Positions 1-64,000 of a stretch of DNA of 64,000 bases are shown one piece after another. A model generated the notes under the pieces. The model had not been told where the DNA came from, did no database searches, and was given only the letters and a program-made list of their open reading frames with translations. The stretch covers positions 37,368 to 101,367 of the forward strand of contig CADAOB010000004.1 of assembly GCA_902789445.1 (NCBI GenBank). The letters run 5' to 3'. Position 1 is the first letter of the stretch. Each line of letters opens with the position of its first letter. The position numbers and the translations under genes were made by a program. The stretch comes from an uncultured Bacteroidia bacterium. Lineage in GTDB: Bacteria; Bacteroidota; Bacteroidia; Bacteroidales; UBA932.

Positions 1-10
1 TTTTCAGACC

Positions 11-243
11 GTCGCGCTAAGCGCGACCCCTCCCAAGCAGAGCTTGGACCCTCCCTCTAATAGCCGAGGGTGGCTAAGGTCTTCAAAGCATATACCCTTC
101 GCGACTTCCACAAAAGCAAATACAGTCCGCATCAGCGGACCGCCGGAGGCCGGTACTTTGCTAATCCCAGCTCGTAAACGCACAACTCCCGGCATTAGCA
201 AAGTACTAAGGCCGGGAGGCGCGGGGTTCGGGGCAGAGCCCCG
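11..243. repeat. cluster of short perfect hairpins
   Basis: This gene-free stretch downstream of gdhA is packed with inverted repeats. GTCGCGC/GCGCGAC pairs at 11-27 with a TAA loop. CCAAGC/GCTTGG pairs at 33-47 with an AGA loop. CCCTC/GAGGG pairs at 53-70. GTCCGC/GCGGAC pairs at 125-140. A perfect 13-base pair of arms lies at 153-165 and 194-206. CGGGGC/GCCCCG pairs at 229-243 with an AGA loop. The last hairpin sits just past the gdhA stop and may help end transcription, though no clear U-tract follows. The rest looks like an intergenic palindromic repeat array. No gene is supported here. Confidence 0.7.
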
Positions 244-249
244 GTAAAA

Positions 250-1593
250 CTAGATGATACCCTGCTCGAGCATGGCGGTGGCGACCTTCATGAAGCCGGC
301 GATGTTGGCGCCCTTCACGTAGTCGATCGTGCCGTCAGGCTGCGTGCCGTACTTCACGCAAGCTTCGTGGATGGAGTCCATGATGAAGTGGAGCTTCTCA
401 TCGACTTCCTTGCCGCTCCAGCTGATGTGCGAAGCGTTCTGCGTCATCTCGAGGCCCGAGGTAGCCACGCCACCGGCGTTGACAGCCTTGCCCGGAGCGA
501 AGAGCACGCCATTGTGCTGGAAGAAGTGGATAGCGCCCGGCTGGCAGCCCATGTTGGAGACCTCGCAGCAGCACCAGGTGCCGTTGGCCTTCAGTTCCTT
601 CGCGTCGTCTTCAGAAAGCTCGTTCTGGAAAGCGCAAGGGAGGGCGATGTCGCATTTCACGCTCCAGGCCTTCTTGCCAGGGGTGAAGATCGCCTTGCCC
701 GGGAACTTGGTAGCCATGTCCTCGACCTTGTTGCGGTTCGAAGCACGCATCACAAGCATGTAGTCGATCATTTCCTTGGTGATACCGCCGGGAATCTCGC
801 AGACACCGTCCGGGCCGGAGATGGCGACGACCTTCGCACCAAGTTCAGTAGCCTTGGTAGCAGCGCCCCAAGCCACGTTGCCGAAGCCGGACAGAGCCAC
901 GGTGCAGCCCTTGATGTCCTTGCCGGCCTTGTGCAGCAGGTTCTGGGTGAAATAGAGGGCACCGAAACCGGTAGCCTCCGGACGGAGGATCGAACCGCCC
1001 CAGGTAGCACCCTTGCCAGTGAGCACACCCGTGTTGTACTCGCGGGCGAGCTTCTTGTACATACCGTAGAGATAACCGATCTCACGGCCGCCAACACCGA
1101 CGTCACCGGCAGGAACGTCCTGATCCGGGCCGATGCACTGCCAGAGCTCGGTCATGAAGGCCTGGCAGAAACGCATGATCTCGTCGTTGCTCTTGCCGAC
1201 CGGGTCGAAGTCGGAACCACCCTTGGCACCACCCATCGGGAGGGTCGTCAGGGCGTTCTTGAAGGTCTGCTCGAAACCGAGGAACTTCAGCATCGAAGGG
1301 GTCACAGCTTTGTGGAAACGCAGACCGCCCTTGTACGGGCCGATCGCGCTGTTGAACTGAATGCGATAACCGAGGTTGGTCTGCACTTTGCCCGCATCGT
1401 CAACCCACGTCACACGGAACGTGAAGATCCGGTCCGGCTCGACCATCCGCTCGACGATCTGCGCCTTCTCGAATTCAGGATGCTGGTTGTACACTTCCTC
1501 GATGGAGTCGAGGACCTCGCGGACAGCCTGGAGATACTCGCTCTCACCGGGGTGCTTCCGCTCAAGGTTCGCCATAATTTCAGCTACTTTCAT
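250..1593 (-). CDS. gdhA: NADP-type glutamate dehydrogenase
   Basis: Hexameric class I glutamate dehydrogenase (447 aa, normal length) that interconverts 2-oxoglutarate plus ammonia and glutamate in the cytoplasm. The substrate-binding segment around GPYKGGLRFH (residues 86-94) and the catalytic-lysine motif PMGGAKGGSDFDP (about 119-131) are present. They are followed by the Rossmann dinucleotide-binding half containing SGFGNVAWG. It starts at an ATG and lies 64 bases downstream of korB on the same strand. Together the genes link ammonia assimilation to the 2-oxoacid node. NADP preference is inferred from the resemblance to anaerobe GdhA proteins, not proven by a residue here. Confidence 0.95.
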   Translation of the reverse strand: MKVAEIMANLERKHPGESEYLQAVREVLDSIEEVYNQHPEFEKAQIVERMVEPDRIFTFRVTWVDDAGKVQTNLGYRIQFNSAIGPYKGGLRFHKAVTPSMLKFLGFEQTFKNALTTLPMGGAKGGSDFDPVGKSNDEIMRFCQAFMTELWQCIGPDQDVPAGDVGVGGREIGYLYGMYKKLAREYNTGVLTGKGATWGGSILRPEATGFGALYFTQNLLHKAGKDIKGCTVALSGFGNVAWGAATKATELGAKVVAISGPDGVCEIPGGITKEMIDYMLVMRASNRNKVEDMATKFPGKAIFTPGKKAWSVKCDIALPCAFQNELSEDDAKELKANGTWCCCEVSNMGCQPGAIHFFQHNGVLFAPGKAVNAGGVATSGLEMTQNASHISWSGKEVDEKLHFIMDSIHEACVKYGTQPDGTIDYVKGANIAGFMKVATAMLEQGII

Positions 1594-1657
1594 GATTGAA
1601 ATTTGTTATTTAAAAAGATTGTTTGTTGAACGTATAAATAGTTTATAGTCTTTCTGT

Positions 1658-2674
<1,017 letters not shown>

Positions 2675-2689
2675 GGTGTTTCCTCCGTA

Positions 2690-4522
2690 TTAAAGAATGG
2701 CATTGACGGCGTCCACGATCTCCTTGACGATGAAAGGCTGACCCTGGACCTTGTTGTACTGCAGATAGCTGAACTGCGGGAGCCGTGCACGCAGGTAGTC
2801 GGCGAACTGGCCGCTGTTGAGCTCGCACACGATGATCTTCTTGTAACGGGCGAAGATGTCGGCCGTGTTCTTCGGCAGCGGGTTGATGAAGTCGAAGTGG
2901 CAGAGCGCGACTTTCTTGCCTTCATCCTGCAGTTCGTGCAGCGCGGTGTAGAGGTGGCCGAACGTGCCGCCCCAGCCCACGATCAGCACATCGGCGTCTT
3001 CGTCGCCGATGACTTTCTGCTCGGGGAGATAGTTGGCCAGACGTGCGACCTTCTCGGCACGCTCGGCCACCATCTTGGCGTGATTCTCAGGGTCGGAGGA
3101 GATGACACCCGCGGTGTTCTTCTCCAGACCGCCGATGCGGTGTTCCAGACCGGCTTTGCCCGGGAACGCCCACTTGCGGGCATAGGACTCGGGATCGCGC
3201 TCGAAAGGCTTGAAAGCGCCTTCGCAGCTGTCGATGATCGGCGGGTTGATGGTCGGATAGTCCTTCATCGAAGGAATCTTCCACGGCTCGCTGCCGTTGC
3301 CCAGGAAACCTTCCGACAGCAGGATGACCGGCATCATGTGCTCCATCGCGAACTTGCCGGCATAGAAGGCGGCGTCGAAGCAGTGGCTCGGCGAGTGGGC
3401 GGCGACCACGGCGATCGGGCACTCACCGTTGCGGCCATAGAGGGCCTGGGCGAGGTCGGTCTGCTCGGTCTTGGTCGGAATACCCGTCGAAGGGCCGCTG
3501 CGCTGGACATCGACCAGCACGAGCGGAAGCTCGGTGATCATGGCCAGGCCCAGCGCCTCGCTCTTGAGCGAGAGACCCGGACCGGAGGTCGTGGTCACGG
3601 CGAAGTTGCCGGCATAGGCGGCGCCGATGGCGGTGCAGATGCCCGCGATCTCGTCTTCAGCCTGCAGGGTCTTGACGCCGAGGTTCTTATGGATTGCCAG
3701 TTCCTCGAGGATGGCGGTCGCCGGGGTGATCGGATAGGAACCGCAGAAGAGCGGGCGTCCGCTCTTCTCGGAGGCGGCGATCAGACCCCAGGCCGTAGCC
3801 TGGTTACCGCTGATATTGCGGTAGATGCCTTTCTCGAGTTTCGCCGGCTTGACCGTATAGGTATTGGCAATGGCCTGGATGTTGGCGGCATAGTTGAAAC
3901 CGTCGAAGAGCACTTTCTTGTTGGGCTCGATGAGGGCCGGTTTCTTCTTGAACTTCTTCTCCAGGTAGGCGTAGGTGTACTCGAGCGGCCGGTTGAACAT
4001 GTAGAAGCACATGCCGAGGGTGAACATGTTCTTGCAGCGCACGATGGCCTTCTGGTCCATGCCACTGTCCTTCAGGCTCTCCTTGGTCAGCGTCGTGATG
4101 GGTGAATAAATGATATTCCGGTCCTCGATACGAAGTTCGGTGACCGGATCCAGTGTAGCATAACCAGCTCTCTTGATGAGCGCTTCATCAAAGGTGTCGG
4201 TGTCGATGATGACCGTTGCAGTCGGTTTGGCCCACTTCGCGTTGGCGCGAAGGGCGGCAGGGTTCATGGCTACCAGCACATCGCAAAAATCTCCGGGCGT
4301 GTTGACTTCACCGGATCCGATGTGGACCTGAAAGCCGGATACGCCGGAGACTGTGCCGTGCGGGGCGCGAATCTCTGCCGGATAGTCGGGGAAGGTGGAA
4401 ATCTCGTTGCCATACAGGGCCGAGGCGTCAGCGAACAGGGTACCTGTCAGCTGCATTCCGTCTCCCGAGTCACCGCAAAACCTGATTACAACATCTTTGG
4501 TGTCGATTACTTTATGTTGCAT
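2690..4522 (-). CDS. korA: 2-oxoacid:ferredoxin oxidoreductase, fused gamma-alpha subunit
   Basis: A 610-aa subunit in which the gamma domain (about residues 10-190, opening with IRFCGDSGDGMQLTG) is fused ahead of the alpha/PP domain (about 210-600, with GSYPITPATAILEEL and EDEIAGICTAIGAAYAG). This is the usual Bacteroidota arrangement. It partners the downstream korB product to form the catalytic heteromer. A weak promoter-like TACCTTTA lies between this gene and the upstream ompH-like gene, which ends 40 bases away. Start is an ATG (MQHKVIDTKD). No truncation is seen. Confidence 0.94.
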   Translation of the reverse strand: MQHKVIDTKDVVIRFCGDSGDGMQLTGTLFADASALYGNEISTFPDYPAEIRAPHGTVSGVSGFQVHIGSGEVNTPGDFCDVLVAMNPAALRANAKWAKPTATVIIDTDTFDEALIKRAGYATLDPVTELRIEDRNIIYSPITTLTKESLKDSGMDQKAIVRCKNMFTLGMCFYMFNRPLEYTYAYLEKKFKKKPALIEPNKKVLFDGFNYAANIQAIANTYTVKPAKLEKGIYRNISGNQATAWGLIAASEKSGRPLFCGSYPITPATAILEELAIHKNLGVKTLQAEDEIAGICTAIGAAYAGNFAVTTTSGPGLSLKSEALGLAMITELPLVLVDVQRSGPSTGIPTKTEQTDLAQALYGRNGECPIAVVAAHSPSHCFDAAFYAGKFAMEHMMPVILLSEGFLGNGSEPWKIPSMKDYPTINPPIIDSCEGAFKPFERDPESYARKWAFPGKAGLEHRIGGLEKNTAGVISSDPENHAKMVAERAEKVARLANYLPEQKVIGDEDADVLIVGWGGTFGHLYTALHELQDEGKKVALCHFDFINPLPKNTADIFARYKKIIVCELNSGQFADYLRARLPQFSYLQYNKVQGQPFIVKEIVDAVNAIL

Positions 4523-4562
4523 AGGTTAAATAAAGGTATAGAGAATTAGTGTGAATAGTCTT

Positions 4563-5120
4563 TTACTGCGGGTTTGCAGGCTGGAACTGGGTCGGTGCGA
4601 CTTTTTCAGCGGGAATGCCGAGTTCCTTCTTGGCCAGCGGGAGAAGGTCGAGGCTCACGCTGTCATCGTGGTAGATGACCGATCCGGCCGACAGGTCGAT
4701 GACATAGACCAGGTTGTTGGCCTTTGCGATCTTGGTGATGGCATTCTGGGCCTTCTCGATGACGGGCGACATCAGTGTCTGCTGCATCTGAGCCATCTCC
4801 TGCTGGGCGTTCTGCTGGAACTGCTGGATACGCTGTCCCAGTTCCTGGATCTCGCGCTGCTTGGTCTCAAGAACCACCGGAGCCCATTCATTGCTTTTCC
4901 GCTGAAACTCGTTCACCTTGTTGTTGTATTCGGTCATCATGCCGTCGAGCGTCTCCTCGAGCTCGTTCTGATAGGCCTGCAGTTTGACGAAAGCCGAGTC
5001 GCGCTCGCTCATCAGGCTGATCAGCTCACTGGTATTGAGGTGTCCGAATTTCAGGTTCTGAGCCTGCGAAAAGGCGCCGAACGAAAGAACACAGAATGCA
5101 AGAAGCACAAACTTTTTCAT
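4563..5120 (-). CDS. OmpH/Skp-family periplasmic chaperone (second copy)
   Basis: A 185-aa protein with a cleavable signal peptide (MKKFVLLAFCVLSFGAFSQAQ) and a long charged, glutamine-rich helical coiled coil (about 50-130) between two short beta-forming ends (FGHLNT and LVYVIDLS). This is the Skp/OmpH layout. Such proteins hold unfolded outer-membrane proteins in the periplasm. It is the second of two tandem copies directly downstream of bamA. The C-terminal tail rich in proline and glutamine is its own. Confidence is high for the family and moderate for chaperone activity. Confidence 0.88.
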   Translation of the reverse strand: MKKFVLLAFCVLSFGAFSQAQNLKFGHLNTSELISLMSERDSAFVKLQAYQNELEETLDGMMTEYNNKVNEFQRKSNEWAPVVLETKQREIQELGQRIQQFQQNAQQEMAQMQQTLMSPVIEKAQNAITKIAKANNLVYVIDLSAGSVIYHDDSVSLDLLPLAKKELGIPAEKVAPTQFQPANPQ

Positions 5121-5150
5121 TTTTTCTTTTTCTTCAAAGGTTCTGGTAAA

Positions 5151-5669
5151 TTATTTCTGATTTTCTCTGTAGCGTACAAGGACGAACTGCGTCACGTCGA
5201 GGGCTTCGTTCTTATAGACGACGCCCTGCATGGCAGCCAGGTCGATGACCAGGTCGTAACCGCCCATCTTCGCCACGTCGGCGATGGCCTTGTCGACCTG
5301 TTTCTGGATGGGGGCCAGGAGTTCTTCGGCTTTCTTGGCCATAATGCCGTCTTCGCCGAAGTAGATCTTCTGCTTCTCCTGGACCACACGTTCTTTCGAG
5401 ATGATTTCATTCTCGGCGTTCTGGCGCTGGGCGGCCGTCATCGAACCTTTCGACGACTGGTAGCTCTGGTAGAGCGTCTCGATCTTGCCGAGTTCCGTCT
5501 CGATGGCTGCCTTGTACTTGTCAGACAGGGCATCGAGCTGGTTCTGCGCTGCCACATAGGCCGGAATCTCGGCGAGGAGGGTCTCGGTATTGACGTAGGC
5601 AATCTTCTGCGCACGGACCGTGCCCAGGCAGGCCATCAGTGCGACGAGTGCGACGAGGATTCTTTTCAT
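5151..5669 (-). CDS. OmpH/Skp-family periplasmic chaperone (first copy)
   Basis: A 172-aa exported protein: signal peptide MKRILVALVALMACLGTVRAQ, then a beta segment KIAYVNTETLL, a long coiled coil (about 40-120) and a closing beta segment YDLVIDLAAMQGVVY. It starts 13 bases after the bamA stop and precedes a second OmpH-like gene. The two probably trimerise, as Skp does, to deliver barrel proteins to BamA. The tandem arrangement next to bamA is common in Bacteroidota. Confidence 0.9.
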   Translation of the reverse strand: MKRILVALVALMACLGTVRAQKIAYVNTETLLAEIPAYVAAQNQLDALSDKYKAAIETELGKIETLYQSYQSSKGSMTAAQRQNAENEIISKERVVQEKQKIYFGEDGIMAKKAEELLAPIQKQVDKAIADVAKMGGYDLVIDLAAMQGVVYKNEALDVTQFVLVRYRENQK

Positions 5670-5682
5670 GACTTTTTCTCTG

Positions 5683-8226
5683 TTAGAATTGTTGACCGAT
5701 CAGGAAATGGAAATGGCTCTTGTCCTTTCCGCTGGCTGTATCGAAACCGTAGCCCCAGTCGATGCCCAGCAGGCCGACCACCGGCAGGAAGACCCGGAGG
5801 CCCACACCGGCCGAACGCTTGATCTGGAACGGATTGAAATCCTTGATGTCCGACCAGCTGTTACCGCCTTCCAGGAACAGGAGGGCGAAGATGGTGGAAC
5901 TGGGCTGCATGATGATCGGGTAGCGGAGCTCGACCGTGAACTTGTCATAGACGTTGCCGGCATAGGCGTTGCCGATGTAGGGCGTCAGGGAATAGTTCTC
6001 GTAGCCGCGCAGGCCGATCACCTCGTTGCCGTAGGTGTTGTAGCCCGACATGCCGTCACCGCCCACGATGAAGCCTTCGAACGGGGAGTAGCCCCATTTC
6101 TTGTTGAAGTAACCCAGGTAGCCGAACTGGGCGCGGGTCATCAGCACGAGGTCACCCACGAGCCGGGTATAGATGGACCCCTTGAAGGTCCACTTGTGGT
6201 ATTCGATCCAGCGGTAGTGGTCCTGGACCGACTGGCTGCTGTAGTCGATGTTGCGCCAGTCCTTCTTGAAGAGGGACCACGGCGGGGTGATCTGCAGGCC
6301 GAGCGTCAGGTCGGCGCCGGTACGCGGATAGATGGACTGGTCGGTAGAGTTGCGCGAGAGCGTGGTGGACCAGCTGATGTTGTGCGAGCGCCCGGTGGAG
6401 TAGATGAAGTAGTAATTCCAGTCATGCAGGTTGTACGACTGCCAGTTGAGCGAATTGTAGAGCACGAAGTAGTTGTCGGGCCACTTCAGGCGCGTACCGA
6501 TGCCGATGGCGGCGCCATAGATCTCCATGTACTGGTCGTCGTTGAGTACCTGGTAGTAATAGGTGGAATAGGAGTTCGTCTGCCGGGTGAAATAGGCCGA
6601 GATATTGAGGGAAGTCGGTTTCTTGCCGGTAAGCCAGGGTTCCACGAAGTTGGCGGTGAAGGCCGTATAGTAGGAGCCGTTGGTCTGGAAGCGGATGGCC
6701 AGGTTCTGGGCGTCGCCCAGCGGAACGGGCCGCCAGGCCTCCTTGTTGAAGAAGTTGGCCGTCGAGAAGTTGTTGAAGCTCACGCCGACCGTACCGACGA
6801 ACATCCGGTTGCCCCAGCCGCCGGAAAGCTCCAGCTGGCTGTTGGGCTTCTCCTGCACGTTGTAGGCGATGTCCACGGTGTTGTTCATCGAGTTCGGGAT
6901 CAGGTTGTAGCCCTTGTTGGGATCCACGGCGTATTCCGGATCGAAATGGCCCATCGACGAGATTTCACGGACGGAACGCTCGAAGTCGCTCTGGCGGTAG
7001 AGGTAGCCCGGCCGCGTAAACACGGCCCGGCGGACCACCTTCTCGTTGGTGATGTTGTTGCCGTTGATGATGATGTTGTTGAAGGTGGCGGGCTTGCCTT
7101 CCACGATCCGCATCTCCACATCCACGGAGTCACCGTCGATGTTCATCTCCACGGGGACGACGTTGAAGAAGAGGAAGCCGTTGTCGCTGTACATCTTGCG
7201 GATGGAAATATCGCCCTCCTTCTCGCCCGAGTAGAGACGTTTCTCCATCGTCACCACGTCATAGACGTCGCCTTTCTTGATGCGGAGCACGCGGTTGAGA
7301 TCGTCTTCGGAATACTCGGAATTGCCGGTCCAGGTGATGTTGCGGAAATAGTATTTGCGGCCCTTGTCGATCTTGAAATGGATGCCGAGCTTCCCGTCTT
7401 CCGGGCGCCGGTAGAGCGAGTCGCTGACAATCTTGGCGTCGCGGTAGCCGGCCTCGGTGAACACCTCCAGCATCTTTTCCTTGTCGCCGGCATACTCTTT
7501 TTCCTGGAATTTCTTGGACGAGAAGAGGTTGTACCACTTGGCATCCTTCGTCTTCTTCATCGCCTTGTCGAGCTTGAACTTGGAGATCTCGTCGTTGCCT
7601 TCATAGCTGATCTCCTTGATCTTGAGCTTCTTGCCTTTCTTTACATCGAAAGTCACGCGGACAGCGTTGCGGATGATCGAGTCGGCGGCCACCTCCACGT
7701 CCACGTCCACGTCGGCGAAGCCTTTCTCCTTGAAATAATCCTTGATGGTCTTGACGGCAGAAGCCTTCACGTAATCGGAGAGCGGCGCACCGCGGCGGGT
7801 GCTGCCCTGGAGTTTTTCCTTCAAGTCGTCGCGCTCGCTGTTCTTCACGCCGCGGTAGTTCCAGGTGACCACGCGGGGCCGTTCCTGGATGTCGAGGCGG
7901 AACCAGGCCGTGTCGCGGCCGGCGCTCAGGGAATCGACATAGAAACCGAGGGTGGAGGCTGCACCCTGCAGCCAGATCCGCTTGACAGCGGAGGAAATGA
8001 CATCGCCGGGCACGGTGACATGGTCGCCGGGACGGATGCCCAGCACCGAGAGCAGCTGGCTCTCGCCCAGATACTTCGTACCGGATATACGGATACCGCC
8101 GACCACGTAGGACTGCGGGTTGTTGTAGTCTACTTCCACCGGGGCAGACCCGGGCTCCTGGGCCAGGGCCGGGAGCAGGGACAGCGCCAGAAAGGCTCCG
8201 ATCAGCGCAAATATTCTTCTTTTCAT
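5683..8226 (-). CDS. bamA: outer-membrane protein assembly factor BamA
   Basis: Central outer-membrane component that folds and inserts beta-barrel proteins. The 847-aa protein has a signal peptide (MKRRIFALIGAFLALSLLPALAQ), five POTRA repeats (about 35-430) and a C-terminal 16-strand barrel ending in FHFLIGQQF with a terminal aromatic residue. I place the start at 8226, because a ribosome-binding site (GGAAAGGA) sits just upstream and the signal peptide begins there; an ATG 36 bases earlier would add a non-signal extension. It follows uppS by 45 bases and leads into two OmpH/Skp genes, so lipid-carrier synthesis and outer-membrane assembly share an operon. Confidence 0.95.
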   Translation of the reverse strand: MKRRIFALIGAFLALSLLPALAQEPGSAPVEVDYNNPQSYVVGGIRISGTKYLGESQLLSVLGIRPGDHVTVPGDVISSAVKRIWLQGAASTLGFYVDSLSAGRDTAWFRLDIQERPRVVTWNYRGVKNSERDDLKEKLQGSTRRGAPLSDYVKASAVKTIKDYFKEKGFADVDVDVEVAADSIIRNAVRVTFDVKKGKKLKIKEISYEGNDEISKFKLDKAMKKTKDAKWYNLFSSKKFQEKEYAGDKEKMLEVFTEAGYRDAKIVSDSLYRRPEDGKLGIHFKIDKGRKYYFRNITWTGNSEYSEDDLNRVLRIKKGDVYDVVTMEKRLYSGEKEGDISIRKMYSDNGFLFFNVVPVEMNIDGDSVDVEMRIVEGKPATFNNIIINGNNITNEKVVRRAVFTRPGYLYRQSDFERSVREISSMGHFDPEYAVDPNKGYNLIPNSMNNTVDIAYNVQEKPNSQLELSGGWGNRMFVGTVGVSFNNFSTANFFNKEAWRPVPLGDAQNLAIRFQTNGSYYTAFTANFVEPWLTGKKPTSLNISAYFTRQTNSYSTYYYQVLNDDQYMEIYGAAIGIGTRLKWPDNYFVLYNSLNWQSYNLHDWNYYFIYSTGRSHNISWSTTLSRNSTDQSIYPRTGADLTLGLQITPPWSLFKKDWRNIDYSSQSVQDHYRWIEYHKWTFKGSIYTRLVGDLVLMTRAQFGYLGYFNKKWGYSPFEGFIVGGDGMSGYNTYGNEVIGLRGYENYSLTPYIGNAYAGNVYDKFTVELRYPIIMQPSSTIFALLFLEGGNSWSDIKDFNPFQIKRSAGVGLRVFLPVVGLLGIDWGYGFDTASGKDKSHFHFLIGQQF

Positions 8227-8271
8227 CAATTCCTTTCCGAATAGACCTACAAAGTTATACAAATTTTTGAC

Positions 8272-8970
8272 TTATTCCACTTTGCCGTATCTTCTTTCCC
8301 GGAGATTGTAACTTTGGATGGCCTGTTCGAGGTCGGTTTTGCGAAAATCAGGCCAAAGTACGGGCGTGTAGTAAAACTCCGTGTAGGCGCACTGCCAGAG
8401 CATATAGTTGCTGATGCGCTGCTCGCCACTGGTGCGGATCATCAGGTCGGGATCCGGAATGCCGGCCGTGGCCAGGTAGCCGCTGAAGCCCGTCTCGTCG
8501 AGCGGAAGCTGCTTCCCGGCGGCCAGGCAGTCCGAGGCGTAGCGCCGGGCCGCCTGGACGATGTCCCATTTCCCGCTGTAGCTGAGCATGATGATCAGCG
8601 TGAGCCCCGTATGGGAAGCGGTCTCGTCCTGCACCATGTCGATGTTGGCCAGCAGCTTTTCAGACAGCCGGCTGCGGTCGCCGATGACCCGGAAGCGGAT
8701 GTTGTTCTTGCGGAACGTCTCCCGTTCGCCCAGGACGCTCTTGAGCATGAGTTCCATCAGGCCCTGGACTTCGTCCTGCGGCCGGTCCCAGTTCTCTTCC
8801 GAGAACGCGAACAGGCTCAGGTACCGGATACCGTGTTCGACGGCGTATTCGCAGCAGGCGCGGACGCTCTCCGTTCCCGCATTGTGGCCGAACAGGCGCA
8901 TCTTGCCCTGTTTCTTCGCCCAGCGGCCGTTGCCGTCCATGATGATGGTGATGTGTCGGGGTACTTCCAT
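8272..8970 (-). CDS. uppS: isoprenyl (undecaprenyl) diphosphate synthase
   Basis: cis-Prenyltransferase of 232 aa that extends farnesyl diphosphate to the C55 carrier used for peptidoglycan and surface-glycan precursors. Hallmarks present are HITIIMDGNGRWA near the N terminus (catalytic Asp in MDGNGRWA), SLFAFSEENWDRP, and the C-terminal DLMIRTSGEQRISNYMLWQ with the conserved RTSGE and R-I-S-N segments. It starts three bases after the nadK stop, so the two are translationally close. Acts at the inner face of the cytoplasmic membrane. Confidence 0.96.
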   Translation of the reverse strand: MEVPRHITIIMDGNGRWAKKQGKMRLFGHNAGTESVRACCEYAVEHGIRYLSLFAFSEENWDRPQDEVQGLMELMLKSVLGERETFRKNNIRFRVIGDRSRLSEKLLANIDMVQDETASHTGLTLIIMLSYSGKWDIVQAARRYASDCLAAGKQLPLDETGFSGYLATAGIPDPDLMIRTSGEQRISNYMLWQCAYTEFYYTPVLWPDFRKTDLEQAIQSYNLRERRYGKVE

Positions 8971-8973
8971 GGG

Positions 8974-9795
8974 TCAGATCGTATTGCGGCGGTCTTCGCC
9001 CCAGAGGAGCTTGGTGCGGAGGGCGCCGATAAAATTATTTTCGGAAAATGAAGCGTAATGCAGGCCGTAGCGGCCGCGCGAGAGGGCGATCTCCGCACCG
9101 GAGGGGACCTCGAAAGGCCGGTTGTCCACGGCCAGGAGCGCCGAGCCGCTGCGGGATTCGAAGCGCATCTCCACAAACGCGGACATCGGCACCACGAGCG
9201 GACGCACGTTCAGGTTGTGCGGGGCTATCGGCGCGATGACCATCACTTCGGAAGAAGGCATCACGATCGGGCCGCCGACACTCAGGTTGTAGGCCGTGCT
9301 GCCCGTGGGCGTGGCCACCACCAGCCCGTCGGACCAGTAAGTCGGCAGTTCGCGGCCGTCGATCCGCACCCGGACCGACAGCATGCCCGACCCGCGGCGC
9401 TGCAGCGAGACCTCGTTGAGGGCGTAGGGATAAAAATCCTCCGGCATCTGTGCGCAAGTAGCACGGAGCAGGCTGCGCTCTTCAACATGGAAGCGGCCGG
9501 CAAGCAGGTCGTCGGCCCAGCGGGCGGCATCGGCTGCCTGGGCGGTGGTCAGGAAACCCAGCCGGCCGAAATTGATGCCTGCCACAGGAATCCCGCGGTC
9601 CCGGACGAAGGTGAGCGACTGCAGGAAAGTCCCGTCGCCCCCCAGGGAAAGGAACAGGCCGGTATCGGCCGGAAGATCCTCCCACGAAAAGAAATCTTCC
9701 CCATAGCAGGCAAGTGTGGCACCTTTTTCGCGCAAAAGCTGCTTCAGGGCTTCGATTCCGTTACCGGGATCGCGATTATACAAAGCAATTTTCAT
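8974..9795 (-). CDS. nadK: NAD kinase
   Basis: ATP-dependent phosphorylation of NAD to NADP in the cytoplasm. The 273-aa product shows the GGDG motif (LSLGGDGTFLQSL), the second motif GSTAYNLSVGGPI and the C-terminal sugar-kinase fold. I start it at the ATG at 9795 (MKIALYN). A longer frame from a TTG at 9807 would begin inside the -10-like box, so it cannot be transcribed from this promoter. The leader would then be only a few bases. First gene of the nadK-uppS-bamA-ompH-ompH run. Confidence 0.95.
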   Translation of the reverse strand: MKIALYNRDPGNGIEALKQLLREKGATLACYGEDFFSWEDLPADTGLFLSLGGDGTFLQSLTFVRDRGIPVAGINFGRLGFLTTAQAADAARWADDLLAGRFHVEERSLLRATCAQMPEDFYPYALNEVSLQRRGSGMLSVRVRIDGRELPTYWSDGLVVATPTGSTAYNLSVGGPIVMPSSEVMVIAPIAPHNLNVRPLVVPMSAFVEMRFESRSGSALLAVDNRPFEVPSGAEIALSRGRYGLHYASFSENNFIGALRTKLLWGEDRRNTI

Positions 9796-9804
9796 AATTG
9801 GAGC

Positions 9805-9836
9805 CAAAATTATTAATTTTGTGTGTCATGACCAAA
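9805..9836 (-). promoter_or_regulatory. nadK promoter (Bacteroidota type)
   Basis: On the minus strand TTTG at 9836-9833 is followed after 20 bases by TAATTTTG at 9812-9805, an exact match to the TTTG/TAnnTTTG consensus with normal spacing. The predicted start lies only about 3-5 bases before the nadK ATG. The TTTG box lies inside the first codons of pdxJ. Confidence 0.85.
9814..9821 (+). promoter_or_regulatory. pdxJ promoter -7 box
   Basis: TAATTTTG on the plus strand ends seven bases before the pdxJ ATG at 9828, so the predicted transcript is leaderless. It is the mirror image of the nadK box (CAAAATTA, T, TAATTTTG at 9805-9821). No good upstream TTTG is seen on this strand. Confidence 0.7.
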
Positions 9837-10541
9837 TTAAGTGTAAACATCAACAAAGTCGCCACGCTGCGGAATGCGCGCGGCGGCCGTCTGCCGGATG
9901 TGATCAAGGCAGCCGTCGATATCGAACGCTTCGGCGCCGAAGGCATCACCGTCCACCCCAGACCCGATGAGCGGCACATCCGCTATGCGGACGTGCGCGC
10001 GCTCAAGCCCCTGCTTACCACCGAATTCAATATCGAAGGCAACCCCATTCCGAGCTTCTGCGAGCTCGTCCGCGAAGTGCATCCGGCCCAGGTCACGCTC
10101 GTACCCGACGCCGAGAATGTGCTCACCTCGAACGCAGGCTGGGACACGCGCCGGAACCTCGCCTATCTTAAAGAGGTGTGCAAACGCTTCAAGGACGAGG
10201 GCATCCGCGTCTCCATCTTCATCGATCCGGTGGTCGAAATGATCCGCTACGCCGCCGAAACCGGCTGCGACCGCGTGGAACTCTACACCGAAGCCTACGC
10301 CTCCGGCTATGCGGCCGACCGCGAAAAAGCCATCGCGCCGTACTATGAAGCCGCCTGCGAAGCGAAACGGCTCGGCCTGGGCCTCAATGCCGGCCACGAC
10401 CTCAACCTCGACAATCTCTGGTACTTCCACCGCTGCATCCCCTGGCTGGACGAAGTCTCCATCGGCCATGCCCTGATCAGCGACGCACTCTATCTCGGAC
10501 TCGAAAAGACGGTACAAGCTTATTTGGGAGAGTTGAAATAA
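9828..10541 (+). CDS. pdxJ: pyridoxine 5'-phosphate synthase
   Basis: Final ring-closing step of DXP-dependent vitamin B6 synthesis: condenses 3-amino-2-oxopropyl phosphate with deoxyxylulose 5-phosphate. The 237-aa TIM barrel has the family landmarks [29 protein letters not shown] (catalytic His), FNIEGNP, and the phosphate-binding [13 protein letters not shown] near the C terminus. The start is the ATG at 9828; an upstream TTG in frame lies before the promoter box. It stands first in a plus-strand run but its own 3' end hosts a new promoter for the next gene. Confidence 0.96.
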
Positions 10542-10555
10542 ATTGCTTATATTTG
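10523..10555 (+). promoter_or_regulatory. promoter for the anchored OmpH-like gene
   Basis: TTTG at 10523-10526, 21 bases, then TATATTTG at 10548-10555. The upstream box lies within the last codons of pdxJ. The predicted start is about 40 bases before the ATG at 10602. Confidence 0.8.
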
Positions 10556-10601
10556 CAGCTTGCACGAAAGTACGATTACAAATAAAAAACAAACCATATC
10601 C

Positions 10602-11228
10602 ATGAAACAGACTCCCCTTATCCTGAGCATCATCGCCGTGGTCGCAGCCGTGGCCGCCCTGATCCTGACCCTGACCGCCCCCAAGAACCCGCAAAAGAGC
10701 GTCGAGAGCACCGACGGCATCCAGGCCGTCGCCGGCGACATCGTCTATCTGCGCCTCGACACCCTGATGATGCAGTACGATATGTACAGCGACCTGCAGT
10801 CCGCCTTCGAGGCCAAGGCCCAGAATGTGGACAGCGAGCTCAACAAGAAAGCCCGCAAGCTCGACAGCGACGTCAAGAACTTCCAGAACCAGATCCAGAA
10901 AGGCCTGCTCACCCGCTCCGCCGCCGAACAGCAGAGCAGCTCGCTCGAACAGCGCCAGGCCAACCTCCAGAACGAGGCCGCCCAGAAGCAGCAGGAACTG
11001 GCCGAGGAGAGCCAGGTGCTGATGAACCAGGTGATGTACGCCATCAAGACCTACCTGGAAGAGTACAACAAGGAGCACAACTTCGCCGCCATCCTGACCA
11101 CCACCGACGCCAGCAATGTCGTGATGGTCGGTGCCCCTGCCCTGGACATCACCCAGCAGATCGTGGAAGGCCTCAACGCCGAATACATCAAGACGCGCAA
11201 CACCGGCGCCAAGAAAACCGACGAATAA
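10602..11228 (+). CDS. membrane-anchored OmpH-like coiled-coil protein
   Basis: A 208-aa protein with one N-terminal membrane helix (about 5-25, LILSIIAVVAAVAALILTL) that lacks a clear cleavage site. It is followed by a beta segment DIVYLRLDTLMMQYDMY, a glutamine-rich coiled coil (about 70-150) and a closing segment FAAILTTTDASNVVMVG. The order matches OmpH/Skp, but the protein appears tethered to the inner membrane. It has its own promoter at 10523-10555 and runs into the LysM gene 9 bases on. Function is inferred as a periplasmic chaperone or scaffold; a third OmpH-like gene within 7 kb is notable. Confidence 0.8.
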   Translation: MKQTPLILSIIAVVAAVAALILTLTAPKNPQKSVESTDGIQAVAGDIVYLRLDTLMMQYDMYSDLQSAFEAKAQNVDSELNKKARKLDSDVKNFQNQIQKGLLTRSAAEQQSSSLEQRQANLQNEAAQKQQELAEESQVLMNQVMYAIKTYLEEYNKEHNFAAILTTTDASNVVMVGAPALDITQQIVEGLNAEYIKTRNTGAKKTDE

Positions 11229-11237
11229 TTTCCCCCG

Positions 11238-12929
11238 ATGAAGCGCCTACTTTTCCTCCTGCTGTTCCTCGCAGCGTCCCTGACGCCCCCTGCGCTCAGC
11301 GCACAAGCCTACAAGACGCCCGACGTGGTGATCTCCACCAACAAAGTGAACATCGGGGGAAAAGTCTATTATGTCCACAAGGTGCTTCCCAAGCAGACCG
11401 TCTTCGCCATCTGCAAGGCCTACGGCATCAAGAACGAGGAACTGCTGGAGGCCAATCCGGACCTGAAGGACGGCCTGAAAGCCGGCTCGATCATCTTCAT
11501 TCCCGTCGATGCCGCGAAGATTCCGTCGGAAACGGCACACAGCAGTGCGGCGAAAACCCGCCCGGTCGCTGAAAAAACCGTACCCACCGAGCCCGAACCG
11601 GACACGACGGCGGCCCGGCCGGTCGTCGAACGGGTCGTCGAACACCGCGTCCGCTGGTTCGACACCTTCTCCGGCATTGCGAAGAAATACGGCGTCTCCG
11701 AAGATGTCCTGCGCGACTACAACGGCCTCAAACCCTTCGAGCCCATCCGCGGCAAAGTGCTGCTGATCCCCTTCCTGGGCGAGGATGCCGAAGGCGCTTT
11801 CGCGACGGCAGACATCGTGGAGAACGTCCCGGCCGGCAAGACCGAAATCAGCGAACCGAAGGACCCGGAGCCGATGACTCCGGTCCGGAAGATCCGCCAT
11901 TTCTCGGCCGACGAGCCGCTTCACATCGCGCTGGTCTTGCCGTTCAATGTCAATGGGAACAGCGCCTCCAACACCTTCCTGAACTTTTACGCCGGCGCCC
12001 TGATGGCCGTCCGCGAGCAGAAAGACAAAGGCGCCCATCTGGTGCTCAATGTCTTTGACCTGGCCAAAGGCGCGAATGCCATCCTCAGCGACAGCAGTTT
12101 CCAGCAGAGCGACCTGGTCGTCGGCCCCGTGGAAGCCGGGACCATCGCTCCGTTCCTGGCCTTCTCCGACGAGAACGGCGTTCCGCTGGTCTCCCCGCTG
12201 GACCACAAGGTGGATTCGCTGGTGGACAGCCATCCCTTCCTTTTCCAGGTGCCCGCTTCGCCGGCCATCCAGATCGAGAACCTGGTCCGCAGCCTCAAGG
12301 CCCGCAGTGACGAAACGGTCATCCTGATCGGCGGAACGGCAGAAGCCGACGCCCGTCTCACGGAACAGATGGAAGCCCTGCTCCAGGCCGACGGCGTCGC
12401 CTACAAGAAAGCGTCCGTCGGCCAGGTGGCCGGCCTGGCCGCCGGCAGGCGCACGGCCAAGGTCCTGATCGCCTCGGAAAACAAGACCTTCACCGCTGAA
12501 GTAATCCGTCAGCTCAATGCCCTGGTCAAGAAGAACGTCCCGGTGGAAGTCTGGTGCACCAACCGCGTGCGCGGCTACGAGACCTCCGATCCGGACGCCC
12601 TGTTCAACCTGACGGTCCATTCTTCCGCCCCGTATTTCGTCGATTACAGCGATCCCCGCGACCAGCAATTCGTAAAGCAGTACCGGGCACTCTATTATGC
12701 CGAGCCCGACGACTTCGCGTTCCAGGGCTACGACGTGTTTTCGTTCTTCATCAGCTCCCTGATCAAGCAGGGCACCGCCTTCCTGGGCCATGCTGAAGAA
12801 TATCCCATGCAGCTGCTCCACTGCAACTTCCATTTCGTCAAGGAAGATGAAAAAAGCGGATGGCGCAACTGCGCCACCCGCAATCTCATGTACGAGAAAG
12901 AAGGCTTCACTATTTCAGTAGTGAAGTAG
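11238..12929 (+). CDS. LysM and type-1 periplasmic-binding-fold protein
   Basis: A 563-aa exported protein with signal peptide [21 protein letters not shown]. Two LysM modules follow, at about residues 35-85 ([20 protein letters not shown]) and 135-180 ([18 protein letters not shown]), separated by a proline/threonine-rich linker. From about 225 to the end it looks like the two-lobed periplasmic-binding-protein fold seen in amino-acid ABC receptors and LpoA. A role at the cell wall is likely. Whether it binds a small ligand or regulates peptidoglycan synthesis is unknown. Its last 20 bases overlap the convergent nagB gene. Confidence 0.82.
12905..12926. terminator. hairpin shared by two convergent gene ends
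   Basis: CTTCACTA and TAGTGAAG form a perfect 8-base stem with a 6-base loop. It lies across the 20-base overlap between the LysM gene and nagB. The left arm holds the nagB stop codon and the LysM stop follows the right arm directly. No strong U-tract follows on either strand, so terminator function is only plausible. Confidence 0.45.
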
Positions 12930-13722
12930 GATCCAGGTTCGTTTTCTCGATATCCTTGAAATAGTTGACGGTTCCGACCTTCAGCTCCACGGTGGCTGCG
13001 TCATCGCAGACGATAATGCCCTTGGGGTGCATCTGCAGCACGGAGATGGTCCACATGTGGTTGACGGCGCCTTCCACGGCGTGGAAGAGCGCACGGGCCT
13101 TGTTGTGGCCGTTGGCCAGGATCATCACTTCATCCGCGTCCATGATGGTACCCACGCCGACCGTAAGCGCCCGCTTGGGGACCAGGTCGATGTCACCGCC
13201 GAAGAAACGCGAGTTGGCGATGATCGTGTCGGTAGTCAATGACTTGACCCGCGTACGAGAAGCCAGCGACGAGCCCGGCTCGTTGAAAGCGATATGGCCG
13301 TCGGGACCGATGCCGCCCATAAACAGATGGATGCCGCCATACGAAGCGATCTTGGCCTCATAGGCCGCACACTCCTCCTCCAGATCGGGGGCATTGCCGT
13401 TGAGAATGTTTACATTTTCGGCGGGAATGTCGATATGCGAGAAGAAATTGCTCCACATGAAGCTGTGGTAGCTCTCCGGATGGTCTTCGGGAATTCCAAT
13501 GTATTCATCCATGTTGAAGGTCACGACATGGCGGAACGAGACCCGGCCGGTCTGGTAGAGGTGGATCAGTTCCTTGTACGTCCCGATCGGGGTCGAGCCG
13601 GTCGGCAGACCGAGTACGAAAGGTTTCTCCGCCGTCGGTTGGAATTCGTTAATCCGCCTGGCAATGTAGGCCGCAGCCCACTGCGACATCTTGCCATAAG
13701 ATTCTTGAATGATCAAACGCAT
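12910..13722 (-). CDS. nagB: glucosamine-6-phosphate deaminase
   Basis: Converts glucosamine 6-phosphate to fructose 6-phosphate and ammonia, feeding recycled cell-wall or host amino sugar into glycolysis. The 270-aa product has LGLPTGSTP (phosphate binding), TFNMDEYIG (catalytic Asp), the [17 protein letters not shown] active-site loop with the His, and SRFFGGD. I start at [10 protein letters not shown] (13722), where the family usually starts; the frame is open 51 bases further. It is the last gene of the run led by the gate-domain protein and trxB, 13 bases after recN. Confidence 0.95.
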
Positions 13723-13735
13723 AAGAGTATTGTTT

Positions 13736-15355
13736 TTAATTTGATTTGTTTCCTTGTAAAAGTACAGCCGCATTGGCGAGCGCTTCGGGCGTGATGTCCG
13801 AACCGCTGAGCATACGGGCGATCTCCCGGACGCGCTCCGGGCCTTCGAGCGGCCGGATGCCGGAGCGGGCGCCGTCAGGGCCTGTTTCCTTGTAAACCAG
13901 GTAGTGCGCCGTCCCTTTGCTGGCCACCTGCGGGAGATGGGTGATGGCGAACACCTGCATCCGCTCCCCCATCGCGGCGATCATCCGACCCATTTTCTCG
14001 GCCACGCTGCCGGAAATGCCGGTATCGATCTCATCGAAAATGAGGGTCGGCATGCCCTGGTACTGGGCCAGGAGCGACTTGATGCAAAGCATGATGCGGG
14101 AGAGCTCACCACCGCTGCCGCATTTGGACAGCGGCTGGAGGCCACGCTCGTTTGCATCGAAAAGAAAGGCGATCTCGTCCTTTCCGTCAGGGCCGGCTTC
14201 GGCCTTGGCCTTGACTTCCACCGAGAAGCGGGCGCGGGGCATCTCGAGCGAGCGGATGCGTTCCTGCAGCAGGCCGGACAAGCCGGGCGCTGCCTTGACG
14301 CGGGCCTTGTGGAGGTCTTCCGCGGCCTTTTCACACGCGGCCTTCAGGGAATCGACTTGTTTCTGCAGGCGTTCACGGTCCAGCTCGTCGTCCATTCCGG
14401 CGCTCAGGCGGGATGCGATATCCGCACGGAGCGCAATCAGATCCGTGACCGTCTCCGCATCGAATTTGCGCAACAGCGAATAGAGCAGGGAAAGCCGCGC
14501 ATCGACCTCTTCCATCCGCTGCGGAGAATAGGAGATCCGCTCGCCGCGGGTCGCAATCTCGTCGCGGATATCCCGAAGTTCGATCCGGGACGAATCGAGC
14601 CGTTTGCGGAGTTCCTCGAATTCGGGGAAATATGGGGTGACGCGGTCCAAGGCGGATGCCATCTCCTTGAGGCTGGTTTCCAGCGAGATCTCTTCGCCCT
14701 CAAACAGCTGTTCCACGCGGGAAAGCTGTTCCTTGACGGATTCGCCGTGCGCAAGTCGCCCTTGTTCTTCTTCCAGTGCCTCCAGTTCCCCATCCCTGAG
14801 CCGGGCTTCATCCAGCTGCTTGAACTGGAATTCCAGATAGTCCTTTTCGCGGCGGGCTGCCGCGATGCGGGCATCCAGGTCCCGAAGGGCTTTCTGGGCA
14901 TCGAGCCATTGCTGCCAGAGGCGGCCGTAAGCGGCCACCTGGCCGTTCAGGCCGGCATAGCTGTCGAGAACGCGCTGCTGGAAGCCCCGCTCGGCGAGCA
15001 GCAGCTGCTGATGCTGCGAATGGATGTCCACCAGCGCGGAGGCCTCTGCGCGAAGCTGTTCCACGCCGGCCGGCTCGTCGTCGATGAAACTGCGGGAGCG
15101 TCCCTGCGGCGAGATGACCCGCCGGAAGGGCCGTTCGCGGCCGTCTTCTTCGAAAACGGCTTCCACAACGCAGTTGCGGGTCCGGTCCTTGAGCACGGAT
15201 ACGTCGCTCCGCCCGCCCAACGCCAGGGAAAGCGCGCCGAGCAGAATGGATTTTCCGGCTCCGGTTTCACCGGTAATGATCACAAGACCATCCGGAAAAG
15301 TGATGTCCAGATGGTCGATCAGCGCATAGTTCTCGATAAGGAGCCTGCGAAGCAT
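13736..15355 (-). CDS. recN: DNA repair protein RecN
   Basis: SMC-like ATPase (539 aa) for double-strand-break repair. The N-terminal ATPase lobe carries the Walker A GETGAGKS (about 29-36). A coiled-coil middle (about 150-370) follows. The C-terminal lobe has the ABC signature [13 protein letters not shown] and the Walker [14 protein letters not shown]. Length is close to the usual 550. It starts 12 bases after rpoZ and ends 13 bases before nagB. Confidence 0.95.
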
Positions 15356-15367
15356 CTGAAAGTGCTG

Positions 15368-15685
15368 TTATTCAGCCTTCCGATAGTAGATTTTTCCGTC
15401 CAGGAATTCCTTGGTCGCAATGAGGGTCGGCTTGGGAAGACGCTCGTAATACTTCGAGATTTCGATCTGTTCCCGGTTCTCGAACGTTTCCTCAAGGGTA
15501 TCGGCATAGTTGGAGAACTCTTCCAGTTTGTGGTTGAGCTCCTGCTTGATGTCGGCGGCAATCTGGTTGGAGCGCTTGGCGATGATCATCACACTCTCAT
15601 AGACATTACCGGTCGGGGCGGCGAAATCCGCCAGATTCCGGGTGACGGTGTTGACCGGCACCTGCGCGATTTTCTGGTTATCCAT
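15368..15685 (-). CDS. rpoZ: RNA polymerase omega subunit (Rpb6-like)
   Basis: A 105-aa protein of the omega/Rpb6 family that stabilises the RNA polymerase beta' subunit. The core TGNVYESVMIIAKRSNQIA with the family's R-x-x-Q/N-I-A pattern and the C-terminal KEFLDGKIYY match Bacteroidota omega. Its ATG overlaps the bamD stop by eight bases, implying translational coupling. Sequence divergence from proteobacterial RpoZ is normal for this phylum. Confidence 0.88.
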   Translation of the reverse strand: MDNQKIAQVPVNTVTRNLADFAAPTGNVYESVMIIAKRSNQIAADIKQELNHKLEEFSNYADTLEETFENREQIEISKYYERLPKPTLIATKEFLDGKIYYRKAE

Positions 15686-16487
15686 TTTCGTTATCTTTTT
15701 TCAATTGCTTCTGTGCTTTGTTGTAGAGTCCTTCCAGTTCCTTGAGATACTTGGACTCGGGGAATTCGCTCACGATGTTGAAGTAGTCGTCCACGAAGAC
15801 CAGGTAGCGTTCGCGCTGCTTGGACGGGACGCTGTTGAGCGCATACTTGTAGGCGGCCATCGCCGTGTAGTAGAGGATATCCTCCCGGTAGCGGTTGTCC
15901 GCATTGTCCTTGAGGACGTTCTTCAGGGCATAATGGGCGGCCAGGTAATCTTCCATGTGATAGTAGAGCCAGGCCGACTTGTAGGCCTTCAGTTCCAGGC
16001 GGTTGTTCAGTTCATCCATCATTTCGGCCACGCGGTCGTGGTACTTCGAATCCGGATTTTCGATCTGGAAGACGCTCATGGCGGAGAGCGCCTTGTAGGT
16101 TGGCATCTGGTCGAGCTCGTAGCGGTAGGTGCCGTGATAGAGACAGTCCAGGTGGAGGAACTTGGCCTCTTCGGTGAACGGACTCACCGGAAAGGTGTTG
16201 ATGAACTCCTGGAAGTTGCTTTCGGCGGTGATGTAGTCGCCGTAGCGGTAATTGCTCAGCCCCCAGTAGAACTGCACCGTATCTTCCTGCGCCGTTCCCC
16301 GGGTGGCCATCGTCAGCGACTCAAAGGTCTCGGCGGCCTTCGTATACTTCTTGGCTTCGAACAGGTCGAAGGCCATCTTGTATTTGGCCTGGACGTCACT
16401 GCCGTAGAAGATGGCGTCATACTGCGACTTGCACGCCGGAAGCAGGGCGAGGGCAACGATGGAGACAAGGAGGATTCTGGAGCGCAT
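15678..16487 (-). CDS. bamD: outer-membrane assembly lipoprotein BamD
   Basis: A 269-aa lipoprotein: signal MRSRILLVSIVALALLPAC with lipobox LLPAC, then five TPR-like helical hairpins (for example YKMAFDLFEAKKYTKAAETF and YWGLSNYRYGDYITAESNF). BamD works with BamA, encoded 7 kb away, at the periplasmic face of the outer membrane. The frame is open upstream into trxB, but the signal peptide fixes the start at 16487. It starts seven bases after the trxB stop and overlaps rpoZ. Confidence 0.92.
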   Translation of the reverse strand: MRSRILLVSIVALALLPACKSQYDAIFYGSDVQAKYKMAFDLFEAKKYTKAAETFESLTMATRGTAQEDTVQFYWGLSNYRYGDYITAESNFQEFINTFPVSPFTEEAKFLHLDCLYHGTYRYELDQMPTYKALSAMSVFQIENPDSKYHDRVAEMMDELNNRLELKAYKSAWLYYHMEDYLAAHYALKNVLKDNADNRYREDILYYTAMAAYKYALNSVPSKQRERYLVFVDDYFNIVSEFPESKYLKELEGLYNKAQKQLKKDNENG

Positions 16488-16494
16488 AGGACTT

Positions 16495-17427
<933 letters not shown>

Positions 17428-17450
17428 GGGATGATATGATTTGCAACCTG

Positions 17451-17458
17451 CAAAGTTA
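17451..17458 (-). promoter_or_regulatory. internal promoter box for trxB
   Basis: TAACTTTG on the minus strand matches TAnnTTTG and sits between the gate-domain gene and trxB, about 24 bases before the trxB ATG. No good TTTG partner was found, so this is a moderate call. Confidence 0.5.
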
Positions 17459-17459
17459 A

Positions 17460-18398
17460 TTATTTTTTCCTTATGTCAGCCAGATAAAATTCGAGGCGCT
17501 GTTCCCAGACCAGGACGATCGACATCGCCCAGCGGGCCAGCAGCAGGATCCACCAGACCGCGCCGCAGGCGGTCAGCAGCAGCAGATCCTCCAGATTGCT
17601 GTGGGAGATGCAGATGTGGGTGTCGAGCAACAGCACGTCGCGGCGGCTTACGCCGCCCCGGTCCATCTCGTCGAGCATGGCGGCAGCGCCGTATCCCAGG
17701 CCGATGATATTGGCCACGATCCAGAGGAACACGACATTGGCGGGCAGCCCGAACACCCGCATCAGCGGCCGGAACACCCGGGCGATCCTTTCCATGATGC
17801 CGAACTCGCGCAGGGTACGCTGCAGGATGTTGAGCGTGTAGATGATGACCGTCATCATCAGCACGAGTTTCAGCGCCGAGAGGAACCACTCCCAGAGCGT
17901 GGGCCACCAGGGCGCCAGGGGACCGCGTTCGACCGTTTCCATCGCCAGATCGGGTTCTCCGGGCAGGATCAGGTTGAGCACGATGCCCAGGATGAAGGCA
18001 CTCAGGGTCCGGACGATCACCATCCGCACCCCGTTGGCGCCGGTCTTCTTGAGGACGGCCGTCTCAAGGACCATCGAGTGCGAGCACATGACCATCGTGC
18101 AGAGGATGGTCAGCGCGCGCCAGTCCAGTTCCAGGGTCGTCATCACGGCGATGCAGGAATACACGTTCACGAAATAGCCCGACACATAGGCCAGGGCCGT
18201 GGCACCGGGCAGTCCGAAGACCTTGAACACGGGACTGACAGCATTGGAAATCCAGGGCAGGATCTGGAAATACTTGAGCAGCATCATCGCAAACGACACG
18301 GCGACTGTGATCTTGATGATCCAGATACAGGTCTTGGTCGTGGACGGGAGGACTTCCTTGACACAGCGGATCAGGCGGTCCTTGGTTTCGGGCTTCAT
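17460..18398 (-). CDS. gate-domain (nucleoside-recognition-like) membrane protein
   Basis: An integral membrane protein of 312 aa with about eight hydrophobic segments. It has two repeats of the gate-domain type seen in nucleoside transporters and in SpmA/SpmB: VAVSFAMMLLKYFQILPWI with GYFVNVYSCIAVMTTLELDW, and the C-terminal MRVFGLPANVVFLWIVANI with YGAAAMLDEMDRG. I use the ATG at 18398, because the ATG at 18437 lies upstream of the predicted transcription start from the box at 18425-18432. Substrate is unknown. It heads the run trxB-bamD-rpoZ-recN-nagB. Confidence 0.78.
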   Translation of the reverse strand: MKPETKDRLIRCVKEVLPSTTKTCIWIIKITVAVSFAMMLLKYFQILPWISNAVSPVFKVFGLPGATALAYVSGYFVNVYSCIAVMTTLELDWRALTILCTMVMCSHSMVLETAVLKKTGANGVRMVIVRTLSAFILGIVLNLILPGEPDLAMETVERGPLAPWWPTLWEWFLSALKLVLMMTVIIYTLNILQRTLREFGIMERIARVFRPLMRVFGLPANVVFLWIVANIIGLGYGAAAMLDEMDRGGVSRRDVLLLDTHICISHSNLEDLLLLTACGAVWWILLLARWAMSIVLVWEQRLEFYLADIRKK

Positions 18399-18424
18399 AA
18401 ACAGACGGATTGATTGCAATCGCG

Positions 18425-18455
18425 CAAATGTATCCATAATCCCGGGATTGTCAAA
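18425..18455 (-). promoter_or_regulatory. promoter of the gate-domain gene
   Basis: Minus-strand TTTG at 18455-18452, 19 bases, then TACATTTG at 18432-18425. This is an exact consensus match and decides the 18398 start. Confidence 0.85.
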
Positions 18456-18476
18456 ATACCGTCCCGACTTTTTTCA

Positions 18477-18484
18477 TATCTTTG
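18477..18484 (+). promoter_or_regulatory. promoter box of the phosphodiesterase gene
   Basis: TATCTTTG on the plus strand, 17 bases before the ATG at 18502. The upstream TTTG is weak (ATTG at 18447-18450). Confidence 0.65.
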
Positions 18485-18501
18485 CGGAAACCGACAAAAT
18501 T

Positions 18502-19278
18502 ATGAAGAGAATATGCTTGTTCCTGCTGCTCGGCTGCGCACTGGCAGCCTGCAGCGAAAAGCCTGCGGCTCCGCAGGTCATCGCACACCGCGGCTACTGG
18601 AAAGCCGAAGGTGCCGCCCAGAACTCCATCGCCGCCCTCCAGGCCGCCGGCCGCATCGGCGCCTACGGCTCCGAATTTGACGTGAACCTGACTTCCGACG
18701 GCGTGCTGGTGGTCAACCACGATTTCACCTACCACGGCTACAAGATCTACGACACCCCGTTCGAGGTCCTGCGGGGCGACACGCTGCGCCTGGCCAACGG
18801 GGAACTCATCCCTACCCTGGACGAATACCTGGAAGCCTCGCTCCAGTACCCGCAGATGAAACTCATCTTCGAGCTCAAGAGCGAGGGTGATCCCGAATAC
18901 GAGGCCCGCGCCGTCCCCGGCAGCGTGGAGGCCATCAAGAAATATGGCGTCACCGACCGCGTGGAATTCATTTCCTTCAGCCTGAGCGCCTGCGTGGAAT
19001 TCGCCAAGCTGATGCCGGGCGTCCGTGTCGAATATCTCGGCGGCGAGCTCGCCCCTGCCGAAATCAAGAAGCTGGGCCTCAGCGGCATCGACTACTATTA
19101 TGAGGTCTTCGACAAGCATCCGGAGTGGATCGGGGAAGCCCACGACCTGGGCATGGTCGTCAACGTCTGGACCGTCAACGAGGAAGCCGACATCACGCGG
19201 ATGCTCGACCTGGGCGTCGACCAGGTCACCACCAACGAACCGGAGCTCGCCCAGCGCCTGATCGCAGCCCGCCGCTGA
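18502..19278 (+). CDS. glycerophosphodiester phosphodiesterase lipoprotein
   Basis: A 258-aa lipoprotein (MKRICLFLLLGCALAAC, lipobox LAAC) of the GDPD TIM-barrel family, which cleaves glycerophosphodiesters to glycerol 3-phosphate and an alcohol. Catalytic features are IAHRGYW (general-base His), EFDVNLTSDG (metal-binding acidic pair), and VVNHDFTY (second His). VNVWTVNEEADITRMLDLGVD closes the barrel. As a lipoprotein it probably acts in the periplasm or at the cell surface on phospholipid head groups. It ends 17 bases from a convergent gene. Confidence 0.9.
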   Translation: MKRICLFLLLGCALAACSEKPAAPQVIAHRGYWKAEGAAQNSIAALQAAGRIGAYGSEFDVNLTSDGVLVVNHDFTYHGYKIYDTPFEVLRGDTLRLANGELIPTLDEYLEASLQYPQMKLIFELKSEGDPEYEARAVPGSVEAIKKYGVTDRVEFISFSLSACVEFAKLMPGVRVEYLGGELAPAEIKKLGLSGIDYYYEVFDKHPEWIGEAHDLGMVVNVWTVNEEADITRMLDLGVDQVTTNEPELAQRLIAARR

Positions 19279-19295
19279 TCTTGCGTGCGGAGCGA

Positions 19296-20372
19296 CTAAA
19301 GGGAACCATACTGCTCGTCGCTCACAGGCTCCAGCCACTCGTTGGAAGCGCCTTCTTGCACATCCTTGTGACAGGTCAAATGCTGCATCCAGCTGTCAGC
19401 GGCTGCGCCGTGCCAGTGCTTGACACCTTCGGGAATCGCAATGATGGTCCCCGGGACAAGTTGCACGGCAGGTTTCCCCCATTCCTGGTACCAGCCGCGG
19501 CCGGCTACGCAGATAAGGACCTGGACCTGTTTGTGATGGATGTGCCAGTTGTTGCGGCAGCCGGGTTCGAAGGTGACATTGGCTATGCCGCCTTCCATTT
19601 GGGCCAGGTAGCTGTTGCCGGTAAAGAACTGTGCATAAGCCGTGTTGGGCTGTCCTTTGGGCCATACGGAAAAGTCCACTGTCTGTACGGGCTTGTGCGC
19701 ATCTCCCAAAACGGTTTTGAGTGCCCCACGGAGCCTTTCGGCTTCTGCCAGTCCGACTGTTTCCTCCAGCAGTGCAGGCAAGGCACGCAGTTCCGCATCC
19801 GTAACGCCCATGTTGCGGGCACCGGAGACGTGGGCGATCAGCTGCGGCTCGCAGCCCGGCAGGGCGGAGATTGCGCTGACCGTCACAATCTCGCGGTCGG
19901 CGAAGTTGAGGTTGTTGCGGGCGAAGATATCCCCGAACAGATGGGCCTTGAGGTAATAGTCGGTAGCGGGAACGAAACTGTAGTCAAAGGGCTTTCCGGA
20001 AAGCTGCGTCTGTACGGCCGTCCCTTGTTTCAGCGCGTCGTAATCTGCTGCAAGCGGGTCCGCCTCCCTGCCGGGGTCATCCTTGATTCCGGCAGCCTCA
20101 CGCCGGGTCAAAACCTTCTGCAAGGTTCCCAGCGCATTCAGTGAACGGGGAAAACCGGTATAGGCATACAGCTGCGAAAGCGCTTCCTTGGCTTCGCTGA
20201 CAGTCAAGCCATTATCCAGCGCTTCGGCCGCTGCCTTCTCCAGGCCGGCCTGGTCGCCCTTGGCCTCCAAAGCTGCAATGACGGCAAGTCCCTGCCGACG
20301 GGGTGAAAGTGCAATATCCATAGTTTGTGCGGTTTTTTCGCTTTGCGGATTCCGGACCAGCGGATTGAACAT
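19296..20372 (-). CDS. carboxymuconolactone decarboxylase-like and cupin fusion protein
   Basis: The intact frame (358 aa) encodes two AhpD/CMD-like helical halves (about 18-240, with TVSEAKEALSQLYAYTGFPRSLNAL and FADREIVTVSAISALPGCEPQLIAHV) followed by a cupin (about 255-345) with the metal-binding NNWHIHHKQVQVLICVAGRG and the later KHWHG. Such proteins are usually exported small-molecule or redox enzymes of unknown substrate. The obvious start (a signal peptide at 20515) is in another reading frame, so the gene is probably shifted near 20420-20435. The in-frame ATG at 20321 (MDIALSP) is an alternative start for a leaderless protein. Family assignment is firm; activity is not. Confidence 0.75.
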   Translation of the reverse strand: MFNPLVRNPQSEKTAQTMDIALSPRRQGLAVIAALEAKGDQAGLEKAAAEALDNGLTVSEAKEALSQLYAYTGFPRSLNALGTLQKVLTRREAAGIKDDPGREADPLAADYDALKQGTAVQTQLSGKPFDYSFVPATDYYLKAHLFGDIFARNNLNFADREIVTVSAISALPGCEPQLIAHVSGARNMGVTDAELRALPALLEETVGLAEAERLRGALKTVLGDAHKPVQTVDFSVWPKGQPNTAYAQFFTGNSYLAQMEGGIANVTFEPGCRNNWHIHHKQVQVLICVAGRGWYQEWGKPAVQLVPGTIIAIPEGVKHWHGAAADSWMQHLTCHKDVQEGASNEWLEPVSDEQYGSL

Positions 20373-20515
20373 CCGTATCTGGCGGCCGCCGAGTTTGTAT
20401 TTCTCCCGCAGGGCAGCCGCTTCTGCTCCATCGCGGCTTCCTCCATGAACTTCAGATGCGCTTCAACGTTCCAGGCGATACTCATTAGACTTATGATGAT
20501 GAGAAGCCTTTTCAT
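20373..20515 (-). other. frame-shifted signal-peptide segment of the CMD-cupin gene
   Basis: An ATG at 20515 opens MKRLLIIISLMSIAWNVEA, a good signal peptide. It continues about a dozen codons and then loses sense. The frame of the CMD-cupin protein is open upstream only to a stop near 20463. A single-base shift around 20420-20435 would join the two. It may be a real mutation or a sequencing error. Confidence 0.6.
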
Positions 20516-20685
20516 CCTATTCGGTTGTATGTTCCCGGACGCCGCGGGTTTCGATGTCGGACATCCTTCATGCAAAGTTCGAAAAATTTTTCCAAAATGG
20601 GGTCTTTCCTTATCCGATTGTTTTGATTTCTGCGGCAAAGGTAGAAGGATTCCCGCAGCCGACCGTTATCAATATTTCCGGAGAT

Positions 20686-20716
20686 TTTGACGATTATTCA
20701 GAATGTGCTACATTTG
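20686..20716 (+). promoter_or_regulatory. promoter of the DUF5131 gene
   Basis: TTTG at 20686-20689, 19 bases, then TACATTTG at 20709-20716, an exact consensus match. The ATG is at 20763. The rest of the 247-base gap holds a short open frame (20554-20766) with no protein-like features. Confidence 0.82.
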
Positions 20717-20762
20717 TAGGTTATCAGCTTGGAAGTAAAGAAATCAGCCAAGAAGCTTTAGC

Positions 20763-21692
20763 ATGATCGACCTCAAGTCCTGGAACCCGTGGCACGGATG
20801 CAGAAAGTACAGCGAAGGCTGTGCCAACTGCTATATGTTCGTGCTGGACAAAGCCCACAAGGTTCCGGGACAGTCCACGGAGATATTCCGCACCAAGAAT
20901 TTCGCCAAGCCGATGGAACGGGACCGGAAAGGAAATTTCAAGGTCCCGCCGGGTTACTGGGTACGGGTGAACATGACCTCCGACACGTTTCTGGAGGAGG
21001 CCGACCCCTGGCGCGATGCGATGTGGCGCATCATCCGCTACCGCTCGGACGTGAAGTTCTATATCCTCACCAAACGGGCGCTCCGGATGGCGGACCATCT
21101 CCCCGCCGACTGGGGTGAAGGCTATGAAAACGTGCAACTTAATGTCACCTGTGAGAACCAGCGCGCCTTCGACGAGCGCTGGCCCATACTCCGGGACATT
21201 CCCGCCAGGCACAAGGGCATGAACCTTTCTCCGCTTATCGGTCCCATTGACATTGAACCGGCCCTTGCCTCAGGGCAGATCGAACATATCGACCTGGGCG
21301 GCGAAGCCTATGGCGGCCAGAGGCCCTGCCGCTACGAATGGGTCAGGCAGATCAGTGATGCCTGTGCCCGGCACCGGGTGAACTTCGCCTTTGATTCGAC
21401 CGGAGAGGTTTTCATCAAAGACGGACGCAGCTATCGGATCCCCGACCAGAAGACGCAGCTCCACCAGGCGTTCCGCTCCGGATTGAGTCATTATTTCGGC
21501 CCTGTCCGGTTCAAGCTGTACGCCCCTGAATACGGAACACTGCTTTCTGAGGATGAACTGTATCATCCCAGGTACAACCGTCACCGTTGCGCGGAATGCA
21601 CCATGGCCTTCGCCTGCGCCGGCTGTGGACGATGCGGACGCTGCAAAGAAGTCGAGCTGGTGGACCTGCATGAAATCTGGACCCCGGAATGA
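20763..21692 (+). CDS. DUF5131 (phage Gp37/Gp68-like) cysteine-rich protein
   Basis: A 309-aa protein of the DUF5131/Gp37-Gp68 family. It opens with the family signature WNPWHGCRKYSEGCANCY, whose three cysteines resemble a radical-SAM-type cluster motif. It continues with VNMTSDTFLEEADPWRDAMW and FYILTKRALRMADHLP, and contains the LNVTCENQRAFDERWP segment. The C terminus adds a dense cysteine cluster (CAECTMAFACAGCGRCGRC), suggesting a second metal or Fe-S site. The family is widespread in bacteria and phages, and no reaction is established. It has its own promoter and no operon partner within 60 bases. Confidence 0.82.
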   Translation: MIDLKSWNPWHGCRKYSEGCANCYMFVLDKAHKVPGQSTEIFRTKNFAKPMERDRKGNFKVPPGYWVRVNMTSDTFLEEADPWRDAMWRIIRYRSDVKFYILTKRALRMADHLPADWGEGYENVQLNVTCENQRAFDERWPILRDIPARHKGMNLSPLIGPIDIEPALASGQIEHIDLGGEAYGGQRPCRYEWVRQISDACARHRVNFAFDSTGEVFIKDGRSYRIPDQKTQLHQAFRSGLSHYFGPVRFKLYAPEYGTLLSEDELYHPRYNRHRCAECTMAFACAGCGRCGRCKEVELVDLHEIWTPE

Positions 21693-21753
21693 GGGATGCC
21701 CCGCTGAAACAACCCACGCACAAGTTCAACCGAAATCAACCTGAAAACAAAAT

Positions 21754-22371
21754 ATGAAAGTACTGCTTATCAACGGAAGTCCACGCCAGAAAGGCAATAC
21801 CGCAATCGCACTTGCCGAAATTGCAAAAACGCTTGCGGAGGATGGTATCGACAGTGAAACCGTATGGATCGGCAACAAGCCGATAAGAGGCTGTACGGCT
21901 TGTAACCAGTGCGGCAACAAACCGGGTGCCTGCGTATTCAATGACGATTGCTGCAACGGGATAAGTGCAAAATACGCATCTGCCGATGCCCTGATCATAG
22001 GCACTCCTGTCTATTACGGGCAGCCCAATGGCGCACTCTTATCCATCATTCAGCGTTCCTTCTATTCCAACGGCGCCAACATTGCCGGAAAGCCGGCAGC
22101 TGCTGTTGCCGTATGCCGAAGAGGGGGTGCCTCGGCAGCCTTTGAGACGCTCAACCTCCCGTTCCAGATGATGAATATGCCCGTGATCGGCTCACAATAT
22201 TGGAACATTGTCTATAGACGAGAACCCGGCCAGGCGGCGCTTGACCAGGAAGGCCTTCAAACCATGCGGGCATTAGCCCACAATATGGCCTGGCTGCTGA
22301 AAGCAACCGGCGGGAAGCCTGCGCCCGGCCGCGGCGACGAGCCATGGGCCCCCATGCACTTCATCCGGTAG
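21754..22371 (+). CDS. flavodoxin-fold NAD(P)H-dependent reductase
   Basis: A 205-aa FMN reductase-like protein. MKVLLINGSPRQKGNTAIAL is the FMN phosphate-binding loop, and IIGTPVYYGQPNG lies over the flavin. GCTACNQCGNKPGACVFNDDCC resembles the cysteine motif of iron-sulfur flavoproteins. It is cytosolic with an unknown electron acceptor. It follows the DUF5131 gene by 61 bases and may share its transcript. It is the last ordinary gene before the tRNA-Phe island. Confidence 0.85.
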   Translation: MKVLLINGSPRQKGNTAIALAEIAKTLAEDGIDSETVWIGNKPIRGCTACNQCGNKPGACVFNDDCCNGISAKYASADALIIGTPVYYGQPNGALLSIIQRSFYSNGANIAGKPAAAVAVCRRGGASAAFETLNLPFQMMNMPVIGSQYWNIVYRREPGQAALDQEGLQTMRALAHNMAWLLKATGGKPAPGRGDEPWAPMHFIR

Positions 22372-22720
22372 TCATACAAGGAGCAGGACCATCAGATTCC
22401 CTGTCTCCCGCTATCCGGGAGGAAATTCGTTCACGGAAGAAAAGCCATTGATTATCTGAAATAGATTATCCGATTTGGATTATCCAAATTTGGATGTTTA
22501 TGCCCGTCAACCAAGGATTGATGTTTACTTTTGCCAATAAGGTCAACGATTGGAATTATTTCGTCCGTCCCGTGCTGGCGTTCTAATGGCAGTGAGATGA
22601 ATAAGCGGAAGTGCTTACAGGATCTGTCTTCATGGCCTAGGATATAATCTGACTCTTTTATGTCAGGGCCGATACAAATAGGCTGACTACCTACCTGGTC
22701 CTTTGCGCCGCTCTGCCTAC
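22372..22720. other. gene-free stretch
   Basis: Nothing convincing. A 101-codon minus-strand frame (22452-22757) covers it but has no ribosome-binding site, family motif or sensible composition and runs into a palindrome. Confidence 0.5.
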
Positions 22721-22832
22721 CGCGACACAGATGGATGTGCCGTTTCATCTGTGTCACAAAGGGTTTTATTGCTTAAACGGCGGTCTTCGCGCCGCGACAC
22801 AGACGAAAGAGACGACTGGTCTGTGTCGTGGC
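22721..22832. repeat. tandem long hairpins sharing a CGCGACACAGA head
   Basis: Two consecutive hairpins. The first has perfect 10-base arms, GACACAGATG at 22724-22733 and CATCTGTGTC at 22746-22755. The second has 14-base arms with one wobble, 22791-22804 and 22819-22832. Both begin with the same 11 bases, 72 bases apart. Purpose unknown. Confidence 0.65.
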
Positions 22833-22853
22833 AGAGAAAGAATTTGCTGAAAT

Positions 22854-22879
22854 CTTTCTGTTCCGGATGGGACAGAAAG
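22854..22879. repeat. hairpin downstream of the old tRNA terminator
   Basis: CTTTCTGT at 22854-22861 pairs with ACAGAAAG at 22872-22879, and the stem extends to 11 pairs with one G-T wobble around a GGAT loop. It could be a second terminator on the minus strand. Confidence 0.5.
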
Positions 22880-22896
22880 AGCGAAAGAATAAAGAG

Positions 22897-22935
22897 GTAC
22901 AGAAAAAAGAAACCCGCTCAGACTGAGCGGGTTTC
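22897..22935 (-). terminator. stranded tRNA-Phe terminator
   Basis: Perfect 12-base arms (22909-22920 and 22924-22935; GAAACCCGCTCA/TGAGCGGGTTTC) with a 3-base loop. On the minus strand a TCTTTTTTCTG tract follows. This is the classic intrinsic terminator found after tRNA genes, and the 3' end of a tRNA lies immediately upstream of it at 22937-22950. The tRNA itself now starts almost 4 kb away. Confidence 0.88.
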
Positions 22936-22936
22936 A

Positions 22937-22950
22937 GTGGTGCTGGGAAG
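22937..22950 (-). repeat. island end: 14-base copy of the tRNA-Phe 3' end
   Basis: GTGGTGCTGGGAAG here is identical to 26812-26825 inside tRNA-Phe, covering the acceptor 3' strand, the discriminator and part of the T arm. The direct-repeat pair brackets the lower-GC block and is read as the attachment core of an integrated island. Confidence 0.8.
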
Positions 22951-23058
22951 TCCTTTTTTAGGGTTTAACAGAGTTTAATGGAGTACTGTAATTGTTTGAT
23001 ACAGAGCGCAAATAGTCAATTAGAGTTATCTTCGGTATATTAAAATATCAAGGCAATT

Positions 23059-23457
23059 ATGCGTAAAATTGATGTTTTGCACGGCTTCATCGCCACAGAC
23101 CTGGGCGAAACCGAAAGCGACGAAGACCTTCACATCACCATCAGCGGCCATCAGGAGAACGGCGGGCCGATGTACCAGAACATTACGGTCATCTACTTCG
23201 ACACCAAGGAGAAGGCCGATAGGTTCCGCTACTCTCCAGAAGGAATCGGCTTCGATGACCCGTTTGGCGATGGTCAGGACTCCTTTGACCTCACAGCCCT
23301 TGCCGGAGACCCGCACCTTCCTGGATTGATTGCCACCATCCTGAAGAACTACTTCGGATTCCAGGATAACTCAAAGCTCTACGCCCACACCTACTGCGAA
23401 GTCGATTACTTCCGGAAGGATCCTGCCGATGCCCGGCCACAGCAGGTGAAATCCTGA
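23059..23457 (+). CDS. unknown small acidic cytoplasmic protein
   Basis: I do not recognise this 132-aa protein. It has no signal peptide or membrane helix and is acidic. It reads as mixed alpha/beta: HGFIATDLGETESDEDLHIT, then a beta-rich middle with NITVIYFDTKEKADRF, and a C-terminal helix LIATILKNYFGF. ATG start at 23059. It is followed by a hairpin terminator at 23473-23503. It is the first gene inside the tRNA-Phe island and the only one there with GC close to the host. Clean codon structure argues it is a real gene. Confidence 0.6.
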   Translation: MRKIDVLHGFIATDLGETESDEDLHITISGHQENGGPMYQNITVIYFDTKEKADRFRYSPEGIGFDDPFGDGQDSFDLTALAGDPHLPGLIATILKNYFGFQDNSKLYAHTYCEVDYFRKDPADARPQQVKS

Positions 23458-23472
23458 CAGGCAAAAAGAGAA

Positions 23473-23503
23473 AGCATCGACTTCCGGTTAGGAGGCCGAT
23501 GCT
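23473..23503. terminator. bidirectional hairpin terminator between convergent island genes
   Basis: AGCATCGACTTCC pairs with GGAGGCCGATGCT (13 positions, one mismatch, one wobble) around a GGTTA loop. CTTTCTT follows on the plus strand and CTTTTTGC on the minus strand, so it could serve both convergent genes. Confidence 0.7.
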
Positions 23504-23524
23504 CTTTCTTATGATAAATGCCGA

Positions 23525-23848
23525 TTAGTCGCCGTGAACGTAATCACTGAATTCAAAGAACTCAGAGCATAATTCCTCACAATCGACGCCCCATTTCTTT
23601 GCAGTCTTCTCAGCGAATTCGTCCATTTCTTCATCGGAGGGGTTATCATTGTATATCATGGCAGCGCATAATTCTAAGATGCCCTTAGCCATAGATTCTG
23701 AGATAGATGGCTTAACAAAACGCTGATAGCGGACTACTTTTTCTGCATATTGGTCAAATACGACCTTTCTTTTCATCTGGTCGAGTTTATCACTCATGTC
23801 GACGGAAAACATTACTCCGCCATTATCGAGTTTTGTGTATCCTGACAT
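23525..23848 (-). CDS. unknown small acidic protein, second gene of an island operon
   Basis: A 107-aa unknown. MSGYTKLDNGGVMFSVDMSDKL gives way to basic helices (QMKRKVVFDQYAEKVVRYQRF) and an acidic C-terminal helical region rich in Glu and Asp (DEEMDEFAEKTAKKWGV) ending FEFSDYVHGD. No signal peptide. It begins two bases after the stop of the exported unknown upstream, so the two are co-transcribed from the promoter at 24387-24418. Low GC compared with the chromosome. An effector/partner relation with the upstream secreted protein is possible but not shown. Confidence 0.6.
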   Translation of the reverse strand: MSGYTKLDNGGVMFSVDMSDKLDQMKRKVVFDQYAEKVVRYQRFVKPSISESMAKGILELCAAMIYNDNPSDEEMDEFAEKTAKKWGVDCEELCSEFFEFSDYVHGD

Positions 23849-23850
23849 AA

Positions 23851-24366
23851 TTAAAGATTGTTTATGTGCTCCGAAAATGCTTTCTTAATATTAGCTGTGT
23901 CGTAATAATTCACAACAACATGTCCTTCGTCATAGTCACCTATATCTATGGTCTGAACTGTAATAAACCCATTAGATAAGACCCACTCATACATGTCATA
24001 TGCCTTTTTCTTATTAGTGGCATTTGTCTGTTGATGATAGTGATGTGTGGGCTTCCCGTATTTTGCCACCATCAATTCAACAATTATCCTCGCATGGTTA
24101 ATTGAGCCATAGCCCTTACTGGGAGTGCTAATTTCGATATTATGGATAACATCAGAATTGGTGGCTCCTTTGCCATATGGGTTAATAAAATAGTGACATC
24201 CTTCAATTCCTGCATAATTATCGAGTTTGTCGCCGATTTTCTCCTTGAAACTATCACGGCTTTCGCTAAAGGAAACCCCATACAGTTTCATATTTGTCGG
24301 TTTTTGTTGAGCAAAAGAAACGATACTAATCAGAATCAAGGCAAATAATAAGGAATACTTTTTCAT
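23851..24366 (-). CDS. unknown exported protein
   Basis: A 171-aa protein with a clear signal peptide (MKKYSLLFALILISIVSFAQQ), so it is periplasmic or surface-exposed. The mature part starts KPTNMKLYGVSFSESRDSFKEKIGDKL and contains several tyrosine/histidine-rich beta segments (CHYFINPYGKGA, KPTHHYHQQTN, VVVNYYDTANIKKAF). I do not recognise the family. The start is fixed by the signal peptide and by a consensus promoter 20 bases upstream; the frame remains open far beyond but without sense. It is AT-richer than the core genes, consistent with the island. Confidence 0.7.
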   Translation of the reverse strand: MKKYSLLFALILISIVSFAQQKPTNMKLYGVSFSESRDSFKEKIGDKLDNYAGIEGCHYFINPYGKGATNSDVIHNIEISTPSKGYGSINHARIIVELMVAKYGKPTHHYHQQTNATNKKKAYDMYEWVLSNGFITVQTIDIGDYDEGHVVVNYYDTANIKKAFSEHINNL

Positions 24367-24386
24367 CGTGGTTATTGTTTTGCTTA

Positions 24387-24418
24387 CAAAAATAGTGATT
24401 TTCCCACTTATCAACAAA
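24387..24418 (-). promoter_or_regulatory. promoter of the island's two-gene operon
   Basis: Minus-strand TTTG at 24418-24415, 20 bases, then TATTTTTG at 24394-24387, an exact consensus match. It shows that host-type transcription serves the island. Confidence 0.82.
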
Positions 24419-25261
24419 ATCGGACATAGCATTTTTGTTGTTATATGGACCGATGAGATAAGGTTTTCCAGCGGTAGAGCTGCCCAGTCCGATATAGGTA
24501 GTGAACATCCAAAATGGCTTTTCTCTCTCCTGTCCACTCCGTTCACCTCGTACACTTTGACCTTGCCCTGTGGACGTGGAAAGTAGATGCGGCAGCGGTT
24601 TGGCACAAGCATCATATATCTTTGGAGCCATGAACCCACATGACTCCATATTTTTTGCTCCGCCGATAACTGAGGTGCCGGATTACGTCTGGTCCCGCCA
24701 GTACGATAAGCCTTGTTTTGTGCCTGGCAGGCCGATAAAGAACCCCCAAAGACACCAGCCGAAGGATTTTACATCCCGATGCCGAATCGGCCCTGCATGC
24801 CGCAAAGAAAGCCTGCCGCCGGTGCCCGGGTCGATGGTATGGCCGCTCTTCCTCCAAAGCCGATGCTGCCGAATTCCTGGTCTACGAGGGCATCATGGTC
24901 GTGGAGCACCATGTCGTAGGACGATAGAGCCGAAGGAAGGGTTTGGGCCGATAGTTCCCAGCACCGGCGGCAGTGCAGCTCAGGCCGATATAGAAAGCGG
25001 TCATCCGCATCCGGCAGTCCAGCAGAGCTGGCCAGCCCAATGCGGCCAGGACGGCACATATAAAGGAAAAAAGGTATGGGAGACTGTGGCCGGACAAGTC
25101 GTCCACAGACTCCCATCTGGTTTATCCCCCAACCCCCAGGGGAGATAATCGCCCGGGAGGCGGATTACCGGCGCGACCGTCAGTGCGGTGCGAAGGTCCT
25201 TCCTTCGAATCCCCCGTGCGAGGCGGGACATGTCAACTTTATCATTTTCGTTTAAACAAAG
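24419..25261. other. decayed stretch without an intact gene
   Basis: Several overlapping frames of 60-190 codons on both strands are open, but none has a good start, family motif or continuous protein-like sequence. The minus strand shows a hydrophobic run (LFSFICAVLAALGWPALL near 25060) broken by frame changes. The plus strand has a short sensible stretch ending EFLVYEGIMVVEHHVVGR near 24925. I read it as the remains of one or two inactivated genes. Confidence 0.45.
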
Positions 25262-25265
25262 CTCC

Positions 25266-25343
25266 CAAAATCTGCGCTGAACAGGTAAAACCGTTAAATA
25301 AATTTTGCGCTGAGTCGGAATTATTGGGAGATAAATTTTGCGC
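25266..25343 (+). promoter_or_regulatory. three operator-like repeats at exact 33-base spacing
   Basis: ATAAATTTTGCGC occurs at 25298-25310 and again at 25331-25343. A third, diverged copy (AAATCTGCGCTGA) lies at 25268-25280. Their GCGC cores start at 25274, 25307 and 25340, which is 33 bases apart each time, about three helical turns. The last copy contains the TTTG box of the ATPase promoter. Binding by the gene's own product or a regulator is an inference. Confidence 0.65.
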
Positions 25344-25367
25344 AAGCGGAAAAACATGCTATATTTG
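25337..25367 (+). promoter_or_regulatory. promoter of the island ATPase
   Basis: TTTG at 25337-25340, 19 bases, then TATATTTG at 25360-25367. The predicted start lies about 16 bases before the ATG at 25391 and rules out an in-frame GTG at 25367. Confidence 0.85.
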
Positions 25368-25390
25368 TGGCAGTTAAATCGACTGTGATT

Positions 25391-26728
25391 ATGGAAGAAA
25401 GGGTCTTTAAAAGAAAGTTTTATGAGAAGATGCTCGCCTGGAAGCGGGACAAGGACGGAAAAACAGCCTTGCTTATCAAAGGAGCCCGCCGTGTCGGCAA
25501 GTCAACCATTGCAGAGGAATTCGCCAAAAACGAATATGAATCCTATATTTTAGTTGACTTTACCAAGGTCGGTCCGGAGATTCCCGCCCTTTTCGACGAT
25601 GTCTCCGACCTTGACCGTATCTTCATGGCCCTCCAATTCTACTTCAATGTAACGCTTGTTCCACGCAAATCTGTGATTATCCTGGACGAGATTCAGGAGT
25701 GTCCCAAAGCTCGTCAGGCCATCAAAGAACTGGTAGGAGACCACAGATACGATTATATTGAAACCGGCTCCCTGATCAGTATCAAGAAAAAAACGCAGAA
25801 TATCCGAATCCCAAGTGAGGAAACTCGCTTGACGATGTATCCGATGGACTATGAAGAATTCCGCTGGGCACTGGGAGACCAGACAAGTGTTCCTCTTCTA
25901 CAGCAGGCATTTGCGGCCAAGCAGCCGCTCGGTGATGCTGCTCACCGCAAAATCATGCGTGATCTTCGCCTGTATATGCTTGTAGGTGGAATGCCACAGG
26001 CTGTGAATACATATCTTGATACTAATAATCTTTCGCTTGTCGATGGGACGAAACGCGAAATCCTCGAACTATACAATGATGATTTCTACAAAATAGACCC
26101 TACGGGTAAAGCTGCAAGTCTGTTCAAAGCAATACCAGCCCAACTCTATGGGAACGCCCACCGGTATCAGACGACTCCGGTCATCGGGAAAGTCGAGGAC
26201 GATGCCCTGCTTGCCTTGCTGCACGAAATGGAGGAAAGCAAAACGGTAAACATCGCTCACCATGTAGATGACCCCAATGTAGGGCTTCCAATGACAGATA
26301 ACCTCAGCAGTTTCAAGATGTATGTTGGAGACACCGGGCTCTTTGTAACGCTGGCCTTTGCCGACAAAGAGGCGACGGAGAATATCATCTACCAAAAACT
26401 TCTCACCGACAGACTCTCCGCCAACCTGGGTTACGTGTATGAAAACATCATCGCACAGATGCTCACGGCATCAGGCAACAAACTATTCTTCCACACCTTC
26501 CCGGACGATAATAAGCATATCTGCGAAATTGATTTCCTGCTCTCACGCTCCCAGAAGATTTGTCCAATTGAAGTAAAGTCTTCTGGGTATAAAGCACACA
26601 AATCACTGGATCTTTTCTGCGAAAAGTATTCAGACAGAATCCGGGAACGTTACCTTCTTTACACAAAAGACCTCCGAAAAGAGCAGCAAATTATCATGCT
26701 TCCCGTGTATATGACACCAATGTTGTAG
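25391..26728 (+). CDS. AAA-family ATPase with DUF4143 and nuclease-like C terminus
   Basis: A 445-aa protein of the AAA_14/DUF4143 type common in mobile regions of gut Bacteroidota. An AAA domain with Walker A GARRVGKST (31-39) and Walker B SVIILDEIQECPK (about 93-105) is followed by a sensor-like YIETGSLISI. A helical middle contains LYMLVGGMPQAVNTYL. The C-terminal DUF4143 part has the acid...ExK pattern EIDFLL...ICPIEVKSS typical of PD-(D/E)xK nuclease folds. Biological role is unknown; defence or element maintenance is often suggested. Promoter overlaps the 33-base repeats. It is the main cargo of the tRNA-Phe island. Confidence 0.85.
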   Translation: MEERVFKRKFYEKMLAWKRDKDGKTALLIKGARRVGKSTIAEEFAKNEYESYILVDFTKVGPEIPALFDDVSDLDRIFMALQFYFNVTLVPRKSVIILDEIQECPKARQAIKELVGDHRYDYIETGSLISIKKKTQNIRIPSEETRLTMYPMDYEEFRWALGDQTSVPLLQQAFAAKQPLGDAAHRKIMRDLRLYMLVGGMPQAVNTYLDTNNLSLVDGTKREILELYNDDFYKIDPTGKAASLFKAIPAQLYGNAHRYQTTPVIGKVEDDALLALLHEMEESKTVNIAHHVDDPNVGLPMTDNLSSFKMYVGDTGLFVTLAFADKEATENIIYQKLLTDRLSANLGYVYENIIAQMLTASGNKLFFHTFPDDNKHICEIDFLLSRSQKICPIEVKSSGYKAHKSLDLFCEKYSDRIRERYLLYTKDLRKEQQIIMLPVYMTPML

Positions 26729-26738
26729 CCCACAAAAA

Positions 26739-26778
26739 ACGCACAACTTCTTGCCCATTATGCGTAAAAGTTGTGCGT
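26739..26778. repeat. inverted repeat with internal direct repeats at the island edge
   Basis: Perfect 11-base arms ACGCACAACTT (26739-26749) and AAGTTGTGCGT (26768-26778). Inside and after it TGCGTAAA occurs twice (26761 and 26774). It lies between the ATPase stop and tRNA-Phe, so it is either the ATPase terminator or a set of recombinase arm sites. Confidence 0.55.
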
Positions 26779-26809
26779 AAATTTGTAACTAACTGATTAT
26801 CAGCGTAGT

Positions 26810-26885
26810 TGGTGGTGCTGGGAAGAATCGAACTGCCGACACATGGATTTTCAGTCCATTGCTCTACCATCTGAGCTACAGCACC
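26810..26885 (-). tRNA. tRNA-Phe (GAA)
   Basis: A 76-base cloverleaf including an encoded CCA. Acceptor GGTGCTG pairs with CAGCACC, the D arm is GCTC...GAGC, and the anticodon stem ATGGA/TCCAT carries CTGAAAA (anticodon GAA). The T loop is TTCGATT. The T stem GGCAG/CTTCC has one C-T mismatch. That mismatch lies in the 14-base segment shared with the far end of the island, so the 3' end may have been rewritten by integration. The usual terminator is no longer adjacent; it lies at 22897-22935. Confidence 0.93.
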
Positions 26886-26897
26886 GGATTGGGACTG

Positions 26898-26927
26898 CAA
26901 AGGTAAGGTTTTTTTTCTTTCTGCAAA
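26898..26927 (-). promoter_or_regulatory. tRNA-Phe promoter
   Basis: Minus-strand TTTG at 26927-26924, 18 bases, then TACCTTTG at 26905-26898. The start is predicted a few bases upstream of the mature tRNA. Confidence 0.8.
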
Positions 26928-26969
26928 AAAATAATGTTATTTTCGCAGTAGAAATTTGATTCTGACGCA

Positions 26970-29015
26970 ATGGCTATGGCGGTGGAGAAGAGATATGTCG
27001 AGGTGCTGCTGCCTCTGAAACTGAGAAAGACGCTGACTTACAGGCTGGACGGCGAAATCGTGCCGGGCAGTTGGGTGCAGGTGCCCCTGCGCGGGCATCC
27101 TGCGCTCGGTATCGTGGAGCGGGTGCACGAGAGCGCACCCGCCGGAGTCCGCCTCTCGGCGATCGAGGCGGTGACCGCCGTATTGGACAAGCCGGCCGTT
27201 TCGTCCGATGAGCTGGCTTTCTGGCATACCATCGCCGATTACTATCTCTGTACGCCCGGCGAAGTGTTCAAGGCCGCCTATAATGCCGGCCTGCAGCGCC
27301 AGATGCTCCAGCCCGACAAGCTCAAAAAAACAAAGACTGCCCGGCGGGAGCGCAAAACCCCGGAAGCGGCCGGGGCGTCCGGATACCCGCTCAATCCCCT
27401 GTCCGAAAGCCAACAAGCCGCACTCGCACAAGTCCGTCAGGGCTTTGCCGCCGGCAAACCGGTGCTGCTGCACGGGGCCACCGGCAGCGGCAAGACCGAA
27501 CTTTATCTCCAGCTGGCCGCCGAGCAACTGGCCGCCGGCCGGGACGTACTCTATCTCGTACCGGAAATCGCCATTTCCAAACAACTGCAGCAGCGCATCG
27601 AAGCCGTTTTCGGCGACCGGCTCCTGGTATTCCACTCCCGGACCACCGTGCCGCAGCGCTACAAAGTCATCGAAACGCTCCGGCATGATCCGTCACCCCG
27701 CATCGTGCTGGGCACCCGCTCAGCCGTCTTCCTCCCCCTACGCCAGACGGGACTGGTCATCATCGACGAGGAGCACGACCGCTCCTACAAACAGGATGAT
27801 ACCGCTCCGCGCTACAACGGCCGCGATGCTGCCCTGATGCTGGCCGCCCAACGGCATGCATCCGTCATCCTGGGCAGCGCAACGCCTTCCTGCGAGGCGC
27901 TCTTCAATGTGGAAACCAAGAAATTCGCCCTGGCCCGCCTGCCGGAGCGCTACCACGGCGGCGCAGACCCGAAGATCGAGATCATCGACACGGCCAAGGC
28001 CCGGCGGCTGGGCAACATGCAGGGTTCCTTCTCCCGGAAACTCCTCAAGGAGATGGCCGCGACGCTGGAAGGCGGGAAACAGGTGCTGGTCTTCCGTTCG
28101 CGCCGCGCCTATGCGCCGACGGTCCAGTGCGAAGCCTGCGGCGAAGTGGTGATGTGCCCGCACTGTCATGTGGCCCTGAGCTACCACAAGTTCAACAGCA
28201 GTCTGTCCTGCCACTACTGCGGCTATCACAGGCCCTACACGCTGCGCTGCCCCTCCTGCTCAGAAGTGGCGCTGGCCGAGCGGGGTGCCGGTACGGAACG
28301 CCTCGAAGAAGAACTGCGGGAAGCTTTTCCCGACAAACGCATCGAACGCTTCGACGCCGATACGACCGAGCGCAAGACCGCTGCCGACCGGCTGATCCGC
28401 GACTTTGCCGCCGGGAACATCGACATCCTGGTCGGGACGCAGATGATCACCAAAGGTTTTGACTTCGAACGCCTGGCCCTGGTGGTCCTGGTCAGTGCGG
28501 ACAGCCTTTTCGCCGTCCAGGACTTCCGCAGCGACGAACGGGCCTTCCAGCTGCTGACCCAGCTGATGGGCCGCTCGGGCCGGCGGGGCGAGCAGGGGCG
28601 GATCGTCATCCAGACCTTCCAGCCGGAGCATCCGGTGCTGCAGCGGCTGTTGCAGGGCGGCACGCAGGCCGATGCCGGTACGACAGCCCTGCTGGCCGAA
28701 CGCAAGGCTTTCCAGTATCCGCCCTACGTGCGGATGATTTCCCTCACTGTGAAAGACCACTACGAAGGCCGTCTCTGGAATGTATGCCGGCTCATCCAGG
28801 AAGCCGCCCAGGCGGTCGGCATCGCAGAAATGGCCGGTCCAGTCACCCCGGCGGTCGATGTCGTAGCCGGAGAGCATATCGCCCAGTTCTGGATCAAGCT
28901 GCCCCGTACCCGCAACCTGGCGGCCACCAAACGCGCCCTGTACGCGCGGATTGACCAGATCGATCAGGATTTCCGGGGCCAGACCGCCATCGTCATCGAC
29001 GTAGATCCCATGTAG
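26970..29015 (+). CDS. priA: primosomal replication-restart helicase PriA
   Basis: Replication-fork restart helicase (681 aa, somewhat short against the usual 730-830). An N-terminal DNA-binding domain (KRYVEVLLPLKLRKTLTYRL) is followed by Walker A GATGSGKT (169-176) and DEEH (266-269). The zinc-binding cysteine ladder (CEACGEVVMCPHCH...CHYCG...CPSC, about 390-430) sits between the two helicase lobes, with QLMGRSGRRG in the second. The shortening seems to be in the linker after the N-terminal domain. Only six bases separate its stop from the next ATG, so the TerB cassette downstream is probably co-transcribed with it. A TATTTTCG box at 26938-26945 may be its promoter. Confidence 0.94.
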   Translation: MAMAVEKRYVEVLLPLKLRKTLTYRLDGEIVPGSWVQVPLRGHPALGIVERVHESAPAGVRLSAIEAVTAVLDKPAVSSDELAFWHTIADYYLCTPGEVFKAAYNAGLQRQMLQPDKLKKTKTARRERKTPEAAGASGYPLNPLSESQQAALAQVRQGFAAGKPVLLHGATGSGKTELYLQLAAEQLAAGRDVLYLVPEIAISKQLQQRIEAVFGDRLLVFHSRTTVPQRYKVIETLRHDPSPRIVLGTRSAVFLPLRQTGLVIIDEEHDRSYKQDDTAPRYNGRDAALMLAAQRHASVILGSATPSCEALFNVETKKFALARLPERYHGGADPKIEIIDTAKARRLGNMQGSFSRKLLKEMAATLEGGKQVLVFRSRRAYAPTVQCEACGEVVMCPHCHVALSYHKFNSSLSCHYCGYHRPYTLRCPSCSEVALAERGAGTERLEEELREAFPDKRIERFDADTTERKTAADRLIRDFAAGNIDILVGTQMITKGFDFERLALVVLVSADSLFAVQDFRSDERAFQLLTQLMGRSGRRGEQGRIVIQTFQPEHPVLQRLLQGGTQADAGTTALLAERKAFQYPPYVRMISLTVKDHYEGRLWNVCRLIQEAAQAVGIAEMAGPVTPAVDVVAGEHIAQFWIKLPRTRNLAATKRALYARIDQIDQDFRGQTAIVIDVDPM

Positions 29016-29021
29016 CCGGCC

Positions 29022-30500
29022 ATGAACCTGCAGGAACTCATCCAATATGTCAAGGAAAAGAGCGGCTACACGCTCATCCTGGGTTCGCAGTTGCCCCCGG
29101 CGGCGCCTGTCTATCAGGACACGCCCATCTCGCCGGCGGGAACGCTGTCCGGGCCGGATGATCCCGCAGTCCCCGCCCGCATCCGGGAGATGCTGGCCCT
29201 GTACGATTATGGCGACGGCTCGAACGCCCAGCGCGTGCTGAATTTCTACCGGCAGGGCAAATTCATGGAGCATTACGAAGATGACGCGCCCTGGGAGGGG
29301 GAATTCAAACGCTACTTCCCGACTTACCACGACCTCAACATCCGGCAACTGCGCGGCTATTTTACCTGGCGGACCCAGTACAGGAAAGGCAATCTGCTGC
29401 CGGTGGCCACTTCCCTGGCCTATCTGTATGTCTATGAGCTGCTCAACGGCATCGGGACCGAATCGGCGGAAGACGGCTTGCAGAAGCTGGAAGCCTTCGA
29501 ACACGACTACATCGACCACGGTCCCGGAAACCCGGCGATGAAGCGGAACCTCCACCGCTGGATGTTGGAGTTTGCGGTGCTGGGCGGGCTCCCGGCTGAA
29601 CGGTTCACCGCCTATCTGAATCCTGAAAAGATCCAGTTCGACCAGGCGCTTTCCACCCTGCAGAAAGCCGCAGACTGCCCGGACGAAGCCGTGGTACAAG
29701 CACTCCGGCTGCTCGCCGGCAAAAAAGACACGGGCCCGGCCGACCCGCAGTTCCAGCACCTGCTGGCCGGAACCTGGCGGCTTGCGGCAGACAAACTATT
29801 CCCGGCCTGCTTCGGCCAGGCGAAACCCTATGTCTGGCATCCGCTCTACAATGCGGTCTATTACAAGGAAAAAGAAGAACCCGACAGAAGCGTTTCCGTC
29901 AACGACTGCCGGATGTTCTACTGCCGCGACGGCATCTGGCACGAACTGCGGCATGAAAGGCTGTTCTTTGACCTGCAGCGCCTGGGGGCCTTCCTCCACC
30001 GGACGGAATGCAGCCTGCGCCGCTATCTCAAGACCGGACATTACCTGAAAGAGAAGCCGGAAGAAGCCTGGGCACTGCCCTATGTCGATGCCGTGATTGC
30101 CGCAGACAGGCGGGAGAAGGAAGAGGCCGCGCGCCCGAAGATCGACATCCATCTGGAGCGGCTGGATCACATCCGGGAGGATGCCGCAGCGACCAGGGAG
30201 AGCCTGCTGACGGCAGAAGAGATCGACGAGATTCCCGGTCAAGCCGGGAATGACGGGGAACCGGCCGGAAGTATTGAAGGGCTCAACGGGCAGCTGGCGG
30301 ACGTCCTGCTGATGCTGCTGCGGGGGCAGTCGCCCGAAAGCTTGCTGCGGGAGCGGCACCTGATGCCGTCGGTCGTAGCCGACAGCCTCAACGAAGCCTT
30401 CTTCGACGAGATCGGCGACAATGTGGTCGAATGTGACGGAGGAACGCTCAGCCTGGTGGAAGACTATCGGGAAGATATCAAACAACTGCTTGAAATATAA
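29022..30500 (+). CDS. TerB-N/TerB-C domain protein
   Basis: A 492-aa protein whose segment at about 75-165 carries the TerB-N pattern: FYRQGKFMEHYEDD, RYFPTYHDLNIRQLRGYFTW and SLAYLYVYELLNGIG. The C-terminal third, with KIDIHLERLDHIREDAAATR and an acidic end, matches TerB-C. The classical TerB domain between them is not evident. Such proteins are known from proposed Ter-linked DNA-processing operons together with an ATPase and a helicase, as here. The acidic residues suggest metal or nucleic-acid contacts. Residues about 404-411 (IPGQAGND) come from a palindromic repeat inserted in frame. It begins six bases after priA and ends five bases before the ATPase gene. Confidence 0.82.
   Translation: MNLQELIQYVKEKSGYTLILGSQLPPAAPVYQDTPISPAGTLSGPDDPAVPARIREMLALYDYGDGSNAQRVLNFYRQGKFMEHYEDDAPWEGEFKRYFPTYHDLNIRQLRGYFTWRTQYRKGNLLPVATSLAYLYVYELLNGIGTESAEDGLQKLEAFEHDYIDHGPGNPAMKRNLHRWMLEFAVLGGLPAERFTAYLNPEKIQFDQALSTLQKAADCPDEAVVQALRLLAGKKDTGPADPQFQHLLAGTWRLAADKLFPACFGQAKPYVWHPLYNAVYYKEKEEPDRSVSVNDCRMFYCRDGIWHELRHERLFFDLQRLGAFLHRTECSLRRYLKTGHYLKEKPEEAWALPYVDAVIAADRREKEEAARPKIDIHLERLDHIREDAAATRESLLTAEEIDEIPGQAGNDGEPAGSIEGLNGQLADVLLMLLRGQSPESLLRERHLMPSVVADSLNEAFFDEIGDNVVECDGGTLSLVEDYREDIKQLLEI
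30231..30251. repeat. palindromic repeat inside the TerB-N/TerB-C gene
   Basis: ATTCCCGG and CCGGGAAT (8-base arms, TCAAG loop) encode the low-complexity peptide IPGQAGND. The sequence resembles dispersed palindromic elements seen in many bacterial genomes. It sits between two well-conserved domains, where an in-frame insertion is tolerable. Confidence 0.6.
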
Positions 30501-30505
30501 ATCGC

Positions 30506-31837
30506 ATGAACGAAGATACACGAAAGGTTCCCAGACGGATTGCACAGACGGTGCTCGGCTCGCTCAAAGGCGGCGTCGTACCGCGCATCGGTCTCCCCTA
30601 CATCACGGTCGGCCGGAAAAACGAAATCGAGGCCCTGCTCCACGACGTGGAAATCATCGCCGAGGGCGGCGCCTCATTCCGCTTCATCGTCGGCCGTTAC
30701 GGTTCTGGCAAGAGCTTTCTCCTGCAGACCATCCGCAACTATGTCATGGACCGCGGTTTCATCGTGGCCGACGCCGACCTTTCGCCGGAGCGCCGGCTGC
30801 AGGGCACCCGCGGGCAGGGACTGGCCACCTACCGGGAGCTGATCGGCAACCTGGCCACGAAAACCAGGCCCGAAGGCGGTGCGCTGAGCCTCATCCTGGA
30901 CCGCTGGATCAACAACGTGCAGTCGGAGGCCGTACAGGAGACGGGGCTGACGCCCGGCGATCCGGCCTTGACGGCCGCCGTGGACAAGAAGATCTACGCC
31001 GTGACCGCATCCCTCCGCGAACTGGTGCACGGATTCGAATTCGCCCGGCTGGTTTCGATCTACTACCATGCCTATCTGGCAGGCGACGACGAGACCAAGG
31101 CCAAGGTCATCCGCTGGTTCCGCGCCGAATACAATCTCAAGAAAGAAGCAAAGGAAGAACTGGGCGTCAACCTCGTCATCACCGACGACGACTGGTACGA
31201 ATACCTGAAGCTCTTCGCCACCTTCTTCCGGCTGGCCGGCTATGCCGGGATGATGGTCATGATCGACGAACTGGTGAACATCTACAAGATACCCAACGCC
31301 ATCACACGGCAGTACAACTACGAAAAGATGCTCACCATGTACAACGACACGCTGCAGGGCAAGGCCAAATACCTGGGCTTCATCATGGGCGCCACGCCAC
31401 AGGCCCTGGAGGACAAACGCCGGGGCATCTACAGCTACGAAGCGCTCCGCTCGCGCCTGGCGGAAGGCAAATTCTCCCGGCCGGGCGCCCGCGACCTCCT
31501 GTCGCCCGTCATCCGGCTGGAGCCACTCACGCCCGAGGAGATGCTGGTCCTGTGCGAAAAACTCGCCGATATGCACGCGGGGCTGTACAACTACCCGCGC
31601 CGCGTCGTCACCGACGATCTGGCCGTTTTCATCAAGATCGAATACGGCCGCATCGGCGCCGACCAGAACATCACCCCGCGCGAGGTCATCCGCGACTTCA
31701 TCGAACTGCTCGACCTGCTTTACCAGAATCCTTCGCTGGAGCCGGTCACCCTCCTGCAGTCCGACCAGTTCAGCTATGCCCAGTCGGAGGCCGTGTCGGA
31801 CCAGGCCGACGAAGGGTTTGTGGAATTCACCATCTGA
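30506..31837 (+). CDS. BrxD-like (DUF2791) P-loop ATPase
   Basis: A 443-aa AAA-type ATPase resembling the DUF2791 family that includes BREX BrxD. Walker A GRYGSGKS (63-70) follows the VGRKNEIEALLHDVEII entry helix. Walker B is MMVMIDELVNI (about 249-259), and GATPQALEDKRRGIYSYEALRSRL is a sensor/arginine region typical of the family. It is usually found next to an Lhr-like helicase, which is the next gene here. It probably loads or powers the helicase on DNA. No PglX, PglZ or BrxC homologue is in the window, so this is not a complete BREX locus. Spacing to both neighbours is 5 and 12 bases. Confidence 0.85.
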   Translation: MNEDTRKVPRRIAQTVLGSLKGGVVPRIGLPYITVGRKNEIEALLHDVEIIAEGGASFRFIVGRYGSGKSFLLQTIRNYVMDRGFIVADADLSPERRLQGTRGQGLATYRELIGNLATKTRPEGGALSLILDRWINNVQSEAVQETGLTPGDPALTAAVDKKIYAVTASLRELVHGFEFARLVSIYYHAYLAGDDETKAKVIRWFRAEYNLKKEAKEELGVNLVITDDDWYEYLKLFATFFRLAGYAGMMVMIDELVNIYKIPNAITRQYNYEKMLTMYNDTLQGKAKYLGFIMGATPQALEDKRRGIYSYEALRSRLAEGKFSRPGARDLLSPVIRLEPLTPEEMLVLCEKLADMHAGLYNYPRRVVTDDLAVFIKIEYGRIGADQNITPREVIRDFIELLDLLYQNPSLEPVTLLQSDQFSYAQSEAVSDQADEGFVEFTI

Positions 31838-31849
31838 CAGGGTTGCACC

Positions 31850-34087
31850 ATGAATGTTTTCGGACGATATGCTCCTTTCATCCAGGACTTCATCTACCGC
31901 TCGGGCTGGAAGACGCTCCGCGGCGTGCAGAATGCGGCCGGCGATGCCATTTTCGGCACGGAGGACAATGTGCTGCTGACCGCATCCACGGCATCCGGCA
32001 AGACGGAGGCTGCCTTCTTCCCGATCCTGACCCTGCTGGATGAGAATCCGTCACAGACCGTCGGCGTACTCTACATAGCGCCGCTCAAGGCGCTGATAAA
32101 CGACCAGTTCGGCCGCCTCGACGAATTGTGCCAGGAAGTCGGCATTCCCGTCACCCGCTGGCACGGCGACGTGCCGCAGACGCAGAAGCGGCGGCTGCTC
32201 CGCAAGCCCGCCGGGATCCTGCAGATCACGCCCGAATCGCTGGAATCGCTGCTGATCAACAAGCACATGGAGATTCCTTCGCTCTTCGGCGACCTGCGCT
32301 TTGTCGTCATCGACGAGATCCATTCGCTGCTGCGCGGCGACCGGGGCCTGCAGACCTTCTGCCTGATCGAGCGGCTCTGCCGGATTGCCAGCTGCAAGCC
32401 GCGGCGCATCGGCCTGTCGGCCACCCTCGGCAATCCCGAGGCGGCCGGCGCGTTTCTGGCAGCAGGCAGCGGCCGGGGGACCATCATTCCGAAATTTGAC
32501 GGCGGCAAGGAAGTCTGGCGCCTGTCGATGGAGCATTTCTACAACAGCGGTCCGCAGGCCGACGACAAGCGCGAGCCTGCCACCGAAGCGCTGGAGGTGG
32601 AAGCCCCCACCGACACCGCGCCGACGGCCGCCGATCCGGGCATCGGCTATATCTTCGAGCATACGCGGGGCAAGAAATGCCTGATATTCACCAATTCCCG
32701 TGAAGAATGCGAGTCGGTCTGCCAGCATCTGCGCCAATACTGCGAGGTGCAGCACGAACCCGACCGCTTCCTCATCCACCACGGCAATCTCTCGGCTTCC
32801 TACCGTGAGAGCGCGGAAGAAGACATGAAGGACGACGACTCGCTGATGTCGGTCTGCGCCACCGCCACCCTGGAGCTGGGCATCGACATCGGGCGGCTGG
32901 AGCGGGCTTTCCACATCGATGCGCCCTTCACCGTGTCGGGATTCCTGCAGCGGCTGGGCCGCACGGGCCGGCGCGGCGCTCCTTCCGAGATGTGGTTCGT
33001 CATGCGCGAAGAGCATCCCGAAGCGCGGGCGATGCTGCCCGACATGATTCCCTGGTACCTGATCCAGGGCATCGCGCTGGTGCAACTCTATATCGAAGAA
33101 CGCTTCGTGGAGCCGCCGCGTACGGAGCGGCTGCCCTTCAGCCTGCTTTACCACCAGACGATGAGCACGCTGGCCTCCTGCGGCGAAATGACGCCGGCGG
33201 AACTGGCCTCGCGGGTCCTTCCCCTCTCCTGCTTCCACCGCATCACGCAGGATGACTACCGTGTGCTGCTGCGTCATCTGCTGGAAAAAGGGCATCTCCA
33301 ACGGACGGAAAACGGCGGCCTGATCGTCGGGCTGACCGGCGAGCGGATCGTGAACAACTTCAAGTTCTACGCTGTTTTCCAAGAGAATGTCGAATACACC
33401 GTCCGCGCAGGTTCCGAGCAGCTGGGCACCATCGTCAAACCACCGCCAGTAGGCGACAAAATCGCCATTGCCGGCCGGGTGTGGGTCGTGGAGGAGGTGG
33501 ACCACCAGCGCCACGAAGTCTATTGCACACTGGTCAAAGGCCTGATTCCGGCCTACTTCGGCGATGTGGCCGGCGACATCCATACGCGCATCCTGGAGCG
33601 GATGTACCGCGTGCTGGCCGAAGCGCAGACCTATCCTTATCTGATGCGCCACGCCGTCAGCCGCCTGCAGGAAGCGCGGGAGACTTTCCAGAAGTCCGGG
33701 ATGCAGAACCAGCCGCTCGTCCATCTGGGCGGCAAGATGTGGGCGCTCTTCCCCTGGCTGGGCACCTATGCCTTCATCACGCTGGAGCGCTTCCTGAAGA
33801 TCCGCTGTGCAAAACGGCTGGGGCTCAAGGGGCTAAGCCCTTCACGCCCCTACTGGATGCAGTTCACGATGCAGGTCGGCGAAGCTGATTTCTACCGGAT
33901 TGTCGCCGAAGAGGCCGTCCGGCCGTTCGACCCGCTGGAACTGGTCTATCCGAACGAGAACCCCGTCTTCGAAAAATATGACGAATTCGTCCCGGAGGAA
34001 CTCGTCCGCAAAGGCTTCGCCCTTGGCGTCCTCGATTTCGAGTCCGTCAAGAAGCGCGTCCTGGGCTGGCATCAAGCCGGCTGCTAA
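31850..34087 (+). CDS. Lhr-like superfamily 2 (DEAD/DEAH) helicase
   Basis: A 745-aa superfamily-2 helicase: Walker A TASTASGKTEAAF (45-57), IAPLKALINDQ (motif Ia), ITPESLESLL, Walker B VVIDEIHSL, SAT motif GLSATLGN. The second RecA lobe has ATATLELGIDIG and LQRLGRTGRRG. A long C-terminal extension (about 430-745) with beta-rich and winged-helix-like parts resembles the Lhr-core. This matches the helicase (BrxHI-like) that accompanies BrxD-type ATPases. It is the last gene of the priA-TerB-ATPase-helicase run. The sequence beyond its stop contains fossil gene ends, consistent with insertion here. Confidence 0.88.
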   Translation: MNVFGRYAPFIQDFIYRSGWKTLRGVQNAAGDAIFGTEDNVLLTASTASGKTEAAFFPILTLLDENPSQTVGVLYIAPLKALINDQFGRLDELCQEVGIPVTRWHGDVPQTQKRRLLRKPAGILQITPESLESLLINKHMEIPSLFGDLRFVVIDEIHSLLRGDRGLQTFCLIERLCRIASCKPRRIGLSATLGNPEAAGAFLAAGSGRGTIIPKFDGGKEVWRLSMEHFYNSGPQADDKREPATEALEVEAPTDTAPTAADPGIGYIFEHTRGKKCLIFTNSREECESVCQHLRQYCEVQHEPDRFLIHHGNLSASYRESAEEDMKDDDSLMSVCATATLELGIDIGRLERAFHIDAPFTVSGFLQRLGRTGRRGAPSEMWFVMREEHPEARAMLPDMIPWYLIQGIALVQLYIEERFVEPPRTERLPFSLLYHQTMSTLASCGEMTPAELASRVLPLSCFHRITQDDYRVLLRHLLEKGHLQRTENGGLIVGLTGERIVNNFKFYAVFQENVEYTVRAGSEQLGTIVKPPPVGDKIAIAGRVWVVEEVDHQRHEVYCTLVKGLIPAYFGDVAGDIHTRILERMYRVLAEAQTYPYLMRHAVSRLQEARETFQKSGMQNQPLVHLGGKMWALFPWLGTYAFITLERFLKIRCAKRLGLKGLSPSRPYWMQFTMQVGEADFYRIVAEEAVRPFDPLELVYPNENPVFEKYDEFVPEELVRKGFALGVLDFESVKKRVLGWHQAGC

Positions 34088-34131
34088 CGGCGGAAGTTGC
34101 GCGAAGCGAAAGGCAGGCTTACCTCTATTAC
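34084..34131 (-). pseudogene. fossil of an esterase C terminus
   Basis: On the minus strand this reads VIEVSLPFASRNFRR then stop. The intact esterase 2.4 kb away ends LRLSLPFASRNFSR then stop. Nine consecutive residues agree, but nothing upstream continues the gene. It looks like the leftover end of a second copy, possibly truncated when the helicase cassette arrived. Confidence 0.5.
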
Positions 34132-34443
34132 GGTTTATTTTACCTTTTTCCCAGCCGGAAAGAAAAACCCACCCGCCACCTCATCCTGGTCAATGGCCTC
34201 CTCTGGACAGCCATCGGCACGAAGATCACGCTTACGGGAATCCAATGCTACGCAAAGATGGAACACATCCCTTGGTGGTACTTCCTCCTGTCCGCGATGG
34301 TCTCCGCCGGCGTCTTTATGATCCTCAAGCCCGGCAAAAAAAACAGGCTGGTTGTTGCAACGAAAAAATTCTTAATTTTATTAGGAGATATCTTATCTTT
34401 TATCTACCTTTGCAGACAGATGTTTCACCGCAGTAATGAATAA
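34114..34443 (+). pseudogene. 5'-truncated small membrane protein
   Basis: The plus-strand frame reads QAYLYYGLFYLFPSRKEK, then a helix around LILVNGLLWTAIGTKITL and a second helix WYFLLSAMVSAGVFMIL followed by KPGKK. It looks like two membrane helices and a positive tail of a real protein, but no start codon or ribosome-binding site precedes the first segment. The tail past about 34350 runs into the blaI promoter and is not credible. Most likely a gene that lost its front. The gap between the helicase and blaI holds nothing else. Confidence 0.5.
34405..34412 (+). promoter_or_regulatory. blaI promoter box
   Basis: TACCTTTG, 23 bases before the blaI ATG. No close TTTG partner. In BlaI-type systems an operator would overlap this region, but I see no strong dyad. 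Confidence 0.6.
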
Positions 34444-34810
34444 ATTAATGAAACAGCGACTCACAGCGAAAGAAGAGGCCCTGATGAACATCTTCTGGGA
34501 GAAAGGAGACCTCTGCATCCGGGACCTGGTGGAAAGCCTGCCGGAACCCAGACCGAACTACAAGACCGTCGCTACGCAAGTCGGCTTTCTGGAGGACAAG
34601 GGCTTCCTTCGTCGCCGGCCCGTGGCCAACACCTTCATCTACGAAGTAGCCATCTCTGAAAAGGAATACCGGGGCACGGCCATCGGGGACGTGGTCTCGC
34701 GCTACTACCACAACTCGTATGCAAGCCTGGTCTCCCAGTTCGTCGAGGACAGGAAACTCGGCCTGGACGAACTCAAGGCACTGATCAAACAAATTGAAAA
34801 CCAGAAATAA
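34436..34810 (+). CDS. BlaI/MecI-type transcriptional repressor
   Basis: A 124-aa winged-helix repressor: TAKEEALMNIFWEKGDLCIRDLVESL is the DNA-binding start and NYKTVATQVGFLEDKGFLRR the recognition helix. The C-terminal dimerisation part contains the family's AISEKEYRGTAIGDVVSRYY. Its partner sensor-protease gene follows after eight bases. In the known mechanism the protease triggers BlaI cleavage and derepression of the operon. Target genes beyond the pair are unknown. Start at 34436; a second ATG lies 12 bases further on. Confidence 0.92.
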   Translation: MNKLMKQRLTAKEEALMNIFWEKGDLCIRDLVESLPEPRPNYKTVATQVGFLEDKGFLRRRPVANTFIYEVAISEKEYRGTAIGDVVSRYYHNSYASLVSQFVEDRKLGLDELKALIKQIENQK

Positions 34811-34818
34811 GCTGCACA

Positions 34819-36501
34819 ATGACCGCCTTGCTCATCTATACTGGAAAAGTGGCGCTGCTGCTGGCAGCCTTTTACCTGTTCTACAAATGGCTGCTCAGCC
34901 GCGAGACCTTTCACCGGTTAAACCGGCGGATCCTGACCGCTTCGCTGCTGCTCGCCGCGCTGCTCCCGCTGGTCGTGGTGACCCTCCACCGGACAGTCGA
35001 AATCCAGGAAAATACACCCTCCCTCACGGAAAAGGCCGCTACTGAGGCAGCCGGTGCAGTTCTCGCAGCAGACGTCGTCACAGATGGGCAACAGAGTCTG
35101 CTCCACACGCTGAACTGGCCGGCAATCCTCTTCGCCATCTACGCGTCCGGAGTCCTGACAATGCTCTTCCATACTCTCCTATCCATTTTCCGGATCAGGC
35201 GTCTGATCCGTCAAGGCGAACTGCACCGCGACACGGACGGAACACCCGTCATCGTGACCGGGAAAGACTTCGCACCGTTCAGTTGGATGCACTGGATCGT
35301 TCTCTCCCGGGAAGATTACCAGGAAGCCAGCCCCTTCGTGCTGGCACACGAAAAAGCACATCTGAGATTCGGGCATTCCCGCGAGGTGCTGCTGGTCGAA
35401 CTTTTCTGCACGATGCAGTGGTTCAATCCGGCGGCTTGGCTGCTGAAACGCGAATTGCGCGCCATCCACGAATACGAGGCGGACGACGCCGCACTCAGCG
35501 GTGGAGCAAACGTGAAGGCCTACCAATATTCCTTGATAAAAAAAGCTGTTGGCATGAGCGGCTACTCTATTACCAACAGCTTCCATCACAGTACTTTAAA
35601 AAACCGTATTACCATGATGTCAAAGTCAAAATCTCCTCTGCAGAGAGGGCTTAGAGCCCTTTATCTGCTGCCGTTGGCGTTCTGCTTTCTCGCAGCCACC
35701 GCCCAAACGGTCACCGACTACAAAAGTAGTGAAAAAACTTCATTTTACGGAATCGACGTTCCGCACTCCGCGGTCCCTGTCGAAAAACAGACAGAGCCCG
35801 TTTTCTTCAAGATGGTGAAGGGCGATGCCGTCGCCGATACGCTCTTTCTTTACATGAGGGTTTTCGCGACGGAAGAACTCGACGGTCTCTACGCCTACGG
35901 TCCCATCTGGAAGGACGACCTGCCTGCCGTGCTGAAAGGTTCCTACCACACCGTAGTCCTCGACGCGGAAGCTTCTTGCAGGATGGGATTCGTGGATGAC
36001 GTCAAGCAACGCATCCGTGAAGCCGACCTCCGCAAGATCCGGTACACCTGCCCGGATGCCGGCACCCGGGATGCGGTGCATCGCATGCTCCCTCCCACGG
36101 AAAAAAATGCGAAGATTGCCGGACAGGAAAGTGCCAGCGAAATGAGCGTCAGGAAAAATGACTACTACCTGCTGCAGATCAACAGCCGGGGAGACTTCCG
36201 GCTGGCCGGGAAAACGATTGCAGCCGATGCGCTGGAAGAAGCCGTCACGTCAATCATCCGCCAGAACGCCGCATATACGATCGGCCTGCAAACCGACCGT
36301 GCAACACCCTTCGGCAGCTTCATCGCAGCAGAGTCCGCTGTCACACGCAGCGTCAACCGATTGCGGGACACCTACGCGCAGGAACACTTCGGTATCCCCT
36401 ACGACATAGACCGCCTCTCGGAAGAACAGGTAAAGGAATGCCAGAGGGCCATTCCCCTGCGTCTGAATGAGGTCTCGAACGGCGTAGTCAAGACACGCTG
36501 A
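34819..36501 (+). CDS. BlaR1-like M56 metalloprotease with ExbD-like tail
   Basis: Membrane sensor-protease (560 aa). Four hydrophobic segments lie at about 5-25, 38-56, 100-125 and 280-296. The gluzincin site HEKAH (187-191) lies between the third and fourth, and HEYEADDAAL (217-226) supplies the third zinc ligand. After the last helix a periplasmic part ends in an ExbD/TolR-like domain (about 440-545, DYYLLQINSRGDFRLAGKTI and YTIGLQTDRATPF). It pairs with the BlaI-type gene upstream. The signal sensed is unknown; no beta-lactamase lies next to it. Confidence 0.88.
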   Translation: MTALLIYTGKVALLLAAFYLFYKWLLSRETFHRLNRRILTASLLLAALLPLVVVTLHRTVEIQENTPSLTEKAATEAAGAVLAADVVTDGQQSLLHTLNWPAILFAIYASGVLTMLFHTLLSIFRIRRLIRQGELHRDTDGTPVIVTGKDFAPFSWMHWIVLSREDYQEASPFVLAHEKAHLRFGHSREVLLVELFCTMQWFNPAAWLLKRELRAIHEYEADDAALSGGANVKAYQYSLIKKAVGMSGYSITNSFHHSTLKNRITMMSKSKSPLQRGLRALYLLPLAFCFLAATAQTVTDYKSSEKTSFYGIDVPHSAVPVEKQTEPVFFKMVKGDAVADTLFLYMRVFATEELDGLYAYGPIWKDDLPAVLKGSYHTVVLDAEASCRMGFVDDVKQRIREADLRKIRYTCPDAGTRDAVHRMLPPTEKNAKIAGQESASEMSVRKNDYYLLQINSRGDFRLAGKTIAADALEEAVTSIIRQNAAYTIGLQTDRATPFGSFIAAESAVTRSVNRLRDTYAQEHFGIPYDIDRLSEEQVKECQRAIPLRLNEVSNGVVKTR

Positions 36502-36517
36502 TCATGCGTCCCTCGTC

Positions 36518-36563
36518 CAACTTCAGCCGCTGACACGCTTCCAGCCGTCAGCGGCTGAAGTTG
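36518..36563. terminator. 17-base perfect inverted repeat between convergent genes
   Basis: Arms at 36518-36534 and 36547-36563 (CAACTTCAGCCGCTGAC and its reverse complement) with a 12-base loop. The right arm encodes the last codons and stop of the esterase. It separates the BlaR1-like gene from the convergent esterase. No U-tract follows, so it may slow rather than terminate transcription. Confidence 0.6.
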
Positions 36564-37408
36564 CGGGAGGCGAAAGGAAGGGAGAGGCGCAGGGCGGTAT
36601 GCCAGTATTCCCAGTTGTGGATCCCGTTGCGGACACGGAGTTCACAGGGAATGCCTTTCGCACGCATCTTGAAGTAGAAATCGACGTTGAGCCGCAGCAG
36701 ATAGTCGTCGTCGCCGCAATCGACGAACCATTTGACGCCTTTGAGCGCCGCCACCGTCGCATCATCGGCTTCGTCCACGAATTTCAGGGCGGAATGGTCG
36801 CGGACCGAAACACTGGTCAGGTAGAACTTGTCTTCCCGATCCTTCGGATCCTCCGGTTCCTTCACCTGCTGATCGAGCCAGGCACTCATGGCATAGCAGC
36901 TGGAGAACATGTCCGGATGACGCTGGGCATAGACCACGCTGCCGCCGCCGCCCATCGACAGGCCGGAGATGGCGCGCATCCCCTTCGAGCCGCCGCAACG
37001 ATACTTCGCTTCGAAGGCAGGCATCAGTTCGCCGAAGAAGAAATCCTCATAAGGAGTGCCCGGCACGTTGAAGTAGCCGTTCTGGACGGCATGGATGTCC
37101 GGGTCGCCGGCGCAGGGCATGATGACCACCATCTTCGCAGCTTCGCCGGTTCCGATGAGTTCGTCCAGGACCAGGTCCAGGCCGCCGGTCTCGACCCAGT
37201 TCAGGTGGGTGCCATAGAGACCGTGCAGCAGATAGAGCACGGGATAGGTCGTCGCCGCCAGCTCGCCGTAGCCGTCGGGGAGATAGACGTTGACACTGAC
37301 ATTTCGTCCGAGCACCTCACTGGGGAAGGACTCGGTCACGACACGGCTGCGAGCGAACAAAACGCCGGCACTCAGCAACAGGCAAATAGCAAGAATAATA
37401 CGTTTCAT
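36548..37408 (-). CDS. secreted alpha/beta-hydrolase esterase
   Basis: A 286-aa exported esterase of the esterase-D/feruloyl-esterase-like type. The signal peptide is MKRIILAICLLLSAGVLFA. Then come VNVYLPDGY, YPVLYLLHGLYGTHLNW (oxyanion region), the nucleophile elbow GLSMGGG and the catalytic His in NGIHNWEYW. The Asp lies in DCGDDDY. Substrate is unknown; carbohydrate-linked acyl esters are common for relatives in gut Bacteroidota. I start at 37408 because of the signal peptide. A fossil with the same C-terminal sequence lies at 34084-34131. Confidence 0.85.
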   Translation of the reverse strand: MKRIILAICLLLSAGVLFARSRVVTESFPSEVLGRNVSVNVYLPDGYGELAATTYPVLYLLHGLYGTHLNWVETGGLDLVLDELIGTGEAAKMVVIMPCAGDPDIHAVQNGYFNVPGTPYEDFFFGELMPAFEAKYRCGGSKGMRAISGLSMGGGGSVVYAQRHPDMFSSCYAMSAWLDQQVKEPEDPKDREDKFYLTSVSVRDHSALKFVDEADDATVAALKGVKWFVDCGDDDYLLRLNVDFYFKMRAKGIPCELRVRNGIHNWEYWHTALRLSLPFASRNFSR

Positions 37409-37452
37409 GATTAACAAGCGGTTACGAAAATGCAAGAATGAAAGAGGTTATT

Positions 37453-39387
37453 TCACAGGTTATAACGATTAGTATTGAATACGAAGAATTCTGTCTTTTC
37501 GCGCAAGCCAGCATCCTGCTTGATCACGAGGATCCGATCTCCTGCAGAAAAGGCAAGCAGGTACAAGACATTCTGGAACATGACACTGCTCTTGAACAGC
37601 GTTTCTGCTTTTGCGTTGTCCACGAGCAGCAGTGTTTTATTGTCCAGAACAAACGAACGGCAATCACCTGCGGACTGTCCACCGCAGATATCCCCGATAA
37701 CACCCCAGGGGCCTGTCTCGAAAGGTGTTGTAAAGGAATGGTCATCCAGATTGAGAATACTTAGGCCACCCGAAGCACCGACGAGTACTTGATTTCGCGA
37801 ACGGCACACTCTGAAACTATTCAATTCAATGAACCGCACGCATACCTCGCCTGCTTCAAGGGTAACGGGAAGCTGAAAAGTACTATAGGATTCTTCCAGC
37901 GCATCGAAACAATGGATAGTTTGCGAATGGCTGACGGGAAAACCCAGAAAACGGTTGCGTGTGTAGTCCAGTTCCACACGCGATATCTGCCAATCTTTAT
38001 CGCCAAAAACGTACGTAGAAGGGTCAACACCAGCCATCTGCTCACTGTCCGGGAAAGACACCTCATCCCGCTTCCGACTGTCTATAACGCGCCAGTACCG
38101 CAAACTATTGTTTTCATCTTTCGTCAGCAGCAAGCCAAAACCATTGTCGGCAAAGAGAATCTGGCAGGGTTCCCTGGATGGATCCCTGTGCGGCTTATCG
38201 CGCACCCGGATTATCTTTTTCTCACGACCGGTTTCCGCATCCAGAACAAAGATCTGCTGACCGGCACGATTGATGACATACAGAAAGCCATTGTAATAAT
38301 TGTAGGCTATGCTGCTCGGCGAAAAAGGAAGATCGAACTGTTTGAGGACATTCAACGTATGCAAGTCCACCTTGTAGACTCTGTCAGGAAAAATCGTGCT
38401 AACCCACATCCAATTCTCATCTGCAGAAATCCAGGAATCTACCAAAAGTCCTTCTACTGCGCCAATTCCGTCGCAGAGTTGAAAAGAAACCGTATCCAGG
38501 CTTGAAACGCCATCCAGGTTCAGCGATTCAGCTTCGACCAGAACAGAGCCGCCCCGGCATTCCTCCCAACGGCCAAGGTTGAAAGAATAGTTTCGCATTT
38601 CATTGTCCGACGGCCTTGCTTTCCGGACTTCCCAACCGGCCTTATGCATCTGTCTGACATTCTTAACCTGCCGATTGAAACGGAGATTCAGGATGACGCC
38701 ACCCTCCCCGCTCACGCCGTTCGAATCAATGGCCTCGGCCGACTCGACACGGATTGGAACGTGCAGAACCAACTTGAGTGTCAGCGTGTCATCCGGAGAA
38801 AGAACCCGAAAGCTACGCATCAGTGTATCGCCGACGAACAGGTTCTCCGGGAAATCCCAGGAATAGTGCAGATACACGTCTCCCTTTCCGTTCCGTGTTT
38901 CAATCGTCATTTCCCCCGGTTCATCTTCCACCCACCAGTCCCAATTGGATTCGAGACGGACACTGTGTCTTCCTTTTGTTTCCTTAGTCTTGAAAACAGA
39001 CGACTCCGCATCATGGAGGCGAATGTAAGTAGGCTCTTTTTTCAGGACAACGGTGTATTCTGTGGTTTTGTCAGGTTCGACATGGAAGCGGAGATAGACA
39101 TCGACAAACCCGTCGCAATGGATATAAAGGTCGATATCTCCCGCCAACAGGCGCTCAAGCAGGCAGTAGCCGTCAGACCCGTTCTGTATAGAAAGATTAC
39201 GCCTATCCACCCCGACCATGACCCGCTGTAGCACAATACCGGACTCATCCGTAAACAGAATCCGGAGATTGCCTGTGCTGACAATAAGCTCCGATTCCGA
39301 CTCTGACTCTGGCCGGTTGCAGGAAAGGATTCCCAAACAGAGCAGCAGAAGGGAGAAAGCCCAAAGGATGGAAAGTTGTTTTCGCAT
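37453..39387 (-). CDS. large lipoprotein with beta-propeller-like C terminus
   Basis: A 644-aa lipoprotein (lipobox in LLLLCLGILSC, start 39387) that I do not recognise as a named family. After the Ser/Glu-rich linker comes a carboxypeptidase-regulatory-like or Ig-like N-terminal part (LRILFTDESGIVLQRVMVGVD...YTVVLKKEP) and a middle domain with an Ig-like feel. From about 330 there is a repeated beta-propeller-like pattern (WVSTIFPDRVYKVDLHTLNV, FLYVINRAGQQIFVLDAET). It is probably surface-exposed. It lies five bases after the aldo-keto reductase and has lower GC than its neighbours. The frame is open 282 bases further upstream inside that gene, without sense. Confidence 0.72.
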   Translation of the reverse strand: MRKQLSILWAFSLLLLCLGILSCNRPESESESELIVSTGNLRILFTDESGIVLQRVMVGVDRRNLSIQNGSDGYCLLERLLAGDIDLYIHCDGFVDVYLRFHVEPDKTTEYTVVLKKEPTYIRLHDAESSVFKTKETKGRHSVRLESNWDWWVEDEPGEMTIETRNGKGDVYLHYSWDFPENLFVGDTLMRSFRVLSPDDTLTLKLVLHVPIRVESAEAIDSNGVSGEGGVILNLRFNRQVKNVRQMHKAGWEVRKARPSDNEMRNYSFNLGRWEECRGGSVLVEAESLNLDGVSSLDTVSFQLCDGIGAVEGLLVDSWISADENWMWVSTIFPDRVYKVDLHTLNVLKQFDLPFSPSSIAYNYYNGFLYVINRAGQQIFVLDAETGREKKIIRVRDKPHRDPSREPCQILFADNGFGLLLTKDENNSLRYWRVIDSRKRDEVSFPDSEQMAGVDPSTYVFGDKDWQISRVELDYTRNRFLGFPVSHSQTIHCFDALEESYSTFQLPVTLEAGEVCVRFIELNSFRVCRSRNQVLVGASGGLSILNLDDHSFTTPFETGPWGVIGDICGGQSAGDCRSFVLDNKTLLLVDNAKAETLFKSSVMFQNVLYLLAFSAGDRILVIKQDAGLREKTEFFVFNTNRYNL

Positions 39388-39392
39388 GCAGT

Positions 39393-40763
39393 TTATCCTA
39401 AATCCTTGACCAACTTGTGGATCTTGCGCATCTGGTCGGGGATGCGGATGCGCTGCGGGCACTTGGGCAGGCACGCGTTGCAGGCCACGCAGGCCGATGC
39501 GTCGGTATCTTTGGCCAGGGTCGCATAACGCTTGAGGAAGGTCTTCTTCTTCTCCTTGTAGTCCTTGTCCTTCTTGTTCTTGGGGTCCGGCAGCATCAGT
39601 TCGTCGCTGAGCGCATTGTAAACACCGAACACGCCCGGGATCTCCACGCCGCGCGGGCAGGGCATGCAATAGCGGCAGGCCGTGCAGGGGATGTGCGGGT
39701 TGGCGTTGTAGAGGCGCGCCATCTCGAGCATGTAGGCGTTGTCCTCAGCCGTCATCGGCTTGAAATGGCTGAATGTATAGACATTCTCCATCAGCTGCTG
39801 CATATTCGACATGCCGCTGAGCGTACTCATGATCGCCTTCGGCGTGGATGCGAAGGTCAGCGCGGCGGCGGCCGGCGTATATTGCGGAAAACGCTGCTGG
39901 ATGCGCTTCTTCAGGCCGTCGGACACATTGGCCAGGGCGCCGCCCCGGATGGGTTCCATGATGACCACGGGGATATTCTTCTCTTCCAGCATCTTGTAGA
40001 GCGTTTCGGAATCGCAGGGCTCATTGCTCCCTTCCATCGGCATGTCTTTCCAGTCCACGTAGTTGAGCTGGATCTGAACGAACTCCCAGTCGTACGGAAG
40101 CGCGAGCAGTTCACGCAGTGCCTGGTTGGAGCCGTGGAACGAGAAGCCCAGGTGGCGGATCGTGCCTTTCTTCTTCTGTTCGAGCAGCCAGGGCATCAGG
40201 CCGTTGTCCTTGAAGCGCTTGTTGAAGTCGGCCACGTCGCCGAGCGAGTGAAGCAGGAAATAATCCACGTATGAGGTGCGCAGATTTTTGAGCGAATTGG
40301 CAAACATCGTCTTGCAGGCTTCCAGCTCGGCGTTCATGAAGTTCGACATCTTGGTCGCAATCAGATAGTCCGTCCGCTTGTGACGGCTCAGGGCCTCGCC
40401 CGTGGCGCGTTCGGAGTCGCCGTAGGCCGGTGCGGTGTCAAAATAATTGATGCCATGCGCGAGCGCATAGTCAATCATCTGGTTGATCTGCTCCTGGTCC
40501 AGCGGGGCACGGCGGCCGCCGCCTTTGCGCGGGAAGCGCATGCAGCCCATGCCAAGCAGGCTGATGCTCTCGCCGCCCAGGCTCTTCCAGGTCCGGTGGA
40601 TGACCTGGTCGCCGGCAGCGGGTTCGACAAATTTCTGCTCACCCGGCAGCACGCCCGCCATCTTCAGCGGCGCTGCGACCAGGGAACTGCTGGCAGCGAC
40701 ACCGGCTCCCGCCAGCATCATCGCCCGTATGGCCTCTCGGCGCGTCATATTCTTCTTTTCCAT
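39393..40763 (-). CDS. exported aldo/keto reductase with 4Fe-4S C terminus
   Basis: A 456-aa aldo/keto reductase. A twin-arginine-type leader (MTRREAIRAMMLAGAGVAASSSLVA) suggests Tat export of a folded enzyme. The AKR barrel follows (GMGCMRFP, YFDTAPAYGDSERATGEAL with the catalytic Asp/Tyr, and Lys/His partners ATKMSN and YFLLHSL). The C-terminal ferredoxin-like part holds CTACRYCMPCP and CVACNACLPKCP, enough for two 4Fe-4S clusters. Such fused enzymes occur in Bacteroidota surface-glycan operons. It sits between an aldose epimerase and an unknown lipoprotein on one transcript, so a sugar or sugar-derived carbonyl is a reasonable substrate guess. Confidence 0.88.
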   Translation of the reverse strand: MEKKNMTRREAIRAMMLAGAGVAASSSLVAAPLKMAGVLPGEQKFVEPAAGDQVIHRTWKSLGGESISLLGMGCMRFPRKGGGRRAPLDQEQINQMIDYALAHGINYFDTAPAYGDSERATGEALSRHKRTDYLIATKMSNFMNAELEACKTMFANSLKNLRTSYVDYFLLHSLGDVADFNKRFKDNGLMPWLLEQKKKGTIRHLGFSFHGSNQALRELLALPYDWEFVQIQLNYVDWKDMPMEGSNEPCDSETLYKMLEEKNIPVVIMEPIRGGALANVSDGLKKRIQQRFPQYTPAAAALTFASTPKAIMSTLSGMSNMQQLMENVYTFSHFKPMTAEDNAYMLEMARLYNANPHIPCTACRYCMPCPRGVEIPGVFGVYNALSDELMLPDPKNKKDKDYKEKKKTFLKRYATLAKDTDASACVACNACLPKCPQRIRIPDQMRKIHKLVKDLG

Positions 40764-40777
40764 AACAAGATACAAAT

Positions 40778-41764
40778 TTAAAAAATTTCAAAATGATAAA
40801 TCGCCGTCTGACTATATTTTTCGCCCGGCCGGAGCACCGTGGACGGAAAATCCGCATGGTGGGGCGAATCGGGGAAATGCTGCGTTTCGAGTACGACGCC
40901 GCAATCCGGCCGGCCGGTGTAGAGCTGCAGGCCCGGCTGGTCGGTGTAGATCTTCAGCATGATGCCGTTGGAAGGCTCGTAAAGCTCAACCGCAGGCTCG
41001 CCCGAGGCACCGCGCAGCACGAAATTGTGGTCGAACTCCGGCGTAACCGGCTTTGCCGTCCGGAAATCGAAGGGCGTGCCCTCGACCGGGGCAATCTCAC
41101 CCGTCGGAATCAGCGCCGCATCGACCGGCGTATAATAATCGGCATTGATTTTCAACAGATGCGTGCTCGTGAGCCCTTCCCCGCTGCCATGGAGGTTGAA
41201 CCAGGCATGCAGGGTCGGATTGAGGATGGTAGGGGCATCCGTCACGGCGGCATACTGCAGGACGAGTTCGTTTTTATCGGTCAACGTGCAGAGCACGGAT
41301 ATTTCCAGATTGCCCGGATAGCCTTCCTCACCGTCGGGCGAGATGCGGGTCATCAGCAAGGATTCTTCTGATAGCGGCGTGATCGTCCATTCCTGCTTGT
41401 CGAAACCCTTCGGCCCGCCGTGCAGGTGGTTTTCTCCCTCGTTGCAGGGAAGCATATAGGTAAAACCGTCCAGGTCGAAACGGCCGCCGGCGATGCGGTT
41501 GCCGTAGCGGCCCACGATGGGTTGCCGGTAATCTTTGTCCGCGGCACATTCGGCCGCATCGGCGCAGCCCCACACCACATTGCGGAGCTTCCCTTCCCGG
41601 TCCGGCACTTCGAGCGCGAGCAGGCGCCCGCCCGTCGTGCAGAACGTGGCGGTCATACCCTGGCTGTTCCGTATGGAAAAGACCTGCTCATCCGCGTTCC
41701 GGCGGCATCCCGGCAGCAAGAGGGAAAGCAGGGCCGCGGCGCAAATAATTTTGAATATCCTCAT
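40778..41764 (-). CDS. aldose 1-epimerase lipoprotein
   Basis: Galactose-mutarotase family enzyme (328 aa) that interconverts sugar anomers. The lipoprotein signal is MRIFKIICAAALLSLLLPGC. Catalytic landmarks are GRYGNRIAGGRFDLDG, NEGENHLHGGPKGFDK (first His), NPTLHAWFNLHGSG (second His) and CGVVLETQHFPDSPH (Glu). It leads the minus-strand run epimerase-AKR-lipoprotein and is divergent from the GH2 gene 34 bases away. A TATCTTTG box at 41799-41792 may be its promoter. It probably works outside the cytoplasm on sugars released by the glycosidase. Confidence 0.9.
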   Translation of the reverse strand: MRIFKIICAAALLSLLLPGCRRNADEQVFSIRNSQGMTATFCTTGGRLLALEVPDREGKLRNVVWGCADAAECAADKDYRQPIVGRYGNRIAGGRFDLDGFTYMLPCNEGENHLHGGPKGFDKQEWTITPLSEESLLMTRISPDGEEGYPGNLEISVLCTLTDKNELVLQYAAVTDAPTILNPTLHAWFNLHGSGEGLTSTHLLKINADYYTPVDAALIPTGEIAPVEGTPFDFRTAKPVTPEFDHNFVLRGASGEPAVELYEPSNGIMLKIYTDQPGLQLYTGRPDCGVVLETQHFPDSPHHADFPSTVLRPGEKYSQTAIYHFEIF

Positions 41765-41780
41765 AGATTCCGTAATTTTG
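41750..41780 (+). promoter_or_regulatory. promoter of the GH2 gene
   Basis: TTTG at 41750-41753, 19 bases, then TAATTTTG at 41773-41780. The TTTG lies inside the divergent epimerase gene. ATG follows at 41799. Confidence 0.85.
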
Positions 41781-41798
41781 AAAGATATTTCCAAAGAT

Positions 41799-43622
41799 AT
41801 GAAAAAAACGGCATATTTTCTCCTGCTTTTCGGCCTGACCTGCTGTTTCAACGCCTCGGCGCAGGCCTGGCAGCCTGCGGGCGACCGCATCCGGACCCCC
41901 TGGGCCGACCAGGTGGACCCGTCCGCACCCCTGCCCGAATACCCGCGTCCGCTGATGCAGCGCGAACAATGGATGAACCTCAACGGCTTGTGGGACTACG
42001 CCGTGCTGCCCGTCGGGGAAGCCTACGGGAAAGTCGATGGTAAGATCCTCGTCCCGTTCTGCATTGAATCGAGCCTTTCCGGCGTCGGCCGGACGGTGGG
42101 CACCGATGAGCATCTCTGGTACCACCGCACCTTCACCGTGCCCGAAGCCTGGAAAGGAAAGCGCGTGCTGCTGCACTTCGGCGCTGTCGACTGGAAAGCC
42201 GACGTCTGGGTCAACGGCATCCAGGTCGGCAGTCATACCGGAGGCTACACGCCGTTCACCATCGACATAACCCAAGCCATTGCCGCTGTTTATTCGGACG
42301 ATTTCCTTCACCAGCTGACCGTCCGGGTCTGGGATGGCACCGACACGGGCTTCCAGCCCCGCGGCAAGCAGGTGCGCAAGCCCAGCGGCATCTGGTACAC
42401 CTCCGTCACGGGCATCTGGCAGACCGTCTGGCTGGAGCCCGTTCCCGAACAGCACATCGACAACCTGAAAATAACGCCCGACCTCGATGCCGGCTGCTTC
42501 CACGTCCTGGCCGAAGGACCGGACCAGGGTTTGATCGAATATGTTCTCTACTCCTTTGGCAAACGCATTGCCACGGCGCAGGCATTGCCCGGCGTCGAAG
42601 CCGATCTTTTCGTTCCGGATCCGCACCTGTGGACGCCCGACGATCCTTTCCTGTACGACCTGGATGTCACTGTCATCCAACCGGGAGGCAAAGGATCGGA
42701 CTTCGTGCGCAGTTACTGCGCCATGCGCAAGATCGGCGTGGCCGCCGATGCGCAGGGCATCCTCCGTCTGACCCTCAACGACAAACCGCTCTTCCAATAC
42801 GGCCCGCTCGACCAGGGCTGGTGGCCCGACGGTCTCTATACCGCCCCCACCGACGAAGCCCTCGCCTTCGATGTCCAGAAGACCAAAGACTGGGGCTTCA
42901 ACATGATCCGCAAGCATGTCAAGGTCGAGCCGGCCCGCTGGTACTACCACTGCGACCGCCTCGGCATCCTCGTCTGGCAGGACATGCCCAGCGGCGAATG
43001 GACGGCCGGCTGGCAGATGACCCAGCTCTACGACGGCGCCGAACGCCAGCGCAGCGTCGCATCCGAGGCCAACTGGCGCAAGGAATGGAAGGAAGTCATG
43101 GACTATCTCTATTCCCAGCCCTGCATCGCCGTCTGGGTCCCCTTCAACGAAGGATGGGGCCAGTTCAAGACAAAGGAGATCGCCGACTGGACCAGGCAGT
43201 ACGATCCGACCCGCCTGGTGAATTCCGCCAGCGGCGGCAACCACTTCCTCGATGCCGGCGACATCCTGGACCTCCACCATTATCCCCAGCCGGAGATGTA
43301 CCTCTACGACGCCAAGCGCGTGAACGTGCTGGGTGAATACGGCGGCATCGGCCTCCCCGTGGAAGGGCATCTCTGGGCGCCCGACCGCAACTGGGGCTAC
43401 ATCAAGTTCGCCAGTCCCAAGGAGGTGACCGACGAATATGTCAAGTACGCACGGCAGCTGCAGGAGATGATCGCCCGCGGCTTCTCCGCCGCCGTCTATA
43501 CCCAGACCACCGACGTGGAAATCGAGGTCAACGGCCTGATGACCTACGACCGTCGCTTCGACAAGGTGGACATTCCGCGCATCCATGAAATCAACCAACA
43601 AGTAATCAATACGCTACGATAA
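41799..43622 (+). CDS. glycoside hydrolase family 2 enzyme
   Basis: A 607-aa exported glycosidase. The signal is MKKTAYFLLLFGLTCCFNASA. A sugar-binding domain (about 55-185, LWYHRTFTVPEAWKGKRVLLHF and VWVNGIQVGSHTGGYTPF) is followed by an Ig-like domain and a TIM barrel (about 300-607). The acid/base Asn-Glu pair is in WVPFNEGWGQF and the nucleophile Glu in VNVLGEYGG. It lacks the C-terminal small-chain domain of large beta-galactosidases. The linkage could be beta-galactoside, glucuronide or mannoside and cannot be told from this sequence. It is followed in operon by a cytidine deaminase with a TAATG overlap. Confidence 0.88.
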   Translation: MKKTAYFLLLFGLTCCFNASAQAWQPAGDRIRTPWADQVDPSAPLPEYPRPLMQREQWMNLNGLWDYAVLPVGEAYGKVDGKILVPFCIESSLSGVGRTVGTDEHLWYHRTFTVPEAWKGKRVLLHFGAVDWKADVWVNGIQVGSHTGGYTPFTIDITQAIAAVYSDDFLHQLTVRVWDGTDTGFQPRGKQVRKPSGIWYTSVTGIWQTVWLEPVPEQHIDNLKITPDLDAGCFHVLAEGPDQGLIEYVLYSFGKRIATAQALPGVEADLFVPDPHLWTPDDPFLYDLDVTVIQPGGKGSDFVRSYCAMRKIGVAADAQGILRLTLNDKPLFQYGPLDQGWWPDGLYTAPTDEALAFDVQKTKDWGFNMIRKHVKVEPARWYYHCDRLGILVWQDMPSGEWTAGWQMTQLYDGAERQRSVASEANWRKEWKEVMDYLYSQPCIAVWVPFNEGWGQFKTKEIADWTRQYDPTRLVNSASGGNHFLDAGDILDLHHYPQPEMYLYDAKRVNVLGEYGGIGLPVEGHLWAPDRNWGYIKFASPKEVTDEYVKYARQLQEMIARGFSAAVYTQTTDVEIEVNGLMTYDRRFDKVDIPRIHEINQQVINTLR

Positions 43623-44092
43623 TGAAACGGAAACTGACTGTCGAATACGAGGAGTTCGTCTCCAGCAAGGAACTGCCCGCAGCGGACCGCGCCCTGCTTG
43701 ATGCGGCCATCGACGCCCTGAAGGGTTCGTATGCCCCTTATTCCCATTTCAATGTCGGTGCGGCCGTCCGCCTGGCCGACGGGACGGTCGTCAAAGGCGC
43801 CAACCAGGAGAATGCGGCCTTTCCGTCCGGCCTGTGCGCCGAACGGACGGCGATGTTCGCCGCCGGCGCCCAGCATCCGGGCGTGCCGTTCGAGGCAATC
43901 GCCGTGGTCTGCGCCCGCGAAGGGCAGCTGATGGCCAACCCCGGCTCGCCCTGCGGCGCCTGCCGCCAGGTGATGGCACAGTACGAAAGGGAAGCCGGAA
44001 AACCGCTCCACATCATCCTGGGCAGCGGCGCGACCATCTTCACGCTTGACGGCGTGGAGTCACTGATGCCCTTTGTATTCAATGATTTATAA
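43622..44092 (+). CDS. cdd: cytidine deaminase
   Basis: Zinc enzyme that deaminates cytidine and deoxycytidine for pyrimidine salvage. The 156-aa tetramer-type protein has the substrate segment YAPYSHFNVGAA, the zinc/catalytic CAE (Cys72, Glu74) and the PCGACRQ motif (Cys111, Cys114). The FNVGAAV and GANQENAAFPSGLCAERTA stretches are intact. Its ATG overlaps the GH2 stop by one base, so translation is coupled although the functions differ. It is followed convergently by the SRP RNA gene. Confidence 0.93.
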   Translation: MKRKLTVEYEEFVSSKELPAADRALLDAAIDALKGSYAPYSHFNVGAAVRLADGTVVKGANQENAAFPSGLCAERTAMFAAGAQHPGVPFEAIAVVCAREGQLMANPGSPCGACRQVMAQYEREAGKPLHIILGSGATIFTLDGVESLMPFVFNDL

Positions 44093-44103
44093 AAAAGAAA
44101 AAA

Positions 44104-44201
44104 GGGTAAGCTTGATATATCGCACCGCTACAACCACCTACCCTTGCTGCGGTCAAGCCCTGGGGGAGTTCAGTGGGAGCTGGTCGTATATGACTTACCC
44201 C
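44104..44201 (-). ncRNA. ffs: signal recognition particle RNA (small bacterial type)
   Basis: On the minus strand about 98 bases fold into one long hairpin. 5' GGGTAAG pairs with 3' CTTACCC, and CATATACGACC pairs with GGTGCGATATATC. The apical domain holds CCCCCAGGGCTTGACCGC followed by AGCAAGGGTAGG, which is the SRP domain IV symmetric loop (CAGG opposite AGCA) with a nonstandard apical loop. A TTTTTT tract follows the 3' end at about 44103-44093. A consensus promoter precedes it. It would bind Ffh to target membrane and exported proteins. Confidence 0.85.
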
Positions 44202-44205
44202 GGCA

Positions 44206-44239
44206 CAAAGGTAAACATTTTTTTGACTAAATGAACAAA
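44206..44239 (-). promoter_or_regulatory. SRP RNA promoter
   Basis: Minus-strand TTTG at 44239-44236, 22 bases, then TACCTTTG at 44213-44206, placing the start at about 44200. The TTTG overlaps the first codons of mnmA. Confidence 0.75.
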
Positions 44240-45415
44240 AATTCCCGGATCTGTATCGGACTCTCCGGCGGCGTGGATTCCAGCGTGGCCGCTTTGCTGC
44301 TGAAAGAGCAGGGCTGCGACTTGTTCGCCCTATTCATGCAGAACTGGCACGATACCACCGGCACCCTGCACGGGGAATGTGAATGGGAGGAAGACCGGGC
44401 GGTCGCCGAGATGGTGGCGCGCAAGATCGGCATCCCCTTCCATTTCGTGGACTTGAGCGAAGTTTACCGCCAGCGGGTCGTGGACTATATGTTCAGCGAA
44501 TACGAGAAGGGACGCACCCCCAATCCCGACGTGCTCTGCAACCGGGAGATCAAGTTCGACGCCTTCTGGGAAGCCGCCAAGGCGCTGGGGGCGGACTATG
44601 TGGCCACGGGGCACTACTGCCGCAAGGACAACTTCACCGATGCGGAAGGCCGGACCGTGTACCGCATCCTGGCGGGCAGCGACCCGAACAAGGACCAGAG
44701 CTACTTCCTCTGCCAGCTGTCGCAGGAGCAGCTCGCCACGGCTCTCTTCCCGATCGGGGACATCACCAAGCCCGAAGTGCGGCGCATCGCCCGCGAAGCC
44801 GGACTCCCCAGCGCGGAAAAGAAAGACAGCCAGGGCATCTGTTTCGTGGGGAAGGTGGACCTTCCCGTCTTCCTGCAGCAGAAGATCAAGCCGAAGGAAG
44901 GTGACATCGTGGAGATTCCCCGCAGTTTCTACGAAGGCCGCCCCGCAGCGGAAACGCTGGAGGAAATGGCCGAACCCATCCGCTACCGTCGCCAGGACGG
45001 CAAGGTGATCGGCCGGCACATCGGCGCCCAATACTATACCATCGGACAGCGGAAGGGGCTGGGCATCGGCGGACACGCCGAGTCCTGTTTCCTGATCGCC
45101 AACGACATGGAAAACAACCTGATCTTCGTGGGCGAAGGCAAGGACCACCCCGGCCTCTACCGGAAAGCCCTGCACATCCGTCCCGAAGAGATCCACTGGA
45201 TCCGTCCGGACCTCGCGCTCGCCGACGGAACGCAGCAACGTTACCAGCTGCGCATCCGCTACCGGCAGCCGCTCCAGGGGGCCGTCCTCCACAAGCGGCC
45301 CGACGGGCTTTACATCGTATTTGACCAGCCGCAGCGGGGCATCACCCCGGGCCAGTTCGCCGTCTGGTATGCAGACGACGGCGAGATGGTGGGCAGCGGT
45401 GTGATTGACCAATGA
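44231..45415 (+). CDS. mnmA: tRNA-specific 2-thiouridylase MnmA
   Basis: Adds the 2-thio group to uridine-34 of Lys, Glu and Gln tRNAs. The 394-aa protein has the PP-loop SGGVDSS (12-18), catalytic Cys103 in NPDVLCN and Cys204 in SQGICFVG. FVGKVDLPVFLQ, GQRKGLGIGG and the C-terminal RGITPGQFAVWY are also conserved. The sulfur source (IscS/TusE or thioredoxin-like relay) is not in the window. It starts a plus-strand run that continues with the serine hydrolases. Confidence 0.96.
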   Translation: MNKNSRICIGLSGGVDSSVAALLLKEQGCDLFALFMQNWHDTTGTLHGECEWEEDRAVAEMVARKIGIPFHFVDLSEVYRQRVVDYMFSEYEKGRTPNPDVLCNREIKFDAFWEAAKALGADYVATGHYCRKDNFTDAEGRTVYRILAGSDPNKDQSYFLCQLSQEQLATALFPIGDITKPEVRRIAREAGLPSAEKKDSQGICFVGKVDLPVFLQQKIKPKEGDIVEIPRSFYEGRPAAETLEEMAEPIRYRRQDGKVIGRHIGAQYYTIGQRKGLGIGGHAESCFLIANDMENNLIFVGEGKDHPGLYRKALHIRPEEIHWIRPDLALADGTQQRYQLRIRYRQPLQGAVLHKRPDGLYIVFDQPQRGITPGQFAVWYADDGEMVGSGVIDQ

Positions 45416-45434
45416 GTATCTAATTTTATTTGAG

Positions 45435-46937
45435 ATGAAAAGAATCTTCTCCCGCGCAGTAACGGTCCTGATGGTCCTCCTGGCCGTCAGTGCCTGCCGG
45501 TCCACCCACAACCTGGGCACGTACGCGAAAAAGAACGACAAGGCGGAACTGACGCAATTCGCTTTCCCGGCCGGAAAGAACAAAGGCATCGGAACGACGG
45601 CGACGGCCATCGTCGCCAACGGGGTCCATTACATCACCGTCCCGGAAGGGACCGGCCTCAGGAAACTCGTGCCGGAGATCACCGCCTCGGAGGGCGCGAC
45701 CGTTTTCATCGACGGAGCCCCCTACAAGGCAGGGGCCGCCTATGACTTCTCCGGAGACGTACAGCGCGTGAAAATCGTGTCCGAAGACGGGGGCAAGACC
45801 GGGGAATACCGCATCTGCGTCAAGACCGGCGACAGCACCATCGACCGGCGGGTCTATCAGTTCATGCGCGATTTCTCGATCCCGGGCGTTTCGCTCTCCA
45901 TCATGAAGGGGACGCAGGTCGTGTATTCGAGCGGCTACGGCTTCGCCGTGGCCGAGACCGAAACCCGCTGCACGCCCGACCATCTGTTCCGGATGGCCAG
46001 CATCTCGAAACAGTTCTGCACCCTGTGCATCATGCAGCTCAAGGAAGAGGGGCGGCTTCAGCTCGACCAGCAGGTCTTCGGCCGGAACGGCATCCTCAAG
46101 GGCCTCTACCACAACATCACGCCCTACCACGAAGGCATCACGGTCCGGCACCTGCTGAGCCACAGCAGCGGCATCTGCAAGGGCCTGGACGATCCGGCGT
46201 TCAACAATGACTTCCGCTTCTACAGCGGGACGCGGAATCCGGTCCCGACCGACACGCTGATCCAGCGCACCCTCGACGCCCGTCAGCAGCCCTACAGCGA
46301 CGGCACGGTGACCTGGAGCCCCGGTTCGGCCTACAATTACAGCAACGTCGGCTACTGCGTCCTCCACCGCATTGTGGAAGTGGTCAGCGGCAAGGACTAC
46401 GAGCGCTTCCTCAAGGAAGACGTCCTGTCCCGGATGGGCATCACCGACACGCATATCGGCGGATACAAGGAAGAGCGCCGTCCGAACGAGTGCGTGTTCT
46501 ACTCGCAGGGCAGCGCAAACGGCTATTCCAACCCGCTGCGCGAACTGGCCGGGGCGGCCGGCATCATCACGTCCTCCAACCAGCTGATGAAGGTCCTCAC
46601 CTACATCGACGGCGACGACACGGTTCCCGACATCTTCAGCCGCGAGACCCTGCAGGAAATGTACACGGCCTACCGCTTCACGGCCCCGGGCAAGTACGGG
46701 GAAGAATACCATACCTACGGGCTCGGCTGGCGCGTGAACCACGCCAGACGCTTCCCGGGTGCACACTATCACGGCGGAGACATCGCCGGTACGGCGACCG
46801 TCTGGGCGGGCGGCACCGACAGCGGGATGAGCGGCGCGCTCATCTGCAATTCCCGTTCGTACATCCGCAACGAAACGGGTGACATCGACGACAATACGTA
46901 CAGCATCCTCGATGATGCCATGAAGTATTTCCAATAG
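45435..46937 (+). CDS. beta-lactamase-fold serine hydrolase lipoprotein (first paralogue)
   Basis: A 500-aa lipoprotein (lipobox LLAVSAC, Cys21) with an N-terminal beta-sandwich domain (about 35-130, like the DUF5018-type domains of Bacteroidota). A class-C-beta-lactamase/S12-peptidase fold follows. Active-site motifs are S189-I-S-K192 (in FRMASISKQF), Y-S-N in YNYSNVGYC and the HYHGGDIAG segment in place of KTG. It is likely a peptidase or esterase at the envelope rather than a true beta-lactamase. It is about 60% identical by eye to the gene at 48242 and separated from it by a flavoprotein gene. Confidence 0.85.
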   Translation: MKRIFSRAVTVLMVLLAVSACRSTHNLGTYAKKNDKAELTQFAFPAGKNKGIGTTATAIVANGVHYITVPEGTGLRKLVPEITASEGATVFIDGAPYKAGAAYDFSGDVQRVKIVSEDGGKTGEYRICVKTGDSTIDRRVYQFMRDFSIPGVSLSIMKGTQVVYSSGYGFAVAETETRCTPDHLFRMASISKQFCTLCIMQLKEEGRLQLDQQVFGRNGILKGLYHNITPYHEGITVRHLLSHSSGICKGLDDPAFNNDFRFYSGTRNPVPTDTLIQRTLDARQQPYSDGTVTWSPGSAYNYSNVGYCVLHRIVEVVSGKDYERFLKEDVLSRMGITDTHIGGYKEERRPNECVFYSQGSANGYSNPLRELAGAAGIITSSNQLMKVLTYIDGDDTVPDIFSRETLQEMYTAYRFTAPGKYGEEYHTYGLGWRVNHARRFPGAHYHGGDIAGTATVWAGGTDSGMSGALICNSRSYIRNETGDIDDNTYSILDDAMKYFQ

Positions 46938-46938
46938 G

Positions 46939-48225
46939 ATGGATACGCGGCTGGGCATCGTAGGCGGAGGACCCGCCGGGATGATGGCGGCCATCCGGGC
47001 CGCCGGCATCCTCGGCGACGGCTCGCGCGTGGTGCTCTTCGACAAGAACGAGCGCCTGGGCCGGAAAATCTACCTCACGGGCAAGGGCCGCTGCAACCTG
47101 ACCAACCGGCGCGACTGGGAGGAATTCTCGACGCACATCCATCCCAACCAGGGTTTCCTGAAACAGGCCTTCCGGGCCTTCTCGAACGAAGAGCTCATCC
47201 GCTTCTTCGAGGAAGAACTGGGCGTGCCGACCGTCACGCTGCAGGGTCAGCGGGTCTTCCCCGCCTCGCTGGTGGCAGGCGATGTAGCCCGCGCGCTCGA
47301 GCGGCGGGTCTGGGACCTGGGTGTGGACATCCGCTACCGGACAAGCATCGGCAGCCTCGCCGACCTGGCCGGCTTTGGCGCCGTGATCGTGGCCACCGGC
47401 GGCCGCTCCTACCCGGTGACCGGTTCGACCGGAGACGGCTACGACCTCGCGGCGGAAGCGGGCCACAGCATCACCCCGACCTTCCCCAGCGAAACGGCGC
47501 TGCTTCCCCGGGGCTACGATCCGGCACTCATCGGCCAGACGCTCAAGAATGTCGGCCTCCAGCTGCTGGTGGACGGCACTTGTGTCCAAAGCGAACAGGG
47601 AGAATTCAGCTTCACGGAAGACGGGCTGGAAAGCGGCATCGCCTACAAGCTCAGCCGCCGGGCCGTCTGGGCCCTGACCAACGGCCAGCACGTCGAAATC
47701 GTCCTCGACCTGAAACCCGCCCTTTCCGAAGAACAACTGTCCGCCCGCATCAAACGGATGGAAGCGGCGGACGAGGGAAGGCCTGGTGGAGCGGCAGGTT
47801 CTTTCGGGCCGGAGCGCCCTCGCTCGGCCCGAAAAGGTTCTGCCGCGCGATGGAGTCCGCTTGGGCTATCCGCTGCAAAAATGTTGGAAGCCTGCTCATT
47901 ATTACCCAGCGTCCTCATCGGTCCGTTCTTACGTTCCCAAACGGACCTTACGGTCGAAAAGCTCCCGAAGGCACTGAAAGCCTGGCGTTTCCGGATTGAA
48001 GACTACAAGGGGTTTGACCGGGCCGTCGTAACGGCCGGAGGGGTCAGCCTCAAGGAAATCGTCCCCAAGACGATGGCCTCGCGGCTCCGCCCGGGCCTGT
48101 ATTTCTGCGGCGAAGTGCTGGATCTCGACGGCGATACCGGCGGCTACAACCTGCAGATCGCCTTTTCAACCGGTGCCCTCGCCGGTACCAATGCTGCATA
48201 TTTTTTATTATCTTCGCAAAATTAG
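46939..48225 (+). CDS. BaiN/HI0933-family FAD flavoprotein with palindromic insertion
   Basis: A 428-aa NAD(P)/FAD-dependent oxidoreductase. It has the dinucleotide motif GIVGGGPAGMMAAIRAA, the family box NERLGRKIYLTGKGRCNLTN, VIVATGGRSYPVTGSTGDG and the C-terminal AVVTAGGVSLKEI...CGEVLDLDGDTGGYNLQIAFSTG. Reactions of the family include reduction of steroid-like enones (BaiN), but the substrate here is unknown. At residues about 277-312 the sequence becomes Arg/Pro/Gly-rich and carries an inserted hairpin element in frame (47796-47841). It starts one base after the upstream hydrolase. The fold should tolerate a loop there, but activity is not assured. Confidence 0.85.
   Translation: MDTRLGIVGGGPAGMMAAIRAAGILGDGSRVVLFDKNERLGRKIYLTGKGRCNLTNRRDWEEFSTHIHPNQGFLKQAFRAFSNEELIRFFEEELGVPTVTLQGQRVFPASLVAGDVARALERRVWDLGVDIRYRTSIGSLADLAGFGAVIVATGGRSYPVTGSTGDGYDLAAEAGHSITPTFPSETALLPRGYDPALIGQTLKNVGLQLLVDGTCVQSEQGEFSFTEDGLESGIAYKLSRRAVWALTNGQHVEIVLDLKPALSEEQLSARIKRMEAADEGRPGGAAGSFGPERPRSARKGSAARWSPLGLSAAKMLEACSLLPSVLIGPFLRSQTDLTVEKLPKALKAWRFRIEDYKGFDRAVVTAGGVSLKEIVPKTMASRLRPGLYFCGEVLDLDGDTGGYNLQIAFSTGALAGTNAAYFLLSSQN
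47796..47841. repeat. 39-base palindromic insertion with 7-base direct repeats
   Basis: A hairpin (TTTCGGGCCG at 47802-47811, CGGCCCGAAA at 47825-47834, plus an inner AGCG/CGCT stem) is flanked by AGGTTCT at 47796-47802 and 47835-47841. Removing one repeat plus the hairpin (39 bases, 13 codons) restores a simple 7-base dyad GCGGCAG/CTGCCGC and keeps the frame. This looks like a small transposed palindromic element with a target duplication. Confidence 0.7.
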
Positions 48226-48241
48226 AACAGAATACCCCGAT

Positions 48242-49729
48242 ATGAAAAAGATGCATTTAAGATTCTGGTGCCTGCTGGCCGTCCTCTTCTCCCTTGCATC
48301 CTGCGACGAGACCAAACCCGTCGATCCCGAACCGGAGAAAAGCGACAAAGCAGCGATGCTGAAACTCAGTTTCAATACCTCCGACAATCCCGGCATGGCT
48401 TCGAATTCGACCGGTGTGACCGCCAACGGCTATTACTGCATTTCCATCACGGAAGGCCTGGACCGCGCCAAACTGGTCCCGGACCTGCAGGTTTCCGACA
48501 AGGCAAGCGCCTTTATCGACGGCAAGCCCTATACCCCCGGCCAGGCCTACGACTTTTCCGGCAACATCCAGACCGTGAAAGTCGTTTCGGAATCGGGCAA
48601 CAAGACCAACACCTATAATATCCTGGTCAAATACGGCATCCCGTACATCGACAACAAGGTCTATCAGTTCATGAACGACTTCAGCGTACCGGGCGTTTCG
48701 ATCTCCATCATGAAGGGGACGAAAGTGATGTATTCCAGCGGTTTCGGATTCGCCAACTCGGTTGCGCAGACCCGCGTTACGCCCGACCACCTGTTCCGGA
48801 TGGCCAGCATTTCCAAACAATTCTGCACCATGTGCATCATGACCCTCAAGGAGCAGGGCAAACTCAAGCTGGACGACAAGGTCTTCGGTCCCGGCGGCAT
48901 CCTTGACGGGAAGTTCACCAACCTGGCACCCTTCCACGAAGCGATCACGGTGCGGCACCTGCTCAGCCACAGCAGCGGCATCTGCAACGGACTGGGCGAC
49001 CCCGCCTTCTCCAACTCCTACCGGCTCTTCAGCAACGGGGACCCCGTCCCCACCGACACGCTCATCCAGCGCACGATCAACAACCGGCAGACGCCCTATA
49101 CTTCCAGCGGTACCACCTATTACCCGGGCGCTGCCTACAGCTACAGCAACGTGGGATTCTGCGTCCTGCACCGCATCATCGAAGTGCTCAGCGGCAAGGA
49201 CTATGAGAAATTCCTGAAAGAAGACGTGCTCGCGAAAATGGGCATCACCGACACGCACATCGGCGGCTACCAGAACGAGCGGCGCGACAACGAATGCATC
49301 TACTATTCCCAGGGCGGCGGCGACGGTTACAAGAACCCGTTGCGCGAACTGGCCGGGGCAGCCGGCATCATCACCTCGACCAACCAGATGATGAAGATCC
49401 TCACCTACATGGACGGCGATGACAGCGTGCCCGACATTTTCACGCCCGAGACCCTGGCTGATATGTACACGCCGACCAAATACGAAGCCTCGACCTACAA
49501 CCGCTACGGCCTGGGCTGGCGGATGAATCACAGCTATCTCTTCCCGGGTTCGCACTACCATGGCGGCAACATCGCCGGCACGGCGACCCTCTGGGTCGGA
49601 AACACCAACCAGCACATGAGCGGCGCCTTCGTATGCAATTCCCGGGCTTACAACAGCAACGCCACCGGCGACATCGACGACAACCTGTACGTCCTGCTCG
49701 ACGAATTCCTGAACTACTTCAATTATTGA
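48242..49729 (+). CDS. beta-lactamase-fold serine hydrolase lipoprotein (second paralogue)
   Basis: A 495-aa lipoprotein (lipobox LASC, Cys21) with the same architecture as the gene at 45435: N-terminal beta-sandwich (about 30-130), then the serine-hydrolase fold with S189-I-S-K192, YSN in YSYSNVGFC and HYHGGNIAG. Long stretches such as MGITDTHIGGY and NPLRELAGAAGIIT are identical between the two. They arose by duplication around the flavoprotein gene. ATG at 48242 fixed by the signal peptide. Its stop overlaps the ATG of the next gene (TGATG). Confidence 0.86.
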   Translation: MKKMHLRFWCLLAVLFSLASCDETKPVDPEPEKSDKAAMLKLSFNTSDNPGMASNSTGVTANGYYCISITEGLDRAKLVPDLQVSDKASAFIDGKPYTPGQAYDFSGNIQTVKVVSESGNKTNTYNILVKYGIPYIDNKVYQFMNDFSVPGVSISIMKGTKVMYSSGFGFANSVAQTRVTPDHLFRMASISKQFCTMCIMTLKEQGKLKLDDKVFGPGGILDGKFTNLAPFHEAITVRHLLSHSSGICNGLGDPAFSNSYRLFSNGDPVPTDTLIQRTINNRQTPYTSSGTTYYPGAAYSYSNVGFCVLHRIIEVLSGKDYEKFLKEDVLAKMGITDTHIGGYQNERRDNECIYYSQGGGDGYKNPLRELAGAAGIITSTNQMMKILTYMDGDDSVPDIFTPETLADMYTPTKYEASTYNRYGLGWRMNHSYLFPGSHYHGGNIAGTATLWVGNTNQHMSGAFVCNSRAYNSNATGDIDDNLYVLLDEFLNYFNY

Positions 49730-50685
49730 TGATTCCACGGCTGGCGATCGTGGGCGCGCTGCTGCTCGCCTGCTTCTGCCCCGCATCCGGGCAGAAACTC
49801 ACGCGCGCCCAGTACATTGCGCAGTATGCGGCCGTTGCCGTCGAGGAAATGAAAGCCACCGGCATCCCGGCCAGCATCACGCTGGCCCAGGGCTGCCTCG
49901 AATCCGGCAACGGCAACAGCACCCTCGCCCGCGAAGCCAACAACCACTTCGGAATCAAGTGCCACAAGAACTGGAAAGGCAAAACCATCCGCCACGATGA
50001 CGACGAGAAGGCGGAATGCTTCCGCAAATACGACTCCGCCTACGAATCCTACCGCGACCACAGCGATTTCCTGCGCTACCGCGACCGCTATGCCTTCCTC
50101 TTCAATCTCGAACCCACCGACTACAAAGGCTGGGCGTACGGCCTGCAGAAGGCCGGTTACGCGACGGCCCAGACCTATGCGGCCAGCCTGATCCGCATCA
50201 TCGAGGAGAACCAGCTCCAGCGCTACGACATCCTCGACGCTATTGCGCGGGAAGAACTGCCCCCCACCCCGATGGAAGCGGAAGTCAGTACGAAGTTCAA
50301 GCCCCTGCCCGGGCATAAGCTCTATACGGCCTCCCTCCTGCGGGAGATCCGGACCACCAACGGCGTCGCCTACATCGTCGCGACGGAAGGCGACACGTGG
50401 CGCCAGCTGGCCAGAGAGTATAATCTTTTCCGGCGCGAAATCCTCCGCTTCAACGACCTGCGCCGCGAAGCCCCGCTCCACGCGGGCGAGATCGTCTATC
50501 TGGAAGCCAAGAAAAAAGAAAGCGCCCGCCACCTGGACAAACACGTGGTGGAAGAAGGCGAGACCATGCGCGGCCTGGCGCAGCGCTACGCCGTGAAAAT
50601 GCAGAAACTCTATCAGTACAACGATATGGCGCCGGGCAGTGAACCCGAACCCGGCACCATCCTCAACCTCCGAAAACCCCGATGA
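49729..50685 (+). CDS. exported glucosaminidase with LysM modules
   Basis: A 318-aa cell-wall hydrolase: signal peptide MIPRLAIVGALLLACFCPASG, a GH73-type endo-beta-N-acetylglucosaminidase domain (about 25-170), and two LysM modules (about 225-270 and 280-318). The hydrolase domain contains SITLAQGCLESGNGNS with the catalytic Glu, and NHFGIKCHKNWKG. The LysM modules read AYIVATEGDTWRQLAREYNL and KHVVEEGETMRGLAQRYAV. It trims septal or turnover peptidoglycan. It is coupled by one-base overlap to the serine hydrolase upstream and four bases to mltG downstream. Confidence 0.88.
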   Translation: MIPRLAIVGALLLACFCPASGQKLTRAQYIAQYAAVAVEEMKATGIPASITLAQGCLESGNGNSTLAREANNHFGIKCHKNWKGKTIRHDDDEKAECFRKYDSAYESYRDHSDFLRYRDRYAFLFNLEPTDYKGWAYGLQKAGYATAQTYAASLIRIIEENQLQRYDILDAIAREELPPTPMEAEVSTKFKPLPGHKLYTASLLREIRTTNGVAYIVATEGDTWRQLAREYNLFRREILRFNDLRREAPLHAGEIVYLEAKKKESARHLDKHVVEEGETMRGLAQRYAVKMQKLYQYNDMAPGSEPEPGTILNLRKPR

Positions 50686-51734
50686 AAAAGAAATCCCGTA
50701 TCCTGCTGTTTGTCCTGCTCGCCCTCGCCGTCATCGGCGCCGGCGCCGCGTACCTGTTCTACCAGACGTTCTATCAGCCCAACGTCGCCGCCGTCGAAAA
50801 GCCGCAGGACATCCGCATCTACCGCAATTTCGACAGCGCCCAGATGCTCGAGGCCGTGCTCCAGAGCAGGATGATCGACAACGAAAAGACCTTCCTCCGC
50901 GCCGCCAAAGCGATGAAGTTGCAGGAGCATTTCCGCCCCGGCCTCTACCGCTTCAAGAAGGGCATGGGCAACAAAGCCCTGGTCCGCAGCCTGCAGAAAG
51001 GCTGGCAGCAGCCGGTCCGCCTGACCATTCCGGGGTATTTCCGCAGCCTGGACCGTTTTGCCGACTTCCTGGACGAGCAGTTGGAAGCCAGCCGCGAAGC
51101 CTTTGCCGCCACGCTCGCCGACAGCAGCCTTGCGGCCCGCTACGGATTCAGTCCGGAAAGTTTCATCGGGATGTTCATCCCCAACACCTATGAAGTCTGG
51201 TGGACCGTCACCCCGGAAGACCTTGTGGAACGGATGCACCAGGAATACGAGAAATTCTGGACTGCAGAGCGCGACGCCAAGGCCCTGGCCATCGGGCTTA
51301 CGCGGCAGGAAGTCAGCACTCTGGCCTCCATCGTCATCGAAGAAAGCAAATACGAGCCGGAACTGCCCCGCATTGCCGGTGTCTATATGAACCGTTTGCA
51401 GAAAGACATGCTGCTGCAGGCCGACCCGACGGTCCTCTACGCCGTGGGAGACCCGTCGATCAAGCGCGTCCTCAACCGGCATCTGGAGACGGATTCCCCC
51501 TACAACACCTACAAATACGCCGGACTGCCTCCGGGACCCATCACGATGCCGCCCGTGGCCGCCATCGACGCCGTCCTGAACTACGAAAGGCACGACTACC
51601 TGTATTTCTGTGCCAAGGACTCCTTCGACGGCCAGCACGCATTTGCCAAGACCCTGTCGGCCCACAATGAAAATGCCCGCCGTTACCAGCAGGCACTTTC
51701 CCGTCAGATGAAGGCAGCCGTCACGGCACCATAG
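50682..51734 (+). CDS. mltG: endolytic murein transglycosylase MltG
   Basis: A 350-aa YceG-like protein that cuts nascent peptidoglycan glycan strands and sets chain length. One N-terminal membrane helix (ILLFVLLALAVIGAGAAYLF) anchors it. It has the small LysM-like subdomain and the catalytic part: ASIVIEESKYEPELPRIAGVYMNRL with the catalytic Glu, then LQADPTVLYAVGD and NTYKYAGLPPGPIT. It overlaps the glucosaminidase by four bases (ATGA), coupling two peptidoglycan enzymes. Its stop overlaps the convergent S41 gene by 14 bases. Confidence 0.94.
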   Translation: MKKKSRILLFVLLALAVIGAGAAYLFYQTFYQPNVAAVEKPQDIRIYRNFDSAQMLEAVLQSRMIDNEKTFLRAAKAMKLQEHFRPGLYRFKKGMGNKALVRSLQKGWQQPVRLTIPGYFRSLDRFADFLDEQLEASREAFAATLADSSLAARYGFSPESFIGMFIPNTYEVWWTVTPEDLVERMHQEYEKFWTAERDAKALAIGLTRQEVSTLASIVIEESKYEPELPRIAGVYMNRLQKDMLLQADPTVLYAVGDPSIKRVLNRHLETDSPYNTYKYAGLPPGPITMPPVAAIDAVLNYERHDYLYFCAKDSFDGQHAFAKTLSAHNENARRYQQALSRQMKAAVTAP

Positions 51735-53304
51735 AAAAGTCGTCTTTCCAGTTCTTGATGATTTCGACCGCCCGGTCCAGATCGGGGTACTCCTCGCGGT
51801 TGATGATCTGCCAATAGCCCGTCATGCCCAGCGGCGCACGGGCCAGCAGGGCTTTGAGCCGGGTCCGGAGCACAGGTTCACAGACGGACAGTTCACCGGC
51901 TTCCGGCCGGATCTCACGCGCCGCACAGAAGTCCAGCAAGCCGTCAAAGGCATCCTGCTCCAGGGCTGCATAGCGTTTGAGGAAGCCGTCCAGGTCATCG
52001 GCCTGCAGGGCATCCCGGTGCTTGTCCACATAATCGTAGGCATATTCCGTCAAGGTACCGCTGCCGATGACCCGCAGCAGGAAGCGGTTGTAGCCGGTCG
52101 TATCGTAAGGGATGAAGACGTCCGGCAGGATACCGCCGCCACCATAAACTGTCCGGCCCAATCGAAGCGTACGGAACTGCAGGGAGTCCGGCAGGGCGAT
52201 GCTGTCGCGGCTGAACGACTCGCCGTGTTCGTAGCGCAAGCGGGCCTGGCGGAAATACGCATCCCGCTGTCCTCGCTCATAGGGCGACTGCACCACGCGC
52301 CCGCACGGGGTATGATAGCGTGCTACGGTCAGACGCATCTGGGACCCGTCCTGCAAGTCATATTGCTGCTGCACAAGCCCTTTCCCGAAGGTCCTGCGTC
52401 CCACGATCACGGCGCGGTCCCAGTCCTGCAGGGCACCGGCCAGGATCTCGCTGGCACTGGCGCTGTTTTCGTCCACCAGGATCACCAGCGCCCCTTCTTT
52501 GTAGAAACCGCGTCCCGTGGCCCGGTCCACCTCCTCGATGTAATTGCCTTCCGTCCGCACGATGGCCTGCCCCTGTTCCAGGAACATATCGGCCAGGGTG
52601 GCCGCCACGTGCATGAAGCCGCCGCCATTGCCCCGCAGGTCGATGATGATCCCGCGCGGGCGCTGTTTGGCATGGGCCCGGAGCGCGTCGATGAACTCGC
52701 TGGCGGAGTTCTGGGCAAAACGGCTGAGTTTGATATAGACGATGCCGGGTTCGACCTCGTAGGCAGCATCGATGCTCTCGATCGGAATCTTGTCGCGGCG
52801 CAGGCTGAACGGCAGTTCCCGGCCGCCGCGCAGGACCGTGACATCGACCCGGGTTCCTTTCGGCCCGCGCAGGCGTTCACGGACGCCGTCGGCCGTCACG
52901 CCGACACCGGCGACCGTTTCGCCGTCGATGGTCAGCAGCTTGTCGCCGGCCTGCATGCCGACCGCCTCGGCCGGACCGCCGGCGATGACGCCCTGGATGG
53001 TTATGGTGTCGGCGATGAGCGCATATTCGATGCCCACGCCTTCGAAGGAACCGTCCAGCGGCTCATTGAGGGCCTCCACCCGCTCGCGGGGAATATAGGT
53101 CGAATGCGGATCGAGCTGCGACATCATGCCGTCCAGCATCTTATCGACCAGCGCGTCCATATCGAGCGTATCCACATAGCGGTTTTCCAGAAAATACAGG
53201 GCGCGGGCCACTTTGTCCGCGTTGCGGCGGACTGCCCACGAATCCTGGGCGTGCACCGGCAGGCACAGGCAGGCGAGCAGCAGGACAGGGATCAGACGTT
53301 TCAT
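51721..53304 (-). CDS. S41-family C-terminal-processing protease
   Basis: A 527-aa exported serine protease. The signal is MKRLIPVLLLACLCLPVHA. The CtpA entry helix MMSQLDPHSTYIP is followed by a PDZ domain (about 82-170, GVGIEYALIADTITIQGVIAGGPAEAVGMQAGDK). The catalytic domain contains GIIIDLRGNGGG, the nucleophile Ser in ENSASASEILAG and the Lys in TFGKGLVQ. A helical C-terminal extension (about 400-527) is normal for Bacteroidota members. It cleaves C termini of misfolded or lipid-modified envelope proteins. It starts where the RNase Z gene stops (four-base overlap). Confidence 0.93.
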   Translation of the reverse strand: MKRLIPVLLLACLCLPVHAQDSWAVRRNADKVARALYFLENRYVDTLDMDALVDKMLDGMMSQLDPHSTYIPRERVEALNEPLDGSFEGVGIEYALIADTITIQGVIAGGPAEAVGMQAGDKLLTIDGETVAGVGVTADGVRERLRGPKGTRVDVTVLRGGRELPFSLRRDKIPIESIDAAYEVEPGIVYIKLSRFAQNSASEFIDALRAHAKQRPRGIIIDLRGNGGGFMHVAATLADMFLEQGQAIVRTEGNYIEEVDRATGRGFYKEGALVILVDENSASASEILAGALQDWDRAVIVGRRTFGKGLVQQQYDLQDGSQMRLTVARYHTPCGRVVQSPYERGQRDAYFRQARLRYEHGESFSRDSIALPDSLQFRTLRLGRTVYGGGGILPDVFIPYDTTGYNRFLLRVIGSGTLTEYAYDYVDKHRDALQADDLDGFLKRYAALEQDAFDGLLDFCAAREIRPEAGELSVCEPVLRTRLKALLARAPLGMTGYWQIINREEYPDLDRAVEIIKNWKDDFSMVP

Positions 53305-54071
53305 ACTTCGAATACTTTTCCTTCCTCGGCCAGATACGATTCGGGAAAGACCTCACGGGCCTGCGAAAGCAGGACACTGAGATCCTGGTAGCGGGAAGAA
53401 AAATGGCCGAGGACCAGTTTCTTCGCGCCGGCAGCCGCTGCGACAGCGGCCGCCTCCCGTGCCGTGGAATGAAACATTTTATGTGCCAGATCGACGTGTT
53501 CGTCGGCAAAAGTAGCCTCGTGATAGATCAGGTCGGTCCCTTTGAGCCAGTCCGCTTCCTCGGGGAAGACCATCGTGTCGGAACAGTATGCGGCCGACTG
53601 GCCGGTCTTGAGCCAGACGATCCGGTAGCCGAAGCAGTCGATGCGGTGCCGGAGCGGGAACGCCCAGACTTCGCAGTTCCGCAGCTCGATGATCCGCTGC
53701 GGCTCCTTCATCGTCAGGGGAACGTGGTGGATCTCATATTTGACACCCTCGCCGAAATGGGCCATGAAGAAGCGGAGCACCGACCCGAAATCGCGGGGCG
53801 CATAGATATAAAGAGGTGCCGTCCGTCCGTCGAGGGCCATCGTGGACAGCATCCCGAAAATCCCGAACACGTGGTCGCCGTGCAGATGGGATATCAGGAT
53901 GTTGTCCAGACGCGCCTTCGAAATACGATAGCGCTTGAGCTGCACCTGGGCATTCTCGCCGCAGTCAACCAAAAACAAGCGCCCGTGTAAATTGAATACG
54001 TGGGCGCTTTGATGTTGGTCAACCATCGGGCGGGCGGATGCCGTTCCGAGGGTTGTCAGGGTGAAGTTCAC
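53301..54071 (-). CDS. rnz: ribonuclease Z
   Basis: Metallo-beta-lactamase-fold endonuclease (256 aa) that trims tRNA 3' ends. Zinc ligands are in SHLHGDHVFGIFG, in MFHSTAREAA and in LVLGHFSSRYQD, and Asp in AYCSDT. It is shorter than the common 300 aa; the exosite loop between strands is reduced. The start codon is GTG at 54071 and overlaps the rpsA stop (TAGTG). Because the tRNA-Phe CCA is encoded, RNase Z here would act mainly on tRNAs without it. Confidence 0.9.
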   Translation of the reverse strand: MNFTLTTLGTASARPMVDQHQSAHVFNLHGRLFLVDCGENAQVQLKRYRISKARLDNILISHLHGDHVFGIFGMLSTMALDGRTAPLYIYAPRDFGSVLRFFMAHFGEGVKYEIHHVPLTMKEPQRIIELRNCEVWAFPLRHRIDCFGYRIVWLKTGQSAAYCSDTMVFPEEADWLKGTDLIYHEATFADEHVDLAHKMFHSTAREAAAVAAAAGAKKLVLGHFSSRYQDLSVLLSQAREVFPESYLAEEGKVFEV

Positions 54072-55948
54072 TACTTGCCGGCTTTTTCTTCCGCTTCGAG
54101 GCGGCTCTTGAGGTCGGCCAGGGAGGAGATGTCACCGAGGGTGGTCTTCTCCAGGTTGTCCTTCAGCTTGCGGACGACCTTCTGGGTGGAGTTGGCCTCG
54201 GAATCTTTCTCGCGGGCTTCCTTGCGGGCTTCTTCGCGTTTCGTCTCTTCGTAGGTACGGGTATGCGAGAGGGTGATCTTCTTGCTGCCCTTGTTGAACT
54301 CAGTCACCTTGAACGGGAGTTTCTCACCTTCCTTGGCGGTGGTACCGTCTTCCTTGACCAGGTTGCGGTTCGAGCAGAAACCGGTCACGCCTTCGGCGAG
54401 GGTCACGGTAGCGCCCTTCTCACCCATCGCGGTGATGGTGCCTTCGTGGACGGAGCCCACGGAGTAGGTGTTCTCATATTCGTTCCAGGGATTCTCCTCG
54501 AGCTGCTTGTGGCCGAGGCTCAGACGGCGGTTCTCCTGGTCGACTTCGAGGACCACGACCTCGAGCGGCTCACCGATGGAGGTGAACTCGGACGGGTGTT
54601 TGATCTTCTTGGTCCAGCTCAGGTCGCTGATGTGCACCAGGCCGTCCACACCTTCTTCCAGTTCCACGAACACACCGAAGTTGGTGAAGTTGCGGACCGT
54701 AGCGGTATGCTTCGAGTTGATGGGATATTTCTCGGTGATGTTTGCCCACGGATCGGGTTTGAGCTGTTTGATACCCAGGCTCATCTTGCGCTCCTCGCGG
54801 TCGAGGGTGAGGATCACGGCCTCCACTTCGTCGCCCACTTTGAGGAAATCCTGTGCGCTGCGCAGATGCAGGCTCCAGCTCATTTCGGAGACGTGGATCA
54901 GGCCTTCGACACCCGGCTGAACTTCCACGAAGGCACCGTAGTCGGCGATGACCACGACTTTGCCCTTCACCTTGTCGCCGACCTTGAGGTTCGGATCGAG
55001 CGCATCCCACGGGTGCGGGGTGAGCTGCTTGAGACCCAGGGCGATGCGTTTCTTGGTATCGTCGAAGTCGAGGATGACGACGTTGATCTTCTGGTCGAGG
55101 GAGACAACCTCTTCCGGATGGCTGATGCGGCCCCAGCTCAGGTCGGTGATGTGGATCAGACCGTCCACGCCGCCCAGGTCGACGAACACACCGTAGGAAG
55201 TGATGTTCTTGACCGTACCTTCCAGGACCTGGCCTTTCTCGAGTTTGGCGATGATGTCGGCCTTCTGGGCTTCGATCTCGGCCTCGATGAGAGCCTTGTG
55301 GGAAACGACCACGTTGCGGAATTCCTGGTTGATCTTGACGATCTTGAATTCCATGGTCTTGTTGACATACACGTCATAGTCGCGGATCGGCTTGACATCG
55401 ATCTGGCTGCCGGGCAGGAAGGCCTCGATGCCGAACACGTCGACGATCATGCCGCCTTTCGTACGGCACTTGATGTAACCCTTGACGATTTCGTCTTTTT
55501 CGAAGGCTTCGTTGACACGGTCCCAGCTCTTGACGGCGCGGGCGCGCTTGTGGGAGAGGATCAGCTGGCCTTTCTTGTCTTCGGCATTCTCCACATACAC
55601 TTCCACGGTGTCGCCCACGGCCAGGTCGGGATTGTAGCGGAATTCGTTGATGCTGATGACACCTTCGCTCTTGTAACCGATGTTGACGATTACTTCGCGT
55701 TTGTTGATGGCGGTAACGACGCCTTCAACAACCTCGTTCTCGTTGATGCGGCTGAGGCTGTTGCTGTAACTTTCTTCGTTGGCGGCTTTCTCCTGAGCGT
55801 CAAAGCCGTCGTTTTCAAATGCATCCCAATCGAACTTGTCGTTGTCGACGGAGGCATTGCTTCTTTTTTTGCCGGCGGGCTTTACGACCACCTGCTCTTC
55901 GATCTCTTCTGCATTCTCGACTGCAGGGTTGATGATCTCTTCAGACAT
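54071..55948 (-). CDS. rpsA: 30S ribosomal protein S1
   Basis: A 625-aa protein with six S1 RNA-binding domains at about 70-134, 152-218, 239-306, 322-392, 408-478 and 496-563. The recurring pattern is G-x-V-x-x-I-x-x-[YF]-G-x-F-V-x-L and GL[IV]H[IV]S. An acidic N-terminal arm (about 1-60) and a basic, coiled C-terminal tail (about 575-625) are typical of Bacteroidota S1. It recruits mRNAs to the 30S subunit, which matters in this phylum where strong Shine-Dalgarno sites are rare. RNase Z and the S41 protease follow on the same transcript. Confidence 0.95.
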   Translation of the reverse strand: MSEEIINPAVENAEEIEEQVVVKPAGKKRSNASVDNDKFDWDAFENDGFDAQEKAANEESYSNSLSRINENEVVEGVVTAINKREVIVNIGYKSEGVISINEFRYNPDLAVGDTVEVYVENAEDKKGQLILSHKRARAVKSWDRVNEAFEKDEIVKGYIKCRTKGGMIVDVFGIEAFLPGSQIDVKPIRDYDVYVNKTMEFKIVKINQEFRNVVVSHKALIEAEIEAQKADIIAKLEKGQVLEGTVKNITSYGVFVDLGGVDGLIHITDLSWGRISHPEEVVSLDQKINVVILDFDDTKKRIALGLKQLTPHPWDALDPNLKVGDKVKGKVVVIADYGAFVEVQPGVEGLIHVSEMSWSLHLRSAQDFLKVGDEVEAVILTLDREERKMSLGIKQLKPDPWANITEKYPINSKHTATVRNFTNFGVFVELEEGVDGLVHISDLSWTKKIKHPSEFTSIGEPLEVVVLEVDQENRRLSLGHKQLEENPWNEYENTYSVGSVHEGTITAMGEKGATVTLAEGVTGFCSNRNLVKEDGTTAKEGEKLPFKVTEFNKGSKKITLSHTRTYEETKREEARKEAREKDSEANSTQKVVRKLKDNLEKTTLGDISSLADLKSRLEAEEKAGK

Positions 55949-55997
55949 AATTGGTTAATAAATAGTTGAACAATAAGTAGTTGGACTTTATTTATAA

Positions 55998-56021
55998 AGC
56001 CCCGCACTTTCGTACGGGGCT
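55998..56021 (-). promoter_or_regulatory. hairpin at the predicted 5' end of the rpsA mRNA
   Basis: On the minus strand AGCCCCGTAC and GTGCGGGGCT form a 10-base stem (one wobble) closed by a GAAA tetraloop. It starts almost at the transcription start predicted from TATATTTG at 56030-56023 and is followed by TTTATAAATAAAG. It could terminate the S9 peptidase transcript, stabilise the rpsA leader, or be an S1-binding control element. Confidence 0.55.
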
Positions 56022-56022
56022 G

Positions 56023-56030
56023 CAAATATA
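56023..56030 (-). promoter_or_regulatory. rpsA promoter box
   Basis: TATATTTG on the minus strand, giving a leader of about 65-70 bases before the rpsA ATG at 55948. No strong TTTG partner is visible. Confidence 0.65.
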
Positions 56031-56052
56031 GTCAATTTTTGGATACTACCGC

Positions 56053-58641
56053 CTAATTATCAGCTTTTTCAGCTTTCTTTTCAGCTTTTTTGCGGGGTTT
56101 GGCTTCCTTTACATATTTGTCCAGCCAGGCGCCGGTCTCATAGAGCATGTCGAGGGTTGTCTCGATGCCCTGGTAGCCGTGGCTCTCATACGGGAGCTGC
56201 ACGTAGCGGGCCGTGCCGCCGAAATAGACCAGGGCCTGGTACAGGCGCTCCGACTGTACCGGGAACGTGCCCGTGTTGTTGTCCATCTGGCCGTGGATGA
56301 GCATCAGCGCATCCTTGATCTTGTCGGCATAGTTGAACGGCGACATCTGGTCGTACACGTCCTTGGCCTTCCAGTAATTGCGGCGTTCGCTCTGGAAGCC
56401 GAACGGCGTCAGGCTCCGGTTGTAGGCGCCGCTGCGGGCGATGCCGGCCCGGAACAACTTCGTGTGGGCCAGCAGGTTGGCCGTCATGAAACCGCCGTAG
56501 GAGTGGCCGCCCACGCCGATGCGGTCGCGGTCGCCGATTCCCAGGCTGTCGCAGACAAAGTCAACGGCGGCCTCGGCGCTCATCACCAGCTGGGAGAGGA
56601 ACTGGTCGTTGGGCAGGGAGTCCTTGTCCGCGGCGACGATCGCCATCGTGAACTCGTCGAGGACGGCATAGCCCTGCGTGGCCCAGATCATTGCGGAACC
56701 GTAACCCGGTTTGGTGAACTTGTGTTTCTCCGGGCGGGCTTTCTCAGCCTCGGCGAAGCAGCGGAATTCGTAGGGATAGGTCCACATGAAAACGGGCAGG
56801 CGGCCGTCGCGTTCCTTGTCGTAACCGGCCGGCAGATAGAGATGGGCAAAGCACTTGAGCCCGTCTTTGCGGGTATAGGTCACATACTGGTCGGTCACTT
56901 CCTGGGCAAACTGCGGCACGGGATTCACGATGTGGGTGATCTGGCGCTCTTTCTTCTTGTTGCGAAGGTCGAAGGCCCAGTAATCCGGCACCACGCCGAA
57001 GGCCTGGCGCTGGCCCACGAATTTGATCTGCTTGGGATTGTAGTCGGTAATGAACGAAAGGGTTTCCTTGCAGTCATCCGAGGATTTCCACACCTGCGTC
57101 ATTTTCGCATCCTTGAGCGTGAGCCGGTCGAGGAACGCCTGGCGGAAGCCTTCGGCATTCGGGCGGTCATTGCCCGTCAGGTAGATGTAGGAATGTTTGG
57201 CGTCCGTCCAGAGGACATTGCGGCCATACTGGTTGCGGGCGGTATAGGGACGGCCGTACACCGGGAAATCGCCGAGCGTATCGACCTCCGTGGTCTGCGT
57301 GAAGAGGACTTTCCGGACGGCATTCGTGTCGCAGGGCACGAAGCACACAGTCCGGCGGAACTTCTGCTTGCTGGACGATTCCTCGTAAAGCGCGAGTTTG
57401 TCGTCGCCCCAGGTGATGCGGCCAAGCCGGTACTCAGGATTGAGCACCAATTGTTTGTCGTTTTCGAAGTCGAACGGGGCACCGCACTGGAACACCTTGT
57501 CGGTAAAGGTCTTTTCGGGGCGGTCTTTCTCTTTGGCGGTATCCTTGTCGGCGGCATTGTCATCGGGACGGGGGCCCATCGGGCCCATCGGGCCGGCGGC
57601 ATTGTCCGACTCGGTCCAATAGAGGGTCGCCGGCATGTCGGGACGCCAGGAGAAGCCCGACGGCTTGGGTTTCTGCGGCTCTTTCTTCTTGTCCTTCGGG
57701 GCGTCCGGATCCGGTTTGGGCTCCTTCACCGTGCCGTCGCGGAGCATCCGGACCATCGAACCGTCGGCCAGGTCCATGATGAACTGCTTGCTCGGGAACG
57801 AACTATGCGACTGGACGTATGAATAAGGATGGTGCTCCGTCACGACCATCGCGTACGAAGCATCCGGCGAAAGATCGATGGAACGGTAGATCGCAGGCGC
57901 GCCGATCGTCCGGACGCCTTCCGGGCCCCAGACTGCGAGCTGGCTGGTGCAGACATAGTCGTAGAGCTCCTCGTCGGCCGGGCTGCCGAGCAGGTCCTGA
58001 TAGGTCCGGATCGACTTCTTTTCGCCCAGGACTTCCTGTACGACGGAAGACTTGGCGACAGTCGGAGCCGGTGCCTGGCAATGGCTGTCGGGTACGCGTT
58101 TGAAGAGGATGTGCTCGTCGTCGAGGAACCAGATGGTGCCGCCGTAGCCGCCGAATACCGTATTCACGCGGTCGGAAGTCAGGCGTTCTGCCTGGGCCTT
58201 GGCGACATCAGCCCGCCAAAGTTCCACATGGTCCGGGTATGTCAATGTGAAGGCCACGTAGCGGCCGCTCGGCGACCAGGTCAGGAACTTGATACGCGGG
58301 TTGGCCGGCAGGCCTTCGACCGGGCGGATGGCGCCGGTAGCCACATCGAGCAGGTCCAGCCGGTCGAACCAGTTCTCGCGGGTCTCGCTGAAGTTGCGGG
58401 GATCCACACGGATTCCGCCGATACGGGCCTCGCTTGCCGCAAGTTCCGCAATCGGCACGTGCCGGTTGGTGCGATAAGCCATCACGGCTTTCGAATGGTC
58501 GGGAGAAAAATTCGTGGAAGGGAGCGGACTGGCCATCGTCAGGCGCTCGATTTCCGCGGCCGGATGACGGAAACCGTCAGCAAAAGCCGAAACGCCGCCA
58601 ATCAGCAGAAGGGCAGCGGTCAAAGCGAAAATACGTTTCAT
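56053..58641 (-). CDS. S9-family prolyl-oligopeptidase-like peptidase
   Basis: An 862-aa exported peptidase: signal MKRIFALTAALLLIGGVSAFA, a beta-propeller N-terminal region (about 25-560) and a C-terminal alpha/beta hydrolase domain. The catalytic triad is Ser in GVGGHSYGGFM, Asp in LIHGQMDNNTG, and His in YESHGYQG. A low-complexity Lys/Pro/Asp segment (about 310-330) and a Gly/Pro/Met stretch (GPMGPMGPRP) interrupt the propeller. The C-terminal tail is Lys/Ala-rich. Substrate preference unknown; relatives include glutamyl endopeptidase-like enzymes. A TACATTTG box at 58663-58670 precedes it. Confidence 0.9.
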   Translation of the reverse strand: MKRIFALTAALLLIGGVSAFADGFRHPAAEIERLTMASPLPSTNFSPDHSKAVMAYRTNRHVPIAELAASEARIGGIRVDPRNFSETRENWFDRLDLLDVATGAIRPVEGLPANPRIKFLTWSPSGRYVAFTLTYPDHVELWRADVAKAQAERLTSDRVNTVFGGYGGTIWFLDDEHILFKRVPDSHCQAPAPTVAKSSVVQEVLGEKKSIRTYQDLLGSPADEELYDYVCTSQLAVWGPEGVRTIGAPAIYRSIDLSPDASYAMVVTEHHPYSYVQSHSSFPSKQFIMDLADGSMVRMLRDGTVKEPKPDPDAPKDKKKEPQKPKPSGFSWRPDMPATLYWTESDNAAGPMGPMGPRPDDNAADKDTAKEKDRPEKTFTDKVFQCGAPFDFENDKQLVLNPEYRLGRITWGDDKLALYEESSSKQKFRRTVCFVPCDTNAVRKVLFTQTTEVDTLGDFPVYGRPYTARNQYGRNVLWTDAKHSYIYLTGNDRPNAEGFRQAFLDRLTLKDAKMTQVWKSSDDCKETLSFITDYNPKQIKFVGQRQAFGVVPDYWAFDLRNKKKERQITHIVNPVPQFAQEVTDQYVTYTRKDGLKCFAHLYLPAGYDKERDGRLPVFMWTYPYEFRCFAEAEKARPEKHKFTKPGYGSAMIWATQGYAVLDEFTMAIVAADKDSLPNDQFLSQLVMSAEAAVDFVCDSLGIGDRDRIGVGGHSYGGFMTANLLAHTKLFRAGIARSGAYNRSLTPFGFQSERRNYWKAKDVYDQMSPFNYADKIKDALMLIHGQMDNNTGTFPVQSERLYQALVYFGGTARYVQLPYESHGYQGIETTLDMLYETGAWLDKYVKEAKPRKKAEKKAEKADN

Positions 58642-58659
58642 ATCGGGTTGGGTTTTATG

Positions 58660-59649
58660 CTACAAATGTAGGAAATAATCGCGTTCCGCCGCTATGTCGG
58701 GGATCGCAATTTCGTAGGTTTTTCCCTTGGCTGCCGTAAGTTTCGTGTCGCGGAGCCAGGGATTCGCCCGGCGAAGCTGGGCGTAGGAGATGCCATAGCG
58801 TCCGGCGAACTCCGCCAGGTCCTCGATCGATTCGCTTACCTTGACGACCTGCTTGGGCGGAATGTAGGGATACAGGTCGCGTTCATCCAGTTCGAAGCCG
58901 AAGAGCGCAGGATCCTCGAACATCATTTTGGCCACCAGGATGCGGAACATATAGCGGGAGGTCTCCTCCACCAGCTGCAGGTCCATCGCCTTGGGCTGGC
59001 GCTGCACTTCCCGGCGGCGCGTGATCCCGTTGATGCCGCCGTTGAAGCTGGCGGCGACCGTCATCCAGTCGCCGAAGCGGGCGTAAGCCTTTTTCAGATA
59101 CTTGCAGGCCGCCACCGTCTCCTTCTGAAGATGGTAGCGCTCATCCACCGTCGGCGTCACTTCCAGGCCGTATTCCTTCCCCACCTCGCGCATGAACTGC
59201 CAGAGTCCTGCCGCCCCGGATACCGAAACGGCCGTCTCGCTGAGGTTGCTCTCGATGGCCATCAGGTATTTCAGGTCGTCAGGCACCCCGTTCTCGGCCA
59301 GCAGCGGTTCAATCTGCGGGAAAATCCGCGCGGAGCGCTTGAGCATCAGCAGCGAATTGGTATGGCTGTAGGTGAAGGCGATCAGTTCGCGGTCCATCCG
59401 CTCGCGCAGATCGACCCGGTCGAAACGGATGGTATCGCCGGCGAAAACCATCATGTCGGGCACCTGCGGGATCCGGGCGGGTTCGCGGACGATGGTCCGC
59501 TCGACAATGACGACGGAATCTCCGGTGGATACGTTCACAGGCACCGTCCCGGACTTCGCCATGCAGACGGCAGGACGGGTCTCCCAAAACAGATAGCCCA
59601 CCGCCGAGAAAAGCAGCAGGAAGAGAAGAAGGGAAACAGTACGTTTCAT
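58660..59649 (-). CDS. membrane-bound lytic transglycosylase (MltD-like)
   Basis: A 329-aa protein with an N-terminal signal/anchor helix (VSLLLFLLLFSAVGYLFW). An SLT domain (about 105-240) carries the catalytic Glu in AIESNLSETAVSVSGAAGLWQFM, and GDWMTVAASFNGGINGI follows. The C-terminal end (VVKVSESIEDLAEFAGRYGISYAQLRRANPWL) is a LysM module. It cleaves glycan strands with 1,6-anhydro-muramyl ends. Its ATG overlaps the stop of the upstream sugar dehydratase gene by one base (59649). Confidence 0.9.
   Translation of the reverse strand: MKRTVSLLLFLLLFSAVGYLFWETRPAVCMAKSGTVPVNVSTGDSVVIVERTIVREPARIPQVPDMMVFAGDTIRFDRVDLRERMDRELIAFTYSHTNSLLMLKRSARIFPQIEPLLAENGVPDDLKYLMAIESNLSETAVSVSGAAGLWQFMREVGKEYGLEVTPTVDERYHLQKETVAACKYLKKAYARFGDWMTVAASFNGGINGITRRREVQRQPKAMDLQLVEETSRYMFRILVAKMMFEDPALFGFELDERDLYPYIPPKQVVKVSESIEDLAEFAGRYGISYAQLRRANPWLRDTKLTAAKGKTYEIAIPDIAAERDYFLHL
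58663..58670 (-). promoter_or_regulatory. promoter box of the S9 peptidase gene
   Basis: TACATTTG on the minus strand, 21 bases before the ATG at 58641, located within the last codons of the lytic transglycosylase gene. Upstream TTTG not found. Confidence 0.6.
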
Positions 59650-61562
59650 TATTTATTGTCGTAAACTTCGAATTTCGAGTTTTTCGAGATGAATTCCGGC
59701 ACGATCTCTTTCATCCGCTTGACCATTTCCGGAATACGGACCTCCCGGGAGAGGACTTCCAGTTCGTCGCTGAAATGGCAGGCTTCCTGGTAGCCATATT
59801 GGCGGACGTGGGCGACGCGGATGCGGTCGTGGGAGGTCGGATCGGTTTTTTCCTTGTCGGAAAGGACTTCCTCGTAAAGTTTCTCGCCCGGCCTCAGACC
59901 GGAATAGACGATCTTGATATCCTTGTCCGGCTCGAAACCGGCCAGTTCGATCATCCGGCGGGCCAGGTCGGCAATCTTGACGGGCTTGCCCATGTCGAAG
60001 ACATAGATTTCCTTGCCGACCGACATCGTAGCGGCTTCCAGCACCAGACGACAAGCCTCGGGGATCGTCATGAAATAGCGGGTGATCTCCGGATGGGTGA
60101 CCGTCACGGGGCCGCCGTTTTCAATCTGCTCACGGAAGCGGGGAATGACAGACCCGTTGGAGCCCAGTACGTTGCCGAAGCGCGTGGTGACGAACTTCGT
60201 CTTTTCATTGCTGATGGACTGGACGTAGATTTCCGCCAGACGTTTGGTGCAGCCCATGATGTTGGTCGGGTTGACGGCCTTGTCGGTGGAGATCATCACC
60301 ATCATTTCCGCGCCGTACTCGATGCTCTTGTCGGCCACATGGCGGGAACCCACCAGATTGACCAGCACCGCCTCGCAGGGATTGTCCTCCATCAGGGGCA
60401 CGTGTTTGTAGGCGGCCGCATGGAAGACCACCTGCGGATGCCAAGTGCGGAAAACATAATCGAGACGAGGAAGCTGCCGTACGTCACCGATCACCGGCAC
60501 GAAATGCAGTTCGGGGAACTTGTCCTCCAACTCCAGCCGGAGGTTGTGCATCGGCGTCTCGGCATTGTCGAACAGCACGAGTTTCTTCACGCCGAAGCGC
60601 GCCAGCTGGCGGCAGAGCTCCGAGCCGATGGAGCCAGCCGCACCGGTCACGAGCACGACCTTTCCGGAAAACCGTTCCCGGATCTTGTCCATCGAGATCG
60701 AGATCTCTTCGCGGCCCAGCAGGTCTTCGACTTTCACGTTGCGCACGCCCTGGGTGGCCACGTTCGAGTATTCGTCAATCGACGGGGCGATCAGCAGGCG
60801 GAGCTTGTTATCCGTCGCATAGCTCACGAGATGATGCACCTCACCCCGGATGTCCTCCTCCCGGGCGAAGATAATGCCGCCGATGCCGTGTTTCTTGACG
60901 ACCCGGTCGAAATCTCCCGCCGAGGTGAAGGAATAGACGGGAAGGTTATGGTTTGTCAGATTCTCTTCCGAAGGGATATCTGTCAGGTAGCCGACCACCT
61001 CATAGTGCCGGGAACTGCGCAGCCGCGTCTGGAGCGCGATGGATTTTTCGCCGGTACCGAAGACCAGCACACGCAGCGTGTCAGCTTTGCGGTTGCGGAA
61101 GCGCCGCTGCAGTTCCTCATACACGCGGACCATGGCCACGCGGAACAGAATCAGCAGGAAGATGCAGAGGATGCCGTAGGACAGGAGGATGAACCAGGTC
61201 TTCGGATGCCAGAGGCCGCTGAAGATCAGGACGAGCGCGTCCAGCATCATGGCACAGGCGACGGCCAGCACGAAACGGAAGATATCGGCCAGCGATGAAT
61301 GGCGGATGATAATCCGGTAACTGCGGAACGCCCAGAACATCAGGGCCGAGGAAGCCGTGGTCGTAAGCAGCCAGACCCAAACGAAGCGGTTCCAGTAAAC
61401 CATCGAAGATGAGATACTGGGGCCGGAAGCGACATAGTGGACACCGAATATGACCAGCAGGGCCGAAACGAAGGATATCAGCACGTCCAGCGCCAGGATG
61501 AGCCCGGAACTCACATAGCGCGAGAAGACCTTGTCAAACAACTTGTGTATCCCATTATTCAT
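59649..61562 (-). CDS. membrane NDP-sugar 4,6-dehydratase/epimerase (CapD/PglF/WbpM type)
   Basis: A 637-aa polysaccharide-biosynthesis protein. Four N-terminal membrane helices (about 15-160) are followed by a CoA-binding-like Rossmann domain (about 165-280, RVLVFGTGEKSIALQTRL) and the SDR catalytic domain (about 300-600). The SDR domain has VLVTGAAGSIGSELCRQL for NAD, VFHAAAYKHVPLMEDN and MISTDKAVNPTNIMGCTKR, typical of 4,6-dehydratases/5-epimerases that act on UDP-N-acetylhexosamines. It supplies modified amino sugars for surface glycan. No glycosyltransferase cluster is adjacent, only the lytic transglycosylase. Confidence 0.92.
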   Translation of the reverse strand: MNNGIHKLFDKVFSRYVSSGLILALDVLISFVSALLVIFGVHYVASGPSISSSMVYWNRFVWVWLLTTTASSALMFWAFRSYRIIIRHSSLADIFRFVLAVACAMMLDALVLIFSGLWHPKTWFILLSYGILCIFLLILFRVAMVRVYEELQRRFRNRKADTLRVLVFGTGEKSIALQTRLRSSRHYEVVGYLTDIPSEENLTNHNLPVYSFTSAGDFDRVVKKHGIGGIIFAREEDIRGEVHHLVSYATDNKLRLLIAPSIDEYSNVATQGVRNVKVEDLLGREEISISMDKIRERFSGKVVLVTGAAGSIGSELCRQLARFGVKKLVLFDNAETPMHNLRLELEDKFPELHFVPVIGDVRQLPRLDYVFRTWHPQVVFHAAAYKHVPLMEDNPCEAVLVNLVGSRHVADKSIEYGAEMMVMISTDKAVNPTNIMGCTKRLAEIYVQSISNEKTKFVTTRFGNVLGSNGSVIPRFREQIENGGPVTVTHPEITRYFMTIPEACRLVLEAATMSVGKEIYVFDMGKPVKIADLARRMIELAGFEPDKDIKIVYSGLRPGEKLYEEVLSDKEKTDPTSHDRIRVAHVRQYGYQEACHFSDELEVLSREVRIPEMVKRMKEIVPEFISKNSKFEVYDNK

Positions 61563-61617
61563 AAATAGTTATCGATTAGTACCAAAAAAAACGCTTAAAA
61601 AAGTGTAAAAGTCCTTG

Positions 61618-61625
61618 CAAATTTA
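61618..61625 (-). promoter_or_regulatory. promoter box of the sugar dehydratase gene
   Basis: TAAATTTG on the minus strand, about 55 bases before the ATG at 61562. No TTTG partner seen. Confidence 0.6.
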
Positions 61626-61681
61626 ATAATAATAATTGACATATCCCCACACAGAACAGACGATTTTTTTTAAAATTGTAT

Positions 61682-61689
61682 TAAATTTG
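61682..61689 (+). promoter_or_regulatory. prfA promoter box
   Basis: TAAATTTG, 22 bases before the prfA ATG. The TTTG position is occupied by an A/T-rich run. Confidence 0.6.
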
Positions 61690-61711
61690 CAGTCCCAAAC
61701 CCTATCAGACG

Positions 61712-62797
61712 ATGGCAGAAAACACTTTACTCGAAAAACTCGACGGAATCAAGGCGAAATACGAGAGCATCGGCACCCAGCTCGGCGACCCCGAGGTGAT
61801 CGCCGACATGAAGAAATATGTCCAGCTCAACAAAGACTACAAGGAACTGGAACCGGTGGTTCAGGCCGGCGACCGCTACCGCAAACTGGTCAGCGACCTG
61901 GCCGACGCCAAGGAAATCCTCCTGAACGAGAAAGACGAGGACCTGCGTGAGATGGCCAAGGAAGAAGCCACCGCCCTTGAAGAGGAACTGCCGAAGATGG
62001 AAGAGGAAATCCGCATCCTGCTCATCCCGGCCGATCCGCAGGACAGCAAGAACGCCATCCTGGAGATCCGCGGCGGTACGGGCGGCGACGAAGCCGCCAT
62101 CTTTGCCGGCGACCTGTTCCGGATGTACACCAAATACTTCGAGCGCAAGGGCTGGAAATGCGAGGTGACCAACGTCAGTGAAGGCGCCGCCGGCGGCTAC
62201 AAGGAAATCGTCTGCAAGGTTTCGGGCGAGAAAGTTTACGGTACGTTGAAATATGAGAGCGGCGTCCACCGTGTCCAGCGCGTCCCGCAGACGGAGACGC
62301 AGGGCCGCGTCCACACCTCGGCCGCTTCAGTGGCCGTCCTCCCGGAGGCCGACGAGTTCGACGTCGAGATCGACATGAAGGATGTGCGCAAAGACCTGTT
62401 CTGCTCCTCCGGCCCGGGTGGCCAGGGCGTGAACACCACCTACTCCGCCGTCCGCCTGACCCACATCCCTTCGGGCATCGTCGTCCAGTGCCAGGACGAG
62501 CGTTCGCAGCTCAAGAACCTCGACAAGGCCCTGGCCGAGCTCCGCACCCGCCTCTACAACCTCGAATACGAGAAATACCTCAACGACATCACCGCCAAAC
62601 GCAAGACGATGGTCTCCACCGGCGACCGCTCCGCGAAGATCCGCACCTACAACTACCCGCAGTCCCGCGTCACCGACCACCGCATCGGCTACACGATGTA
62701 CAACCTCCCCGTCTTCATGGACGGCGACATCCAGGAAGTCATCGACCAGCTCCAGATCGCCGAAAACGCCGAACGCCTCAAAGCCGCCGGCGAATAA
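61712..62797 (+). CDS. prfA: peptide chain release factor 1
   Basis: Recognises UAG and UAA and triggers peptide release. The 361-aa protein has the N-terminal helical domain, the [19 protein letters not shown] segment, the [19 protein letters not shown] codon-recognition region containing the PxT-type tripeptide position (PQT), and the catalytic [17 protein letters not shown] (GGQ). PQT here rather than the usual P-[AVE]-T is within the known range for RF1. The C terminus is typical. It stands alone: promoter 22 bases upstream and no gene for 258 bases downstream. Confidence 0.96.
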
Positions 62798-63055
62798 TCC
62801 TTACCGGGCATCTTTCCGATCATCCCGGGCTCCGTTGCTCTGGCTTTTCGTCCCGCTCGCAGAGAAATGCTCGCGTCCCGAAAAACTACCCGCAACTGCG
62901 CCCTTGCTTCATCGGTGACCGGGTACTTTTCGCTGTTCCGAACCTTATTCGTCTGCCATCCTCATAATCAGGCATTTTTGAGTATGAAATCGGGTAAAAT
63001 GCACAAAAATACTATATTGGCTTTATGCATATAGACCGCTTTCTGGCTAGTCAGA
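62798..63055. other. intergenic stretch before the recombinase
   Basis: No gene seen. It contains an imperfect dyad near 62845-62885 (TTTTCG...CGAAAA with similar GGGACG/GCGAGC blocks) and becomes AT-rich from about 62950. The composition change near 62960-63050 could mark the edge of foreign DNA or a contig join. Confidence 0.5.
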
Positions 63056-64000
63056 TCAATCACTTTTCTTAACTTTTGCCAACGGATTGGCGTCTACGGC
63101 CTGTTTCATATTGGCATCGGAAATATGGGTGTAGATCTGTGTCGTTCCCAGGTTTTCGTGACCTAAAACATCCTGGAGCGTCCGAATATCTACGCCATGA
63201 TTCAGCATCAGCGTAGCGGCGGTATGGCGCAGTTTATGCGGCGAGTATTTCGGGTCCAGCCCGGCCTGCAGAACGGTCTTTCGGACCAGGTTTTCCACTG
63301 CGCGGGTCGTCAGCCTGGTCTTATTCCTGGAAACAAACAGTGCGTCGCGATGCTTAGGGTCATCCTTTGGGTCCGGACGTATCGCCAGATACTGTTCCAG
63401 CGCGCCCAAACAGGCCTCGTTCAAATAGAGCTGACGTTCCTTGTTGCCTTTGCCGAGAACGCGGATCGTATCATCGCGAATATCCTGGACGTTCAAGCCG
63501 ACCAGTTCGCCGACGCGGAGACCACAGTTTAAGAATAAGGTCAAAATGCAATAGTCCCGGATCTCGTTTGGTCCGGAGACAGCCTCCAGGAGACGGAGAC
63601 TTTCCGAGAGAGATAAATACCGTGGCAGTGATTTTCTGAGCTTCGGATTGCTCAGCGCCTGGGTCGGATCCGTTTCCAGTTGACGGGTATGGACCGCGAG
63701 ATAATGGTAGAAGGAACGGATCGCCGCGCATTTGCGGGCTCTGGTGGAGGATTCCGCCTTGCCGGACTTTGCGCCGCCGGAGAGAAAGGTCAAAAACCCA
63801 TAGATTTCAGAAAGCTGCGTCTTGGAGACGAAGTCCAGGTCCACGTCAAGAATGGGGATCTCCTGGAACGGAACCGCGGCCAGAGTCGGGTCCCGACGCT
63901 GCTTCAGATAACGGAAAAACGCGCGGAGATCAAAAAAGTATTCGTCTACTGTTTTCGCAGAGTGTGATAGTATGGATTCGTGGTATTCCAGAAACTCACG
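63056..64000 (-). CDS. tyrosine recombinase (XerC-like), 5' end outside the window
   Basis: About 314 residues are visible and the frame stays open to the window edge, so only the first few codons are missing. The N-terminal SAM-like DNA-binding part is followed by the catalytic domain: Arg in NCGLRVGEL, Lys in GKGNKERQLYL, His-x-x-Arg in SPHKLRHTAATLML, His in VLGHENLGTTQ and the nucleophile Tyr in IYTHIS. All catalytic residues are present. The wording (LTLFLNCGLR, HKLRHTAATLM, GHENLGTTQIYTH) resembles Clostridia XerC-type enzymes more than Bacteroidota ones. It could resolve chromosome dimers or move an element. Confidence 0.9.
   Translation of the reverse strand, partial: REFLEYHESILSHSAKTVDEYFFDLRAFFRYLKQRRDPTLAAVPFQEIPILDVDLDFVSKTQLSEIYGFLTFLSGGAKSGKAESSTRARKCAAIRSFYHYLAVHTRQLETDPTQALSNPKLRKSLPRYLSLSESLRLLEAVSGPNEIRDYCILTLFLNCGLRVGELVGLNVQDIRDDTIRVLGKGNKERQLYLNEACLGALEQYLAIRPDPKDDPKHRDALFVSRNKTRLTTRAVENLVRKTVLQAGLDPKYSPHKLRHTAATLMLNHGVDIRTLQDVLGHENLGTTQIYTHISDANMKQAVDANPLAKVKKSD

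Follow-up and report, generated by a model that had tools for sequence, protein, structure and literature searches.

Operons in which a TerB-N/TerB-C protein accompanies an ATPase and a helicase have reportedly been proposed by comparative genomics as Ter-linked DNA-processing operons; the three genes described here have the same composition, but already bear a name, Shango. In Pseudomonas, as described in excerpts of PMC10250203, Shango inhibited many, though not all, of the phages tested: plating fell 10-100-fold for many phages, and liquid cultures were protected. A TerB (PF05099) domain is listed for the system in passages of PMC10952713. The helicase SngC was grouped with BrxHI, DruE and DpdJ in a "potentially distinct" clade of immune helicases, while HamB of the Hachiman system (HamAB) was placed near Ski2 helicases, in another clade (PMC12278908, in part).

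The window (the whole 64,000-nucleotide stretch of DNA analyzed) carries three consecutive plus-strand genes at 29022-34087. The ORF listing confirmed the spacing of 5 and 12 bases given in the original prediction (Table 1). Scored against the PADLOC models, gene 1 matched SngA with 224.9 bits over residues 30-490, gene 2 matched SngB with 619.4 bits (BrxD, 158.9 bits) and gene 3 matched SngC with 925.4 bits (BrxHI, 418.7 bits), which at the level of sequence establishes the identities of all three genes. The contiguous order A-B-C is the Shango arrangement, and the locus shares with Shango all three proteins (TerB-type protein, BrxD-like ATPase and SF2 helicase), their order and their tight spacing. 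Judged by these matches, the trio is a complete copy of an already named anti-phage system, and its anti-phage function is predicted from the published activity in Pseudomonas. The system itself is not new; the SngA of this copy is a shortened, fast-changing form. The trio had been put forward as a candidate for a poorly described system. With a name and a published assay (PMC10250203, in part) it can now be filed correctly under Shango. No study of the Shango mechanism was found in the literature searched; for such a system the window copy offers testable handles.

Table 1. Features of the Shango locus and its flanks in the window.
Feature	Position	Strand	Evidence and remarks
priA	26970..29015	+	Host gene directly upstream; NCBIfam TIGR00595, 512 bits (cut-off 230)
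sngA	29022..30500	+	492 aa; TerB_N and TerB_C; structure model pLDDT 87.8
TerB_N in SngA	29211..29573	+	Residues 64-184; Pfam PF13208, 81.2 bits (cut-off 25)
TerB_C in SngA	30099..30482	+	Residues 360-487; Pfam PF15615, 71.6 bits (cut-off 26.3)
Dispersed palindromic genome repeat	30234..30254	+	In-frame within sngA, near a disordered variable linker
sngB	30506..31837	+	443 aa; BrxC/BrxD-family ATPase; Pfam BrxC_BrxD PF10923, 554.7 bits (cut-off 22.2)
SngB Walker A, GRYGSGKS	30692..30715	+	Sequence; G68, K69, S70 invariant in 25 sequences
SngB Walker B, MMVMIDEL	31250..31273	+	Sequence; D254, E255 invariant in 25 sequences
sngC	31850..34087	+	745 aa; SF2 helicase; Pfam DEAD, 101.5 bits, and Helicase_C, 67 bits
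SngC Walker A, TASGKT	31988..32005	+	Sequence; invariant in 25 sequences
Remnant of convergent esterase 3' end	34088..34117	+	30 nt; right edge of the Shango insertion
blaI/blaR1-like pair	34436..36501	+	Pfam Penicillinase_R, Peptidase_M56; between sngC and esterase
Esterase	36548..37435	-	Pfam Esterase, 101 bits; directly after priA in relative G052

The homology of SngB and SngC to BrxD and BrxHI raises the alternative of a degraded BREX locus, in which a brxD and brxHI remnant lies beside an unrelated TerB protein. A Foldseek search with SngB also ranked BrxC first (E 0.019), followed by ORC/Cdc6 (E 0.027), but no match was significant and the model was of low confidence (pLDDT 67, from 25 close sequences). 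We consider this alternative scarcely credible: the Shango models scored much higher for both genes, SngB reached 158 bits against the NCBIfam BrxD model, far below its cut-off of 350, and no PglZ match was present in the genome of the window (84% complete). Moreover, of 80 related loci, 76 had an SngA match upstream of sngB and 76 had an SngC match downstream of it; in contrast to BREX, the window trio includes a TerB-type protein. The earlier view of a compact, stand-alone defence-type cassette outside BREX was correct, as were the motifs of its three proteins: the three Pfam profiles proposed for checking (PF13208, PF15615 and PF10923) all scored above their cut-offs, and the ATPase and helicase motifs are intact, with invariant motif residues.

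The alignments of SngB and of SngC each comprised 25 sequences (the window and 24 of the 80 loci). In SngC, invariant positions were T47-A48-S49-G50-K51-T52, D155, E156, H158, S190-A191-T192, Q367, R368, G370 and R371. Among solved structures, 5v9x and 7lhl (both "ATP-dependent DNA helicase"), which we take to be Lhr proteins, were the two best relatives of SngC; they aligned with it only at residues 32-375, the helicase core. The SF2 motifs of the original prediction stand, but its "Lhr-type tail" found no support in these alignments.

The first protein, SngA, differs from the listed Shango composition, as Pfam found no PF05099 (TerB) match in the window protein. The absence of a TerB middle domain had been noted correctly, but the resulting "minimal variant" is the usual form in its clade: PF05099, scanned at E up to 0.1, matched 0 of 48 gut-type SngA (47 of them from the 80 loci, the other from the window), and it matched 0 of 2 SngA from Paenibacillus. 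In contrast, it was matched in 5 of 5 Pseudomonadota and haloarchaeal SngA tested (four above the cut-off, one just below). Because the PADLOC SngA profile still matched 48 of the 48 gut-type proteins, the window included, we treated the missing domain as a clade trait inside Shango and not as grounds for exclusion; were PF05099 made obligatory, the locus would be called Shango-like. If the window copy works, the TerB domain is dispensable for Shango. A TerB middle domain masked by divergence was considered and rejected; the model leaves about 50 residues between the beta sheet, which ends at 310, and TerB_C, which starts at 360.

Foldseek found no solved structure resembling SngA at E up to 0.001 among 350,542 chains, and the searches gave no solved relative at useful E-values. 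The succession of helices and strands in the model suggests a winged-helix-like form for residues 423-489, and Foldseek gave only non-significant matches to LysR-type regulators (E about 3). The one feature that would speak for a DNA-binding role of SngA is this winged-helix-like tail. Residues 405-416 had a pLDDT under 50 in the model.

The three proteins differed in evolutionary rate. Across 34 close pairs, which are not independent of each other, the median dN/dS was 0.165 for SngA, 0.047 for SngB and 0.076 for SngC, and SngA was also the most divergent protein in seven distant systems. By dN/dS the rate of SngA is thus about 2-3.5 times that of SngB and SngC, which suggests a role in specificity and as the recognition subunit. 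Fast change of SngA might also reflect weak constraint.

As an explanation of the locus as a whole, we lean slightly toward a complete Shango in which recognition by SngA, the ATPase SngB and the helicase SngC act on phage DNA. The target that SngA senses or binds would be phage DNA, either entering the cell or being replicated, or else a phage protein attached to such DNA; SngA would then recruit SngB. This AAA+ ATPase would load or switch on SngC, which in turn would unwind or strip the phage DNA, so that replication or packaging stops. Pfam recognized no nuclease domain in SngA, SngB or SngC, and the block may therefore consist of translocation and remodelling rather than cutting. A possible, though less probable, alternative is an abortive, toxin-like response, in which SngA is an effector released by SngB and SngC upon sensing of phage DNA. 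Such logic would resemble that of Hachiman, likewise a helicase-based anti-phage complex, in which sensing by the helicase is coupled to a partner effector (PMC12278908, in part), and the conserved core of SngA (28 invariant columns across 48 sequences) is consistent with it. However, neither a HamA-type nuclease in the trio nor any other toxin domain in SngA was recognized, and the searches gave no solved relative of SngA.

A further difference from the known Shango system is the position of the window copy directly behind the housekeeping gene priA. In one relative, G052 (L121), the corresponding site is empty: the priA ORF ends at 7260 and the esterase ORF at 7286. The 30-nt remnant behind sngC shares 87% identity with window positions 36552-36581 and 90% with L121 7290-7319. 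Compared in this way, the trio is an acquired insertion between priA and the esterase gene. An assembly or binning artefact, joining a Shango contig of Bacillota to this genome, appears extremely improbable. The assembly does consist of 78 contigs (84% complete, 3.4% contaminated), and the SngB tree has a Bacillota label on 57 of its 81 rows. Nevertheless, host genes abut both ends of the trio, with the host esterase remnant at its right edge, and the palindromic repeat inside sngA occurs at 33 places in the same genome (up to 2 mismatches; reversed control, 0). In addition, the SngB of the window clusters in that tree with four rows labelled Bacteroidales (support 98/96), and priA and the trio are close in GC content.

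The start of sngA lies 6 nt behind the priA stop on the same strand, so the trio may be transcribed together with priA by read-through. No TANNTTTG motif was present on the plus strand in 26785-34405, but this absence lends weak support to read-through, because about 1.7 such sites were expected there from the density in the window (14 on the plus strand across 64 kb). Upstream of priA, the plus strand likewise showed no match to the complete two-part promoter motif, which counts against the argument. The empty site of G052, together with possible read-through from priA, offers a natural comparison. The tight spacing could also indicate a housekeeping operon with priA for replication restart or DNA repair instead of defence; in one other lineage pyrG precedes sngA by about 17 nt, and in one locus holA does so by 3 nt. 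We regard such an operon as very unlikely, since SngB was found in 0 of 39 other genomes of the same genus searched, while strong PriA matches occurred in 35 of 40. Linkage to priA was not conserved: the site is empty in G052, and none of the 80 related loci, many of them short, gave a PriA match. The neighbours of the trio vary between loci.

The proposed enrichment of the trio near defence genes was not observed. We compared 112 of the 148 nearest flanking ORFs from 48 related loci with 112 of 140 distant ORFs, long ORFs and others dropped by hand being left out. Against PADLOC (1e-30), 5 families were matched among the near ORFs, none by more than 1 of 112, and the distant control matched 22 families, with a maximum of 2 of 112, so that defence families were rather fewer at the trio. 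Pfam (1e-8) returned 103 families for the near ORFs, and among the first 25 of the 103 listed none occurred in more than 2 of 112. Carriage of the trio by phages or proviruses was not supported by any match in the phage collection, and the search patterns had no hit in the viral contigs.

Mobility is supported by relatives that carry the labels of several phyla, by the absence of SngB from the 39 other same-genus genomes searched and by the empty site in one relative. Taken jointly, the observations would permit a speculative reading that we consider doubtful, in which the TerB-less branch in gut bacteria is a bare, mobile three-gene unit that sometimes settles immediately after replication or nucleotide genes, as with priA in the window and with pyrG and holA in other loci, and borrows their promoters. 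The SngB-SngC motor would then be almost frozen, while SngA, its recognition subunit, evolves rapidly and may be exchangeable. Next to priA, the system would be made in step with replication forks and might act at them. The blaI/blaR1-like pair downstream of sngC is probably a second, separate insertion, as relatives have the pair at another place.

The original prediction of three consecutive plus-strand genes was confirmed by open reading frames separated by 5 (A-B) and 12 (B-C) bases, and the proposed families, TerB-N/C, a BrxD-like ATPase and a helicase, were recovered with intact motifs, all Pfam matches lying above the curated cut-offs (SngB against BrxC_BrxD, 555 bits). PADLOC scored SngA, SngB and SngC at 225, 619 and 925 bits, respectively, while the nearest BREX models, BrxD and BrxHI, scored 159 and 419. 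Against NCBIfam BrxD the score was 158 bits, with a cut-off of 350, and PglZ had no match in the genome of origin, an assembly 84% complete. The trio is a complete, ordinary Shango system in an unusual place, with an SngA lacking TerB as is typical of its clade; its identity as Shango we regard as nearly certain.

Coordinates of the Shango genes and associated features in the window
Feature	Position	Strand	Remark
sngA ORF	29022-30500	+	first of trio; Pfam TerB_N and TerB_C
sngB ORF	30506-31837	+	second of trio; Pfam BrxC_BrxD
sngC ORF	31850-34087	+	third of trio; Pfam DEAD and Helicase_C
dispersed palindromic repeat copy	30234-30254		in frame inside sngA, near disordered linker
blaI/blaR1-like pair	34436-36501		between the 30-nt remnant at Shango and the esterase

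Shango is described as an anti-phage system of Pseudomonas aeruginosa PA14 that combines an ATPase with a TerB-like protein and a helicase of the DEAD/DEAH type. On plates its activity was modest, 10-100-fold, and was seen against many but not all phages; liquid cultures were strongly protected. The paper also cites an E. coli report (PMC10250203). SngC is grouped with BrxHI, DruE and DpdJ in a helicase clade of immune functions that is potentially distinct (PMC12278908). No mechanism study of Shango was found in the literature searched. In our proposal SngA would be the recognition part, the ATPase SngB would act as loader, and SngC would translocate and block phage DNA; the likeness of SngB to ORC/Cdc6 is its weakest evidence, and we put this mechanism forward tentatively, with more doubt than confidence. 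As identity is close to certain and mechanism doubtful, the two combined are held only slightly more probable than their opposite.

Genome contigs were searched with SngB, and the best 80 of 114 relatives were kept. These loci, L006-L085, are 76-87% identical and carry the labels of several phyla; the set therefore represents a near clade, not the whole of Shango. An SngA match upstream and an SngC match downstream of sngB were each found in 76 of the 80 loci. Among the eight misses, the contig edge was reached in L084, L085 and L049, and just 1-1.7 kb of sequence remained in L054 and L074; despite room for the gene, SngA was not matched in L066 and L072, nor was SngC in L039. Gaps were at most 30 nt in 57 of 76 pairs for both A-B and B-C, and exceeded 300 nt in 8 and 4, respectively. 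An SngB tree was built from 81 rows: the window, two distant rows and 78 of the 80 loci. In it the window clustered with the four Bacteroidota-labelled rows (support 98/96), and 57 rows were labelled Bacillota. These labels are the submitters' own, and more than one label change is no proof of transfer.

In the trios that were complete, 58 in number (the window's and those of 57 of the 80 loci), median pairwise identity was 44% for SngA, 82% for SngB and 81% for SngC. Saturation of synonymous sites affected 998, 676 and 780 of the 1653 pairs, respectively, and therefore only close pairs were usable for dN/dS; medians were 0.165, 0.047 and 0.076 (34 non-independent pairs with SngB dS <0.8). Judged by sequence, SngA is the variable part of the trio. 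Selection of the loci by SngB similarity could bias this result, but SngA was again lowest in seven distant systems, whose 21 pairs, those with the window among them, gave medians of 22%, 52% and 40%. Distances were correlated between the three genes (Spearman 0.53-0.70, a level reached in 0 of 500 permutations), and the genes therefore mostly travel together. In an AlphaFold model of SngA (48 sequences, pLDDT 87.8), a helical TerB_N part is followed by a small beta sheet, which ends at residue 310, and by helices as far as about residue 400; beyond a disordered linker (405-416), the end of the protein resembles a winged helix. The model has no room for a TerB domain, and structure searches found no solved relative with a useful E-value. 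PF05099 (TerB) matched none of 48 clade SngA proteins, window included, and neither of two from Paenibacillus. It matched SngA of Pantoea, Mesorhizobium, Sulfitobacter, Azospirillum and Halocatena, the last at 24.3 bits, slightly below the 24.4 cut-off. The minimal variant of SngA that was first noted is thus real, but it is usual in the clade.

Among 40 same-genus genomes, SngB was present only in the genome of origin, while PriA was matched strongly in 35 (of the 39 with a match at E up to 0.001, four have weak helicase matches). SngB-type proteins occurred in 4 of 149 same-family genomes, own genome counted; the other three (L136, L137 and L138) carry a distant pair (SngB 37-40%, SngC 31-35% identical). 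In the relative G052, a convergent esterase lies 25 nt behind priA; in other relatives different genes lie there, and the place is therefore variable. In the window the trio begins 6 nt past the priA stop and is followed, without gap, by 30 nt that copy the 3' end of the esterase. This copy is 87% identical to the real esterase end, which lies 2.5 kb farther along, and 90% identical to G052; its alignment scored 44, and 1000 shuffles reached at most 25. Relatives carry the blaI/blaR1-like pair elsewhere with a similar stretch upstream, and it looks like a second, separate piece. The GC content of the trio (60-63%) is near that of priA (64%), and across 62 loci it rose with that of the flanks (r 0.91), exceeding it by 0.038 on average; the genes therefore look host-adapted. 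The palindromic repeat occurs at 33 places in the genome (reversed control, 0). A binning artefact, by which the trio would be foreign to this genome, is countered by the esterase remnant, by the host-like GC and by the repeat inside sngA. Upstream of priA, an accessory block (19339-26969) holds genes without match beside priA in G052, including a DUF5131 gene, an FMN reductase and a DUF4143 ATPase (25367-26728, GC 47%, PADLOC candidate PDC-S01); insertions therefore flank priA on both sides.

A Bacteroidota-type -7 motif, TANNTTTG, is present on the plus strand 185 nt ahead of priA (26778); the next plus-strand copy comes at 34405, ahead of blaI, and the stretch separating the two has none. 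The full two-part promoter motif occurred 9 times in the window (0.3 expected) and was absent from the plus strand before priA. Since priA and sngA are so closely spaced, read-through from priA seems plausible. Upstream sequence sufficed at 63 other loci: a same-strand ORF lay within 30 nt of the trio in 6 and at 102-789 nt in 32, and in 25 the neighbour was on the opposite strand. Four of the six tight loci were behind pyrG (one lineage) and one behind holA, both named by eye; L023 was the sixth. Shango lies close behind pyrG in L041, L047, L054, L056 and L059, and behind holA in L062; pyrG is otherwise placed in L057 and L063 of the pyrG lineage. Such positions, like that behind priA, possibly reflect use of housekeeping promoters.

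Enrichment near defence genes, which had been suggested as a check, was not borne out: PADLOC defence models were rather rarer beside the trio than in distant ORFs. Each Pfam family was seen at most twice among the 112 nearest flanking ORFs, and the 25 families shown among near-ORF matches were of metabolic, transport and translation type. Some related operons nevertheless have restriction-modification or nuclease-like genes nested within them. Between sngB and sngC, L006 (3783-6813) carries a type II restriction enzyme together with two methyltransferases, and L059 (12563-15583) an enzyme of type IIG; between sngA and sngB, L041 (8915-10000) carries a PDC-S26 candidate. L056 and L057 hold similar ORFs (by eye). 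Non-defence inserts also occur, such as an ORF resembling histidinol dehydrogenase in L014 (by eye).

In a plasmid collection, 691 records (449 Klebsiella, 144 Salmonella; 542 typed conjugative) had an SngB relative of <60% identity, candidates for Shango membership. On the E. coli plasmid L148, the frame is interrupted at the expected sngA position upstream of 4462 and no gene is listed there, while the ATPase and helicase genes are annotated.
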